Positions 1-64,000 of a stretch of DNA of 64,000 nt are shown one piece after another. This DNA is from Pyropia haitanensis. Taxonomy: Eukaryota; Rhodophyta; Bangiophyceae; Bangiales; Bangiaceae. The DNA lies in the NCBI GenBank assembly GCA_008729055.1, contig SDUX01000006.1, positions 3,708,842-3,772,841 on the forward strand, read 5' to 3'. Under the pieces are notes generated by a model that searched no databases, was not told the origin of the DNA, and saw only the letters and a program-made list of their open reading frames with translations. The stretch's first letter is position 1, and the number at the start of each line of letters is the position of its first letter. A program made the translations under genes and the position numbers.

Positions 1-630
1 ATATGGGGTGGACTGCTATTTGCTGTGTTGTGGGGACACGGCGGGATCGCTGCTTTGAGGCGGTCGTGGGGGGGTGTTTCTCCTTATGGTCCCGTTTCTG
101 CGGGATCCCCCCCATGCCCAGGCCGAGCGGCCTTCCACCTGGCGATTGGGACGCCGCCCGGTCCCTGTTATGAAGACAGGTGACCACCCGGGATACGCAG
201 GGTGGGAGCTACGTCTTAAGGGGTTTACTCTGCCTCACTTCTCCCCCTCCCCGCTTTTGACCTACCACAACATGCATGCTACCCACCCCCTCCATGCACA
301 TGTTTCCTTGGGGACGACAAGCAAGCACAAAGAGACCCTCGGGTCTCACACACGGCTCTTAGTAGCCACGGCACCCTAGTGAGGGGCACCGGAAAGAGGC
401 GCCCCGTATCCATTGGAGGGCCCCGCCCCCAAGCCACCGCCATGGGAAGACGGTGATTGACCTTTCCCGCTCGACTGGAGGGCGTACCCATACTGGGCGC
501 CCGCCTGCGCTGCATAAGCAGCCGCCGGGGTCGGTGCAGGGTAGCCCGCATGCGATAGAGGGGATCGGAGGACGCAGGGCCCCCCTTCGCCGAGGGCACT
601 TACGTGGCTTGGCTCGGATACCCATGCCCA

Positions 631-1008
631 TTGATGGGCTGGGAGCACCCATACGGGATCCCGGTCGGCGCTGCTTATGCAGATTATGGTGATGGTTCAT
701 GCAGACAGAGTGATGCGTGGGCCCGCAACGCTTAAGCGTGTGCGGGTTGGACCCCCCTCGTGGGTGGTGGGCTGACATGGGGTCGTCTCGGACATGATCC
801 AACCCCCACGTCGCCTCCGCGCTCGCCAGACGGCAAGCGCGCTCCCCACGGGGCACGTAGATGGGTTACTTGTGGATGATGGTGTCCACTGAGGGGCTGG
901 GACCACCCGTATGGGGACCCCATCGGCATTCCACTTGAAGATGCCGATGATGGTGCATGCCTGCGCGATGATGCCTGGCCCGGCAACGCTTAAACGTGCA
1001 GGGCTTGG
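631..1008 (+). repeat. Degenerate direct duplication, 258-bp period
   Basis: The stretch from about 631 to 750 is repeated imperfectly from about 889 to 1008. Anchors are GGGCTGGGA at 636 and 894 and GGCTTAA-like blocks at 731 and 989, both exactly 258 bp apart. Many substitutions separate the copies, so the duplication is old. No coding function is implied. Confidence 0.6.
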
Positions 1009-1490
1009 ATACGCAGCAGTAAGCGCATGGATATATTGTGCTTGATGCCTCGGCCCGGCATAGCGTGATGGCCTAGTGGCAATGCTTTTGCATAGTGCGC
1101 AAGAGGTTAGGTGTTCAAGCACCCGGGCGTCGTGTTCCCCATATATTTCGTCCCCGGTGGGGACACCGCCGGCGGGGATGGGGGGGACGAACGTCCGTGA
1201 CGACGACGACGATGCCCGTCACCGTCGTTGAAACCTTTTGCATCGACCCCTTAAGGGGTCGTCTTGCTCATGGCATCCATGGCCGTTGCCATAGAGCTTG
1301 GTTACACTGGTAGCGCGGTGCCAGTTGACCGACCACCCCCCGAGGGTAGGTGGTCATGGGCCCACGTGGCCGGCTTGGCCGAGTGATGCCTCAGACACGT
1401 GGCCGTCATCAAGGACACGACCCCCATACAGGGGTGCATCTGCGCGGAAGGCTGAAGCAGAGGGACGGGTACGGGGATATCCTGGCGGTG

Positions 1491-1804
1491 ACAGCGGTCG
1501 GCAACGACGGCCGGCAACGGCGGCGGGCGGCAGCACCCCCCCTCCCGGCCACCAGCAGCGGCGCTTGGCTGGGGGGAAGGCGTGGCCGCCCCGGCTGGCG
1601 GCGGCCGGCGGCACCCCTGTGCGGCGGCGACGGCCGGGAACGGCGACGGGCCGTGGGGGCATGACGGTGGGGCCTTGGCGGCGACGGCCGGCAACGACGG
1701 CCGGCAACGGCGGCGGGCGGCAGCACCCCCCCCCCACGGCCACCAGCAACGGCGGTGGGCTGGGGGGGGAGGCGTGGCCACCCCGGCCGGCGGCGGCCGG
1801 CGGC
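1491..1804 (+). repeat. GC-rich direct duplication, 190-bp period
   Basis: The block beginning GCAACGACGGCCGGC at 1501 recurs at 1691. The downstream sequence, a C-run, a CCACCAGCA block and a GGCGTGGCC block, follows in both copies with substitutions and small indels. This looks like slippage-prone GC-rich DNA. Confidence 0.7.
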
Positions 1805-1811
1805 TTTCCTT

Positions 1812-1895
1812 GGCGGCGGGCCCTTGGTGGCTTGGCATTGGCGGCGGGCCCTTGGTGGCTTGGAGTTGGCGGCGGGCCCTTGGTGGCTTGGCGTT
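1812..1895 (+). repeat. 28-bp minisatellite, three copies
   Basis: Three consecutive 28-bp units start at 1812, 1840 and 1868. Each contains GGCGGGCCCTTGGTGGCTTG and differs in only a few bases. A partial unit follows. Confidence 0.85.
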
Positions 1896-3031
1896 TGCGG
1901 CGGTCGCACCAAGGGGCGGGGACCCTGCCCCCGACTGACGGTGGCGGTGGGGGTGGTTGTGCCCACGACCCGATATGGGTGTCGGGGTCGGTTGGGTTGC
2001 CCCCCTCGTATTGGAGAGGGGGAGCGGATGGAAGCCCCGACCCGTTTCCGGGTGGTGAAAAGAGAGAGGACGTGCGGTTGCGAGCCCCAAGAGGTGGGGC
2101 ATGCGGACCCGAGGAGAGGAGGATCCACCGATGGCGGGCAGACCGGTGCCAGAAGGCCCGGTGTAGCACCCGCCCGGACCCTCGCACCACTTATGTGGGT
2201 TCAAGGGGGGCGGATGGGACGCCGCTGGCCCCCGACGACCCGTATATACGGGGCGTGCGGGCGCAGGCGTAACAACGCAACCCCCCTCGGCCCCCACGTG
2301 TATACGCGGGGTACACGGGGGGCGGAGGGCGGATGCCTCGCCGGCCCGCCTGTGCGGGTTGCGGCCGGCGGGGTGGGAGCGCCGAGGGCTCCCGGCGACC
2401 CGCCTACGTGGGCCGTGCGGGGGTAGGTGCGGCAACGCGCCCCGGGTGACGGGGCGCCGCGTGGAAGACCCGGCAAGGCGGGGGCGCCTGATGGCACCCC
2501 CCTGTTACGAGCCCCGAGTGCATGCTGGGCACACCCTTGCGCGGGGCGCGGCCGACGCCCCCCCTGCAGGGGTTGGCCCGGGCCCCGCGGGACGCGTGGG
2601 CCTTGAGGCGTGGGGAGTGTGGGGGTTGTCTGTGCACCCCGCGCCCGAGCGCCCAATGGGTCCTCCCCAGCTGGGGAGGCGGACTGTGGCGACCTCTCCC
2701 GGCAGCCAATCAGGCTGTCCGGGGCGGCCCCTCCCTCAGGGGCGGGGCCTGCCAGGTCATCCCGTCCGATCCTTCTGGAGGACGGGGAGGAGGAGCCGAG
2801 ATACGGGACGGGCCATCTGGCCTATCCCGATATGTGACGGCACGCGGAGGAATGGTGACGGGGAAGATCCTTGCTGGATTATTCCGGCTTGTACTTGTAC
2901 TTATAGATTGTGAGGGGAATTCCCCTTTGGAGGGGACTTTGCGTGTCTATGGGTTCCAGAGTGTTCCATTTGCGTGTGATTGGTCGATTGCGTGTGCGTG
3001 TGCTGGCCCGCGTCTGGGGCCCCTTCGGGGG

Positions 3032-3070
3032 CTCTGGCCGGGGGCCAGAGAGGGTATATATGCGCGGGGG
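3032..3070 (+). promoter_or_regulatory. Hairpin plus TATA-like promoter motif, possible LTR remnant
   Basis: A perfect 8-bp inverted repeat (CTCTGGCC/GGCCAGAG, 3-nt loop, 3032-3050) lies just before GGGTATATATGCGCGG (TATA at 3054-3061). The same context, GGGTTTATATGCG followed by a G-rich stretch, forms the TATA box of the D LTRs and of solo LTR E. This suggests the 2.9-3.2 kb stretch is a relic LTR promoter. I could not find matching LTR ends or a target duplication, so the LTR assignment is inference. Confidence 0.4.
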
Positions 3071-3228
3071 CTTTGCCCGTTGCTTGCCCCTTCGATAAAA
3101 TCAACCTTGCGTTACCCTCTTGCTCCCCGACTTGGACGCCCCCGCCTAGAGCGGTGGCTTAAAGCTCCTGCGGTACTTGCTCTAGGGTCCACACCCAGGG
3201 TTCCCCTCGAGAAGGGATAGCCCCTTTC

Positions 3229-3420
3229 CTACGGGTAAGGTCGGAAGTCCTCCACAGCGGCGGCATCGTGGGCGGAAATGGTAGACTCGGCGGCAGACAG
3301 GTTCTGCTGCGTCTGCGTCAGGCGGGCCTCGGCTGCAGCCAGGCGGGCGCGCAGTGCGGCGGTCTCCGTCGGGACGGTGGGCGTCGGCCCCGTGGGGTCG
3401 TCGGGTGCGCCACCAGTCAT
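3229..3420 (-). CDS. Short coiled-coil ORF, possible gag N-terminal relic
   Basis: This is a 63-codon ORF from an ATG. It has a Pro/Thr-rich start followed by a heptad-like helix (AALRARLAAAEARLTQTQ). The Gag proteins of A, B and C in this window also begin with a low-complexity stretch followed by a short coiled coil, so this may be the 5' end of a lost gag. The gene upstream of it on the minus strand would run into the satellite array at 3537. The ORF is too short for a firm call; a chance ORF is possible. Confidence 0.3.
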   Translation of the reverse strand: MTGGAPDDPTGPTPTVPTETAALRARLAAAEARLTQTQQNLSAAESTISAHDAAAVEDFRPYP

Positions 3421-3536
3421 TGCGCGGCGGCCCAGGGCCGCCGGAGCGAGTCACGAGCCACAGGCACTGCCTGGGAGGGGGGTAGTTCTTCGAGACCGAG
3501 CGCAGGGGGTGAGCGCGCGCGAGAAGAACTGGACGC

Positions 3537-6500
3537 TCATGCGATGCAAGGGGATTGGTGGCTATGATGGACCTACGATTGTCACTTTGGACGGGGACGT
3601 GCGTTGATCGCCGCTGTGGAGCGCTTGCTGATGGACTTGTTATTGTGCCAGGTGGTACCATGTGCGACTGACAATCACCGGGGATTGTCTGTATCCTCTG
3701 AGTGCTACAGGCCGCTTTCTGGATACCGGTGTATAATTTTGTTTGTGTCAAACTTTCTGAAAGGATCTGGGCTCGACTGGTGGCCGAACTTTAGATCCCC
3801 ATGCTCATCTGGTGTGAATGGAACGAAGCACGGATACGGGCCCCCAACGGTTGTCAATTCCAAAGAAAGTACTCTGCTCACAAGGCGTGACCCCCCGCAT
3901 CTGAGACGTCCACATCTGTAATCCATGCGGACGATGGAATGTGTGGTGCAGCTGCAAGCAAACGGGTATGGGGATGTCCAAATCGGGTCAGCGACCCGAT
4001 TGGGGCTCCCCGACGGCCGCCGCTGTCCCCGCGCGTCCAACGGGGCGGGTGTGAGGCGCCAAGGCGGGTGTGGGCTGTCTCTTTGGAGCAGTGGGCACCC
4101 CCCAAAAGGACGGCGGTGGGGGGTTCTCCTCGGCTGAGGGGGGCGTAGGGACGAACCAAGCAAGTAAGAAAAGGGGAAAAAACGTACAGCACTGGGGGTT
4201 CGCATGTGATCCCTCATCATACTACTGGGCCAGCTCGCGGACTCTTAAGTTCGGAATTCGGAATGGGTTCCGCTGCGCGTGTCTCGGAAATGGCCGTACG
4301 TGACGATGGGAGTTTGATGGTCAAACCTGAACCCCAAACCAGTACATAATAAAAACGCCCCTGGAATCCATCAGGTCTTTTCACCCGCCTCCCACCGGTC
4401 AAATCCATGTGCCACGCTGGCGCACCGCTGTGCAACAAGCCCACAGCCATTTCCCCGTCGACCGGCCACCCCCATGGAAAAAATAAAGTTACCGCTGCCA
4501 CAGCTGTCCCAGTCCCTTCTTAATGGAGCCTACTTCCAACAATTGTTGCTGACAACTGCGACCGATCGTTTCTGACAGCTGCGATCAATCGTTGCTGACA
4601 GCTGCAACGATCATGCGATGCAAGGGGATTGGTGGCTATGATGGACCTACGATTGTCACTTTGGACGGGGACGTGCGTTGATCGCCGCTGTGGAGCGCTT
4701 GCTGATGGACTTGTTATTGTGCCAGGTGGTACCATGTGCGACTGACAATCACCGGGGATTGTCTGTATCCTCTGAGTGCTACAGGCCGCTTTCTGGATAC
4801 CGGTGTATAATTTTGTTTGTGTCAAACTTTCTGAAAGGATCTGGGCTCGACTGGTGGCCGAACTTTAGATCCCCATGCTCATCTGGTGTGAATGGAACGA
4901 AGCACGGATACGGGCCCCCAACGGTTGTCAATTCCAAAGAAAGTACTCTGCTCACAAGGCGTGACCCCCCGCATCTGAGACGTCCACATCTGTAATCCAT
5001 GCGGACGATGGAATGTGTGGTGCAGCTGCAAGCAAACGGGTATGGGGATGTCCAAATCGGGTCAGCGACCCGATTGGGGCTCCCCGACGGCCGCCGCTGT
5101 CCCCGCGCGTCCAACGGGGCGGGTGTGAGGCGCCAAGGCGGGTGTGGGCTGTCTCTTTGGAGCAGTGGGCACCCCCCAAAAGGACGGCGGTGGGGGGTTC
5201 TCCTCGGCTGAGGGGGGCGTAGGGACGAACCAAGCAAGTAAGAAAAGGGGAAAAAACGTACAGCACTGGGGGTTCGCATGTGATCCCTCATCATACTACT
5301 GGGCCAGCTCGCGGACTCTTAAGTTCGGAATTCGGAATGGGTTCCGCTGCGCGTGTCTCGGAAATGGCCGTACGTGACGATGGGAGCTTGATGGTCAAAC
5401 CTGAACCCCAAACCAGTACATAATAAAAACGCCCCTGGAATCCATCAGGTCTTTTCACCCGCCTCCCACCGGTCAAATCCATGTGCCACGCTGGCGCACC
5501 GCTGTGCAACAAGCCCACAGCCATTTCCCCGTCGACCGGCCACCCCCATGGAAAAAATAAAGTTACCGCTGCCACAGCTGTCCCAGTCCCTTCTTAATGG
5601 AGCCTACTTCCAACAATTGTTGCTGACAACTGCGACCGATCGTTTCTGACAGCTGCGATCAATCGTTGCTGACAGCTGCAACGATCATGCGATGCAAGGG
5701 GATTGGTGGCTATGATGGACCTACGATTGTCACTTTGGACGGGGACGTGCGTTGATCGCCGCTGTGGAGCGCTTGCTGATGGACTTGTTATTGTGCCAGG
5801 TGGTACCATGTGCGACTGACAATCACCGGGGATTGTCTGTATCCTCTGAGTGCTACAGGCCGCTTTCTGGATACCGGTGTATAATTTTGTTTGTGTCAAA
5901 CTTTCTGAAAGGATCTGGGCTCGACTGGTGGCCGAACTTTAGATCCCCATGCTCATCTGGTGTGAATGGAACGAAGCACGGATACGGGCCCCCAACGGTT
6001 GTCAATTCCAAAGAAAGTACTCTGCTCACAAGGCGTGACCCCCCGCATCTGAGACGTCCACATCTGTAATCCATGCGGACGATGGAATGTGTGGTGCAGC
6101 TGCAAGCAAACGGGTATGGGGATGTCCAAATCGGGTCAGCGACCCGATTGGGGCTCCCCGACGGCCGCCGCTGTCCCCGCGCGTCCAACGGGGCGGGTGT
6201 GAGGCGCCAAGGCGGGTGTGGGCTGTCTCTTTGGAGCAGTGGGCACCCCCCAAAAGGACGGCGGTGGGGGGTTCTCCTCGGCTGAGGGGGGCGTAGGGAC
6301 GAACCAAGCAAGTAAGAAAAGGGGAAAAAACGTACAGCACTGGGGGTTCGCATGTGATCCCTCATCATACTACTGGGCCAGCTCGCGGACTCTTAAGTTC
6401 GGAATTCGGAATGGGTTCCGCTGCGCGTGTCTCGGAAATGGCCGTACGTGACGATGGGAGCTTGATGGTCAAACCTGAACCCCAAACCAGTACATAATAA

Positions 6501-9162
6501 AAACGCCCCTGGAATCCATCAGGTCTTTTCACCCGCCTCCCACCGGTCAAATCCATGTGCCACGCTGGCGCACCGCTGTGCAACAAGCCCACAGCCATTT
6601 CCCCGTCGACCGGCCACCCCCATGGAAAAAATAAAGTTACCGCTGCCACAGCTGTCCCAGTCCCTTCTTAATGGAGCCTACTTCCAACAATTGTTGCTGA
6701 CAACTGCGACCGATCGTTTCTGACAGCTGCGATCAATCGTTGCTGACAGCTGCAACGATCATGCGATGCAAGGGGATTGGTGGCTATGATGGACCTACGA
6801 TTGTCACTTTGGACGGGGACGTGCGTTGATCGCCGCTGTGGAGCGCTTGCTGATGGACTTGTTATTGTGCCAGGTGGTACCATGTGCGACTGACAATCAC
6901 CGGGGATTGTCTGTATCCTCTGAGTGCTACAGGCCGCTTTCTGGATACCGGTGTATAATTTTGTTTGTGTCAAACTTTCTGAAAGGATCTGGGCTCGACT
7001 GGTGGCCGAACTTTAGATCCCCATGCTCATCTGGTGTGAATGGAACGAAGCACGGATACGGGCCCCCAACGGTTGTCAATTCCAAAGAAAGTACTCTGCT
7101 CACAAGGCGTGACCCCCCGCATCTGAGACGTCCACATCTGTAATCCATGCGGACGATGGAATGTGTGGTGCAGCTGCAAGCAAACGGGTATGGGGATGTC
7201 CAAATCGGGTCAGCGACCCGATTGGGGCTCCCCGACGGCCGCCGCTGTCCCCGCGCGTCCAACGGGGCGGGTGTGAGGCGCCAAGGCGGATGTGGGCTGT
7301 CTCTTTGGAGCAGTGGGCACCCCCCAAAAGGACGGCGGTGGGGGGTTCTCCTCGGCTGAGGGGGGCGTAGGGACGAACCAAGCAAGTAAGAAAAGGGGAA
7401 AAAACGTACAGCACTGGGGGTTCGCATGTGATCCCTCATCATACTACTGGGCCAGCTCGCGGACTCTTAAGTTCGGAATTCGGAATGGGTTCCGCTGCGC
7501 GTGTCTCGGAAATGGCCGTACGTGACGATGGGAGCTTGATGGTCAAACCTGAACCCCAAACCAGTACATAATAAAAACGCCCCTGGAATCCATCAGGTCT
7601 TTTCACCCGCCTCCCACCGGTCAAATCCATGTGCCACGCTGGCGCACCGCTGTGCAACAAGCCCACAGCCATTTCCCCGTCGACCGGCCACCCCCATGGA
7701 AAAAATAAAGTTACCGCTGCCACAGCTGTCCCAGTCCCTTCTTAATGGAGCCTACTTCCAACAATTGTTGCTGACAACTGCGACCGATCGTTTCTGACAG
7801 CTGCGATCAATCGTTGCTGACAGCTGCAACGATCATGCGATGCAAGGGGATTGGTGGCTATGATGGACCTACGATTGTCACTTTGGACGGGGACGTGCGT
7901 TGATCGCCGCTGTGGAGCGCTTGCTGATGGACTTGTTATTGTGCCAGGTGGTACCATGTGCGACTGACAATCACCGGGGATTGTCTGTATCCTCTGAGTG
8001 CTACAGGCCGCTTTCTGGATACCGGTGTATAATTTTGTTTGTGTCAAACTTTCTGAAAGGATCTGGGCTCGACTGGTGGCCGAACTTTAGATCCCCATGC
8101 TCATCTGGTGTGAATGGAACGAAGCACGGATACGGGCCCCCAACGGTTGTCAATTCCAAAGAAAGTACTCTGCTCACAAGGCGTGACCCCCCGCATCTGA
8201 GACGTCCACATCTGTAATCCATGCGGACGATGGAATGTGTGGTGCAGCTGCAAGCAAACGGGTATGGGGATGTCCAAATCGGGTCAGCGACCCGATTGGG
8301 GCTCCCCGACGGCCGCCGCTGTCCCCGCGCGTCCAACGGGGCGGGTGTGAGGCGCCAAGACGGGTGTGGGCTGTCTCTTTGGAGCAGTGGGCACCCCCCA
8401 AAAGGACGGCGGTGGGGGGTTCTCCTCGGCTGAGGGGGGCGTAGGGACGAACCAAGCAAGTAAGAAAAGGGGAAAAAACGTACAGCACTGGGGGTTCGCA
8501 TGTGATCCCTCATCATACTACTGGGCCAGCTCGCGGACTCTTAAGTTCGGAATTCGGAATGGGTTCCGCTGCGCGTGTCTCGGAAATGGCCGTACGTGAC
8601 GATGGGAGCTTGATGGTCAAACCTGAACCCCAAACCAGTACATAATAAAAACGCCCCTGGAATCCATCAGGTCTTTTCACCCGCCTCCCACCGGTCAAAT
8701 CCATGTGCCACGCTGGCGCACCGCTGTGCAACAAGCCCACAGCCATTTCCCCGTCGACCGGCCACCCCCATGGAAAAAATAAAGTTACCGCTGCCACAGC
8801 TGTCCCAGTCCCTTCTTAATGGAGCCTACTTCCAACAATTGTTGCTGACAACTGCGACCGATCGTTTCTGACAGCTGCGATCAATCGTTGCTGACAGCTG
8901 CAACGATCATGCGATGCAAGGGGATTGGTGGCTATGATGGACCTACGATTGTCACTTTGGACGGGGACGTGCGTTGATCGCCGCTGTGGAGCGCTTGCTG
9001 ATGGACTTGTTATTGTGCCAGGTGGTACCATGTTCGACTGACAATCACCGGGGATTGTCTGTATCCTCTGAGTGCTACAGGCCGCTTTCTGGATACCGGT
9101 GTATAATTTTGTTTGTGTCAAACTTTCTGAAAGGATCTGGGCTCGAGGGGGGCGTAGGGACG
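3537..9162. repeat. Satellite-like tandem array of a 1,074-bp unit
   Basis: Copies begin at 3537, 4611, 5685, 6759, 7833 and 8907, exactly 1,074 bp apart. I see only single-base differences between copies, for example G to T at about 9033 and G to A at about 7290. The sixth copy matches until 9146. It then jumps to the internal block GAGGGGGGCGTAGGGACG (9145-9162), skipping roughly 360 bp of the unit, after which similarity ends. The same small ORFs recur in every copy simply because the DNA is repeated; none resembles a known protein. The near identity points to recent amplification or homogenisation. Confidence 0.97.
4546..4614 (+). repeat. Internal 23-bp triplication within the satellite unit
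   Basis: Three adjacent 23-bp units (4546, 4569, 4592) share the pattern TTGCTGACAGCTGCGA followed by an ATCG-ending tail. The triplet recurs once per 1,074-bp unit, next to the unit junction as defined here. It could be a protein-binding or recombination block; that is inference. Confidence 0.8.
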
Positions 9163-9761
9163 CCGACCCGCACACAAGGAGGTGGTTAGCGAGGATGTCC
9201 GCCCGCTTTTTCATAGGCGCCGTGCCGCCGATCTTGGCGCTAAAGCGGCAGAACGCCTGACGGTGAGGCTTGCCAGGGATGAAGGCTTCTTCCCTCTTGT
9301 CGAAGTACCCCCACATTGGGGTGCCCTTCGTCCTCTTGCGCCGCTTGTCTTCTCGCGATGCACCGTCAGGCGCAACGCCATCCCCCAAGGCGCCACTGCT
9401 TCCATCAGCTTCGGCGCCGCGGCTGGATCCATCTCTATCCTCGCTTTCTCCGCCACCGCCTGCACTTGATACTGCAGGCGCACCCGCAGCAGCAGGGCGG
9501 CTGCAATCGGAGAGGCGGGCCACAGCACCACGCAAGCGCAAAGCACCAACACCAGCAAGCTCAGCAGTACCAGGCCCAGGGATCCCTCCACTAATACCAG
9601 GAGCACCAGAACCACGAGGAGGAGCAGCAGCCGCCAGTCCGCCTGCGATGCAGGGTGACCGCGTCCTCAACGTCAGTTAACACGTCCATCTCCTCCTCAG
9701 CATCACCATCAGAATCTTCTTCCAGCGGCACACCAACGTTGAATACGTCATCCCCTTCCAT
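9163..9761 (-). pseudogene. Broken N-terminus of a BED-finger (hAT-type) transposase
   Basis: Reading leftward, an acidic start (ATG at 9759-9761, segment EEDSDGDAEEEMD) is followed by a frame change. An Ala/Gly/Ser-rich linker leads into WGYFDK, then AFCRF and DILANHLLVC. This is the layout of a BED zinc finger (aromatic W..F, Cys pair, then H....C) as found at the N-terminus of hAT transposases. The second cysteine of the first pair appears to be Ser. Beyond 9162 the frame enters the satellite array, so no catalytic domain is present. The gene is dead by truncation and frameshift. Assignment rests on motif shape only. Confidence 0.45.
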
Positions 9762-10161
9762 GTTCGCCACCAGTGCAGGCCAACCCACGCATGTGGATCT
9801 CTCCTGCGTGTCGGGGGCGGTCATGATGCAGCCCACGATCGCAAGAGTGGACGCCTGGCACCCAGGAAAAGGCCCTGTTATGCTTACCAAGTCATATGCA
9901 TGCAGAGGTTGAGCACGCCGCATCGGCGTTGGCACGCAGCCGTGTGCCCACGACAGGAAAGAGCGCAGGGAGCGCCGACATCGTGCATCTACTGCTGCCG
10001 TCCATCGTCTCCCTGCGTGTCCCTCGAATTGCAGGCACAAGAGGGAAGAGGCGACACGCCCGCTCGTGCGGGTGCGCGGTACCCGCACGGCTAAACACGT
10101 CAGGTGCCGTGAGTGGTGTGGTGGGGAGGGGAGGGCAGTCCAGAATTCCAACGACGAAGGA

Positions 10162-10554
10162 TGTAGCATATCCGCCTTGTACTTGGGAATTTACCCATTG
10201 ACCCTACGTAGCCCCCTTGACTGGTCGGCTTAGGTCTTCTGATTTGGCCGGCTTGTGGCTCGCCCTTTGAGGGGTTACTCCCGCCTTGTTTATTCTCTTT
10301 TCTATTGTCGACCTGTCTCTATCTCACTTGTTTGGCTTGATCCTACGATCGATCGTATCGTTTCTTTCATTGCGTCTCCGCGCCCCCGTCGGCTCTTAAG
10401 CCCGGGGCCAGCGGAACCTCTTGCCTAGAGGGTTTGACAACGACGTGTGGGATTAAAAGGCGTGTCTTCCGTTCTCTTCGAGTCATAGCGCGTGCTTTGC
10501 TCTCCCACGGCCGTTCGGCCTTGATTCCTATATTCCGTCGGCACTTGCGCCACA
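10162..10554 (+). repeat. Element A 5' LTR
   Basis: Begins TGTAGCATATC and ends TTGCGCCACA; the matching copy is 47452-47844. It contains a perfect 14-bp palindrome around 10344-10357 (TACGATCGATCGTA). The sequence following it is the primer-binding site. Confidence 0.95.
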
Positions 10555-10556
10555 TT

Positions 10557-10574
10557 TGGTGGAGCGGCAGGGGA
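10557..10574 (+). other. Element A primer-binding site
   Basis: TGGTGGAGCGGCAGGGG follows the LTR after two bases (TT). The leading TGG pairs with a tRNA CCA end. The same site, with one change, is used by B (12874) and, with more changes, by D (37132). I could not identify the tRNA. Confidence 0.75.
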
Positions 10575-10791
10575 TACTGCTCATACGTTGTGCTTCACAA
10601 CGTCAGCGTACCGACCCTATTGCGCGTGTGGCTTCCGTCGGGACGCGGGTCGTCCTGGCGACGGGTGGAATCCTTTGTGCGGATCGCCCGGTGCGCGATC
10701 GTACTTGGTAACGAGGCGCTGCGCCTGGCGCTTTGTGGGGTCTCCGTGTCGGCACAAGTCGTGCCGAACTGCACTTTACGCCTGGATCGAT

Positions 10792-12228
10792 ATGCCGGCG
10801 ACCAAGTCGGATGGCAGTCGTAAAACCAAAGGGAAAGGACCAAAGGTCCCTTTACCCGCGGGCTACTTGCCACCTGGCCGATCGATCCCTCTGGCGGGGG
10901 TTGTTCTGGCCGCCGGGACCCCTCCCTTGCACCCACCCGGTGGTTCCGGCTCGTCAGCCGCCGCCCACGTTCAGGCGGCGGACGATAAAGCCGATACCAC
11001 CGCGGTGGAGAGCTTGATGGCTGTGGTGGAGGATCTTCGCCGCCGGCTTCAAGCCCAAGAGTCTGCCAACGGTACGCTCAAGGAGCGTAACGAGCAGAAT
11101 GCCGTCACCATTTAGGAACTCCAAGCCTCGGTGCAGGCGTCGCGTCAGGCGGAGCGACGACGTGGTCGCTTCCCGGCGCCCACGGCGACTCCGAGTTCCG
11201 GGGGTTCACACCCGAGGGATCCTTCGGTTTCTCGTTCGGATGCTCAACAAGCGACCCAGAGTCGGCATGAGCGCGCTCTGAGGCGCGAGGTGCGCAACCT
11301 GAACCGCGAGGTCAAGAGAGCAGGCGGCTCAAAGTCAAGGAAGTCGCGAGGCTCCCAGCCTTCGTCGCACGACGAGGATAGTTCGCAGCCCTCCGACTGG
11401 AACCCTCCTTCCTCGTCTTCCGACGATGATGAGGGTGATGGAGGCCCACCCATGCCCCAGTCACCACTGTCGTCACCTGACGCGTCAAGTTCGTTGTCTT
11501 CCGACGATTTGAGTGCGACGGCCCGTGGCAATCTCAGTGCGCGGCGCGCGCGCCGGCGCAACCGCCGTGCGACTGGATCAGTCAAACAAGGTGACAAGAA
11601 GAAGGTCATTCAACCAAGCAATAGCCGCTTTCGGCGTTTGCTCGACTATCGTACCTACTTCCTGCTCCTTCGGAGTACGGCGTACACGCCCGCTCTGGTC
11701 CGGAAGGCCGGGAAGATGAACCGTCGTTTGGACGGGGCATTTCAGGGACAAGTGCCCTTTCACGGCTCCGACCCCTTGGCCATCTTCACGTTCTTGACGA
11801 CGTTTCGCCGCGCTTGCGACGCGGCAGGGCTGACCCACAGCGAAGCGTTCCCGTTGCTGGCTTTCCGGTTGTCAGGCGCCGCAAAGTGATCGTTCGCAAG
11901 CGCCATGAACCATACGTCTGCTAGCAAGCGCCATGCCCTGAAGACGTATGGAGACGGCTTCAATTGGCTGCTAGCCAAGTGTGCCACGCACGACGCTCTC
12001 TCCAGCGCCTACCACAACATCATCACCCTCAAGCAGGGCGACGACGAAGCTCCACGAGCTTTCGGCACGCGCGTAGAAACGCTATGTGACCGACTGGACG
12101 GATTGTTCCACAACCAAGACGTCAAAGACGTCTTCGTCAACGGACTATCGGAGATCATCCGCCCGCACGTGGGCGTCTTGGACGGCCAGTTTCGGGACCG
12201 CTCTCTTGCGGATACCGTCAAGGCCGCC
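10792..12228 (+). pseudogene. gag: Element A gag, 5' portion (interrupted by element B)
   Basis: Homologous to the intact gag of B. It has a low-complexity start, a coiled coil (about 11005-11090), a Ser/Arg-rich stretch, then the capsid-like domain with RRLLDYRTYF, DGAFQGQVPF and FRLSGAA. Two in-frame stops break it: TAG at 11113-11115 (CAG in the likely ancestor) and TGA at 11887-11889. The coding frame is cut at 12228 by element B and resumes in the same frame after 30634. The missing C-terminus, including the zinc knuckle, is therefore 18 kb downstream. Confidence 0.9.
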
Positions 12229-12871
12229 TGTGGCATATATACGCCTGGGGGGCGCGCAGGGGCCGTCCACGGCTAAGTGGACGGCACGCGCCGCAGCCCC
12301 ACGGGCGGCCACACCCGCCGAGGGCGTCGTTGCGACCCCTCTCCCCGACCCCTGTAAAAGGGTCGGGCGGCGCACCGGGCCCGAACGGTCGCGTCACGGG
12401 TGGGGCTAGCCCCCCCCCCTAGGTCGCTTGTGATTGGGTCGAAGGCGTGCGCCGGCGGGCGATCCTTCGACCCGAAGGACAGCTCCCGGGCCGGGGGAGG
12501 ACGGCCGCGGGAGCTGGATCGAGTACTCCCTGTGACGATCGATAGGATCGACCTATCGATTGTGGTACGCCCTTTCGGGGGGTACTCACCAATTTCGCAT
12601 GCAATTATCGTCTTGGAGGGATTTCGCTTCTATTTCTTAGGACAGGTCGACCCTGCCCGGTCGACCTGTCCGATCGAGGGTTGTGGCGGGCGCGCGCGTG
12701 CCTCTTCTGGGCACGCGACGGCGTTCTCGCCCCGCTCCTCCCTGCTCGTCAGGTCTAAACGTATCCTTCTTCGTCCCGCTTACTTGCCATAGTCTTGGCA
12801 CTGCGGTTACGGGTTTGTGCGTCAAACCTCCCCCCTGATTACGGTACCCTGTGGACACCCGACTTGCCACA
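12229..12871 (+). repeat. Element B 5' LTR, a ladder of perfect inverted repeats
   Basis: Starts TGTGGCATAT and ends CTTGCCACA. Inside are seven perfect hairpin-forming inverted repeats of 8-13 bp: 12262-12285, 12344-12367, 12436-12473, 12480-12516, 12538-12560, 12640-12671 and 12695-12717. An eighth, near-perfect one lies near 12566-12590. The longest has a 13-bp arm (GGACAGGTCGACC) and a 6-nt loop. No canonical sense-strand TATA stands out apart from CATATATACG at the very start. Confidence 0.95.
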
Positions 12872-12873
12872 TT

Positions 12874-12890
12874 TGGTGGAGCAGCAGGGG
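12874..12890 (+). other. Element B primer-binding site
   Basis: TGGTGGAGCAGCAGGGG lies two bases after the LTR end. It matches the site of A except for one base. The tRNA is not identified. A leader of about 250 nt without an ORF of interest follows before gag. Confidence 0.75.
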
Positions 12891-13138
12891 ATACGCAGAA
12901 ACTCACGGCCCTCGGCCGTGAGGTGGACGTGTATCTCCTTATCTTTTACGGCTAAGACGGGTAGCGGTGTCATCGTGGACTTCGACTTGGGCGGCCGGAG
13001 CGCAGGGCGCAAACGGACCCGGGTCAAGGTGGTGGTGAGCGGGGCTCATCACGTCAAGGGGTCGCCACGGGCCGTAGCCCCGTGGACGACGACGATCGCC
13101 GGTCCTCGACAGGGGAGGACCTGATCGGCGAGGGTAAC

Positions 13139-14950
13139 ATGGATCCTCATCTTCCGAAGGACTACGTACCCCCCGATGGGACGCGCCGAAAGGGCGTCTC
13201 CACGAGGTCTTCCTCTACCACTCAAGCCCGCAACGACCCTTCTCCGCCTCCTCGTCGGGCCCCGTCGGCGCACGCCGACGTGGACCCAAAGGACGACCCG
13301 CTGACGTTCCCAGCGGCCTCGGCGTCGGCGGCTGGGCCGACGCCTACCGCAGAGGCGGAAGACGACGGCCGGACTGCCGCCTATGAAGCTGCCCTTGCTC
13401 AAGCGGAGCAAGCTTTGAATGACGAGCAGACCACGGTAGCCGAACTGACGCGACGTCTGCAGCAGCAACAAGATCTGCTGGTTGAGATGCAGAAGTCTGC
13501 TCAAGAGAGCAGATCCGCCAGTGGCTCCACGAAGAAGCCCCGACCCACCAAGAAGGGTCAGCCCAAGGATCGCAAGCAGCCGACACCTGAGCCTGTCAAG
13601 GAACAACATGACACGGCGGAGCTACTTGCGGGACTCCAGACTCTCCTTCAAGTGTACGGTGAGCGCTCCGCTCAGGGCACCCCCGAGCGCGGCCGCCGCA
13701 CACGCAAGGGCCCTCGTCACACTCGACGTGACGACGCCCCTTCCAAGTCCCGGTCATCGACGGCGACGGACCGATCTACTTCGCCCGATCGGTCGTCGTC
13801 GTCATCGTCGACATCGGGGCCCCCGACCCCTCCTTCTCCGCCGTCTTCCCCGTCGGAATCTTCCGACGAGAGCACCACGGACGAGGAGGAAGCTACGCGA
13901 CGCCGACGCGGGCTCAAGTCCAAGCGATCAAAGAAGAACGAACACGAGGTGTTCGACCGTCGGATGGCCATCCATGCACCCAACCGTCGTTACCGACGTC
14001 TGTTGTGCTACAAGACGTACTTCCTGGAGGATACGCGCCTGGCGTATCCACCCCGTCTTGTCAGGAAAGCACATAAGCTGAACAAGTGCTTGGACGGGCC
14101 GTTCCAAGGTCAGGCGCCCTTCACTGGAAAGGACCCTCTCGCCATCTTCGGGTTCTTGTCTACGTTCAAGAAAGCTTGTGACGCCGCCGGAGCGTCACAC
14201 GGACAAGCACTGCCCCTCCTCGGCTTTCGCCTGTCGGGATCGGCCAAGCTGTCCTTCACCTCCGCCGTGTCCAACAGTGGGACACGGGACGCGCACGCCA
14301 TCAAGACGTACGGGGACGGAGTCAACTGGCTGTTGCAGAAGTTTGCAACGCCGGACAAGTTGAACGAGGCCTACACCGAGGTCATTTCTGCTCGTCAAGA
14401 ACAAGAGGAAGCACCTCGAGCGTTCGGCGAACGACTCGAGCGTATGTGCGACCGCCTCGTCGGCTTGTTCAACAGCAGCGATCTCGTTGATACGTTCATC
14501 AACGGACTTCACGACGCGATCAAGGCGCAGGTTGTCATGTTCCAGATGACCAAGGGCCGCGTGTCGCTGCCGGAAGCGATCACTACCGCGCAGATCTACT
14601 GGACGGGTGTCCAGAAGGTCAAGGTGGACCTGCGTCGACACATCCGGAACACTACCTCTCCAATCCGTGTTGGAGCCGTCTCGGAAGCCGTCGTAGCGAA
14701 TGTCGCGGTCACTCCGCCGCAACCACCACGTTTCGCGCGAACGGAACGCAACGCCACACCGGCATCGAGGTCCCCGTCCCCGCGTCGAACTGCAACTTCG
14801 ACGGACGAATGCTACAACTGTCACCAATTCGGGCACTTCTCCAGCGACTGCCCCGAACCTCGACGGGAACGCCGACGTTCGTCAACGGACCGTGCCGTAA
14901 CGGCCTTCGTCGACACCGACGACCACCCTGCCCACGCTCAGGGAAACTGA
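13139..14950 (+). CDS. gag: Element B Gag polyprotein
   Basis: This is a 603-codon ORF from the first in-frame ATG. The upstream frame is open to about 13082 but has only a GTG. It should form the retrotransposon particle and bind genomic RNA. A coiled coil covers about 13380-13510. A Ser/Arg/Asp-rich stretch (13720-13950) precedes a capsid-like helical domain (13980-14640; RRLLCYKTYF, FQGQAPF, GFRLSGSAKLSF, APRAFGERLERMCDRL). A CX2CX4HX4C zinc knuckle (CYNCHQFGHFSSDC) lies near 14812-14855. The ORF stops with TGA directly after the slippery heptamer, overlapping pol. No breaks are seen. Confidence 0.93.
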   Translation: MDPHLPKDYVPPDGTRRKGVSTRSSSTTQARNDPSPPPRRAPSAHADVDPKDDPLTFPAASASAAGPTPTAEAEDDGRTAAYEAALAQAEQALNDEQTTVAELTRRLQQQQDLLVEMQKSAQESRSASGSTKKPRPTKKGQPKDRKQPTPEPVKEQHDTAELLAGLQTLLQVYGERSAQGTPERGRRTRKGPRHTRRDDAPSKSRSSTATDRSTSPDRSSSSSSTSGPPTPPSPPSSPSESSDESTTDEEEATRRRRGLKSKRSKKNEHEVFDRRMAIHAPNRRYRRLLCYKTYFLEDTRLAYPPRLVRKAHKLNKCLDGPFQGQAPFTGKDPLAIFGFLSTFKKACDAAGASHGQALPLLGFRLSGSAKLSFTSAVSNSGTRDAHAIKTYGDGVNWLLQKFATPDKLNEAYTEVISARQEQEEAPRAFGERLERMCDRLVGLFNSSDLVDTFINGLHDAIKAQVVMFQMTKGRVSLPEAITTAQIYWTGVQKVKVDLRRHIRNTTSPIRVGAVSEAVVANVAVTPPQPPRFARTERNATPASRSPSPRRTATSTDECYNCHQFGHFSSDCPEPRRERRRSSTDRAVTAFVDTDDHPAHAQGN

Positions 14951-14983
14951 GCGGTCGGTCGCGTGAGCCCGGCGCGGCCGACC
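14941..14983 (+). promoter_or_regulatory. -1 programmed ribosomal frameshift signal of element B
   Basis: The heptamer GGGAAAC (14941-14947) is in the correct register (G GGA AAC in the gag frame) directly before the gag stop TGA. After a 5-nt spacer comes a stem of 11 bp with one G-U: GGTCGGTCGCG (14953-14963) pairs with CGCGGCCGACC (14973-14983) around a 9-nt loop. Slipping back one base continues straight into the pol frame. This matches known -1 signals in slippery sequence, spacing and stem strength. The function itself is inferred. Confidence 0.9.
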
Positions 14984-17900
14984 TTCCCCCTGACCGCGGC
15001 AAACCCCAACCAACACCTCGGTGTTGGACGTCGATCCTCAACAAGGCGTACCGTCACTACACGGTTCCCCTGTGTCTGGGGCCTGCCCCAGAACACATGC
15101 GTGCGATGCGGCCCACGCTGGATACAGGGGCGGGTCTCAACCTCATTCGGGTTGACCAACTTCCGGCGAACTGGACCTCGTTCGCGTCCAAGAATCGACG
15201 GACGCCCAAGGTGGTTGACGCCAGTGGCAACCCCCTTCCCATCCTGGCGGCGATCAACATCATCGTCGACTCCGGGCACGTTAAGATGGTCTCAACGTTC
15301 CACGTCGTCAAGGAGTTGGCCGTCCCGGCCATCTTGGGTACCCGGTTCATCAACCAGCACGTGGAGGCTATCTACCCACGTCTCAACAAGGTGTACTGGA
15401 CCGACCCCAGTTCACCTGTCTCGGTTTGCATGCCCATCTTGGACACGCACTGCGTTCAACGGCAACAGGGCAAGGTCCGTCTGGCTAAGCGGACGACCTT
15501 GCCGCCGTTCACCGAAGTGTTCGCGGCAGCCAACAGCGACATCACCGGGTTGATCCATGTGACCACCAACTCAAGATTGCACCAAGGTCACCAAGTCATC
15601 TTGGCGAATGGGGTCGCCTGCACCTTGCCTGCCGTGCCCTTCCAGGTACGATTGTGCAACGTCGGCGCGACGACCAGGTACCTCAAGAAAGGTACCGTCC
15701 TCGGGTCAGCGGAGATGTACGAGGGGCCAGTCATCGCCACGGTCGATGAGAAGCCCCAACCTCCGCAAGATAAGCCCGCGCCGTCGGTCGACTCAGTCGA
15801 CCTCGCGGACGCTCCGAAGCACCTCCACAAGCGTATCCGGAGGATGCTCGAGCAGCATCAGGTCATGTGGAGCGGCAAGCTGGGGACGATCCACGCCACC
15901 GTTCATCGGATTGAAACCGATGACAAGGTCATCCCGATCCACCAGGCCCCCTACCGGACGGGCCTGCGCAAGAGGGAGATCATCACGGACTGCATCAACG
16001 CCATGCTCAAGCAGGAAGTGATACGGCCAAGCCACAGCGACTGGTCAAGCCCAGTCGTGGTCGTGCCCAAGAAGAACGGCAAGCCGAGGTTCTGCATCGA
16101 TTACCGACGGCTGAACGCCGTCACCAAGAAGGATACCTATCCCATTCCTAGGATGGATGATTGCCTCGACTCGTTGGGCGAGGCGCAGTTCTTCTCGACA
16201 CTTGATTGCACAGCCGGTTACTGGCAAGTGCCACTCCGAAAGGAGGACCAAGAGAAGACCGCCTTCGCATGTCACGACGGACTCTTCGAATGGGTCGTCA
16301 TGCCGTTCGGGCTGACGAATGCCCCGGCAACGTTCCAGCGAGCCCTGGACATCATCTTGTCTGGCCTCAAGTGGCAGATATGTCTTGTCTACCTTGACGA
16401 CGTCATCGTGTTCTCCAAGTCCGCCGAGGAACACGTCAGCCACCTGGACGTAGTCTTGACACGCCTACGTAAAGCAGGCGTCACACTCAACCTTGAGAAG
16501 TGTGCCTTCTTCAAGAAAGAAGTCGAGTACCTCGGTCACTTGGTCTGCCCCGGCCAACTCAAGGTGCACAACAAGAACACCGAGGCCCTCAAACGGGCCA
16601 CCTTCCCCAAGACGAAGACCCATATGAAGAGCTTCCTCGGCGCCTGCAACGTCTACCGACGCTTCGTCAAGGACTTCGCCAAGAGAGCGAGACCATTAAC
16701 CGAGCTGACCAAGAACGACGTCGGCCCGGATCTGCCTGAACCAACGGCAGAACAACTCGCGGCGTTTGAAGACCTCAAACAAGCCTTGGTGACACCGCCG
16801 GTGCTCACCATCCCGCACCCCACCCGTCGATTCGTGGTCGACGTCGACGCGTGCGCGGACCAGCTCGGGTGCGCCTTGTTGCAAGAACAAGAAGATGGAC
16901 AGCTGCAACCGGTGGGCTACTACAGCCGCACGCTGAAGCCGGCCGAGCAGAACTACTGCACGACGGAACGCGAATGCGTTGGACTTGTGTGGGGAGTGCT
17001 GACTTTACGGCACTTCTTGGACGGCAACAAGTTCACGGTGCGAACGGACCATCAGGCACTAAGGTGGATCTACAATACCACCGACCCAAGCAGCCGGTTG
17101 ATGCGATGGCGCCTCCGCTTGGCCGAGTTCACCTTCGACGTCTTGTACAAGCCTGGTGCAAGTCATCATGCACCCGACTTCTTGTCACGGACGCGCACCG
17201 GCGCGCTTGACGACTCGGATCTCGACGACGAGATCCCATGCTTGGCTCTGGCCGAGACGGCCAGAAGCTTGCAGAGGGGGCGGTACACCCACGCGGTACG
17301 GCTGACACCGGTCGCGTTTGAGGACCTAGTAGCGGACCAGGCGACCGACGCCTTGTGCAAGGTCATCCGCAAGAAGATAGCCGCAGGCAAGGCCCCCAAC
17401 TTCTCGGTGAAGGACGGCGCGCTCTACCGAGAGGGCCTCGACGGGGACCAGCTTGTGGTTCCGCACAAGCATCGGGCGAGGTTGCTCCACTTGGCACACT
17501 TCCCGACCACGGAGGGACATCCGGGATCAAACCGGATGTACTACTCCATGCGGCGCCGGTTCTACTGGCCGTCGATGGCCACCGACGCCTACGGAGTTGT
17601 CACGCGGTGCGCCGCATGCGCACAGAGCCGGCTTGCGTTGCGACGCCACACGGCGCCGATGAGGCTGTTCCCGGCGACCGAGCCGTTGACGGAAGTCAAC
17701 GTCGACATCCTCGGGCCGCTGCCTGTCTCGTTGACGCGCAACAAGTACGTGTTGGCATTCACCGACCGCTTCTCCAAGGTCGTCCGTTGCGTCGCCCTGA
17801 AGAAGGTGACCGCTGTCACGGTAGCCTCGGCGTTGGTGGAGGTATGGGTGGCCAGCTACGGGCCACCCGACGTGCTCCTGTCGGATCAAGGAAGCCAGTT

Positions 17901-19485
17901 CATGTCGAAGTTCTTCATCGCCGTGTGCCGGACCCTTGGCATTGAGACAAGGGAGTCGACGCCGTACCACCCGCAGACAAACGGGCAGGTGGAGCGGTAC
18001 AACCGCACCATCGTCAAGCAGCTCCGGCACTACGTTGCGGATAACCCGCAACGGTGGGATGAGCTCCTACCCATCCTCACGTACGCGTACAACACGCAGC
18101 CGCATCGATCGACGGGCGTGGCACCGTTCGAGCTGGTCATCCCCAGACGGATCCCGAACCTCACGGTGCACAGCCCGCCACCCGGTGTGTCTATCCAGGC
18201 ACACGGCACCACCAAGGACGGCTCGCCCTTGTCGGTCAAGCGCTCCTTCATGGCCCGGCTCCGCAAGACCATACCCAAGGTGGCCGAGGCTCTGCGCAAG
18301 ACGCAGCAGCGCTACAAGAAGACGTACGACAAGAACCTTGCCACCCGGAACAAGGATGTCAAGATCGGCGACTACGTGTACCTGAAGGCACACCAACGCG
18401 AGCACAAGTTGTCCAGCCCCACGAACGGGCCGTTCCTTGTCGTCGACCTGGACGACAAGACGTTCGTTGTCCAGGTGGGGGACGAGGAGAGCAGAGTGTC
18501 ATGGGACCAAGCGACGCCAGCCCCAAGACCCGATGCAGCCGGCGAAGCCGACGCCACTCCTCATGCCCTGCTCAAGGACAAGGTGAACCTGTCCGACCGT
18601 CCATCCGTGATGGACGACTACCTCATCGACAAGCTCGTCGGGTATCGATGCGTCGATGGGGAGCACCAAGCCAAGGTGCGGTGGTGGGGGTACCAGAGCA
18701 ACGACGACGTGTGGACGCCGCTCGGCGACCTGCCGAAGCACTTGGTCCTGCGGTACCTGCGGAACCAGAACAAGCAAGTGCCGGGGTACGAGTGGTCACC
18801 AACTAAGATGACACTCAGGTCGCAGAGCCAAGGCCTCCCACACCCGGACGCCCGCGTGAACGCGGTGACCCCCAGCGTCAGGTGGGTGCCAACCATCATC
18901 GCCTTCCACCAATCGCCCGACGGTCACGTCCAAGCGCGACTCATCTGGACCCACCCGCGCGGGCAGGTGGGCGAGGTCATCCCCCTGTACTACCTACGCA
19001 GTACATTCCCCACGAACTTCCCCCGTAACATACCGGAGCGGGCGGACTGGACGGCTCCCCGAGCAATCGTGGACCGGTTGGAGAAGCTCCACGGGCCTCA
19101 CACCATCGACTTGTTCGCCACTCGGGCGAACAAGAGGTTCGAGCGGTTCGGCTCCAAGGAGTGCGAGCCCGGGGCCGAGTGGCGTGACTCAATGTGTCAC
19201 GACTGGACGCCCCACAACGCGTGGGCGAACCCCCCGACCTCGCTCCTTCCGGAGATTGCCGAGCGACTGGCAAGTGGCCCTCTATTGGCCCTCACCCTCC
19301 TCGCCCCCCGGTGGGAGGCGCAAGAATGGTTCAGTATCTTCATGAACCGATGCTTCGAGTACGAGGAGTTACCCTTGGAGTGCTTCCCCCGCTCGCCCGC
19401 GAGTCCCGGCCTATGGGTGGCTGAGCACCCACCGGTCTGGACCACGATAGTATTTCGCTTTGAGCGAAATCATGCCGGCGAGTAG
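14941..19485 (+). CDS. pol: Element B Pol polyprotein: PR-RT-RNaseH-integrase-chromodomain-Dam-like
   Basis: Read by -1 frameshift from gag. Domains in order: aspartic protease (LDTGAG near 15118-15135); reverse transcriptase (FCIDYRRLNA near 16090, YLDD at 16390-16401); RNase H (VDVDACADQ near 16840; TDHQALRW near 17046); integrase with HHCC finger (17464-17635) and DDE core (VDIL near 17702, LSDQG near 17880, GQVERYN near 17984); chromodomain (about 18607-18795, VRWWGY). A further domain of about 200 residues (18800-19485) has TIDLFAT (19101-19121) and NPP (19228-19236). It resembles phage-type Dam adenine methyltransferases and the methyltransferase-like module of DIRS elements. The frame is uninterrupted. 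The extra C-terminal domain is unusual for Ty3/gypsy. Confidence 0.93.
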   Translation, partial: GKLSGRSREPGAADLPPDRGKPQPTPRCWTSILNKAYRHYTVPLCLGPAPEHMRAMRPTLDTGAGLNLIRVDQLPANWTSFASKNRRTPKVVDASGNPLPILAAINIIVDSGHVKMVSTFHVVKELAVPAILGTRFINQHVEAIYPRLNKVYWTDPSSPVSVCMPILDTHCVQRQQGKVRLAKRTTLPPFTEVFAAANSDITGLIHVTTNSRLHQGHQVILANGVACTLPAVPFQVRLCNVGATTRYLKKGTVLGSAEMYEGPVIATVDEKPQPPQDKPAPSVDSVDLADAPKHLHKRIRRMLEQHQVMWSGKLGTIHATVHRIETDDKVIPIHQAPYRTGLRKREIITDCINAMLKQEVIRPSHSDWSSPVVVVPKKNGKPRFCIDYRRLNAVTKKDTYPIPRMDDCLDSLGEAQFFSTLDCTAGYWQVPLRKEDQEKTAFACHDGLFEWVVMPFGLTNAPATFQRALDIILSGLKWQICLVYLDDVIVFSKSAEEHVSHLDVVLTRLRKAGVTLNLEKCAFFKKEVEYLGHLVCPGQLKVHNKNTEALKRATFPKTKTHMKSFLGACNVYRRFVKDFAKRARPLTELTKNDVGPDLPEPTAEQLAAFEDLKQALVTPPVLTIPHPTRRFVVDVDACADQLGCALLQEQEDGQLQPVGYYSRTLKPAEQNYCTTERECVGLVWGVLTLRHFLDGNKFTVRTDHQALRWIYNTTDPSSRLMRWRLRLAEFTFDVLYKPGASHHAPDFLSRTRTGALDDSDLDDEIPCLALAETARSLQRGRYTHAVRLTPVAFEDLVADQATDALCKVIRKKIAAGKAPNFSVKDGALYREGLDGDQLVVPHKHRARLLHLAHFPTTEGHPGSNRMYYSMRRRFYWPSMATDAYGVVTRCAACAQSRLALRRHTAPMRLFPATEPLTEVNVDILGPLPVSLTRNKYVLAFTDRFSKVVRCVALKKVTAVTVASALVEVWVASYGPPDVLLSDQGSQFMSKFFIAVCRTLGIETRESTPYHPQTNGQVERYNRTIVKQLRHYVADNPQRWDELLPILTYAYNTQPHRSTGVAPFELVIPRRIPNLTVHSPPPGVSIQAHGTTKDGSPLSVKRSFMARLRKTIPKVAEALRKTQQRYKKTYDKNLATRNKDVKIGDYVYLKAHQREHKLSSPTNGPFLVVDLDDKTFVVQVGDEESRVSWDQATPAPRPDAAGEADATPHALLKDKVNLSDRPSVMDDYLIDKLVGYRCVDGEHQAKVRWWGYQSNDDVWTPLGDLPKHLVLRYLRNQNKQVPGYEWSPTKMTLRSQSQGLPHPDARVNAVTPSVRWVPTIIAFHQSPDGHVQARLIWTHPRGQVGEVIPLYYLRSTFPTNFPRNIPERADWTAPRAIVDRLEKLHGPHTIDLFATRANKRFERFGSKECEPGAEWRDSMCHDWTPHNAWANPPTSLLPEIAERLASGPLLALTLLAPRWEAQEWFSIFMNRCFEYEELPLECFPRSPASPGLWVAEHPPVWTTIVFRFERNHAGE

Positions 19486-19591
19486 CAGAGTAACAAGACG
19501 ATTCATGGGTACCTGGGCGTCCCTATAGGGCTAGCCCCTCCCCCTCCTTCCCCACCAACTGCATCCGACACGCGGGAGCCTCCTACACCCG

Positions 19592-20530
19592 TCACTCACC
19601 CCCCTCACCCCAGATGTCAGCCACGTTGAAGCGGCCCGATGACCCCTCGCCGGGGTCATTCATCACCTCATCCAAGGCGGTGCGGAACCGGTCGTACAAC
19701 AACGACCGCGACGCCGCGTCCAGCGCGGCGTCTGCCAGGGACCGCGACGCCACCTCGAAGGTGGCGCCATCCAGCCGGTCCACCTCCAAGCGTAGTGCCT
19801 GCTGCATCACGCGTACCGTCTCGCACCAGGCACGGTTGATCAGACGCGCCGGGAGGTGCATGCGCTTCAACTCGCGCAGGTCCTCCGAGCGGAAGAGTCG
19901 GCGGAACGCCGACTCGTCCGCCGGCGACGCGACCAACGGCACCTTCCCGGGGCCGGCCCTGTACCCCTCCGGGGTACACGACCGATACCGGGACCCCGTG
20001 GGAGAGAGCGACCGCGAGGCGTGGCGAGACCCGCGCTCGCGCCGACGCCGGGACGCCGAGCGCGACGACGACGGCGACGAATGCCGCCGTCGGTGAGTCG
20101 ACCGCGTCTCCGCCGTCGACTCCGACCCGTCCTGCTGTCGGCCGGGACGGCGAGAATGACGACGGCGGCGTGAAGAACGCCCCCGCGCACGGCTCGGGGT
20201 CGCCGGTGAAGGCGACCGCTCACGTCGACCGCGGCATGCGCTAGCCGTGTCCTCAGAAGGGCTGTGCCGGCGGCGCGGACGGGATCGGCGGCTCTCGGAA
20301 GCGCCCGGGCCCGAGGCGTTGCCGCGGCGACCCCTCTTCCCGCGGACGGGGCTGCCAAAGTCCCCCGCCCCAGCAGCGTCCCCAGCCGGAGGACGCTCTC
20401 CCGGCCCCCCTGCCGTGCCCGATGGGGGAGGCCGGCCCCGACCCGACGTGTGTGGCGCCCGGCCGCCACCCCGTCCGCCCCGACCGCGTCCGCGGCTACG
20501 CGCGGACCCTTCGTGCCGGGAAGACCCCGG
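19592..20530 (-). CDS. Element B antisense ORF, C-terminal part (RS-rich protein)
   Basis: This is the 3' portion of a long minus-strand ORF split by element C. Deleting C and one CCCGG copy restores the same frame. It runs tail-to-tail toward pol, whose stop is about 100 bp away. It encodes a Gly/Arg-rich stretch, then an Arg/Ser-rich stretch (about 19960-20300; RRRRHSRR, SPSSSRSASRRRRERGS) like the RS domains of RNA-binding proteins. It ends in a helical segment (LRLEVDRLDGATFEVASRSL, then FRTALDE and FNVADIWG) that has a counterpart in element A at 35526-35894. The function is unknown. It is clearly part of the element, as it lies between pol and the 3' LTR. Confidence 0.75.
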   Translation of the reverse strand, partial: PGSSRHEGSARSRGRGRGGRGGGRAPHTSGRGRPPPSGTAGGPGERPPAGDAAGAGDFGSPVRGKRGRRGNASGPGASESRRSRPRRRHSPSEDTASACRGRRERSPSPATPSRARGRSSRRRRHSRRPGRQQDGSESTAETRSTHRRRHSSPSSSRSASRRRRERGSRHASRSLSPTGSRYRSCTPEGYRAGPGKVPLVASPADESAFRRLFRSEDLRELKRMHLPARLINRAWCETVRVMQQALRLEVDRLDGATFEVASRSLADAALDAASRSLLYDRFRTALDEVMNDPGEGSSGRFNVADIWGEGGE

Positions 20531-21393
20531 TGTGAGGCACCACCCACACACGGGCAGCCCTCAACGTACTGGTGCCGGTGTCAGCAACCCGTGCACCAAT
20601 GAGGATGCCGGGCGCGGGGAAGGTGACGGGTGGGATGACGGTGATGGGGGTGGGGAAGAGGATGGGCGTGACGTCGGTGAGGGTCGAGGGGGTCGAAGGT
20701 GAAGGAGGTCTTTGTGTCTCTGTCTGTGGTTATTCCCCCCGAGGTCTCTCCCGGTGGCGCCCACACTCACGCATTATATACCCCCAGGGGGACACCCAGG
20801 GTGCCCCAAAGCATGCAATTGCCCGTCGTGCCGGTGGACGGCACCAAAGCTCTCAAAACAAAGCATGGGCTCTCAGAACAAAGCAAGGGTGGGCGTGTGC
20901 GCCCCAAGGCGCCCCACCAGAAAGCCCCAAACGGGGGGGAGACGGTGTGCGGCGCTCGTAGCGCCGCGCGGCTGGCCCCACGCGCCATTCGACCCGAAAA
21001 GCCTCAGAGGCGTGTAAGCAGACGCCAGTCTTCGGGTCGAATATCTCCCGTGGGTCAGCAAGTCTTGTCGCTCCCATTGGTCCACGGGGAGATTGTTCCG
21101 GCTTGCTGACGCGTCAGAGATGTGGCTCGTCTTTTGGTCCGTTTAGTCCGTTGATCCGTTGGAGACTGTACCCGTCGGCAGATGAGTCAGGGTAGTGTCG
21201 GTTAGCCAATCCGCGGCTCCCGTGCTGACCGTCCGTTAGTAGTAGATTATCGGACGGACACCGCGGCATGCCCCAGATTACTTTGGAGTTGATGCGTCTT
21301 GGAAGGAGTTGGCTGAGAAGGACAGGGAAGGAGAGGCCCCAGTCCTTATCCCCTAGGCTCCAGTCTTGGGGATTTAAGGGGCATATCCTTACA
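20531..21393 (-). repeat. Element C 3' LTR (left copy)
   Basis: On the minus strand it starts TGTAAGGATATG and ends GGTGCCTCACA. It is an 863-bp copy of 27039-27898. It contains the minus-strand TATA-like TATATAATGCG near 20772-20780. Confidence 0.96.
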
Positions 21394-21406
21394 CCTCCCC
21401 CCCCTT
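21394..21406 (-). other. Element C polypurine tract
   Basis: On the minus strand AAGGGGGGGGAGG lies directly before the 3' LTR, the expected plus-strand primer of reverse transcription. It overlaps the pol stop codon (TAA at 21405-21407). Confidence 0.9.
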
Positions 21407-24400
21407 AGGACGCGCGGCGCAGGAAAGCGTCCAACACCTCAGGTGCGTTCGCAAGGTCTTGCTTGGTCAGCCAGGAGTTCTCGCTGACGTCACAGCCTTT
21501 CCACTTGACCAGGTACTGTAGTCGTCCACGGCGCTTTCGTGACCTTATGATGGAGTCGACTTCGTACTCGACAGAACCGTCCGGAAATGCCACCGGAGGC
21601 GGAACGGGAGGAAGTCGGCCATAAGGAACAGCGCGGTACGGCTTCAGCAAGCTCGCATGAAAGGCGTTGTGAACCTTGCGATCGAGCACCGCTTGGGGAA
21701 GATCCAGGCGGAACGTCACATCGTTGATACTCTCAGTGACGCGGTACGGTCCTGAGTACTTGGGCATCAGCTTGCGAGCGCCTTGGAAAGCATCTGGCAT
21801 AAGGTGTTTGGTACTTAGTAGCACCAGATCGTCCACGGCGATCTTGCAAGGTCGGCGATGGCGATTTGCGTACGCCGAGCGCGCCTCATTTGCACTCTTG
21901 ATGGCTGAGATGGCAGTCTCTTGAGCATGTTGGAGACCGCTTAGCCAGTCAGACACTGCAGGCATGCTTGACTCTGAGTTTTCGAGGATGTCCATTGGTA
22001 CCGTCTTAGGTTCGAATCCGTAGTTCAGGAAGAAAGGGGAGTACGTTGTAACAGCATTTGGCGACCGGTTGTAGGCTACTTCGGCAGCAACCAGAAAGAG
22101 GTCCCAATCGCCTTGGTGATGGTTGACAAAGTTTCGCAGGATTTCTTCGATCTTCTTGTTCATGATCTCAGTTTGTCCGTCGGTTTGCGGGTGGTACGCT
22201 GAAGAGGCCTTGATCTTGACCTTGAGAATCTCCGTGAGCGACTGCCAGAAGTTGGAGAAGAAAATGCGGTCCCTGTCGCAGACAACATCAGCTGGGAGTC
22301 CGTGGTGTCGATAGACGTGATCATGGTAGAGCTGAGCTGCGACTGGCGCCGTACAGTCTGGCTTCATAGGGGCGAGGCGAATCATCTTGGAGAGGCGGTC
22401 GACAACGACGTAAATCCCGTTGTGGCCTCTTGGAGTTAGAGGAAGAGGCGTGATAAAGTCCATGGAGACACTTGCCCATCGTTGGCTCGGGGGGTCCAAG
22501 GGTTTGAGGTGACCCAGAGGTGAATGGGTGCTAGCCTTGTTCCGCTGGCACAAATCACATGTTTGTACGTATCTATGGATGTCTTTCCGCATTGTCTTCC
22601 AGTAGTACTTGGAAGAGATAACCTTGGTTGTTTTCTTGACTCCCATGTGCCCTTGGCACGGGACATCATGGTAGTCGTGGAGTAGTCTTTGGCGTAGAGC
22701 ACCGACGGGGATACACGTACGGTCACCTCGTTTCAACAACCTCATGTGTAGCCGGTAGGGAGATACCGGGTCTTTGACTAGGTCGGCAAACTCGGGGTCC
22801 GCGTCGTACTCTTGTCTTAAGGTGGCAAGGTCTTGATCACTTTGGTTGATGGTCATGAGGTTGTTGATTTCAGTTTTCTTGGGGAGTTCTTCAATGGTCT
22901 TGGTCAGCACGCGACTAAGAAGGTCTTGATTGGGGGCGTGCTTGTCGGGAGCATCTTGTGGCTGCCTGGAAAGGGCATCAGCCACGGGGTTCGAAGTGCC
23001 CTTGATTGGGACAATCTTGAACTGGAACTGGTCCAGGAACTCCAGCCACTTGACTTGGCGATCGTTCAGCTTCTCTTGGGTGCTTAGGTATCTCAGGGAC
23101 TCATGGTCGGTGTGGACCTCAAAGGGTCTTCCGTAGAGGTAGCAGCGCCAATGCCGGATAGCTTGTACGACTGCAAGCAGTTCTCTTTCACGAATGCTGT
23201 AGCGCTGCTCGTGGATGTTGAGGGTTAACGAGAAGTACGCCACTGGACGCCGTCCGCGTCCATCATCTTGCTCAAGGACTGCGCCCACAGCATACCCGCT
23301 GGCATCTGTAGACACGTAGATTGGGTATCTCTTGTCGAAAGGCCTTAGCACCGGTGCGCTTGTCGTTAGGTCCTGCAGCTGCTCAAAGGCTTTCTGGGCG
23401 TCGGGTGTCCACTCGAAGTCGACATTCCCAGTCAGCCTCGTTAGCGGCGTAGCTACGGCAGCCATTCCCTTGATGAATCTTCGATAGAAGTTGACCATAC
23501 CGAGGAAAGATTGTACATCCTTTTTGCTCCTCGGTGTTGCCCACGTACGGATGGCTTGGACCTTGTAGTCTTCCATAGAGAAGCCTTTCTCGGAGATGAC
23601 GTGGCCAAGGTAGTCCACAGTAGTTCGAGCGAACTGGCACTTGCTCAGCTTGGCGTAGAGCTTGTGTTCTCGTAATTTCTCGAGTGCTAATCGTAGGTGC
23701 TTGAGGTGATCGTCGTAAGTTTCGCTGTAGACTAGGATGTCGTCGAGGTAGACACAGATGAAGTCGTACAGATAGGGTCGGAAGACATCGTTCATTAGGT
23801 TCATGAAGACCGCGGGTGCATTTGTCAGACCAAAGGGTACGACGGTGAACTCATAGAATCCGTACTTGGTTCGAAACGCCGTCAAAGGTATTGTTTCTGG
23901 GTCAAGGCGAATCTGGTGATAGCCAGAGCGGAGGTCGATCTTTGTAAAGTACTTGGCCTTTCGCAGTTGGTCAAAGATGTCGTCGATGCGTGGTAGTGGG
24001 TACGCGTTCTTGATAGTAGCCTTGTTCAGGGCCCTGTAGTCGATGCACATTCGCCAGCCACCGTCCTTCTTCGCCGCAAAGAGGACGGAAGAGCCCCACG
24101 GTGAGGTGCTTGGTTGGATGAATCCCTTCCTTATGAGGCCGGCCAGTTGAGTCTTGAGTTCTTCGAGCTCCCATTCGGCTAGTCGGTAAATTCCGCTACG
24201 ACGCGGTTGGGCGTCATCGGTCAGCTTGATGCTGAATTTGTGACTGCGCTCAGGAGGGAGTCCGTCGGGGAGCTCGTCTGGGAAGACGTCAGCGTACTCT
24301 TTGAGAATCTCTTGAACTTCTTTCTTGTCTTCGCCTTGTCCCATCGTAATGGCGTTAATGTCGAAGGTGCTAGAGGGATCTTCCGACTGCAGGTAGATGG

Positions 24401-24941
24401 CAAAAACAGGGCACCTTTGAACGAGGTCCCGAGCAAGGCGTTGCCGACTGATCAGAGCTTCGGGCTTCTTGAGGGAGGCAGTGATAGAAATGTTCTTGTG
24501 GTTGAACTTGAAGGAGATCTTGTTTTTCTTGTTGTTGATTTTGGCGTCCTTGTCATCGCGCCACTTCTTTCCCAGGATGAGGTCGTACGCGCTCATTTCA
24601 CAAACAGCAAACCGAAGTCGCTCTTGGTACGGTCCGATGTGAATCTCAAGAGGGTCAACGGTTTCAGCGAGGACATGGGAGCGGCCATCGGGCATGCTTG
24701 CCGCGAAGTCCGTTCCTTTCGTTTTCACATGCAAGGAGGTAACGAGGCGCCTTGAGACGACGTTGATGGGAGATCCGTCGTCGAACAGCACCTTAACAGC
24801 TTTTCCATTGACAGAAGCAGTAGAAAGCAGAAGCCCGAGTCGCGGGCCTTCAAATGGTGACGACATATTTTCAGGAACCGAAGGAGCGTCTTTCACAGAT
24901 GTTAAGGATTGTTGCTGCTTCAGTTCCGCTGGCCTTTTGGG
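21405..24941 (-). CDS. pol: Element C Pol polyprotein with C-terminal chromodomain
   Basis: Read by -1 shift from gag; the pol frame is open from the heptamer. The protease carries DDGS (24771-24785) where DSGA or DTGA is usual, with hydrophobic flanks intact. Reverse transcriptase has FICVYLDD (YLDD at 23739-23750). RNase H has [13 protein letters not shown] and TDHESLRYL. Integrase has the HHCC finger ([14 protein letters not shown] between the His and Cys pairs), catalytic [13 protein letters not shown] and GQTEIMN, and a GPY module (SGPYRV). The protein ends in a chromodomain ([16 protein letters not shown], about 21420-21570). Such chromodomains are thought to guide integration to marked chromatin. 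No stops are seen. Confidence 0.93.
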
Positions 24942-25798
24942 CAGTCCTTAGCCATGTGTCCTTTCTCGCGACAGCGAAGGCAGAGACCCTCGCGCATGCA
25001 GCGCTGGCGTTCGTCTGGCGTCAGCTTTTCGATCTTGATGCTGGAAATGTCCATCGGGACAACGCCCATCGTCGGTGGCTTGCCAGAAGTGCTGTTAACA
25101 TTGCTGGTGATACGGGACACTCCAGCCTTGGCCGCTTCCACGCGCAGGGCGTCCGTCATCAGTGATTCAAGATCGGTGTACGTCTTGAGGCACAGTGCCT
25201 GCCAGATGTCGCGCTTCAGGCCTCGGCTATAGCGGTCGATCTTTTCCGCTTCGGTGATGTCCGGGATGTCCAAGAGGACGCTCAGGAAAGTCCTGTTGAA
25301 CGTCCCGACGTCCTTGATTTGGCGCCATGAGTGCAGCTTGTCCCGCGCCGCCTGCGTTTTGTTCAGAGGGCTGAAGCGACGGATGAGCGCAGCCCGAAAG
25401 GTAGCCCAGTCGGGGACCGCCGTCGTCCGACTGTAGGTATGCCACCAGGTGAACTCTTCACCGTCCAGGTAGGTGCAGGCGATCCGACACGCTTCGTCAG
25501 GGTCAGTCAGTCGCACATATGAGTCCATGTGCGAGCACCATGCTTCAATTGTCCCGGGCTTGCCAGAGAACAGCGCGGGCTTATTCGGCCTCGCAGTCGT
25601 CGCGCCTCCACTCGAGGCCTTAGCCTTGGCGTCGGACAGCTGTTTCTTGGCGTCCGCCAATTCAACCTTATGAGCCTCGAGCTCGGCGCTCATCTGCGAG
25701 ACGAACGCTGTAAGTTGATTCCATGACTCCGCGGAGGGTGCGGTTGACGCCGTTCCCGGATTAATCGGGCTTACAGTCGCAGGATTCGGGGGGTCCAT
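24920..25798 (-). CDS. gag: Element C Gag protein
   Basis: This is a 292-codon ORF from the ATG at 25796-25798. The frame is open further upstream, but the protein-like sequence starts here (MDPPNPATV). A coiled coil ([20 protein letters not shown]) precedes the capsid-like region, typical of chromovirus Gag ([33 protein letters not shown]). A zinc knuckle [14 protein letters not shown] lies near the end. The pol frame begins within the last codons. Confidence 0.93.
24935..24941 (-). promoter_or_regulatory. Putative -1 frameshift heptamer of element C
   Basis: On the minus strand CCCAAAA sits in register (C CCA AAA) in the zinc-knuckle codons, five codons before the gag stop. A -1 slip at this site leads directly into the pol frame, and an upstream stop in that frame (TAA a few codons earlier) means the shift must occur about here. 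I see no strong stem just downstream, so the signal is less complete than in B or D. Confidence 0.65.
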
Positions 25799-26162
25799 TG
25801 CGTCCTGGGTGAGGTCCGCAACAATCAAATTAACCCAACAGATCCGGTTTGACTTACTCCGGCAGAGCACGGGGCAAGTCTTATAAGATGTGCAAGTTAA
25901 TTTGACCAAGCAAAATAGTGCTGCACTAGCTCTGGACAAGCGTGGCCGTCGTGGCTACCACGTTTCCAAAGATGGACAACACTATTTGATAAGTCACAAG
26001 CGATGCGATGAAGCAGAATTCGAAGACTCAAATCACGCAATCGGATTTTCCCGCCGGCCGCCGCGCACGGGCCCGAGTCGGGTCGTGCCGGATTTCCACG
26101 CGGGGGGATCAAAGGGGGAAAATCGCGTCTCTTGCACAGATCCTGGGGGGTGTTGCGAGGTG

Positions 26163-26801
26163 TCAGTCGGTGCGGCGCGCCAGCGTGCGGTGGTGATCCT
26201 TGCCACGCTGGTGGCGTTCGAAGTGCTCGACCGTCTCAAATTCGCGATCGCACACGTCGCAACGAGGGCGGGTCGCTGGACGGTTGACCGTATTGCGGTG
26301 GCGCCGCGACCAGCGATGGTCGCGCAGCACTGTCAGGCTGTTGCAACGCACACCGCACGGCTTGCAAACGTATTTGCCCTTGGGGATGGTCTTGGCGATC
26401 CGGCGCTGCTCTCGCTGCTCTGCTGCGCGCGCGGTCGTCGGTCGGATGTGGCCGATTCGTGGGGCCGGCGGCGCGATGTAGCGCCGGGCCGGATCCTGCG
26501 CGGGCAGCAGCAGGCGCCGGTTGGCTGGGACCGCCGGTCCTGACGTGGCCGGGCCCTTACCCTTGCGCGAGAGGGGGGGCTTGGATGCGGCTGGCGCCGC
26601 CGATGCGGCCGTCGCCGCCACAGAGGATGACGTGGATGCGCCCGCCGGGGTGCCACGTGCCGCCGCGGTGTCGCGCGCCGCCGCGGTGCCGCGCGCCGCC
26701 GGGGTGCCGCGCGCCGTCGGGGGGCGCGCCGTCGCCGCCGAGGAAGTCGGGGCGTCCGCCAACGCCGAGGAAGAAAATTCCGAACCTGATTTGGCACTCA
26801 C
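26163..26801 (-). CDS. Accessory ORF of element C: double C2H2 zinc-finger protein
   Basis: This is a 212-codon ORF between the 5' LTR and gag, same strand. The N-terminal half is Ala/Ser/Thr/Pro-rich with short degenerate repeats (ARGTPA-like). The C-terminal 70 residues hold two C2H2 fingers with identical spacing C-x2-C-x12-H-x5-H: C146, C149, H162, H168 and C181, C184, H197, H203. The H-x5-H spacing is that of the U1/matrin/JAZ class, which often binds double-stranded RNA. A basic tail follows. Such an ORF upstream of gag is not a standard Ty3/gypsy component. It could bind element RNA or DNA. A captured host exon is the alternative. Confidence 0.8.
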   Translation of the reverse strand: MSAKSGSEFSSSALADAPTSSAATARPPTARGTPAARGTAAARDTAAARGTPAGASTSSSVAATAASAAPAASKPPLSRKGKGPATSGPAVPANRRLLLPAQDPARRYIAPPAPRIGHIRPTTARAAEQREQRRIAKTIPKGKYVCKPCGVRCNSLTVLRDHRWSRRHRNTVNRPATRPRCDVCDREFETVEHFERHQRGKDHHRTLARRTD

Positions 26802-27020
26802 TGGGTTTCGACAATCAGTCGACCAAAAGAAAAAAAACCGTGACAGGGGCCACCAGGGCAGTGTCAGGGCAGTGTTCTTTCGGTGTGATTCGTGGAACCC
26901 GCTGCGTTCGTATTACAATGCCCGAGGCACGCCGAACACAGGGGGCAGCACGAGTGCACAAACACAGGGAGGGCCAAATCCAGGACGGAATCGCAACGTC
27001 ACCGCCAAGAGGAAGTCAAA

Positions 27021-27036
27021 CTATCTGAAGCTACCA
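27021..27036 (-). other. Element C primer-binding site
   Basis: On the minus strand TGGTAGCTTCAGATAG begins two bases after the 5' LTR end, starting with TGG as expected for pairing with a tRNA CCA end. It differs from the site used by A, B and D. The tRNA is not identified. Confidence 0.7.
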
Positions 27037-27038
27037 CA

Positions 27039-27898
27039 TGTGAGGCACCACCCACACACGGGCAGCCCTCAACGTACTGGCGCCGGTGTCAGCAACCCGT
27101 GCACCAATGAGGATGCCGGGCGCGGGGAAGGTGACGGGTGGGATGACGGTGATGGGGGTGGGGAAGAGGATGGGCGTGACGTCGGTGAGGGTCGAGGGGG
27201 TCGAAGGTAAAGGAGGTCTTTGTGTCTCTGTCTGTTGTTCTCCCCCGAGGTCTCTCCCGGTGGCGCCCACACTCACGCATTATATACCCCCAGGGGGGCA
27301 CCCAGGGTGCCCCAAAGCATGCAATTGCCCGTCGTGCCGGTGGACGGCACCAAAGCTCTCAAAACAAAGCATGGGCTCTCAGAACAAAGCAAGGGTGGGC
27401 GTGTGCGCCCCAAGGCGCCCCACCAGAAAGCCCCAAACGGGGGGGGGACGGTGTGCGGCGCTCGTAGCGCCGCGCGGCTGGCCCCACGCGCCATTCGACC
27501 CGAAAAGCCTCAGAGGCGTGTAAGCAGACGCCAGTCTTCGGGTCGAATATCTCCCGTGGGTCAGCAAGTCTTGTCGCTCCCATTGGTCCACGGGGAGATT
27601 GTTCCGGCTTGCTGACGCGTCAGAGATGTGGCTCGTCTTTTGGTCCGTTAGTCCGTTGATCCGTTGGAGACTGTACCCGTCGGCAGATGAGTCAGGGTAG
27701 TGTCGGTTAGCCAATCCGCGGCTCCCGTGCTGACCGTCCGTTAGTAGTAGATTATCGGACGGACACCGCGGCATGCCCCAGATTACTTTGGAGTTGATGC
27801 GTCTTGGAAGGAGTTGGCTGAGAAGGACAGGGAAGGAGAGGCCCCAGTCCTTATCCCCTAGGCTCCAGTCTTGGGGATTTAAGGGGCATATCCTTACA
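27039..27898 (-). repeat. Element C 5' LTR (right copy)
   Basis: An 860-bp copy of 20531-21393. On the minus strand GGGGTATATAATGCG (TATA at 27279-27286) is the likely promoter of the genomic RNA. The LTR is followed on the minus strand by the primer site. Confidence 0.96.
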
Positions 27899-29924
27899 CC
27901 CGGGGCGTCTTCGTCCCCGCTTGTGGCCCAACGACGTTGTGCCTCCGCCGCCGCCTCTTGCTGCGCCGCGAACGCCGTAGCGCGCTCGCGGGCCGCGCGG
28001 GCAGCCTCGGAGGCGTGCTCCGCTGCCGCTGCCTCGGCCGCCTTCTCGGCGGCCGTTGCCGCAGCAGCCGCCTGAGCCGCCGCAGCATGCGCCGCCGCAT
28101 CGTCGTCTTGTCGACGACGATCCGCGTCCGCCGCCGGGACGCCCGCGGCCCCTGACGGTGACGCGGCGGTAGGCCCGCCCGCCCTCGGCCCGGACGAGGG
28201 GCCCGCCGCCCCCCCGGCCCCGATGGGCTCCCCAAGCGGATCCTCCCGACGGGGGGAAGGGGGCACGGAAGCCGGCCGCCCACCGAAGCGGCCCGCGTTA
28301 AGCCGGTCGGCGTCCCGCCGACCTGCGGCGGCGTCGCGAGAGGGACCCGCGGACGACCCACGCTGGGCGCGTGCGCGGGCCGCTGCCTGCGCTGCGCGGT
28401 TGGCAGCGCGAGCGCGCTGCCGCCCCTCTTCCCGCTCCTCCTGCTCCGCCGCCCTTGCCGCCTCCAACCGCTCCTCCGCCCGCATCGCGCTCTCGCGCAA
28501 CGCCTCTTGGCGCCGCCCACGGGAGATGCTCAAGGAGTGCGCGAACCTCGTCGTCGGCGCCCGCGCCGACGTCGGGCCACCCGTTGTCTTCGCACCCGCC
28601 GAAGGGGGGGCGTCGCCGCCATCCACGTCGATGGGCGCCTCCGCGCCCCCTGACGCGTTGAGGTCCGGGCGACGTAGGGGACCGTCGCCCTCCAACTCGT
28701 CGGCCTTGGGGAAGCCCGTTAGGCATTCCAGGGCCGCGAACCCGTACTCCTGGTCCGGCGTGTACTGGACCAGCACCTCCCGGGCGGCGTCCCCCACTCC
28801 CCCAACGTCCACCCACGCGGTGACGTGCGACCAGGGGAACGCCAAGGCCCCCGTGACGCACCGACTGAAGGCCAAGGCGGACCCAGGGGCGACCTCTCTT
28901 GGAGATCGTCCAACGGCAACCGGGAGAAGTGCTCAAGCAGGGTGCGCTTCAAGCGCACCAGCACTCCCCGCTCCCGGAGGGCTTGGAACCAGACGGCGGC
29001 GTAGTCGAGCACCATCTCCGTGGACACTATGGTCCACGCGACGTGGCTTGCGTCCTCAAGGTAGGAGTACACGTACTCCGCCAACAAGGGCATGGCCGGA
29101 GGGGAGCTCAAGCCCGCGTCCACGAACAACTCGGGCAGGGGCACGAGTTCCTCAGCCGCCGCGGGTCGGGTGGCATCTAACCACTCAGCCCACAAGGGGC
29201 AGAGGAACCCGCAGGCCGTCGCCACCACTTGGCGACGGCTGACGATGCTGGACGGACGGCGGCGGCCGGCTAGGTAGCCCCCGCCGCGCACCGACATGTC
29301 CATGTCGACCGGGCAGCTCTCCGAGTACGACACCGTGGCGTGGTGTCGTAGGAGGGCACTCAACCCGACGAGGGCGGCCCGCGTAGCGGATGTCGGGGTG
29401 TACATCATGTCCAACCCCTCGTAGAGATCCCCCTCTACGAAGCGGGCCCGAGGCCACTCCCGCCGCAGGCGGTCGAACGCCAGCGCGGCCGCGTGCACCG
29501 GGGAGGAGTGCCGCCGCTCGTAGTGCTTGCACGCTACGAAGAAGAGGTTGCGCACCCACGGCTGCAGCCCCTCCTCGCGCGTCTCTTGACGGAGCACCTC
29601 GTTGGCAAACGCCAACGCCATGAAGGTGACCGCCTGCACGCCCGGCTGCCCCGTGGACGGAATGCCGTGCACGTCATGTAGGCGCACGCTGTCGTACGTG
29701 GCGACGTGACCCGAGGTCGTCACGTCGACGAACCGGTCCGGGAGCGCCCACCCGGCCTCGGCCACACGGCGGAGGCACGCACGATGATGCTCGCGGGCGA
29801 CGCGCAGCAGCTCCGCGTTGATGAACGCCGGCGACATGAACCCCGGTCGGGGCACCCACTCCGACAAGGGGCGGAAGACGATCTCCCCCGCCATGCCGCT
29901 GCGCCACCGGTGCGGTACCGGCAT
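27899..29924 (-). CDS. Element B antisense ORF, N-terminal part
   Basis: ATG at 29922-29924; an in-frame alternative is MAGEIVF at 29894. The ORF starts 68 bp from the 3' LTR and runs against gag-pol. About 340 residues of mixed helical, non-repetitive protein come first (AFINAELLRVAREHHRACLR, YVYSYLEDASHVAWTIV). Near 28890-28905 the protein-like reading changes frame by one base. It resumes as AWVDVGGVGDAARE and QEYGFAALECL, then an Ala/Arg/Glu-rich helical stretch to 27899, where C is inserted. Element A encodes a homologue (45275-46410). No transmembrane segment or known domain is recognised. The frame change may be a mutation, an assembly error or a real frameshift. Confidence 0.72.
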
Positions 29925-29992
29925 CGTCCGTCAACACGACGGACGAAGCAACTTGGTCGCCGAGGGACGGCGACAAGCTAACACGGGGGGTA

Positions 29993-30634
29993 TGTGGCAT
30001 ATATACGCCTGGGGGGCGCGCAGGGGCCGTCCACGGCTAAGTGGACGGCACGCGCCGCAGCCCCACGGGCGGCCACACCCGCCGAGGGCGTCGTTGCGAC
30101 CCCTCTCCCCGACCCCTGTAAAAGGGTCGGGCGGCGCACCGGGCCCGAACGGTCGCGTCACGGGTGGGGCTAGCCCCCCCCCTAGGTCGCTTGTGATTGG
30201 GTCGAAGGCGTGCGCCGGCGGGCGATCCTTCGACCCGAAGGACAGCTCCCGGGCCGGGGGAGGACGGCCGCGGGAGCTGGATCGAGTACTCCCTGTGACG
30301 ATCGATAGGATCGACCTATCGATTGTGGTACGCCCTTTCGGGGGGTACTCACCAATTTCGCATGCATTTATCGTCTTGGAGGGATTTCGCTTCTATTTCT
30401 TAGGACAGGTCGACCCTGCCCGGTCGACCTGTCCGATCGAGGGTTGTGGCGGGCGCGCGCGTGCCTCTTCTGGGCACGCGACGGCGTTCTCGCCCCGCTC
30501 CTCCCTGCTCGTCAGGTCTAAACGTATCCTTCTTCGTCCCGCTTACTTGCCATAGTCTTGGCACTGCGGTTACGGGTTTGTGCGTCAAACCTCCCCCCTG
30601 ATTACGGTACCCTGTGGACACCCGACTTGCCACA
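29993..30634 (+). repeat. Element B 3' LTR
   Basis: Copy of 12229-12871, with one substitution (CAATTATC versus CATTTATC) and one fewer C in a run. The preceding polypurine stretch is short (GGGGGG just before TATGTGG). The hairpin ladder is preserved; for example the 13-bp arms lie at 30403-30434. Confidence 0.95.
29998..30007 (-). promoter_or_regulatory. TATA-like motif upstream of the B antisense ORF
   Basis: On the minus strand CGTATATATG lies at the outer edge of the 3' LTR, about 75 nt before the antisense start codon. That spacing would give a start site 25-30 nt downstream and a short leader. The motif is suggestive only, as it is also simply the first bases of the LTR. Confidence 0.45.
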
Positions 30635-31002
30635 CCGCCCAGATGTATTGGGTTGGAGCTAACAAGCTACGCCAGTCCATACGGCCTCCTCGTGCCCACC
30701 TGACAAAGGTCAGCCTGATTGGCGAGTCGTCCACGTCGCACCAGACGGGGTGTACGGTCGACCGTCCCTTCCCGGACCAGCGACCCCGCCCGGGTCCTTC
30801 TCCACCGTCGTCGCCACGGCCTACGGCCGACGTGTGCTTCAACTTCCGAAAGCATGGGCATTGGTCACTCGAATGCGCGGAGCCTCTCCGCCCAGGCCTG
30901 CGCCGTGGTCAACCTACGCACAATGTACAAGCGGTTGTTGAGGACGACTCTGTCGAAGACCCAGCTATGGCTCTTGCCGACGAGCATTGGGCAAAGAACT
31001 AG
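30635..31002 (+). pseudogene. gag: Element A gag, 3' portion
   Basis: Resumes A gag in frame after element B, starting in the capsid-like region (QMYWVGANKLRQS, aligned with QIYWTGVQKVK of B). The zinc knuckle reads CFNFRKHGHWSLEC, so its second cysteine has become Phe. The frame ends at TAG 31000-31002. The GGGAAAC slippery site of B is not preserved; the equivalent position reads GGGCAAAGAAC. Confidence 0.85.
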
Positions 31003-34000
31003 TGAGTCGGGCGCCAACGGGCAAGACGCCCGACATCATGCCCTTGTCCCCGACGAAACCGTCCAAGGGACGCATCACTCACATCCTTAGTAAGGATCAC
31101 CAGCATTACACGATTGCTGCATGCGTGGGACCAAGTCTCAACGCTACAAGAAGTATGAGACCGACGCTCGACACCAAAGCCGGTATCAACCTTATCCGAA
31201 CGGATATGTTGCCCAACGATTGGCATAGATTTTCGGAACCACTTGATCGGAGCCCCCGCATCGTCGACGCGAATGGTCAGCGGATGAAGATCCCGTACGC
31301 CATTTATCTCTACGTGAACACAGGCGGCGTACAAGCCTTTGCGCGCTTTTTAGTCTCTAGCAACTTGGCGGTGCCGGGCATTCTTGGCACCAAGTTCATT
31401 AATTAACATGTGGAAGAGATCCACCCACGAGAGAAGCGCATCGTTTGGCGCAAGAGCAACTCGAATGAGGAGCTCTGCTCATCGCCGATCTTGTCAATCA
31501 ACGTTTAGGACGAGAATGTCCCACAGTGGACGGAGCAGGCCTCCAAGGTAACGTCGTGCAAACGTATTTCTATCCCAGCCAAATCCGAGGCCTGGGTCAT
31601 GGCCAACTGCTCGACCCCTGGGTTCGTAACCCTGACGCCCAACTTCTCGTCAAGGTGTGCAACTTTGGCCCCACCAAGAAGGTCCTTAGGAAAGGTACCA
31701 TACTTGCCTCTGCTGAGGCATATGAGGGCCCGATCCTCGTGGCCGATATTGCAATCTACAACCTTGATAATGACGACATGGCATTATCCTCGCTCAAGGA
31801 CATCGACCTTAGCGCTACACCCGCGCACCTCCACGTCCAAGTCCGTGAAGTGCTGTCGAAGCACGCAAAGATGTGGGACGGGACACTCGGTGTCATCCGT
31901 GCTACGGAGCACGCCGTACACGTGCCGGAGGGGGCGGCACCTATGCGGGCCTAACCCTACCGAAGAGGGCCGTTCAAACGGCAGATCATTGCCGACCAAG
32001 TCAACAAAAAGCTACGGATGAAGGTCATACGACCAAGTCATAGCCATTGGGCAAGCCCTGTTGTCATTGTCCCCAAAAAAAACGGCAAGGCACGCTTTTG
32101 CGTTGACTACCGGCGACTCAACGCCATCACCGAGAAAGATTCTTACCCTATTCCAAGAATGGACGACTGCCTTGACTCTTTGGGTGATGCCACCTACTTC
32201 ACGTCCTTGGACTGCACTGCCGGTTACTGGCAGGTTCCCTTACGGGAATCTGACAAGGAGAACTCGGTGTTCACGTGCCACTACGGAACGTTTGACTACA
32301 ATACCATGCTTTTTGGCCTGACCACCGCGCCCGCCACGTTCCAACGCGCACTGGATATTATCTTGTCTGGGCTCAAGTGGCAGGTCTGCCTTGTCTACTT
32401 CAACGATGTCATAATCTTATCTGCCTCGGCAGAACAACACATCAAGCATGTGGACAAGATCCTCACGCGGATGCGTCAATCCGGCGAGACCCTCACCCTT
32501 TAGAAATGCACGTGGTTTGCCCGCGAGGTCGAGTACCTCGGTCACATGGTGACACCGGGGCAACTGCACGTGCATAACGAGAACACGGAGGCACTGCGCA
32601 ATGCAGCGTTCCCCACTACCAAGACGCAGCTAAAAAGCTTCCTTGGCATGTGCAATGTATACCGACGCTTTGTAAAGGACTTCACCAAGAAGGCCAGACC
32701 ACTTAACGACTTGACCAAGAAAGAGGTCCCTGCACAGCTTCCTAAGCCTACCGATGAAGCCATCGCGTCCTTCGACGACCTACATAACGTCTTGTTCACA
32801 CCGCCAGTATTGGCGTTGCCAAAGCACGGGCACAAGTTTGTCGTCGATGTCGACGCGTGTGCAGACCAACGTGGTTGCACGCTGCTCTAGGAGGACACGA
32901 ACAAGGAGCTCCACCCAATCGGGTGTTGGAGTCATTCGCTGACCCCAGCCGTACAGAACTACGGCTTGACAGACAGAGAATGTCTGGGAGTGGTATGGAG
33001 CGTCCTCAAGCTCCGCTACTTCCTTGAAGGACAGCGCTTCCTGGTACGCACCGACCACCAGAGCTTAAGCTGAATCTACAGCTCATCGGACCAGAGTGGC
33101 CGCTTGATGCGATGGCGCGTACGGCTATCCGAGTTTACGTTTAACGTGCAATACAAGCCGGGTGCTTCGCATCACGCACCCGACTTTCTGTCTCGAGCAG
33201 ACAACACCGCCGGCACTGAGCCCATCGACGACGATATCCCTTGTCTTGCGTTGGCCGAGACGGCCGACAGTCTAGTGGAGGGGAGGTACACGGGCCCGGA
33301 CGCTTCCAAGCCCGTGGAGTACAACGACATCATCGAGGCCCAGCAGTCAGACGACTTTTGCCGCTCCATCTCCGAGCGTATTGCCAAGAAGTTGCCAACA
33401 AGCTTCTTTGTGCACCCCTCGGCTGGACTTCTTCGCAAGTCGCCCTACGGCGAACAGCTGGTCGTCCCGATTGCCTTGCGAAAGCGCATCCTAGCGCTGG
33501 AACACCAGAGTCCCCTTGCGGGACACCCCGGTACAAACCGGATGTACTACGCCATGCGGCGAAAGTACTACTGGCCGTCTATGATCACAGACATTCACGG
33601 CACGGTTACAATGAGCCCCGGCTCTGCCCAGAACAGCCTGGCACGGAGACGTCATGCGACGCCCCTGACGCTGTTTCCGGCAACTGAGCCGTCGACGCAG
33701 CTGTCGGTCGACATCCTTGGCCCCCTGATACAGTCTAAGGCGGGAAACAAGTTCGTCCTTGTTATCACAGACCGCTTTTCAAAGCTGACCAAGTGCGTTG
33801 CCCTGTGCAAGATTACAGCCATCGGCGTCGTTTCCCCCATCCTCGAGGCATGGGCCGCTTGCTATGGTCCTCCGGACACTATCTTGTCGGACCAAGGACC
33901 CCAGTTCATGTCCAAGTTCTTCATCGCGGTTGTGAAGATGCTCGGCACTGAGACAGTGCGTACCACGGCCTACCACCCACGGACCAACGGTCAATTAGAG

Positions 34001-35377
34001 CGATACAACCGCACTATTGCTACGCAGTTGCGCCACTATGTGGCCGACGACCCCGCGCACTGGGACGAGTTATTACCCGTGCTCACCATGGCTTACAACT
34101 CCCAGCCCCACCGGTCGACGGGCATCGCTCTTTTTGAGCTGGTTATCCCCCGCAGGATTCCCAACCTGCAGGTCAAGAACCTCCCCCCGGGCACATCCGT
34201 CAAGCACGGTGGCCTTAAAGACGGTTCAGCCCTGTCCCGCAAGCGTGAGTTCATGGCTCACTTACGCAAGCGTATACCCGACGTGGTGAAAGCTCTGCGT
34301 AAGACGCAGCAACGCTATAAGCGCAACTTCGACGCAGGGGTCTCCCCGCGCAACGCTAGACTCCGCGTTGGTGACTATGTCTACACAAAACAATACACGC
34401 GAGAGCGTAAGCTGCGAATCAGAGCAGTCGGCCCCTTCGTTATACTGGACGGTGACGACTCTACTTACTTCATAGACGTCGATGGGGAGGAGGTGCGCGT
34501 GAATAGTGACCATGTCACGCCCGCCCCTCGCCCTGCAGGTGCGGACAATACACCGCCCCCATTACTGGACAAGCTAGACAACCCCCGAACTCAACCGGAG
34601 GATGAGGACGAGTATTTCGTTGAAAAAATCGTCGGTATTCGCAAAGAGGATGGCGAATACCAAGCCAACGTCAGGTAGTTGGACTACGACCGCAGAAATG
34701 ACACCTGGGAGGCGCTCAGTCAACTCCCACGAAACGTGGTCATGCGCCACCGTCGGCGTATCAAGAAGGTCATACCTGGGTACGACTGGCGCCCCCAGGG
34801 GGCGCGACAGTCACCAAGACTCCGGCCTGCGAGCCCCAACGGGGATTCGGTGATGCTTGTTGCAACGCCTGACACGTGGCAGCCACGTGTCTCCGACATA
34901 CACGTGGATATTCACGGTCGGATTGTGGCTTGCGTGGTCTGGCAATCTGAGCACTTGGAGAAGTCGGAACACGTGCCACATTATTACATGCGCCTTAACA
35001 CCCGTTACGGGCCCCATACGGTGGTATGGCCTCCCACGACGAAGTCAAAAGACACAAAACGGGAGGAGCTACAGCCCGACGAGGCCGACCCCATTGACGA
35101 TCACACCTGGTCCACAGGGAGCCTCTGGCTTGCGCCCCCACCGTCAGCGGTTTTCCAGGTCGTTGACCTGACCATCGGTCACCAAGCCGCCGCCACCGTC
35201 GTCCTCCCCCTTTGGGAACACGCGCAGCGGTACGGCCGGGCGTTGAGCCGCTCGTTCGAGTACGAGGTTTTACCAAGTGCCTCCCTCGGGCTCCGTACAG
35301 ACCCCTCACCCGCGTGGGCCATGGTAGCGTTCCGTTTTGAACGCACCTTCCCAGGTAAGTGGCGCGCCACAGTCTAA
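30987..35377 (+). pseudogene. pol: Element A pol, decayed
   Basis: Co-linear with B pol: protease-like region (TLDTKAGINLI), RT, RNase H, integrase, chromodomain and the C-terminal domain. In-frame stops lie at 31404, 31506, 31952, 32501, 32888, 33071 and 34676, with a frameshift between 31508 and 31526. Several stops are explained by C-to-T or G-to-A changes against the B codon (CAA, CAG or TGG). The RT catalytic motif has become YFND (YLDD in B). The final domain keeps GPHT and the FEYEVLP block, but DLFA is lost and NPP reads APPP, so it could not be catalytic. Dead. Confidence 0.92.
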
Positions 35378-35525
35378 GGTTTAGGCCGCCGCCGGCAACA
35401 CCCACACTACGGGACTGAAACGCACCAACGTGCACACATGCAGACACACAAGCACACACCAAAAAAGAACAAGCAAGAACAAGCACAAGACCGGACCACT
35501 TGTCACCCAATCATGCCGATGGTGA

Positions 35526-36608
35526 TCACGCACCACCACGGTACTGGTCACACGACCGACGACGACTCGGCCCACAGTCCCCCTCATTGGAGCCACGACG
35601 GCGTCGACCAATTGCCGACGCCTGAATCTCCGCGACGCTGAAAACAGCAACCGCGTCCTCTTCCGCCTGGCGCTCCCTTGCCCCGCGATGCTCGTCTAGC
35701 GCAGCCGCAAAGGCTTCAAAGAGCGCACCAGGCTCCGACGCCGTGACGGCAGCACGGCCAAGAGATTGGATAACCGCCGTCTGCGGCATCCCGTCCAGGG
35801 ACCGCACCGTCGCATGCAGCTCTGCGAGCGCACGGACAAACACCTGCACCAGGCATTCTGCCACGGCATCACCCGTGATGCGGACACCGTCCAACGAGGC
35901 AACGGCCTCCTCGCCAAGGAAGACTGCCAGTTAACGACGCATAACTTCCGTGCTCCACACCCGCCCTAAGGCACCACCCCCGCTGTGAGGCACAGCAGTG
36001 GAAGCGCGGGGCTGAGAAGGTCGCTGCAGTCGCGGCACCCACCCGCCCCCTCGGCCGTACCGACCACTGAGCCCCTCTCCACCACGCGGACCACTACGGC
36101 CACAACCGCCACGACGGGCAGCCATGGCCCTGTCGCGCTCGCGCGCCCGCGCCTGGACCGCGCTGACCCACGCGCCCGACGGCGCGGCATCAGTTGTACA
36201 CCCAAACGCCAGTCAACCGACCGGCGCGGTGGTTTTGAAACCCGGACGGGCGTCCCACTGCGCGAACGCGACCGGGACCGCGTCCCCGAACGGTACCTGG
36301 ATTGCCGACGGCCCCCATCACCAGCTCCCTGAGCACCAACCGCCTGGTCCTCCTCGGCCGTTGCACCCGCCTCTGGCGACACCGACCGAGACGCTGACCC
36401 GTCACGACTGCCAGCCTGGCCCGATGGCGAAGCTGAGCGCGACGGCGAACGGCCACGAGGCGAACCACGCCCAGGCGACGCCGGCGCTTGCCGCGGCGGC
36501 AACTCCTCAGCCACGACCGCGGGACGGGTGCGGTGGTCAAACCCACGAAACGGGTGCCCAAGCGCAAAGCCGTACTCGGCGGTCGCGTCCAAGACGACGT
36601 GTACCGCC
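35526..36608 (-). pseudogene. Element A antisense ORF, C-terminal part
   Basis: Minus strand, convergent with pol. It carries EYGFALGHPFRGF (counterpart of QEYGFAALECL in B) and an Arg/Ser-rich stretch (SRSASPSGQ, RSRSRSRSGTP). After a frame change near 35900-35965 comes a C-terminal helical segment (VRSLDGMPQTAVIQSLGRAA, then FAAALDE and FSVAEIQ) that lines up with the end of the B protein. Insertion of D at 36608 and frame changes make it a pseudogene. Homology to B at both ends shows this ORF belongs to the element family. Confidence 0.7.
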
Positions 36609-37129
36609 TGTGACAAACCCCGAATCTGGGTTTGAATATTCGGAGCAAGTGGCTCAGAATTGAGATTGGATTTCACCCGACCCATGAGTGAAATATTCCG
36701 ATTTCAGCTCGAAGTTCCGACTGGGACTTTCGGCACCCCATTTGCAGAGTATTGCAGTGGTTCGTATCTTGGGGATTTTTGCGCGGGAGCCAGACGGATT
36801 TCTACGCTTGCTTGCTTTGATTGTGGAGCCTTTTTATTGGGTGGTCTGAGTGTTCATTTTTTGCGTGTTTTACGAGGGGTGTGCGCGCGCATGCGTGCAC
36901 ACGAGGGTTTATATGCGCGGGACAGCAAGGCGGGGAGGGCCCCCCTTGGCTGCCAAGAAAACTCCGTCTGGCTCCGACACATCTTGTTCGTACCTTGGCG
37001 AGTCGGCCACTCGTCACACGCAAGTCGCGTGTTGGTGTTGCACGGGTTGCTTCCGGTGTTCCAAGTTGGGACCCGAGCGTGCGTGTTCCGCCCCCACAAG
37101 TTGTGGGTCGGCGTAGCCGTACTGCTACA
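36609..37129 (+). repeat. Element D 5' LTR
   Basis: Starts TGTGACAAACC, ends GTACTGCTACA. TATA box TTTATAT at 36908-36914 in the context GGGTTTATATGCGCGG. It shares a core, including 20 bp around 36782-36801, with solo LTR E. Confidence 0.96.
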
Positions 37130-37131
37130 GT

Positions 37132-37149
37132 TGGTGGATCAGCGGGGGA
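37132..37149 (+). other. Element D primer-binding site
   Basis: TGGTGGATCAGCGGGGG follows the LTR after two bases. It is related to, but not identical with, the A and B sites, suggesting the same or a sister primer tRNA. Confidence 0.7.
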
Positions 37150-37436
37150 GAGGACATCGACTCGGAGTCCCCTCCTTTGGTGGGGAAACTGAGTTGGTTT
37201 CTCTCCCCCTACGGCACCGTGACTTCGGGCCGTCTCATCGACTCCCCCTCGTACTCCGAGGTTCGCGGGGCGACAAGGTGAGCGTCCGGAGTTCGGACGG
37301 GGCCACGGAGTAACGACCCCTCACCGCTTTCGTCGCGTAAGCGGAGGGGCGGTTGTGTTCCGTGCTCCCACGCCGACGATCCCCGACTCTGGGCACCGTA
37401 ACGTCATTTTGGTGACTCAACTTGAGTCCCGGAGTG

Positions 37437-39197
37437 ATGGCGGGCGCGGAAGACTCTCCCGCCGCGCCGTTTGTACCTGGGGAGGGGGAGCGGATGCGTC
37501 CCCCTTCGGGCGGAGTACCCCCCAGGACGGGCAGCGTGGATGAGTCGGGTCGCCAGGGGCGACCCCTTCGGCGTTCGGCCAGGTTCCGACCTACGCCATC
37601 CTCCGTCGACTCGAGCGGAGGTCGCCCTCCTCCGGCGGGTGTGCCGAGCCAAACTCCGGCTCAGGTGCCCCTACCGGAGGACGATGACACTCTCTTCGGC
37701 ACGGGACTGCCGGCCTTGGGTGCTGGGGGCAGAGGCTCCGTACCCCGGAACGGCGAGTCCGCGCCCCCTTTGGTTCCGGAAGGACCGGGCGGTAGCTCAA
37801 GTCGAGCTCCGCCGGGGTCCACCGGGAGCCTGGATGCCAGTGTGGTGACAGCCATCGCACAAGTTGTGCGTGAGGAGGTGGGGCGGGCGCTACAGGAAAA
37901 GTCTCCTGCGCCTGGGCAGGCCTCCCGGCATGAGCGGCGTGGGGAGCAAGTTGCTCCCCGCCGAAAGTACCGTTCTCGTTCGCCTGCCCACTCGAGCGAG
38001 GCGTCGAGTGGGGAGGAGGCCGTTCGACATGGACGGCAGGAGCCACGGGATCCTCCCAAAGTCCGGGAGATTCCCAAGAAGATAGTGGTTAACAATCCTC
38101 TATACGCGGACGTCTTCGACTGTGAGACGTACGCGTTGGTCAACAAGTCGGTGACCTACACTAACCGCCAGGCCCATACTCTGGGCCGGCGCAAGAAGGA
38201 CGTGGCTCAGTCCTTCGGGGTCCGGTCTGAGTGGGACGGGACCCCGCCACTGAAGGTCTTCCAGTTTTTGCGTAAGTTCGCAAAAGCCTGCGATGACAAT
38301 GATGTCTCTGAAGCAGAGGCGTTCTTCATGCTTCAGGACTTCACCAAGAAGCCACTCCGCTCCGAGGTGATGAGCGTCATGCCAAGTCGGCATGGCGGCA
38401 ACCCCGGTGAGGTCTCCTCCTACTTGGAGTTGATCAACTGGGTGTTGCGCTACCACGCGGACGAGGCGTCTCTCGCCGCGCAGGTAGAGGAGTTTAATCG
38501 TGCCACCCAGAGTGAGGGTGAGGACGAGCGGACGTTCGCAGAGAGACTCCGTCAGCTGAACGTCCTTTGTGGATTTATTCATCCACAAGGCGTCATCAAA
38601 GGGCGTTTTGTGGAGGGTGTCCACCGTTCCGCTCGCGCGACTGTGCGCGAGCGCAACACGCCTGGCATGACGCTGGCCGAGTTGGCCCGCGTCGCCCAAA
38701 CCAAGGGTGAAGAGTACCGTTGGATCGTGTCTGACCAACGGAAGGAGAGAGAGAAGGAGACTAAGAGCGCGGAGGCGACTCGCCTTCGTCGCGCGGCCAG
38801 GGCGGCCCAGTACCCTCGGGTACGCTCGGCTGTGGCAGCTACCTCAACTCAAGAGGAAGCTGCTGTCGTGGCGGCCATCCCGGAAACTCCCCAGGGAAAG
38901 GCGACGCCACCGACATCAAAGAGCGACCGGCCGTGTTGGCAGTGCTCGAAGACGGGTCACTGGGCGTCTCAGTGCCCCGCCTTGGACTCGCGTCTGCGAG
39001 CCATCTTGGCTCGCAGCATGAGTATTGGGACCCGGGGAACTCCCCCGAGTTCCCGCTCCAACCCGACTCGGGTTGGTGCCATTACCCAACAGGGGCCGGA
39101 GGGGACTGACAAGAGTCTTGAGGAGGGGGAGGCACCCACCTCAAGCTCGAGTGAAAGTACCCCTTCCTCATCCGACTCGGGTGAGGGAAACGCCTAG
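37437..39197 (+). CDS. gag: Element D Gag protein
   Basis: 586 residues from the first in-frame ATG; the frame is open slightly further upstream without an ATG. A Pro/Gly/Ser-rich N-terminus is followed by a capsid-like helical domain (CETYALVNKSVTYTNRQ, VFQFLRKFAKACDDND, DERTFAERLRQLNVLC). The Lys/Arg-rich region precedes zinc knuckle CWQCSKTGHWASQC near 38935. The tail is Ser/Glu-rich. The stop (TAG 39195-39197) lies two codons after the slippery heptamer. Confidence 0.92.
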   Translation: MAGAEDSPAAPFVPGEGERMRPPSGGVPPRTGSVDESGRQGRPLRRSARFRPTPSSVDSSGGRPPPAGVPSQTPAQVPLPEDDDTLFGTGLPALGAGGRGSVPRNGESAPPLVPEGPGGSSSRAPPGSTGSLDASVVTAIAQVVREEVGRALQEKSPAPGQASRHERRGEQVAPRRKYRSRSPAHSSEASSGEEAVRHGRQEPRDPPKVREIPKKIVVNNPLYADVFDCETYALVNKSVTYTNRQAHTLGRRKKDVAQSFGVRSEWDGTPPLKVFQFLRKFAKACDDNDVSEAEAFFMLQDFTKKPLRSEVMSVMPSRHGGNPGEVSSYLELINWVLRYHADEASLAAQVEEFNRATQSEGEDERTFAERLRQLNVLCGFIHPQGVIKGRFVEGVHRSARATVRERNTPGMTLAELARVAQTKGEEYRWIVSDQRKEREKETKSAEATRLRRAARAAQYPRVRSAVAATSTQEEAAVVAAIPETPQGKATPPTSKSDRPCWQCSKTGHWASQCPALDSRLRAILARSMSIGTRGTPPSSRSNPTRVGAITQQGPEGTDKSLEEGEAPTSSSSESTPSSSDSGEGNA

Positions 39198-39241
39198 CCG
39201 CTGGAGTCGAGTTGACCCCACAGACCTCGGCGGCAGGTCAA
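39185..39241 (+). promoter_or_regulatory. -1 frameshift signal of element D
   Basis: GGGAAAC (39185-39191) is in register in the gag frame. After 5 nt an 8-bp stem with two G-U pairs can form: GCCGCTGG (39197-39204) with TCGGCGGC (39227-39234). TTGACC in its loop (39212-39217) could also pair with GGTCAA (39236-39241). The 1-nt connector makes a full pseudoknot sterically doubtful. The pol frame is -1 to gag and open from the heptamer. Confidence 0.82.
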
Positions 39242-42200
39242 GGGGAACTTCACCCAACGCCGACTCATGGGCGGGTGAAGCTCTTACAACGCCCTCGAGG
39301 GGTGAGACCTCAAGGCAAGGCCCCCTCGCGGCGATACGACCCAAGTCGGATCGTATCTGTCTTGGTAGGGAGTAACTACCAAGTCGCAGCCAGACTTTGG
39401 CTGTACGATGGGTATGAGTTTGCTTCCCGTGTCATAGTCGACACGGGTTCGCCGGTATCCCTCATCAGGCAAGAGTTGTTGCCTGAGGGAGTCGAGGTGA
39501 GTCCAGTTGACCGCTCGACGTGGCGTATGTTTGATGTCAATGGGGGACTCCTCCCCATTGTGGGTTCAATTGCATTGAGTGTATGCATTGGGTCATACCA
39601 GACTGAGGTGACCTTTGGGGTTGTACCACGCATGTCGGTCCCAGTACTCCTGGGTACCGACTACGTGGACACCCACGTACCCGAAGTCCGGGGACCCGAA
39701 CGGTTTATTCGCATGCTCAATGGGGAAACTGTCCCCATCTTGCGTAAAGGGGCCACTGTCTCCCCGAAGACTCCCAAGCCACGGGAGAGTCCTCGTAAGA
39801 CAGATGGCAGCACTGAGTCGGTGCATGTGCTGAAGGGAGTGTGCATTCCTCCCCGGTCGAGGACGTATGTACAAGTTCGTACATCGTTTCAGGGAAACGG
39901 GTTTGTATTCCCCCTCGACAAGACACATGAGAAGCACCAGGTGCAAGTTGCACCTGGACCCATGACTTGTGGGACTGACCAGACCTGGGTCGTCGAGGTC
40001 CTCAATGTGTCGAAGACTCCTCGACGCATCCCCCGTGGGATGAAGATCGCGAGCATCTCCACCCACGAGGGGAATGTCACCGCTGTGACTCAACAGCAGT
40101 GGACGGCAATGGAGGAGAAGACTCCCTTTCCTCCTGACCCAAAGCCGTCGGCAGACTCGCCGACGGTGCACCGGGAAAATGTCCCGAAGTGCCTGCATGA
40201 TCGCTTGGATAAACTCATCCAACAGCACCACAAGTTGTGGAATGGTGACCTTGGACTCATCAAGGCCACCGAACACAAAATCATGTTGAAGCCTGGGGTC
40301 AAGCCAGTCCGCTTGAACCCCTACCGTATGGGCCCTGCCTCTCGGGAACTTACCCGGAGGCAGGTCCAACAGATGAAGGACCTTGGGGTCATTGAGCCAA
40401 GCTCAGGCGAGTGGGCCAGCCCCATAGTCCTGGTGCCCAAACCCGACGGCACCATGCGGTTCTGCATTGATTACCGCAAGTTGAACGAACGGACGGTAAA
40501 GGACAGTTACCCTTTACCCCGTATGGACGATTGCCTCGACTCACTTGGCGAGGCAAAGTTCTTCTCCACGTTGGACTGCAACGCGGGGTACTGGCAGATC
40601 CCCATACGTAAGGAGGATCGGCCACTCACGGCCTTCACGTGTCACTGTGGAGTTTATCAGTGCGTGAGGTTGCCGTTTGGGCTATGCAATGCACCTGCGA
40701 CTTTCCAGCGTGCTATTGACATGATACTTGCCGGAGTCAAATGGCAGTATGCCCTCGTCTATTTAGACGACATCATTGTGTTCTCCGGAACTGCCGAAGA
40801 ACACTTGTCCCACTTGGACAATGTGTTCACCCTGCTGAGTAGGGCAGGAGTGACACTGAAGCCAGCCAAGTGCCACCTCTTCAGTAACGAGGTGGCCTAC
40901 CTAGGTCATGTGGTTCGACCAGGTAGCATCAGTGTCAACGAGAAAAACCTCGTGGCACTGCGTCGGGCGAGTTACCCCGTGACGCAGACACAGCTCAGGA
41001 GTTTTCTGGGCATGTGCAATGTGTACAGACGCTTCACGGCGAACTTTGCCAAAGTGTCTGCAGCCTTGAACCGCTTGGTAAGTCCCAAGCGGCCCAAGCG
41101 CCTCGACCCTCCGACCCGAGAGGAGCGAGAAGCGTTTGAGAGGTTGAAAGAACTTCTTTGCAACCCGCCGGTGTTGGCCATCCCCAGACTCGGGGGCCAC
41201 TACATCATAGGTGTGGACGCGAGTTACGACCAACTTGGTTGTTGCTTGCTCCAACAACAGACCACGGGCGAGTACCTGCCCGTGGGCTACTACAGTAAGG
41301 GCCTGTCCCCGGCACAGAAGAACTACACTGTGACGGAGCTGGAAGGCCTGGGCGTAGTATGGGCAGTCACCATGCTACGACCCTACATCGAAGGAGGGAG
41401 GTTCCTCGTTCGATGTGATCACCGAGCCCTGAAGTGGATACTTACCACTACAGCGTGCTCGAATAATTGACTCAATCGATGGCGACTTCGCCTCGCTGAG
41501 TTTGACTTCGACGTTGAGTATAAGTCGGGTCAAAAGCACGCGGTTGCGGACGCCATGTCTCGCATACCGACGGATGGGTACGACTCGGTACCCATCCCAG
41601 AGGAAATCCCTCATGTGGGAGTCACCACACGGTCAGGGTCAGTACTCGACCCGAGGCGGCCGGAGATGGCCCGCCTCCTACCCCTGCCTAAGGACAAACT
41701 CGTCCAGGCACAAGAGTCTGACAAACTCTGTCAGCAACTCAAGAAGGAGTTGGACAGTCCCGAACCAACTCGGTTTTTCTTGAGTGAAGACGGCATTTTA
41801 TGCCGGCGGGGACATACCCAAGGAGAACAACAAGTTGTTGTTCCCGAGAGTCTGAGGAAGGACATCCTCCAACGGGAACACTCCTCACCGTTGGGTGCCC
41901 ACCCAGGGTCGACTAAGTTGTATCAGACCCTGAGGAAAAAATATTATTGGCCATCACTTGTGGCTGATGTGTATGGGCATGTGGCCTCGTGCGCGACTTG
42001 CGCACAGAACCGACTCATGGAGGCCAGGGAGACGTCCACTATGCGCCTCTTCCCTGCGACAGAGCCGTTCGCAGCGATTGCCGTGGACCTACTTGGTCCA
42101 CTGCCTCGGACACCAGAAGGGTATGAGTACCTTCTGGTGATGTGTGATCGCTTTACTAAGCTCACACGGGTGGCCCCACTCAAGGACACCACTGCCTTGG

Positions 42201-43177
42201 ACGTCTTGAGCGAGTTGCTCGACGTCTGGATAGCCAGTTATGGTATCCCGGACTCTGTCCTTTCGGACAACGGACCGCAGTTCGCGTCCGTCCTATACCA
42301 GGGAGTCCTGAAGATGCTCGGGGTGGAAACAAACTACGCCACCCCGTACCACCCCCAGACTAATGGGCAGGTGGAGCGCTTCAATAAGACACTAGTGCGC
42401 CAGTTGCGTCACTATGTGCACGACCATGTAGTCACATGGGCGCGCTACGCGTCACTACTTGTGACAGCGTACAACTCCCAAGTGCACAGTAGCACGGGAG
42501 AGGCACCGTTTGCCTTTGTATGTCTACGGCGACTCAAGCCAGTGGCCATTGAACGCCTCACCCAGACTGAGGGTGACACGTCGACCCAAACTCCGGGTCA
42601 AGCTAAGGCCGCCCTCCTCCATAAATTGGAAGAGATGATACCCCTTGTCCAGAAGACCATGGACAAGGCGCAGGCGAGGTACAAAAAGAATTTCGACATC
42701 CGAGTTCGGAGTCGACGTACCCCCCTCCGAGTTGGAGAATGGGTGTACGTGAATGCCCACGACAAACCGGGCGGGAAATTGGTCTTCAAGACTCTGGGAC
42801 CATATCAAATATTGAAGACGGATGGGCGTCGGTTGACCATCGAGAGTGACGATGGCATCCGTACTATCAATGGGAATCACGCAACTCGCGCTCCCGAACC
42901 ACCCGAGGGAGACCCAGCTTGGGCTCGGGCACTCAAGGCATGGCAAGTCCCAGCCTTGCCGTCAACTTCCAATAAGCCAATGGAAGCCGTGTTCGATAAA
43001 TTCGTCGGACACGGGTACGATGAATCGGGGCGACTCATGCTCCGTGTCAGATGGTTTGGGTATGGGTCGGACTCCGACACATGGGAATATGTGGAGGACC
43101 TTCCAACTGAGAAGGTCCGTCGGTATTGCCACGTGGCAAAAATACCTGTGAGGCGTCGCCCAACTCAGGCGACGTAG
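39185..43177 (+). pseudogene. pol: Element D pol with one nonsense codon
   Basis: Protease VDTGSP (about 39436-39453); RT with FCIDYRKLNE and YLDD (40760-40771); RNase H (GVDASYDQLGC, CDHRALKW). A single TGA at 41468-41470 sits between RNase H and the connector, probably a CGA-to-TGA change. The same frame then continues to integrase (HHCC finger about 41870-42005; AVDLLGPLP, LSDNGPQF, GQVERFN), a GPY-type module (LGPYQIL) and a chromodomain (about 42986-43130; VRWFGYGSDSDTWE). No Dam-like domain follows. Apart from the one stop it is full length. Stop readthrough is conceivable but unsupported. Confidence 0.9.
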
Positions 43178-43283
43178 CCAGAGGTACGTCACCCCCACCC
43201 CAAAGTCGGGGAGGGGGATGACTCCCCCCACTGAGTCAAGTAGGGGGGAGGTGTCACAGTCGATACCAACAAAACAAAATTCT

Positions 43284-43440
43284 TCTTGATCATTAAGGGG
43301 GGGGACACGACCCACGCCCCCGCCGACATCTTGACCAACTTGGTGATGTAGAGCTCTGGAGGGGGGACACGACCCACGCCCCCCGTCACCACCCCTTGAC
43401 CGACTTGGCGAGGGCGAGCTCCGCGGGAAGTGGGACGACT
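43284..43440 (+). repeat. Imperfect direct repeat in the D tail
   Basis: GGGGGGACACGACCCACGCC followed by a TTGACC-ACTTGG block occurs at about 43300 and again about 65 bp on. An A-rich tract (43488-43510) follows. No ORF of interest. This is the non-coding tail between pol and the 3' LTR. Confidence 0.7.
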
Positions 43441-43551
43441 CCACCCACGACCCGTAACACCTCCCCCGACTCAAGCACATAAAAAGACAAAAGAAAAAAA
43501 AAAAAAAAAAATAATAATGGGGGGGGGGAACCGACTCGCGTCACCCCCACC

Positions 43552-43850
43552 GACGGCCGCCCGACCCAGGGGCTGAAGAGAAAGCAGCACCCCCACGGAC
43601 AGCCGCCCGACACAGAGGCGGACAGGGACGACACACGCCCCGCCGACGACCGCCCGACCCACGGGAGGAAGAGGGACACACCACCCCGACCGCCGACCGC
43701 CCGACACACGGGAGGGAGGAGGACGACAACACCACCACGGCCGCCGACCGCCCGACCCACGGGAGGAAGAGGGACACACCACCCCGACCGCCGGCCACCC
43801 GACACACGGGAGGAAGAGGAAGGCGCACCACCCGCCGACGGACGCACGAC
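43552..43850 (+). repeat. Minisatellite of about 46-51 bp in the D tail
   Basis: Copies of CCGCCCGACMCA plus a G/A-rich spacer begin near 43560, 43606, 43653, 43700, 43751 and 43798. The minus strand is open across it, but the translation is Val/Gly/Ser-rich repeat sequence without homology to the A and B antisense proteins. Confidence 0.8.
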
Positions 43851-44227
43851 CCCGCAGAGGGAGGAAGGGAAGACCCACACCCGACCGAAAGGGGGAGCAC
43901 GCGCCCGACACAGGGGCCGGGAAGGGCGGAGCAGCGCCCCGACCGCCACCCCGCACCCCAGACACCAAGAGGGGAAAGGGGAAAGAAAAGGGGAGAAGCG
44001 CCCCGACCGGACGGCCCCGGGGGAAAACTCTCGCCCCGGGGGAAGCGTCACCCCGACCTGGGGTGAGGCGACGGATATGGGGGCGGAGTGGCAACTCACC
44101 CCCCGCCCCCCCCGGCACCTGAGGAGCCCGAGCCCAGTTGGCTCGGTGCCCCCCTGGAGATACTCCTCCTGCGTGGCCCTGGAAACTCCCAGGAACAGCA
44201 ACAGGACGAGGTGCCCGTTATGTGCGA

Positions 44228-44354
44228 GGTGTGCCGAGTGGGCACACCCCGCACCCTGCACGAGGTGTGCCGAGTGAGCACACCCCGCGCCCCGCGTGCG
44301 GCGTACCCAGGCGGCACGCCACGCCCCGCACCCGGCGTGCCAAGGCGGCACGCC
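44228..44354 (+). repeat. Four phased hairpins, about 36-bp period
   Basis: Four inverted repeats begin at 44228, 44264, 44300 and 44334. Each has 8-base arms around a 5-nt loop: GGTGTGCC/GGCACACC in the first and GGCGTGCC/GGCACGCC in the fourth. The middle two have one mismatch each. The T-A to C-G change between first and fourth is compensatory. They lie about 400 bp before the polypurine tract, in the RNA 3' region. Confidence 0.8.
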
Positions 44355-44740
44355 AGGCCCTCGGAGGGAGGGGGGGTGATGAGTCACCACGCCCCACCCC
44401 TCGCGGGAGGTTATGTGGAAGGGGGGGGGGGTGCGGGCGGACACTGCACTAGCCCCCCCCCCTGACACGGCCCACGCGACCCGGGCCACGAGATGTGCTC
44501 GACCGCCCCGGGCGCGGGCGGGCCCGCGCGACACGAGTTTGTGGGCGCGGCGCCCCTGGCCCCTACGTGTCCCTCACGACACTGGGCCAGATCTTTCCGT
44601 CCACCCAATGAGGTGCGAGCTTCACGAGTTGTGATTCTCGTACCCTTAGCCCCCCTACCTGGGGAGATGCAATCTCGCCACCCCCAGGGAGATCTGCAAG
44701 TGGCAGATGATTGGACGTCCGCCGGGACGGCTGGACTGTT

Positions 44741-44753
44741 GAGGAGGGGGAAA
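44741..44753 (+). other. Element D polypurine tract
   Basis: GAGGAGGGGGAAA lies directly before the 3' LTR, the expected plus-strand primer. Confidence 0.9.
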
Positions 44754-45274
44754 TGTGACAAACCCCGAATCTGGGTTTGAATATTCGGAGCAAGTGGCTC
44801 AGAATTGAGATTGGATTTCACCCGACCCATGAGTGAAATATTCCGATTTCAGCTCGAAGTTCCGACTGGGACTTTCGGCACCCCATTTGCAGAGTATTGC
44901 AGTGGTTCGTATCTTGGGGATTTTTGCGCGGGAGCCAGACGGATTTCTACGCTTGCTTGCTTTGATTGTGGAGCCTTTTTATTGGGTGGTCTGAGTGTTC
45001 ATTTTTTGCGTGTTTTACGAGGGGTGTGCGCGCGCATGCGTGCACACGAGGGTTTATATGCGCGGGACAGCAAGGCGGGGAGGGCCCCCCTTGGCTGCCA
45101 AGAAAACTCCGTCTGGCTCCGACACATCTTGTTCGTGCCTTGGCGAGTCGGCCACTCGTCACACGCAAGTCGCGTGTTGGTGTTGCACGGGTTGCTTCCG
45201 GTGTTCCAAGTTGGGACCCGAGCGTGCGTGTTCCGCCCCCACAAGTTGTGGGTCGGCGTAGCCGTACTGCTACA
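44754..45274 (+). repeat. Element D 3' LTR
   Basis: Same length as the 5' copy. The only difference I find is A versus G in CGTRCCTTGG. TATA box at 45053-45059. Confidence 0.96.
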
Positions 45275-46410
45275 CCGCCCGCGCGGGCCCATTCCCCATC
45301 CGACAAACCACGTCGTGGATAACGTCCGCCCACGGAAATCCGCATGAGCGCGTATCATGTTGTTCAACATGTTGAAGCGGGACTCGCCGTCGGGCAGATC
45401 CGTCAGCTGCCGCAAGGGAAAGTTGTTGATGTACCCCAACACGCGGTCGTCCAACCGGTGGAACACCTGGTTAACCGCCAACCGGCGCGTCCACCCCATG
45501 GTGAGATTGCTCCAGAACTCAGCAAAGACGCAGTGCCACGCGGCCTTGTCCGGCGCAGCGATGAGTTTATCGGCGACGTACCAAACGGCAAAGGGCACGT
45601 CAAACCACGGTGTCTGCACCAGCGCCCACATCGGCAGGCGAGGAAGTCAACGGTCAACCTCCATCGAGCGTGGCGCCCTGCCAATCGAGCTACACCACGG
45701 GGTGGAAAATAATCCCCGACCCCGAAGGTACTCTTCGCTCTCCATCCTACGATGGTGTGGAGGCTCCACGTCCTCAAAAGGATAACGCGCCAGGAGCGTG
45801 CTGGCGTTAGGACCCATGTCCGGATCCAGCGGACGCCGCTCGCCTCGAGCGGTCCGCACAAGCGCCTCCACGTATGGGCGAAACGCCACCTTGTGGATGT
45901 AGGGCACGGACAGCTTCATGGCCAGGTGCGGCTCGGCATACACGGCGTCAGGCCACTGGCGCCGCAGTCGGCCAAAGTTGTTTGCCGCGGCCTCAAAGGT
46001 CTCGACCGACTTGGTCGGGAACATCAACGACCAGACGTAGAGGCGTCGGTGGTAGTCGTGCATCCGATACTCATTGAGTACGATCTCGTTTCTGTACGAC
46101 AGCACTTTATAGGTGCACCGTTTTGCTTCCTGCGAGCCCTGCTCTGGGTCGCCGTGCACGTCGGCAACGCGCCAACCGTCAGCGTCCTGCTCTTGTAGCC
46201 CCACCGCATGGCGGTACCCAGAGAGGGCCGGCCACTGGCTTTGGCCAATTCGCAGCAGCGCCCGACGGCGGTTGTCCGACGCCGCAGACACAGTGCTGGC
46301 GTCTGAGACGACCGGGACGTCGTCCACCAGGTACTCCGGCGCGGGAGAGGCGTACGCCCGCCGCGTAACCGGGTAAGCCTGCTCGGCCGGGAGGTCGTCA
46401 GGCGACGCCA
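45275..46410 (-). pseudogene. Element A antisense ORF, N-terminal part
   Basis: Likely ATG at 46408-46410 (MASPDDLP). The minus-strand frame stays open upstream to 46699 with a Lys/Arg/Gly-rich extension. It resembles B: ADVHGDPEQGSQ versus HDVHGIPSTGQP, FGRLRRQWPDA versus FDRLRREWPRA, and a helical block with FPLRQL near its end versus LPLDDL. One in-frame TGA (45647-45649) breaks it. A frame change is needed near 45285 before D interrupts it at 45275. No known domain. The pattern of conserved, charged-plus-hydrophobic positions argues for real past coding. Confidence 0.7.
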
Positions 46411-47117
46411 TACCGCTCGCGGCGTACATAAACGCCGTTGGCGGTCTGCCGTCGTTTAGACGCCGCACCACCCTTGCCCGCTTAGCCGCCCTTGATCGCT
46501 TGGCCGCCGCCTTGCCCGCTTGGCCGCCGCCTTGTCCTTGGCCGCCCTTGCCCGCTTGGCCGACCCGTCCTTGTCTCTTGACATCTTGACCTCTTGGCCG
46601 CCCGCCTCGGAGCACCGCCGCCCCGTCCCGCTGCTCCGTTTTTGGCCAAAGGCCGTGGTGACAAAGTCGCAGCGTTCGGTCCGGCCGTTGGCCGTGCAAC
46701 CCGGGCCACCCGTCCCTCCCCTACCAAGAAGCCTGACGGGCACGCGGACCCGTTTGGGAACCGCGCACCACGCCGGCCCACGCTCCCGGCCCCTGTCAAG
46801 GGACGGACTGCGCCCACTCACGCTGGCCAATGGCCGCCAAGTCAAAGCACCCCATCCCTCCGCCCCGCGCGTCGAGCGCCAGCGTTCCGCCCAACAAGGG
46901 ACCACGCGCAGCGCAGGGACGCGCACCCAGCACACGACAAACGACGACGCTCTCCGGACAACTGGCCGCGGGTCCACCCCTTCCCGACATTCCGTCGCCG
47001 CCCCCAGTCGGGGACCGAGCGTGCTGCAAGCAGGCGTTCACGACGCGCGTCGTCGGACGACGCGCCGCGGACCGCCAGCGTGCCAACACTCGGCACCGCC
47101 GGAGGCGCACACCGTCG

Positions 47118-47131
47118 CGTTATAAACCCAG
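47118..47131 (-). promoter_or_regulatory. TATA-like motif upstream of the A antisense ORF
   Basis: On the minus strand TGGGTTTATAACGCG closely matches the LTR TATA context of D and E (GGGTTTATATGCG). It lies between the antisense ORF and the 3' LTR of A, about 700 nt before the proposed start, or about 420 nt before the longest open frame. Confidence 0.4.
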
Positions 47132-47451
47132 GCGGCGGACCACGCAACAGCCGGCCACGCCGCCGAGCCAAACACACGGGTCTTGGACCCCGCGACGGAG
47201 CGGGTGCGTGACCCACGGTCACCTGCCCGCCGGGCATACACGTACAGGGACGGACCCCCTGTGCAGACCCACAGCGGTCCGACGCACCGGGCCCTCTCGG
47301 GTGCCTGCGGCGACCGCCGGCCCTACACGCGATGCACGCGCCATTCGGGCCGTCAACCGCCTCCCGAGCTGCCGATCGACTCGTTGGGCCCCGACTTGGG
47401 CCCGGTTCGTCATCGACTCGCCGGGACGGCTCGAATCTCCCATGGGGGATA

Positions 47452-47844
47452 TGTAGCATATCCGCCTTGTATTTGGGAATGTACCCATTGACCCTACGTA
47501 GCCCCCTTGACTGGTCGTCTTAGGTCTTTTGATTTGGCCGGCTTGTGGCTCGCTCTTTGAGGGGTTACTCCCGCCTTGTTTATTCTCTTTTCTATTGTCG
47601 ACCTGTCTCTATCTCACTTGTTTGGCTTGATCCTACGATCGATCGTATCGTTTCTTTCATTGCGTCTCCGCGCCCCCGTCGGCTCTTAAGCCCGGGGCCA
47701 GCGGAACCTCTTGCCTAGAGGGTTTGACAACGACGTGTGGGATTAAAAGGCGTGTCTTCCGTTCTCTTCGAGTCATAGCGCGTGCTTTGCTCTCCCACGG
47801 CCGTTCGGCCTTGATTCCTATATTCCGTCGACACTTGTGCCACA
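47452..47844 (+). repeat. Element A 3' LTR
   Basis: Copy of 10162-10554 with seven substitutions, mostly C/T or G/A. A short purine run (GGGGGA) precedes it. The duplication AAGGA follows. Confidence 0.95.
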
Positions 47845-47849
47845 AAGGA

Positions 47850-50800
47850 GCGTGCACCGCACCGGGGCAAAGGCAAACCCCGCGGTGTCAGTATGGGCTG
47901 CAGCGGGCGCCTACCGTTGCGGAGCCAGCATAGTTGGGCGGGGGACCGCCGTGACGGCGCAGTGCACCGGCACGGCTTGCCCACCTCGTCCAGTGGGGCC
48001 GGCGAGGGCGGAGAAGGCGATGGGGCAGAAGCAGCGGGGGCGGCGGCCCGCCCGTGTCACGCGTCCGCGCCACACCGCTGCGGGCACCGGACTCTGTGAG
48101 CCGCCCCCCGTCGCAACCCCTCACCCACAGCGTCTTAGTCGGTCTCACAGCACTGGCCACGGTGACGTCACAGGTGTCGGCACCTCAACGCACCATAATT
48201 GGAGGCCCATCGGGGACTGCGGCGTGTGCCACCGACATCTGGGTGTACGCACTGGTGCGTACACAGCCACGGGGATTCCGGAGGACAACCGACGCAGCCA
48301 TGCCCCAAAACGCACGGGGCAGAGAGGCGACCCCATCGCAGCTGTGCGTACACGCGAGCAGGTGTGGTGTACCCACGCAGTCTGCCGCCGGAGAGGGGCG
48401 GCGCGACCGACACGAACGCTTGAATGCGGTGCGCCGGCGCCGGGAAGAGCGCCTGGAAGCGGACGGTTCGAATTGTTGTTGCTGTTGAAGGGAATGGCGG
48501 GAGTTCTCGACAGTAAGCTCTTCTCAGATGTTTTTGGAGCGCTCGCGGACGAGGAGAGGCCGCCACGTGCGAAATTCCTGCTGTCCTCACTGGCTTCAAG
48601 GACCACGATCGGGACAGTAATTGTGTATCTTGATGAAAGAAGGACGCCGCGACTGCGGAGCGCGCCCAGCAACTCACACACTGCCCTTCCCGCCCGCCGA
48701 CAGGCCGACCTTCCCCAAATGCGCCCTCGCACTGCCATGTCCACCAGCACCCCCCTCTCAGCCCCCCCCCATTTGATGCAAGCGGATGCGCCCCGTGTGT
48801 GAATGAGGAGCGGCCGCTCGCGCGTGTGCCACGCTGGCTCGCGCCCGTTTTTTCCCAATATTGCACACGAACCACTCAGCCTGAGCGGTGCTGCCACGGG
48901 CGGCCACGAAGGCATGAGCACGGAGTGGCGGAGCACGCTGGGTCCGCGAGGGGGCGCCGCTTGGGAGGGGGCGCCACCGAGGGGCGCGCGCGACGCGTGC
49001 GCGAGGGACGGCGCTCCCCTTCGTTCTGGGCGGGAGCCTCTGGGTATACGGGCAATGGGGAAGAGACGGGAGGGTAGCGCGGGGACGAGGGCAACAAGAA
49101 GCCAAGTCTTTTCTCACACCGTGACATCCACCGCGTGTTGAGACCGTACACCCCTTCTCTCTGACAAACTGCTGCTGTGGGTGCGGATGAGGAGAGGCGC
49201 AAGCGCGGCGCCGGCGGCAACCCCCACCACCCCAACCACCCCGTCGGTCGTCCCGCCCACGCTCGCGCCACCGCCACCACGCCGCCACCAGCGGCGGCCT
49301 CGTTTATGGTCGCCCCATTCACGCGACCGTCACGCCCCTAGCGTCTCTCTGGGAGTGCAGCCAGCCCGCGACACGCCCCTTCTGCCGCCCACGCACCACC
49401 AGCGCGGCCGCCGCAGCGGGGTGTTGACCCCTCGGGCGCGCCCTTCCGAGCCCCCAAGACCCTTCCCGCCACCGCGCCGGGCCCCGCTACCACACTCGTG
49501 CCCGTGCCCGTCCCGCCAGCCGTCCTCGTCACTGGCACCGCCGCGTCGCCCATGACGCGGGACGCCGCCGCGGCCCCCACTGTCGACGGTGACCCGTGCG
49601 TGCGCGCAAGCCGCGCGCGGCCGCTCCCCGCCACCCTCACCCCCTGGAGGACGCCGGCTCTGTACGCCCCGCCCGCGCCCATTCCACATTTCTGACAGCC
49701 CACCACTGGCGGCACCGGCCACCACGGCCGCAGGCACGACGGCTGCAGGCAAAGGATGGGCCAGGGGCCCCCCAGCGCGCCGGGCGCTCTGCGTGTTGCC
49801 CGGGAGAGGGGGTTGCCGGCGGTGGCTGCGGCGGCCCGCGCGCGCTCCGGTGGCTCCCGTCCGCAAGGGGGCTTTCCTTCAACGCGGTGACGCCGCCTAA
49901 CGGGCCCCGCCAATCGGGGGGAGGGGGGGCGCCAGGCCGGATGTGAGACCGGCCCACGCGGTCTGCCACCTCTCCCATAATGTGGATGGGTGAATCGGGG
50001 TATTCAGCGTGAGGGGTCGCACAGACTTCTGTGGTGGGTGCAGCGTAGCGGAGAGGAGACAATTGTCCTTGGGTGCCAGAAACGGGCTGCGGGCATGGTC
50101 CCTCAGCCCGCGAGCACCCGCTTCACCTCCCAGTCGTTAGGGCCACCCAGCGGCGCCACTGAGAGATTGGACGTGAAAAACGAGAACTGTTTTTGCATCT
50201 GACCCCTCCCGTATCCACTGCGGCCTCATGCCTCCTCAGAAGACACGTTTTCCGCCCTGAATGGGGGGCCCAAGAACGAGCTTTCTCCGTCCCCCTGTCC
50301 CCTTTTCTCCCCCGCCGCAACTGCTTTCGCATCATGAATCTCTCTCGCCATACAGCCCGTCACACCCCACGCCTCTCCCCTTGTCGTGCACCCTCTACCA
50401 GTCCCATTCTACTTTCGCCCCGTTGTACCCCCTATACATCCAGCGGCGCGCACACTCACCAGAAAAAGCCGCCTGCTGGCGATCGCTGCTGAAAACTACC
50501 CCGCCGCCTCGTATGCAGCCGTCACACTGGTGGCGTCACGCCCCTTACCCCGACTTCGGCCCCCCGCCCCCTCGCGCAGGACGAGGCGGGGGACAACTGA
50601 TGAGGAAATCGTGGGCTCTGTTGTGTACCCGCTGGTGGTGGGCCTCATTGGAGGCGTCTGCAACCCCCGCGCGGTGCTGAGTGCGGTAGTGGGGTGGGTT
50701 TGGATGGCAGACCGACCAGCCTCTTGCCAGTCTACACAAGAAGAATGGCCCCCCCACCTCCGCAGCAAGGCCCACCCGAGAGCGATTGTTCAGAGGGCGG

Positions 50801-52297
50801 CTGCTCGGAAGATCCTGGACCATTGTGACATCCCAAAACAACTACGTAATTCATGTCTTTGCGCCCTAATCGCGCCCCCGAGGTCGCAGGGCGGGGGGGC
50901 GCGATGCGCCTTAAAAGCGCCCCAAATCGCGCCCAATTCGCGCCCCTAAGAACCGCCCCGGGCGGATTTGCCACCCCCGGGACGATTGCGCCCCTAGCGA
51001 ATTGGCGCCACATCTCCTGGTATCGTTTCTGTAATGCTCTCATGACTGCAAAAATGACTCGGCCTTGCACGGTCCGTCACACATTCGCCAGAGGTGACGT
51101 TGTGGCGCTCTCGGGAGCCGCTGGTCGCACCCTCAAAACCAGTCCAGACTTACGGACTTTCTCGCACCCTATTGGTCGAGGTTTGGGCCGCCGCTCAGCA
51201 AGTATCGGCACGAACACTCCGTGCCGATCCAACGTGCCGAAGGGGCCCCATACGAGGGCCTTGTTATAGGGTTAGGTTGAGGTAGAATAGCGGACGTAGG
51301 ATTGGACTCTCGAATGTCGGGAATCATAAGCGATACGGTGTGGTTTGTAATGTTACTGAACTCATTTGAGATTTGAACATGACTGATGAGGCGGATTGAA
51401 TTGGACGGTCAGCACGCGTCCGATCCGGTCGTGCAAGGCTGTGACGAGTGTGCAACGGGTGGCTGTGGCGAGATGCGCGTGTCCAGCGAGGCGCGGCCAG
51501 GAGCTGATGGTGTCGTCGGGCGTGTCCGCGTGCGGAGCATTGCTCGCAGATGAGTGGAGCAGGCGAGTGCAATCGGTTAAGACGGGGGCGCTCGCGCGGG
51601 CGCCGACGCAGGGCGTGAACGCCCGTTCGGTGGGGTGTTGCGAGGGGTGTGCTGGCGTGCGTGTCGGACGCACACGGGGCGGTCTGTGGCCCGGTGACGC
51701 GGGGGGTGCGCCGCACGCGTGGACAGCGCGTGTGGTAGGGGGGGGGCCGCGACAGCGTGCGCGCAGAGGGGTGCTCCTGCACAGCTTCCCAGAGGGATAG
51801 ACTTTGCGTCGTGCGCGGGTGGGGGCGCCTGTGGGGCGCGTATGCCGGGGTGCCCCACAGGCGCGGAAAACCGCGATTGACTTCGGACTGAGCAGCGCGG
51901 CGGGTGGTGTGCTACCTTTGGGGCGGCGCGGGCATGGCTCCCACTGGACGTCGTGGCGCCGCGGGAGAGGCGTGCGTGTAGTGCCAATGCACCAAAAGAA
52001 CAGCGTGACCAGCGTATCGCTTGGTGGTGGGCCGGGTGGCCTGCCGTTGTAATTGTGGTAGGTGCGTGTGGGGAGGGTTGCTCTGGTGGGCGCACTGCCC
52101 CGGCGTTGCGAGACCAAACGATGTTGATGGGTAAGCATCAATGCTGGTGTGGGTCGCTGCACGCGTGTAAAGACTCAGAAAAGGAAAAGCTCTTACTCAT
52201 TCCCCCCGTACGGCCCTCGCATGCAACAAGCCCAACAGTGCAGATGACCTGCAAGCGAAGACAGACAAAAAAAAAGAGACGATGGCATCGTGTGTCG
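47850..52297. other. Region without a supportable gene
   Basis: Open frames on both strands overlap one another and are Arg/Pro/Ala-rich without motifs. One short plus-strand segment near 48494-48650 (GVLDSKLFSDVFGALADEE) looks protein-like but stays isolated. AT-richer sequence lies at about 51270-51390. I recognise no transposon ends or RNA gene. Confidence 0.5.
50850..51015 (+). promoter_or_regulatory. Cluster of GCGCCC/CGCGCC motifs
   Basis: At least eight copies of a GCGCC core in contexts such as TTGCGCCC, ATCGCGCCC and TTCGCGCCCC occur in about 165 bp, some preceded by AAA or AATT. These resemble E2F-type sites (TTTSSCGC), which drive S-phase genes. With no gene identified downstream, this remains a pattern only. 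Confidence 0.35.
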
Positions 52298-55200
52298 TTA
52301 TGATCCTCCATAAGGGGGGCCGCCGCGACGCTTGGGGCTGCTGGCAGCGTCAGAGAGGACGCTGCCGGCTGCGCCCGGCTCTCCCTGCTGCGGGTTCTTG
52401 TCCCGCAGCAGGGACTGGAGCAGGCGCTCCTGCCGCGCGACGACGGCCAAGAGACAAGCGATATCCTCCTGCGTCGCCGCAACCGTCGTATTGCCCGCAG
52501 ACGGGGCTGGGGTGGCGACAGCGGCAGCGGCAGTGGCTGGGGCGGCGGGCGCCGTGACGGGGGTCGTGGTGAGGGACGCCTCCGGCGGGAGGGCGGGGCG
52601 GAACACAGACGGGGTGGGGAACCCAGGTGTCGTAGAGCTGGCGGGGCGTGTGCCCCCGCTCTCCGCCCCGCCCCCCCCGCCTTCGTGCGTGCCCCCACTC
52701 ACGGCCCGTGTCGTGCGCATCGCTCCCCCCCCCGCGTTCACCTTGCTCATGTGTCCGCTCCGGTCCCGGCCGGGGGGGTTGTCACTCCCCGCACCGGCCG
52801 GCGTGCCCGCTTGGCGTGGGCGGCACGGGCCGCCACCCCCAGCGCCGCCCGGCGGGACGCCTCGGTCATGATCAGCGTCTTCATCAGTGTCCTGGAACTG
52901 CGCCTGCGGCACGATGGGCTGGCGAGTCGCCGCTTGCTTCCTTGCTGCCCGCGTCGCGCGCATGTGGGCAATGGCAAAGCGCCGTTCCTGGCTGTTGGGT
53001 CGGTAGAGCTCGCTTCCGCCGCTCCCGAGGCCGTGCACGCGCGCCATGGCCTCGGCGTCGAGGGCCTCATGTTGTTCAATGACCCCCAATAGTGTCCCAG
53101 GGACGCAGCGCACCACGTTTGCACGGTGGGTTCTCTTTTGCGTATTGGTAGTGGCCGGCACCGACGGCAGCAGGGGCGATGCGGCTAAATGCGGCCGTGA
53201 ACATCATCTCGCGCACGATGGGGCGCGCCGCCCACGCCGCCCAGTTGCGCACGGCCGCATTGGCGTGCGCGCGCAGGTCGTCTAGGAGTGCGCCCGCCGC
53301 CGCCGGGGAGGAGACCGTCGCGGGCGCGTCTTTCAGGCGCGCCCACAGGTCCGCGTCCGCGCCCTCTCGCTCAAGCGGAAGCTTTTGTATGCTTCGACGG
53401 TAGTGCACATTGCAGCGCCTCAGGAACGCGCGCGCCGCGTCCGTTGTGTTGGCGAGCCCCGCTGCCTCGGTCAGCGCGAACGCCGCGCCCTGCGCCTGGG
53501 CGGCGCAAAAGTCCAACGTAATGGACACGAGCTCGCGCTGGCGCAGCCCCGCCGCCGACCGCATCGTCACCGCGTCCCCCACCGCTGGCATCAGCTGCCC
53601 CCTCCCTCGGCACGCCCTCAGTGTAGCTTTAACGCTCGTCCTCCTCCCCAAAGAACGGGGAGGAGCGCGTACGCTCGGGATCCCAACAGGGGACACCGGA
53701 AGAAGTTCCTCCGACGGGCCACCACGCGACCTGCGTGTGCCGGGTTGGCGCTCCCGACAAGCACGAACAAGACTTGTTGGAGCCAGACGAAACTTTTCTT
53801 GGGGAGCTAGACCGGGCCAACCTGCCCCGCTCCTCCACGCATATAAACCCACTCGCACGCATGCGTGCAAAGACGCAAAACAGCCCTCCAGACATACCCC
53901 CAGCAACACCCAGAAAATAGACACTCTCACTCTCCAATAAAAAGACTCCATCATCAAAGCAAGAAAAACACACGAATCCGTCTGGCTCCCGCGCAGAAAC
54001 CCCAAAAATAAGAAAACAATCCAGCCGTAATACTTTTACGGGGGTGCACTGAAAACCAGAGTCGAATCCAGCGTGAAACCACAGAGATTCCGGTAGAGTT
54101 TACTCAGGAAATCTCTATGGAATTCCATCCTAGTAGGAAGGAATTCGTATTGGTCGGGACCATAGTGGGCGTTCCACTACACTCAGGAACTGGCAAAACG
54201 ACTTACGGTACAGCCCCTCACTCTCCCCAATCGCGGCAACCTTGAAGACGGTCACGGTCCGCTGCAGACGCTCGCACCAGGTGGTGATAGAAAACATGTG
54301 CCAGTGGCCATCGGCTGCGGCGGGACGGGTCAGCGCATCGAAGTCCTTAAACGAGAGGTCCGCACAAAAGGAGGACTGCAAGGCGGCAAACTCCAGCATG
54401 TCATCCCGATAGAAAGTCACGTAGTTTTAGGTCCCGCCCTCCCCGGTGGCACCAAACACCGTCTTACGCACATACTGCGCCCCCCCCTGGGAGGCGGCCA
54501 GGCGGGCCATCACCCCCACCTGGTCCTCCCGCAGAGGGTTGCGCTCGAGGCGGAAATCGGCGTGGGCATGGGCAATGGCGGCGCTGTTGGGGCGGAGGTC
54601 CAGCTCCTCTCGAATTGTGCGGGCAATCTGCGCGCGGGTGGTCGTCGGGTCCCCTTCGAGGATGTCAAACACGCGGCTCTTCAGGTGGCCGCGCGGGATG
54701 GCGCGGATGGCGCGCGGGTGGGTGTGCTCCCCTGTGAGCACAATCACCGTGTACTGCGCGAGGGCGCGCCGGTCGAAAGTGTACAACGTCAGTCGCACGG
54801 GGCACGACCCGTCCTCGCGCTCCCCGCTGGGGATCAAGTCCACGCCACTCTGCGGCCCGAGCGGGCATGTTTGTCGCCGCGCCCAGCGGCTGTCCATTGA
54901 AAGGCAAGCTGGGGCGTCGGCGGTGGCTGCGGCGTCCGCCGCGTCGGCGGTGGGTGGGTTGGCAATGAAGGACGCGAGGAGCTCCCGGTCGACGGTGGGC
55001 GGGACAGGCTTGAAGCGGTGGCCACGCTCATTCTGATACTCGGAGCACCCGAGGAACCACAGGTTGCCGGCCGTGTGCTTCAGCGTCATGGTGCCCTTGC
55101 AGGGCTGGGGCTTCTCGGCTCCCAGGTGTTCGTAGTCCTGCTCGACGTGGGGGCATGGGACGCGAGAGTGGGCGCGGAAGAAGGCGATGGTGGTCTGCCG

Positions 55201-56153
55201 CATGCGGTACGTGGGCGTTTGCGCGAGCTCTGCTTCTTCGATGGCCGCTTTGAGGATGGCATCATCTTCATCGTTGTCGTCGGCGGGCAGTCGGTAGGGG
55301 GCCAGGCGCATGTGGGCGGGCATGCGGGGGCACACCAGCGGGGCAGCGCACTTGCGGGTCGTGTTGGTCTTCGCCTCGCGCTTGCCGTAAAATGATATGC
55401 TGCTGCTCCAGCCTCCATGTTGTCCGCGCTTGCGCTTGCGCCCGCCCGGGCCGGGGGGGGCCTGCGTCAGTTGGGCCCCCCCGAGGCGGTCACATAGACG
55501 GTCGAGCGCCCCCTCGGCCGACTGCCCGACGGGGCGCCGCAGGACGTAGGCCACCCCCCCAGGGTCGGTCTTCAGGTACATTGGTACTTGGTCGATGTAG
55601 CGCACGGTGGCCACGTAGTTCTTACGGTTGAGCTGATAGCCCCGCCCGGGCGCGCAGGCAAAAGCAAGCACCACGGGCGGGGCCGTGGACGTCATGATGA
55701 TGATGGCCGTGGGCGGCCACGGCCGGTCGGAAGGCGTTGGGAAGGCGGCAAGGCGGGACAGGGTGGCCGCGTGCAGAGGCGACAGCGACGGCGCGGGCGT
55801 GGGCGGCTGGGTGGAGGACAGCAGGGTGCGGCCGCGGCCGTGCAGAGCACCACCGGCGGAGGGGTAAGGGGCGCCGCCGCCGTCGGGGGCGGCTACGCCG
55901 TCGGGGAGGAGGTCGGCGTCGGGGACGGGGACGGGCTTTTGATGGCCGCCGGCGTCGGCGGCAGGGACTGCGTCGGGCTTGGGGTGGCCGGCGGGGTTGG
56001 GGACGCGTTTGTGATGGCCGCCAACGTCGGCCGCAGGGACTGCGTCGGGCTTGGGGTGGCCGGCGGGGACGGGGGCGGGCTTGGGGTGGCCGCCGAGGTG
56101 GCCGGCGGGGACGGGGACGGGCTTGGGGTGGCCGCCGAGGTTGGTGACAGTGC

Positions 56154-56187
<34 letters not shown>

Positions 56188-56361
56188 AACGGCGTCGAGG
56201 GCAGAGATGGTGGCGGTGGCGGGGATGGTGGCCGAGGGCGTCGTTGCACCGCGACGGGGACTGCAGCTGCGACGGGGACGGGCCGGGTGGGCGGCCCCCC
56301 GCCCCCCGCCGGCGGCCCCCCGCCCCCCGCCGTGGTAGGAATGACGGCGGGGGGCGGTCAT
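52298..56361 (-). pseudogene. MULE-like DDE transposase gene, broken by a solo LTR
   Basis: Reading leftward: a Pro/Gly repeat-rich N-terminus (GHPKPVPVPA-type repeats, to about 55700; a likelier start is MTSTAPP at 55695), a zinc-ribbon-like block (CPHVEQ, CKGTM, FLGCSEYQNERGHRF), and a segment with YTVIVLTGEHTHP. One in-frame TAA (54427-54429) follows, then the catalytic region: FCADLSFKDF (first Asp), LDFCAAQAQG (second Asp) and CNVHYRRSI (the C..H typical of MULE cores). One-base frame change near 53165 precedes TTNTQKRTHRANVV and a coiled-coil tail. The layout resembles DDE proteins I know from Agaricomycete genomes. Solo LTR E splits the frame at 53621/54182; removing it restores the frame. 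Confidence 0.7.
53622..54181 (-). mobile_element. Solo LTR E, relative of the D LTR
   Basis: On the minus strand it runs TGTAGTGGAAC to AAAGCTACA, flanked by the duplication CTCAG (53617-53621 and 54182-54186). It shares the core, TATA context (GGGTTTATATGCG) and end (GCTACA) with the D LTR, but much of the rest differs. No internal element sequence is present, so it is the product of LTR-LTR recombination. It lies in the MULE-like transposase gene. Confidence 0.93.
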
Positions 56362-57819
56362 GGCGGGGACGTGGCGGGGTGGTGGGAGGGTAGGGGGGTG
56401 GGGGGATCCTACGGGAACCCCGCCGTCCCGGGACCCACCCCGGCCGGGAAGGTCGTCAAGCGCCGATGGTGATGGGATGGGGGGGGAGGGGCGCCACAGC
56501 GCGGCCAGATTGCCCCTCCCCTGCCAGCGGCCGCAGGGAGGGCGTCACCCCGCCCAGACAGGCTGTGCAGGCAGGTGGTGCGGGTGCCGTCGGCAGCGCC
56601 AGCGCGGGCGATCCGCGTAAAACGGCCGCCCAGGCGCCCATCCCCCCCAAAACGCCTGTTTTTGCGGGTGTGCGGGTCGACGGCGAGGCCAGCTGGGGCG
56701 TCAAAACGGGCGCTCAGGCGCCCCCCCCCCAAAACGCGCGTTTGTGCGGGTGTGCGGGCCGACGGCGACGCCAGTTAGGGCTCCACACGGCGGTGTGGAC
56801 ACGGCCCCCTTCCCCAGATCGTGTGCGTGTGGGGGGAGGGGGGAGTGGCGGCGCCGTGCCGCGTCTCAGTGGCGATCGTGGGGCCTGGGGGCGAGTCTAC
56901 CCGCAGGGGCCACGGTTTTATCGGGGTGCGCGGGGCACCGTCGGCCTGGCGAGGCGGCCCGCCGCCTCGTCTCGGTGCGGTCAGGTCGAGGCGCGGACCC
57001 ACCCAGGTCTGGCACGAGACCAGACAGGATGACCGCTTTGGTTGTGGACACGTTTGAAATTGTGTTCCAGGGGAACCAGATCAAATGGCATTGTAACGAT
57101 CTCGGTGCAATCCTATCCCGCCGCTACCCTACTCGTTCGAATCCTACGTCGGCAATCTTAGCCTACCCTAACGCATAGACATAGTCCCCCATACGGCCTC
57201 CATTGGCCACCATTCCAGGCCGTAGAGGCACTTAGACACTTCGTGCCGGTGAAAACGCATTATTCCTCTACCTGGGGTGGGGCATTCCTCTACCTGGGGT
57301 GGGGCACTGCTTGCCGGCGGGTCGCTTCTTGGCGTTGGATCGCGCGGTGGGGCACTGTTTGCTGTCGAGACGCTTCTTGCCGTGGGCGCGCTGCTTGCCG
57401 TCGGTACGCAGCTTGCCTTTGGCGCGCTGTTTGCCATCGGAGCGCTGGTGTTTGCCTCGCTGCTTGGCTTTGGGGCGCTGCTTGCCGTCACGCCGCCGCG
57501 GCTCCCTTGCGGCTCTCCGCCGTGCCCGCGGTTCCGGCCGGCGCGCAGCCGCCGTCCGCCGCCACGGGTCTCCCGTGTCGTCATGGTGATGTTCGCGTAT
57601 GTGGCGGCAAGTGCCGCAAGCGGACCTACAATGCTTGTGCCTGCGCGCGGCCTATCCCCAGGCACTGGTGCACAACGCTTGCTCGGGTCCGGGCCGGGGC
57701 CTGTCGGAGGTGCTCTTGGTGGTGGACGCGTCGGTCTCTGGAGCCGGGCGTCTCGCGGCAGCCGCTTGTCGCCCTCACCCGTTACCGTCGTTTCGGCCGT
57801 CAAGTGGAGCCGCACCACC
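56362..57819. other. Intergenic region between divergent genes
   Basis: GC-rich, with imperfect repeats, for example two copies of an 80-bp block with CGGGTGTGCGGG near 56650 and 56730. There is a tandem CATTCCTCTACCTGGGGTGG duplication at 57260-57305. The frame of the downstream gene is open back to about 57277, but translates as a low-complexity Gly/Ala/Leu repeat, so I exclude it. Promoters of both flanking genes should lie here; no clear TATA box was found. Confidence 0.5.
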
Positions 57820-60588
57820 ATGGCGGGGGAGGCGAAGCAGCCGGTCATCAAGCGGGGCTGGGTGAGATGGCTGCCTGGGGACAAGGTGTGTCACACTGCG
57901 CTGTGCGACGACGTCAGAGCCAACCTGCGCTCGCGGTCGTGGCGGTACTCGTCTGAGCTGCCCAAGGCAAAGCAAGTATGCCCATTGTGTACTCGCTTGA
58001 TCGCCGGCAGCCGCAGCTCGCTGGACGGTGACCCGATGGTGGAGTTTGTCCGGCGCAAAGGCTGGCTGCGGGACTACTTCTCTGCCCCTGAGCCTGGGGC
58101 GGTTTTGGGCTCTTATCCTGATCGGCTGCCGCCTGAACATCTGGTGGACGTGTCAGAGAACACCTTGTCCTGCTTCACAACCATCATGGACCTGTACAAG
58201 CCTTTTGCGGATGGCAGGGACCGGCAGCCGGGCTACTTCATGCGCAGCGGCGCCGGGTGGGGCAAGACGTTCAACCTGCAAGAGATGCTGCAGTGGGTCA
58301 TCGTGGCATCCCTGGCGTTTGAGATCTTCAGCTCCAGCGCCGGTGGTGAACGTGGGCGGGAGCTGCGGCGTCAGCAGGACAAGGTGGTCTCCTCGCTGCG
58401 CTCGACTGGGGCCTTAAGCCTGGTGCGCTCCGTCACCGCGTTTTGTGCCAACTTCAATGGGCGCACCCCCTTCGACCAAGAGGAAGTGAAGTGGTGCGAC
58501 AGCACCACAGCCGGCTTCTTGATCCATCTGCGCTTGTGCTACACGGAGCTGGTGGACATTGACAAGGTGACGTGGTTGGATTTCAAGGAGGCGCTGACGA
58601 CCGCCTTCGATAACAAGGAGCTGTCCTTGAACAACGTGACTGTCGCAGGCCGGGCGATCCTGAGGTTTTGCCGTGGCTACCCTGGGGGAATCCCACTCCT
58701 CCACGTCGACGAGGTGGTCAAGGTCCGTCGCCGCACCAAGAAAAAGGAGCTGCCGGATGGAGTGGACCTGAAGGAGCAGCCGGGTGTAGCAGACGGCGAC
58801 GAGCAAGACCCTGGCGCCACGGACGGCAATCAACAAGGTCGTGGCGGGACGGTCGGCGTCCAGCAAGACCCTTGCGCCATGGACGGCAGCCAGCAGGGCC
58901 GCGGCGGCACTGATGGCAACCAGCAAGACCACAGCGGCACGGACGACGACCAGCCCGGCTCTGGAACCTCGATCGTGCCGACGTTGGACGACTTGTGCGT
59001 GGAGATGTGCTCCGACGCGTGTACGAACCTGCAAGCACTGAAGGGGGCGGTGGTTTACTCCACGATGGAGTACGGCATCATGAAGAACGAGTCAACGCGG
59101 TCGGGTCGGTTGATGTGTCCGGCGCTGCACCTGACGTTCCTGGACCCGCAGGCGTTTGGACGCGCTGTGATTGCGGTGCTCAATCCTCTCTTCCTGGGCG
59201 ACGTGGCAACTGCCGTGGACGTCGCCATCCTTGTGAGCGGGAAGCCGGGTGAGGACGGGACGGTCTCTCCGTTCATCACGCTGCTGTGCGCCCTGCTTGG
59301 CGGCCATCCACGGCTGGTCGGGATCTTCCTTGAGCAGCTGAAACGGGAGGTTACTGAGCTCACCGACAGGAAGGGCGCCCGGTCGCGTGTCATTTACGCC
59401 TCGGCCATCCAAGCGGCATGCTGGCGATCCCTCGAGTTTGCCTTGCCTTCCGCCGGTGTCGGCAACTCTGTTGCTCACTTTGGTGGCCGAGATGGGCTTG
59501 ACATCATCTCCTCGCAAGCTGCACTCGGCGGCTTGGTGGATCTGGAGACTGCCGCCATCAAGCGCATGAAGGATGGTGTCCTCAAGCCGTGCTCCTGGGA
59601 TGAGCTTGGCGGGGATGGCATCGTCTTGCTCGAGGACCGGCCGTTGACGGAGAACCGGACGAAGAAGCAGGATCAGGAGCAGACCCCGAACTGGGCCAAG
59701 CTGCGCCTGCACCCTGTTGCAGCGCTCAAGATCGCCTTCCTTGGTGGCTCTTCTGTGCGCTACCGTGCGTTCCAGGACATGCTGATGTGCCCGGGGTCCC
59801 GCCTCACCGGGGAACGGCTGGAGCGCGTCATTGCCAACTGGTGCGTCTTTCTGTCCTATGTGCGGGCGGACCGCCACCAGCAGTACTCCTGCGTGCTTCT
59901 GAAGGCTGTGTGGGAGCTCCCGTGTGCCACGCCACGAGTTGGCACCGGCGCTGTCATCAACAAGGTGCGCGTGAACGCCTCAGTTGCCCGCAAGTCGGGA
60001 GTGGAGGTGGCGTCGTTGACCACGGCCCTACAGTTTGCTGCCAAGTACCCCAAGGAGGCCGTCGAGGTGGTCTTTCGCTTGAACTCCGGTGCGGCGCGGA
60101 AGCTGCAGGCTGCGGCTGACTTGGTGGAGTTCTTCGCGGTTACCCAGGCGTTTGGGCGGTTCAAGGTTGGTGATCTGATTGCGGTTGTCTACCAGGTCAA
60201 GGACTGCGGCGTGGGCCGGACTGGATCTCCCTCACTGATGGACGTCAACAAGGCCTGGGAGCTGCTGGAGTGCACAACGTTGGCGGATGCTGAGATGCGG
60301 GACCGCTGGCTGGACAACGTTGTCTTTGTGTACGGCAACCGTTACCCCGGCAACTACGGGACTGACCTCGCTTCCAAGAGCCGCAAAGAGTACGACTCGG
60401 GGCGCGCCGGGCGCCAGTCCGTCCTGCTCGGCGGCTCCGACTTGAGCGGGTGGCTACCCGACTTTGTACCACACTTCATTGGGGTGAGCCAGTTCCTGGA
60501 CATGGCTGATGTATCCCGCGAGGAATCCCTGGCTCGGCTCGGGACTCCGCCGGCAGAGGCGGTAAGGCGGGAGCTGGAGGTGGATTAG
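57820..60588 (+). CDS. Large P-loop NTPase-like protein, possibly of the RHS/Crinkler type
   Basis: 922 residues from an ATG in a strong Kozak context (ACCACCATGG at 57820). A CPLC motif lies near residue 50. A Walker A-like loop SGAGWGKT (residues 143-150; the first Gly of GxxxxGKT is Ser) and a Walker B-like LLHVDEV (Asp297-Glu298) enclose a helical region. Residues about 315-385 form a degenerate 13-residue Asp/Gly/Gln repeat (DGNQQGRGGT). The rest is a well-ordered helical sequence without motifs I know. A single P-loop ATPase with a hydrophobic-DEV strand in a transposon-rich locus recalls RHS and Crinkler-type proteins; this is a resemblance, not proof. No breaks seen, and codon use is even, so it is probably an expressed gene. 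Confidence 0.7.
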   Translation: MAGEAKQPVIKRGWVRWLPGDKVCHTALCDDVRANLRSRSWRYSSELPKAKQVCPLCTRLIAGSRSSLDGDPMVEFVRRKGWLRDYFSAPEPGAVLGSYPDRLPPEHLVDVSENTLSCFTTIMDLYKPFADGRDRQPGYFMRSGAGWGKTFNLQEMLQWVIVASLAFEIFSSSAGGERGRELRRQQDKVVSSLRSTGALSLVRSVTAFCANFNGRTPFDQEEVKWCDSTTAGFLIHLRLCYTELVDIDKVTWLDFKEALTTAFDNKELSLNNVTVAGRAILRFCRGYPGGIPLLHVDEVVKVRRRTKKKELPDGVDLKEQPGVADGDEQDPGATDGNQQGRGGTVGVQQDPCAMDGSQQGRGGTDGNQQDHSGTDDDQPGSGTSIVPTLDDLCVEMCSDACTNLQALKGAVVYSTMEYGIMKNESTRSGRLMCPALHLTFLDPQAFGRAVIAVLNPLFLGDVATAVDVAILVSGKPGEDGTVSPFITLLCALLGGHPRLVGIFLEQLKREVTELTDRKGARSRVIYASAIQAACWRSLEFALPSAGVGNSVAHFGGRDGLDIISSQAALGGLVDLETAAIKRMKDGVLKPCSWDELGGDGIVLLEDRPLTENRTKKQDQEQTPNWAKLRLHPVAALKIAFLGGSSVRYRAFQDMLMCPGSRLTGERLERVIANWCVFLSYVRADRHQQYSCVLLKAVWELPCATPRVGTGAVINKVRVNASVARKSGVEVASLTTALQFAAKYPKEAVEVVFRLNSGAARKLQAAADLVEFFAVTQAFGRFKVGDLIAVVYQVKDCGVGRTGSPSLMDVNKAWELLECTTLADAEMRDRWLDNVVFVYGNRYPGNYGTDLASKSRKEYDSGRAGRQSVLLGGSDLSGWLPDFVPHFIGVSQFLDMADVSREESLARLGTPPAEAVRRELEVD

Positions 60589-62200
60589 TGAGCGACGCCC
60601 CCGCCATGGTGCGGCAACCCCCAAGCGCTCCTGGTCTACGGCGACGGAGCAGCGGCGGCGGCATGACGACATTGCGATGGCGGGTCAACATGCCAACGGC
60701 GGGGCGTTCGGTTTTGGGCGACGGGTCGTTCGATTCTGGGCGGCGGTGGCGGCATGGCGGTCTCGTCAAGGCCGAGTCGGGAATGGTGGGACCAACCCCT
60801 AGGAGTCCTGATGACGTCAAGGCTGTGGCGGCCGCCTTGGCAAGGCGGTCGCTGTTGTGGCTTTTCCCGGAGTCTCTTGGCGGGGCTGTCTCTCCCGAGA
60901 GGAGGTCCTCGAGGGGCCTGGTCTGCCGCGACGGCCACCACCGTGATGCCTGTTGGTAATGTGGGTGGTGGTGGGCTTCCTGCCGACCCGCGGGCGTGCC
61001 GCCTTGCTTGCCCGCTCCCCCTCTCCACGAAGATGCACACAGCCAGTCGCACAGGTCTGTCTTGCTTCCTCTTTCTCCTCCCCGTGGCTAGCCCACGGGG
61101 CCCTCGCTTATCTATCCTCCAGGGAGCGCCCGCCCGTCACGCAGTGGGCCTTGCGCCTCCCCAGGTGCGCTAGGGCTGCCCGGCGGTCCTGCCGCCCGGG
61201 CAGGCCGCCGGTTGCTGCCCCTCGGGCAAGCAGCCCGACAGCCTCGCCGCTCGGGCAAGCTGCCCGCGCGGCCGCCCTCTCGCCACCTCCCGTTGGAGCC
61301 TCCCCACGGGCTAGCCCGTATCCGGTCGCCTTCTCCCAGCGGGTACACCTGCCCTCTGGGGGGGCCCGTGGTGGCGGTAGCCCTTGTATACAGCGGGGCT
61401 AATGGCGACGACAAGGACGGCTGCGACGGCGACAGCCACGGGGCAGATGCGAGGGCAGCGCCCCCTCCCCCACCTCCTGGCCCCTCCTCGCCTCTGGGTG
61501 ACGCGGCGGCCGCCGCGCCCCCTCCGATTTGACGGTGGGGTGCGCGGACGGCACCCCTGGCCGGGGGCGTGTCCCCTCCACTGCCCCCTTCCACTTCCCT
61601 GACACGCGAGGCAGTGGCCCTGGTCTCCACTCCCCCCCCCCCCACGGGTCTCTCCCCTCCTCGACGCCCTGGCGGCGGCGTTCACTGCCACGTCCCTCCT
61701 TCCTCAAGTGTCGACGTTGGCGACACTGCGGGCGCTGGCTCGGGCGACGGGCTCCCCCGTCGCGGGGCGTGCCACGATGGCCGACCACCCGGCGGGCCTG
61801 GAGGTGACTGCGAACGCGACAGAGGGGGCTGTACGTGCCCCCGCCGGCGTGGGTGGCGGCGACGGGGTGGGGGTGGTTGGGGGGGACTGGGGACGGTCCA
61901 GCCATGTGGAACCGGCACGCCCATCGCCCGGCCAACGCCCTGCGAGGCGCTGGTGGGAGTGTAGGTGCGGGCGGTGGGACCGTCCGCCACGCTCCCGTGC
62001 GGGTGGCGGTGCGGAGTCTGCTGGGCACTCGTGACGGGGCGGGGCGGGCAGCGGTGGTGGTCTGGGGCGGCCTCGTGACACTTTGAGGCGGGCCCTGCAG
62101 CGCCGCCGCGGCGGTGGTGCGTGGGTGCTCTTCCCCGGACGCCCGCCCCCCCCGGAACCTGACGCTGTCCGCGAAAGGGGGATGACGGCGGCTGCGCTGA
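60589..62200. other. Region without a supportable gene
   Basis: GC-rich, C-run-containing DNA with short inverted repeats (CTCGGGCAAGCAGCCCG and CTCGGGCAAGCTGCCCG near 61225 and 61250). Open frames on both strands are low complexity. The 3' end of the preceding gene should lie at its start; no AATAAA was seen. Confidence 0.45.
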
Positions 62201-62204
62201 CCGC

Positions 62205-64000
62205 GGCCGATGGCGGGAGGGGTGCTGGGCCCGCGGTGGATGCCGAGGTGGTGGCTGCCGCCGCGGCCCCTTGATGCCGCGGCGTCCCACCCCCCGTCGT
62301 CCGTGAAAGTGCTGACCGGGGACGACGAGGTTTGGGTGGGGGCAGCGGTTGTAGCCGTGCTCGCCTCGTTGGTGAGGTGCCACTGGGCGGCTGCGGGGGA
62401 GGCGGCGGCGGCGGCGGTGGCCGCGGTGCTGTCGGGGGGGGGTGGCGGTGGAGGGGGGCACGCGGCGGCGGCTCTCGAGCACCTTGCCGCCGTCGACGAC
62501 TGGGACGCTTGTGCGGGGGGCGGCGGTAGCGATGGAGACGCCCCCCCCCCCCCCCGTGCCGTGACCCTTCGGTGGCCGCCGCCGCCGCCACATCCGCGGC
62601 GGCGGCGCTGAAGGCGCTGGCGGCTGCCATCCCCTCCCTTCCGTCCGTCGCCGTGCGAGCAGTCGCCACCTTGGCAGCCCTCCAGACCGGCCCCCCCCGC
62701 CTGCTTGGAGGTGGTGGCGTCCATGGCCGCCGCCCTCCCCCACCTCTCGCCGGCTATGCGGGCGGGGGCGGCAGCTTCTGCTGGGGTGCTCCTGTCCGCG
62801 GGGCTGAACCTGGCGCTGGGGGCGCTCGAGGGGGAGTCGGCGGCGGCCGTGGTGGCGGGGGCGGCCGCCGAACTGTCCTCCCCACTCCCCTCGTCCCCTT
62901 CGACCCGGCGGGGGTCCTCTTCGGGCCCCCCGATCCGCACCGTCCCTTGCGGGTCGGCGGGGGAGGCCTCTCCGTTGACAACGGGCCAGTTGGCCCTGCG
63001 AAAGGCGCTGGGGGGGGGAGCTTGAAGCGGCGGCACAGAGTCAGGCTGGCCCCGGCGGGCCCGCCTCCCCACGGGCCCCGACGCCGGTGGACCGGAGAGG
63101 GGGGGGGGGGGGGGATGGGCAAGGCGACACGGGCGGCCAAGGGGATGCTGGGTCGTCCCGCCCGCGGAGATCCCGCCCCCACCCCCAGCGGCGGTCCCGG
63201 CGCCGGGCGGCGCTGACGCGCCGCCCTGACGCGGCCGGCCGCCGGCGGACTGTCGCCCCAGAGGAACGTCGGCGGTAGCTGCCGCCGTCCCCCCAAGACC
63301 CGCTTGGCGGCGCTGGTGGCCACTCATCTTGTTGGTGCCGTGCCCCTCCTCCCCCCATCACCAGCTGCCAGCGCACGCCAGCGGGGACGCTGCCATCTTC
63401 CGTTGCCCCCCCCCCCCCCCCACCCCTCACGGTCGGCGGCTGGCGCCATGGTCCAGGGCACCCCTGTCACGCCCGCCGCCTCTTCCAGCAGCCGCGTTGA
63501 CGCAGCCCCCACCCCCCCTCTGCGGTTCCTACCCCCCGCACACTTGCATGGAGAGGGTGCCTCCCTCCGCACCAGCGCCCATGCCGCTCCCGACCACCGG
63601 GACGCGGCGTCACCACTCTCGCTGCGGTCGCTGACATTGACGCCGGCGGTGGGCTTTCCTGGCGCCGCCCTTTCCCCGGCAGCCACCCGTGCAACGGCGG
63701 CGGTGGGGGTTGCCCCGGGCGGCGGCGGCACGGCCGCGGCCGTTGGATCCCCCGCCCGCGCCTCCGGCGGCGGCACGGCCGCGCCGGTTGGATCCCCCCC
63801 CAGTCCTTGCCCCCTTCCCCCCCCCCCCCCGGGACGACGTGGTGGCCCGCTTCCTCCGCGCCATGCGCCCCTTCACGCCCGCCACCGCCCGGCCGGTGAG
63901 CCCCGCGGAGCTGGCGTCGTGGCCCGAGTTCCAGATCCTCCGCGGGTCCGCGCTGGCCAGCGACTGGATGGCGCCCGTCTCCCCCCTGGCGTGGGTGCGG
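62205..64000 (+). CDS. Ala/Pro/Gly-rich gene, fragmented at homopolymers and running off the window
   Basis: Protein-like plus-strand segments follow each other in different frames: VWVGAAVVAVLASLVRCHW (62330), SAAAALKALAAAIPSL (62590), LSPAMRAGAAASAGVLLSAG (62745) and FLRAMRPFTPATARPVSPAE (63850 to the window end). The frame changes fall at or near long runs: 15 C (62541-62555), 16 G (63099-63114), 16 C (63406-63421) and 14 C (63817-63830). Sequencing or assembly length errors are the simplest cause. Neither start nor function can be given. A long minus-strand ORF opposite (61399-63327) is judged a shadow. Confidence 0.35.

What the first reader, a model, noticed from the sequence alone, without database searches (positions are those of the whole stretch)
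19592..29924. Conserved antisense RS-rich ORF inside two diverged Ty3/gypsy elements
B carries a minus-strand ORF of nearly 1,000 codons (split by C) between pol and the 3' LTR, convergent with pol. A carries a homologue at the same place (35526-36608 plus 45275-46410). Shared blocks occur at the N-terminal domain (DVHG.P, F.RLRR.WP.A), the middle (EYGFA), an Arg/Ser-rich region, and the C-terminus (SLDG, ALDE, F.VA.I). The LTRs of A and B are otherwise unlike, so protein similarity has outlived nucleotide similarity. Antisense ORFs are known in Tat/Ogre-type plant elements and in HTLV-1 (HBZ). A two-domain protein with an RS region is not one I recognise.
Basis: partly seen in the sequence, partly recalled or inferred. 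Interest (0 to 1): 0.9.

Follow-up and report, generated by a model that had tools for sequence, protein, structure and literature searches.

The report
Antisense gene in red-algal retrotransposons
Jumping genes in what is probably a nori-type red alga carry, on the strand opposite their usual genes, a large extra protein gene that natural selection maintains and that resembles no protein family or solved structure found here.

Summary
The antisense ORF of element B (window 29924 to 19592, minus) is a real gene. This copy is broken by nested element C and by a frame change near 28.88 kb, but 13 of 25 B-type loci keep 987-988 codons open. Against one intact copy, dN/dS is 0.22-0.29 in 9 of 10 copies tested, close to gag and pol. 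Nonsynonymous change is below all 2000 simulations in 7 of 7 copies. A-B similarity is 56.6 bits; the best of 1000 shuffles is 29.3. Three element families carry it opposite pol. Homologues occur in Pyropia yezoensis and P. vietnamensis. No curated family or solved-structure relative was found. Most B copies keep a TATATA at the 3' LTR edge, 81 nt before the ATG. A six-locus subfamily, B', shares the loss of most of the gene yet spread, so it is not needed in cis. Best reading: an accessory gene placed like the antisense ORFs of plant Retand and Grande, encoding an unrelated, probably nuclear, trans-acting protein. Expression and function are inferred, not shown.

The parts
12229..12871 (+). 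5' LTR of element B (starts TGTGGC, ends GCCACA; 5-bp target duplication CCGCC)
   Evidence: 99.7% identical to 29993-30634, 1 mismatch and 1 gap in 643
12965..14950 (+). B gag frame (Retrotrans_gag-like, CCHC zinc knuckle)
   Evidence: zf-CCHC above its cut-off, Retrotrans_gag 21.6 against 24.1 bits
14491..19485 (+). B pol frame, 1664 aa (RT, RNase H, integrase, weak chromodomain, Dam-like tail)
   Evidence: tail alone passes the PF05869 cut-off
19592..20530 (-). B antisense gene, C-terminal part (Arg/Ser-rich region and C-domain)
   Evidence: 99.4% identical to residues 675-986 of intact P0005
20531..27900 (-). Element C, a Ty3/gypsy chromodomain element inserted in B's antisense gene (target duplication CCCGG)
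27901..29924 (-). B antisense gene, N-domain and linker; net one-base length change near 28.88 kb in this copy; ATG at 29924
29993..30634 (+). 3' LTR of element B
30000..30005 (-). TATATA at the LTR edge, 81 nt upstream of the antisense ATG; candidate antisense promoter
   Evidence: present in 22 of 22 B-type copies printed (of 25); L033 reads TACATA there; substitutions by segment; promoter activity is inference
45275..46423 (-). A antisense gene, N-domain part, with an in-frame stop
36609..45274 (+). Element D, Ty3/gypsy with chromodomain, inserted in A's antisense gene; no antisense homologue found in it
35526..36608 (-). A antisense gene, Arg/Ser-rich and C-domain part; C-domain in another frame, as in L030
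33074..34678 (+). A pol, integrase part
10161..10554 (+). 5' LTR of element A
   Evidence: 98.2% identical to 47451-47844
47451..47844 (+). 3' LTR of element A

Best explanation
The ORF is a genuine accessory gene of a Ty3/gypsy clade. It lies antisense between pol and the 3' LTR and, in B, is probably transcribed from a TATA promoter at the 5' edge of the 3' LTR. It encodes a protein of about 600-990 aa: a helical N-domain of about 400 aa, a fast-evolving Ala/Arg linker, a basic Arg/Ser-rich stretch (long in B-type, short in compact types) and a C-domain of about 110 aa. The most likely role is a nuclear nucleic-acid-binding regulator acting in trans on element RNA or chromatin, as proposed for antisense ORFs of plant elements and as HBZ acts in HTLV-1. 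Shown here: location opposite pol in three families, purifying selection on the protein, low substitution in the upstream segment, and spread of a subfamily that lost most of the gene. Inferred: transcription, nuclear location, nucleic-acid binding, trans action.
For: 13 of 25 B-type loci open over 987-988 codons. dN/dS 0.22-0.29 in 9 of 10 copies, with 12-23 stop-containing codons in the register exactly opposite. Nonsynonymous codons below all 2000 simulations in 7 of 7 copies. pol 0.21-0.29 (three elements) and gag 0.29 (one), against the window's B. The Arg/Ser region is the most constrained part in 5 of 6 copies (0.11-0.17). A-type gene 0.31 and 0.24. TATATA kept in 22 of 22 B-type copies printed, with the 81-nt spacing in 20 and one base off in L020 and L035. 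In L033 the 68 bases upstream of the ATG differ at 4 of 68, against 56 of 299 in the first part of the ORF and 48 of 238 in the distal LTR. Homologues in two named Pyropia species. The B' subfamily, six loci 98-100% identical to L044, shares the loss; the two read lack most of the N-domain and the C-domain; 3 of 6 lie by a 1664-aa pol frame without stops in the matched part.
Against: No expression data. No fold or family relative names a function. RS dipeptides are not enriched beyond composition in B. The 69-base upstream segment includes the polypurine tract and abuts the LTR end, both needed for retrotransposition, so its conservation is not specific to a promoter. L033 lacks TATATA (TACATA). 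In gene-less B' the same segment also differs at only 4 of 68 and keeps TATATA and ATG, so it does not track presence of the gene. A-type copies start about 1 kb inside the element and show no TATATA at the LTR edge. One copy (L016) gave dN/dS 0.62. Spread of B' fits a dispensable gene as well as a trans-acting one.
Confidence: 0.6

Rival explanations
1. A captured host gene or relic of another transposon that rides in the element and does something unrelated to retrotransposition.
For: No homology to gag, pol or known accessory proteins was found. B' spread without an intact copy.
Against: No copy clearly outside an element was noticed among the matches, though not every locus was checked for a neighbouring pol. 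The elements read in detail with the gene (B, window A, L030, L029) are close RT relatives. Constraint is close to that of pol. A-, B- and L029-type elements keep the gene opposite pol.
Confidence: 0.15
2. The function lies in the antisense RNA (dsRNA or siRNA control of gag-pol), not in the protein.
For: A transcript from the LTR edge would run towards pol and could overlap its end. Antisense non-coding RNAs are known in other elements (PMC7264820, parts 1-2 of 3 read).
Against: Frame-specific purifying selection and protein-level similarity across diverged families need a protein. Both functions could coexist.
Confidence: 0.1
3. An antisilencing or chromatin factor that protects or targets the element, comparable in role to anti-silencing proteins of other plant transposons (comparison recalled, from no call).
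For: Basic Arg/Ser-rich region. The same elements carry a chromodomain and, in B, a Dam-like tail. A trans-acting protein would explain spread of B'.
Against: No direct evidence; no domain match to a chromatin factor.
Confidence: 0.12
4. A chance ORF, or the mirror of a sense gene, in GC-rich DNA.
For: Long frames are common on both strands of this GC-rich window.
Against: The register opposite has 12-23 stop-containing codons; the antisense frame alone combines low dN/dS with no stops in 8 of 10 copies. Simulations: 0 of 2000 in 7 of 7 copies.
Confidence: 0.02

Closest known systems
Antisense additional ORFs (aORF-3R) of plant Ty3/gypsy elements: Retand ORF with TRP28 (PF04195), Grande gene23, RIRE2
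   Same: Antisense, between pol and 3' LTR, present in most copies, conserved about as well as other element proteins, own promoter and nuclear protein reported for Grande (PMC7264820, parts 1-2 of 3 read; PMC11963269, passages read)
   Different: No Transposase_28 match in the 10 homologues scanned. Elements here carry a chromodomain, while Retand is described as non-chromovirus (PMC11963269). A different protein, in a probable red alga.
Antisense ORF of fungal Boty (Botrytis)
   Same: Antisense aORF in a non-plant LTR element (named in PMC7264820)
   Different: Sequence not compared here.
HTLV-1 HBZ
   Same: Antisense gene running from the 3' LTR; HBZ is nuclear and trans-acting (PMC10186651, passages read)
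   Different: HBZ is a bZIP protein of a retrovirus; its gene has a spliced form. No bZIP or other known domain was found here.

Membership tests
LTR retrotransposon antisense additional ORF (aORF-3R) | ORF antisense to gag-pol, between pol and 3' LTR | tested here: met
   for B; for L030; opposite orientation to pol also in L029, whose LTR was not located
LTR retrotransposon antisense additional ORF (aORF-3R) | Present in most copies and conserved like other element proteins | tested here: met
   25 B-type loci, 13 with open frame; dN/dS close to pol and gag; exception: B' subfamily, 6 loci
LTR retrotransposon antisense additional ORF (aORF-3R) | Antisense transcript | not testable with these tools
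   no RNA data on hand
Retand-type aORF | Transposase_28 (TRP28, PF04195) domain | tested here: inconclusive
   No PF04195 match in 10 of 10 homologues at E<=1. The genome search gave none either, but its 14 controls did not ring.
HBZ-like retroviral antisense protein | bZIP domain | tested here: not met
   no bZIP match for the window's B pieces or ten homologues
HBZ-like retroviral antisense protein | Antisense promoter in the 3' LTR | tested here: inconclusive
   TATATA at the LTR edge in 22 of 22 copies printed, TACATA in L033; low substitution; activity not shown
SR/RS-domain splicing protein | RS dipeptide repeats plus RNA-recognition motif | tested here: not met
   no RRM match; RS+SR of P0005 within shuffles

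The most novel reading that the evidence does not exclude
A previously undescribed trans-acting regulator with a new fold, encoded antisense and driven from the 3' LTR, has marked one Ty3/gypsy clade of Bangiales since before the species split. Copies that lost it (B') now spread on the protein supplied by B.
Probability: 0.3. Interest if true: 0.78.

Novelty: new variant of a known kind. Interest (0 to 1): 0.6.

Why it matters
Antisense accessory genes of LTR retrotransposons are known in flowering plants and a fungus, and their function is unsettled (PMC7264820). This adds an apparently unrelated protein in a distant lineage, which suggests that elements have gained such genes more than once and in the same place. 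The genome also holds natural controls: 13 loci with the gene open, six recently spread loci without an intact gene, and a related family (D) in which no homologue was found. That makes the question of what an antisense gene does for its element directly testable.

Tried and rejected
Chance ORF or mirror of a sense gene: rejected. A deletion derivative at C8:1843589: rejected, the stretch runs into N's (L042). Loss of the antisense TATA in B': an alignment suggested it, but reading the sequence showed an internal duplication in the LTR with TATATA and ATG kept at the edge. RS repeats beyond composition: not supported for B.

Papers: searches listed no paper that, by its title or the start of its abstract, describes this gene or antisense ORFs in red-algal retrotransposons. 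The library holds only open-licence papers.

The pol and gag comparison for the L025 element gave nothing, as no match lies in the stretch fetched. An antisense homologue was also sought in L045 and L046, fetched near the RT match of a related family (1435-aa pol frame): none. Those stretches may not span pol end to 3' LTR.
Full report
What is there. The window holds two nested Ty3/gypsy elements, A (LTRs 10161-10554 and 47451-47844) and B (12229-12871 and 29993-30634, inserted in A), each interrupted by a further element: C inside B (20531-27900) and D inside A (36609-45274). Target duplications of 5 bp can be read for all four (A AAGGA, B CCGCC, C CCCGG, D CCGCC; sequences). B has gag, and pol with RT, RNase H, integrase, a weak chromodomain and a Dam-like tail. 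The antisense ORF runs from ATG 29924 to a stop at 19592, between pol and the 3' LTR. In this copy it is broken twice: by C, and by a net one-base length change near 28.88 kb.

Organism. No name is given. The nearest named proteins are from Pyropia yezoensis and Pyropia vietnamensis, and the genome has 52.9 Mb. I infer a Bangiales red alga. A close match in size to P. haitanensis is recalled, not tested.

Copies. A search of the own genome with the N-terminal 403 aa gave 60 matches. Grouped by position they are 25 B-type loci and 4 diverged ones (28-29% identity: window A, C7:3789257, C8:4555890, C1:375772). In 13 of the 25 B-type loci the frame is open over 987 or 988 codons; these are 13 of the 20 loci fetched as L009-L028. 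The matches are lower bounds, as the tool states.

Selection. The ten most diverged of the 24 other B-type copies were compared with the intact copy L009. NG86 dN/dS in the antisense frame was 0.22-0.29 in nine and 0.62 in one (L016). Two of the ten, L033 (4) and L023 (1), have stop codons in the aligned frame. The other two antisense frames and two of the sense-strand registers gave 0.99 or more. The register exactly opposite gave 0.31-0.63, as expected from a mirror, with 12-23 stop-containing codons. For seven of these copies, random placement of the same substitutions never gave so few nonsynonymous codons: 0 of 2000 in 7 of 7 (the same call shows that absence of stops alone is weaker evidence, 15 to 821 of 2000 simulations being stop-free for the six copies without stops). 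By domain in six copies: N-domain 0.19-0.29, linker 0.34-0.53, Arg/Ser region 0.11-0.17 in five and 0.30 in L033, C-domain 0.20-0.48 on few changes in the four copies where it could be measured. Against the window's B, pol gave 0.21-0.29 in three elements (with 2-5 stop-containing codons) and gag 0.29 in one. The A-type gene gave 0.31 (window A against L030) and 0.24 (L031 against L030).

Family and distribution. Protein searches of about 5.8 billion sequences gave 3, 3 and 13 hits (only about 8000 best candidates scored each time). They include P. yezoensis P0006 (978 aa) and P0007 (767 aa), P. vietnamensis P0010 (619 aa, 74 member sequences) and P0013, and sources without an organism name (jgi, lgn, eukprot). 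P0007 lacks most of the Arg/Ser region but keeps the N- and C-domains. Conserved in the N-domain are DVHG and AAxxFxRLRRxWP. The C-domains of B-type and compact-type proteins align by hhalign with P = 2.5e-4 but probability 43%, so their homology is likely, not certain. The best Pfam match of ten homologues had E 0.026, no NCBIfam model matched P0005, P0009 or P0010 at E 0.1, no PDB sequence was matched, and no relative was found in viral contigs or prokaryote genomes.

Which elements carry it. An RT search of the own genome (97 of 289 candidates scored) shows that window A, L030 and L029 (65-70% identity in RT) are the nearest diverged relatives of B among full-length matches, and all three carry the antisense gene. 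A 60% family (C26, C107, C38, C49) was not examined. The D-type copy in the window (56%) shows no homologue. Two 4.5-kb stretches near another family at 56% also showed none, but may not cover the right region.

The B' subfamily. Six loci (C99, C8:1058k, C9:4420k, C1:75k, C6:1770k, C7:3868k) share the same gutted version, 98-100% identical to L044. In the two read (L043, L044) the N-domain beyond about 15 codons and the whole C-domain are gone. The remaining middle is 81% identical to B, while the pol end is 98.9-99.8% and the LTR 96-97% identical. Matching RT matches to them by position, three of the six (C99, C8, C7) have a 1664-aa pol frame without stops in the matched part. A 252-base stretch of LTR at the other end of the C99 element is 100% identical, so that insertion is young. 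Between L043 and L044 the remnant shows 1 synonymous and 7 nonsynonymous changes. So elements without an intact antisense gene spread recently: either the gene is dispensable, or its product acts in trans. An 81% middle inside a 99% element also suggests recombination with an older subfamily (inference).

Promoter. Of 25 B-type copies, 22 were printed; all 22 keep GCGTATATATGCC at the LTR edge. The ATG lies 81 nt downstream of the TATA start in 20, and one base nearer or further in L020 and L035. L024, L022 and L019 have 0 of 68. The polypurine tract and LTR end fall in or next to this stretch, and gene-less B' also differs at only 4 of 68, so the signal is not specific to the gene. A-type copies start about 1 kb inside the element and must be expressed otherwise.

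Structure. The B N-domain alone folds with mean pLDDT 77.7 and pTM 0.77 from 18 sequences, mostly helical. No PDB match reached E below 3.3 by Foldseek, and the VIA-align second look covered only 85 chains. I call it a fold without a detected relative, not a proven new fold.

Mechanism. Selection shows that the protein matters to its element lineage. The basic Arg/Ser-rich region, the most constrained part in five of six copies, suggests nucleic-acid binding or nuclear location (inference). By analogy with Grande gene23, whose product is reported nuclear, and with HBZ (PMC7264820, PMC10186651), a nuclear trans-acting regulator is the best guess.

Known or new. [quoted passage not shown] This one is a new variant: unrelated by the tests made, in a chromodomain-bearing clade of a probable red alga, with a candidate promoter at the LTR edge and natural gene-less relatives.

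Noticed in passing
window 18898-19482 (+): The C-terminal tail of B pol passes the Pfam cut-off for Dam N6-adenine methyltransferase (29.7 against 28.1 bits; TIGR01712 E=6.7e-6, below its cut-off). The L029 and L030 pol pieces scanned matched a chromodomain but not Dam.
   Followed up: partly
window 35526-36608 and L030:4701-5420: In both A-type copies the C-domain lies in a different frame from the Arg/Ser region, with a stop between. An intron, a frameshift or a shared decay event could explain it.
   Followed up: partly
window 3533-9202: Tandem array of a 1074-base unit, five copies identical over the 300 bases compared and a sixth at 86%, with a 179-aa minus-strand frame in each of five units.
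   Followed up: no
window 10555-10590 and 12872-12895: A and B share nearly the same primer-binding site just inside the 5' LTR (TTTGGTGGAGC[AG]GCAGGGGATAC), whose complement holds CCA as a tRNA 3' end would; the tRNA was not identified.
   Followed up: no
L044:2300-2560: The LTR of the B' subfamily carries an extra diverged copy of its edge of roughly 90 bases.
   Followed up: partly
window 12224-12228 and 36604-36608: B and D both inserted into A at the same 5-base target CCGCC.
   Followed up: no
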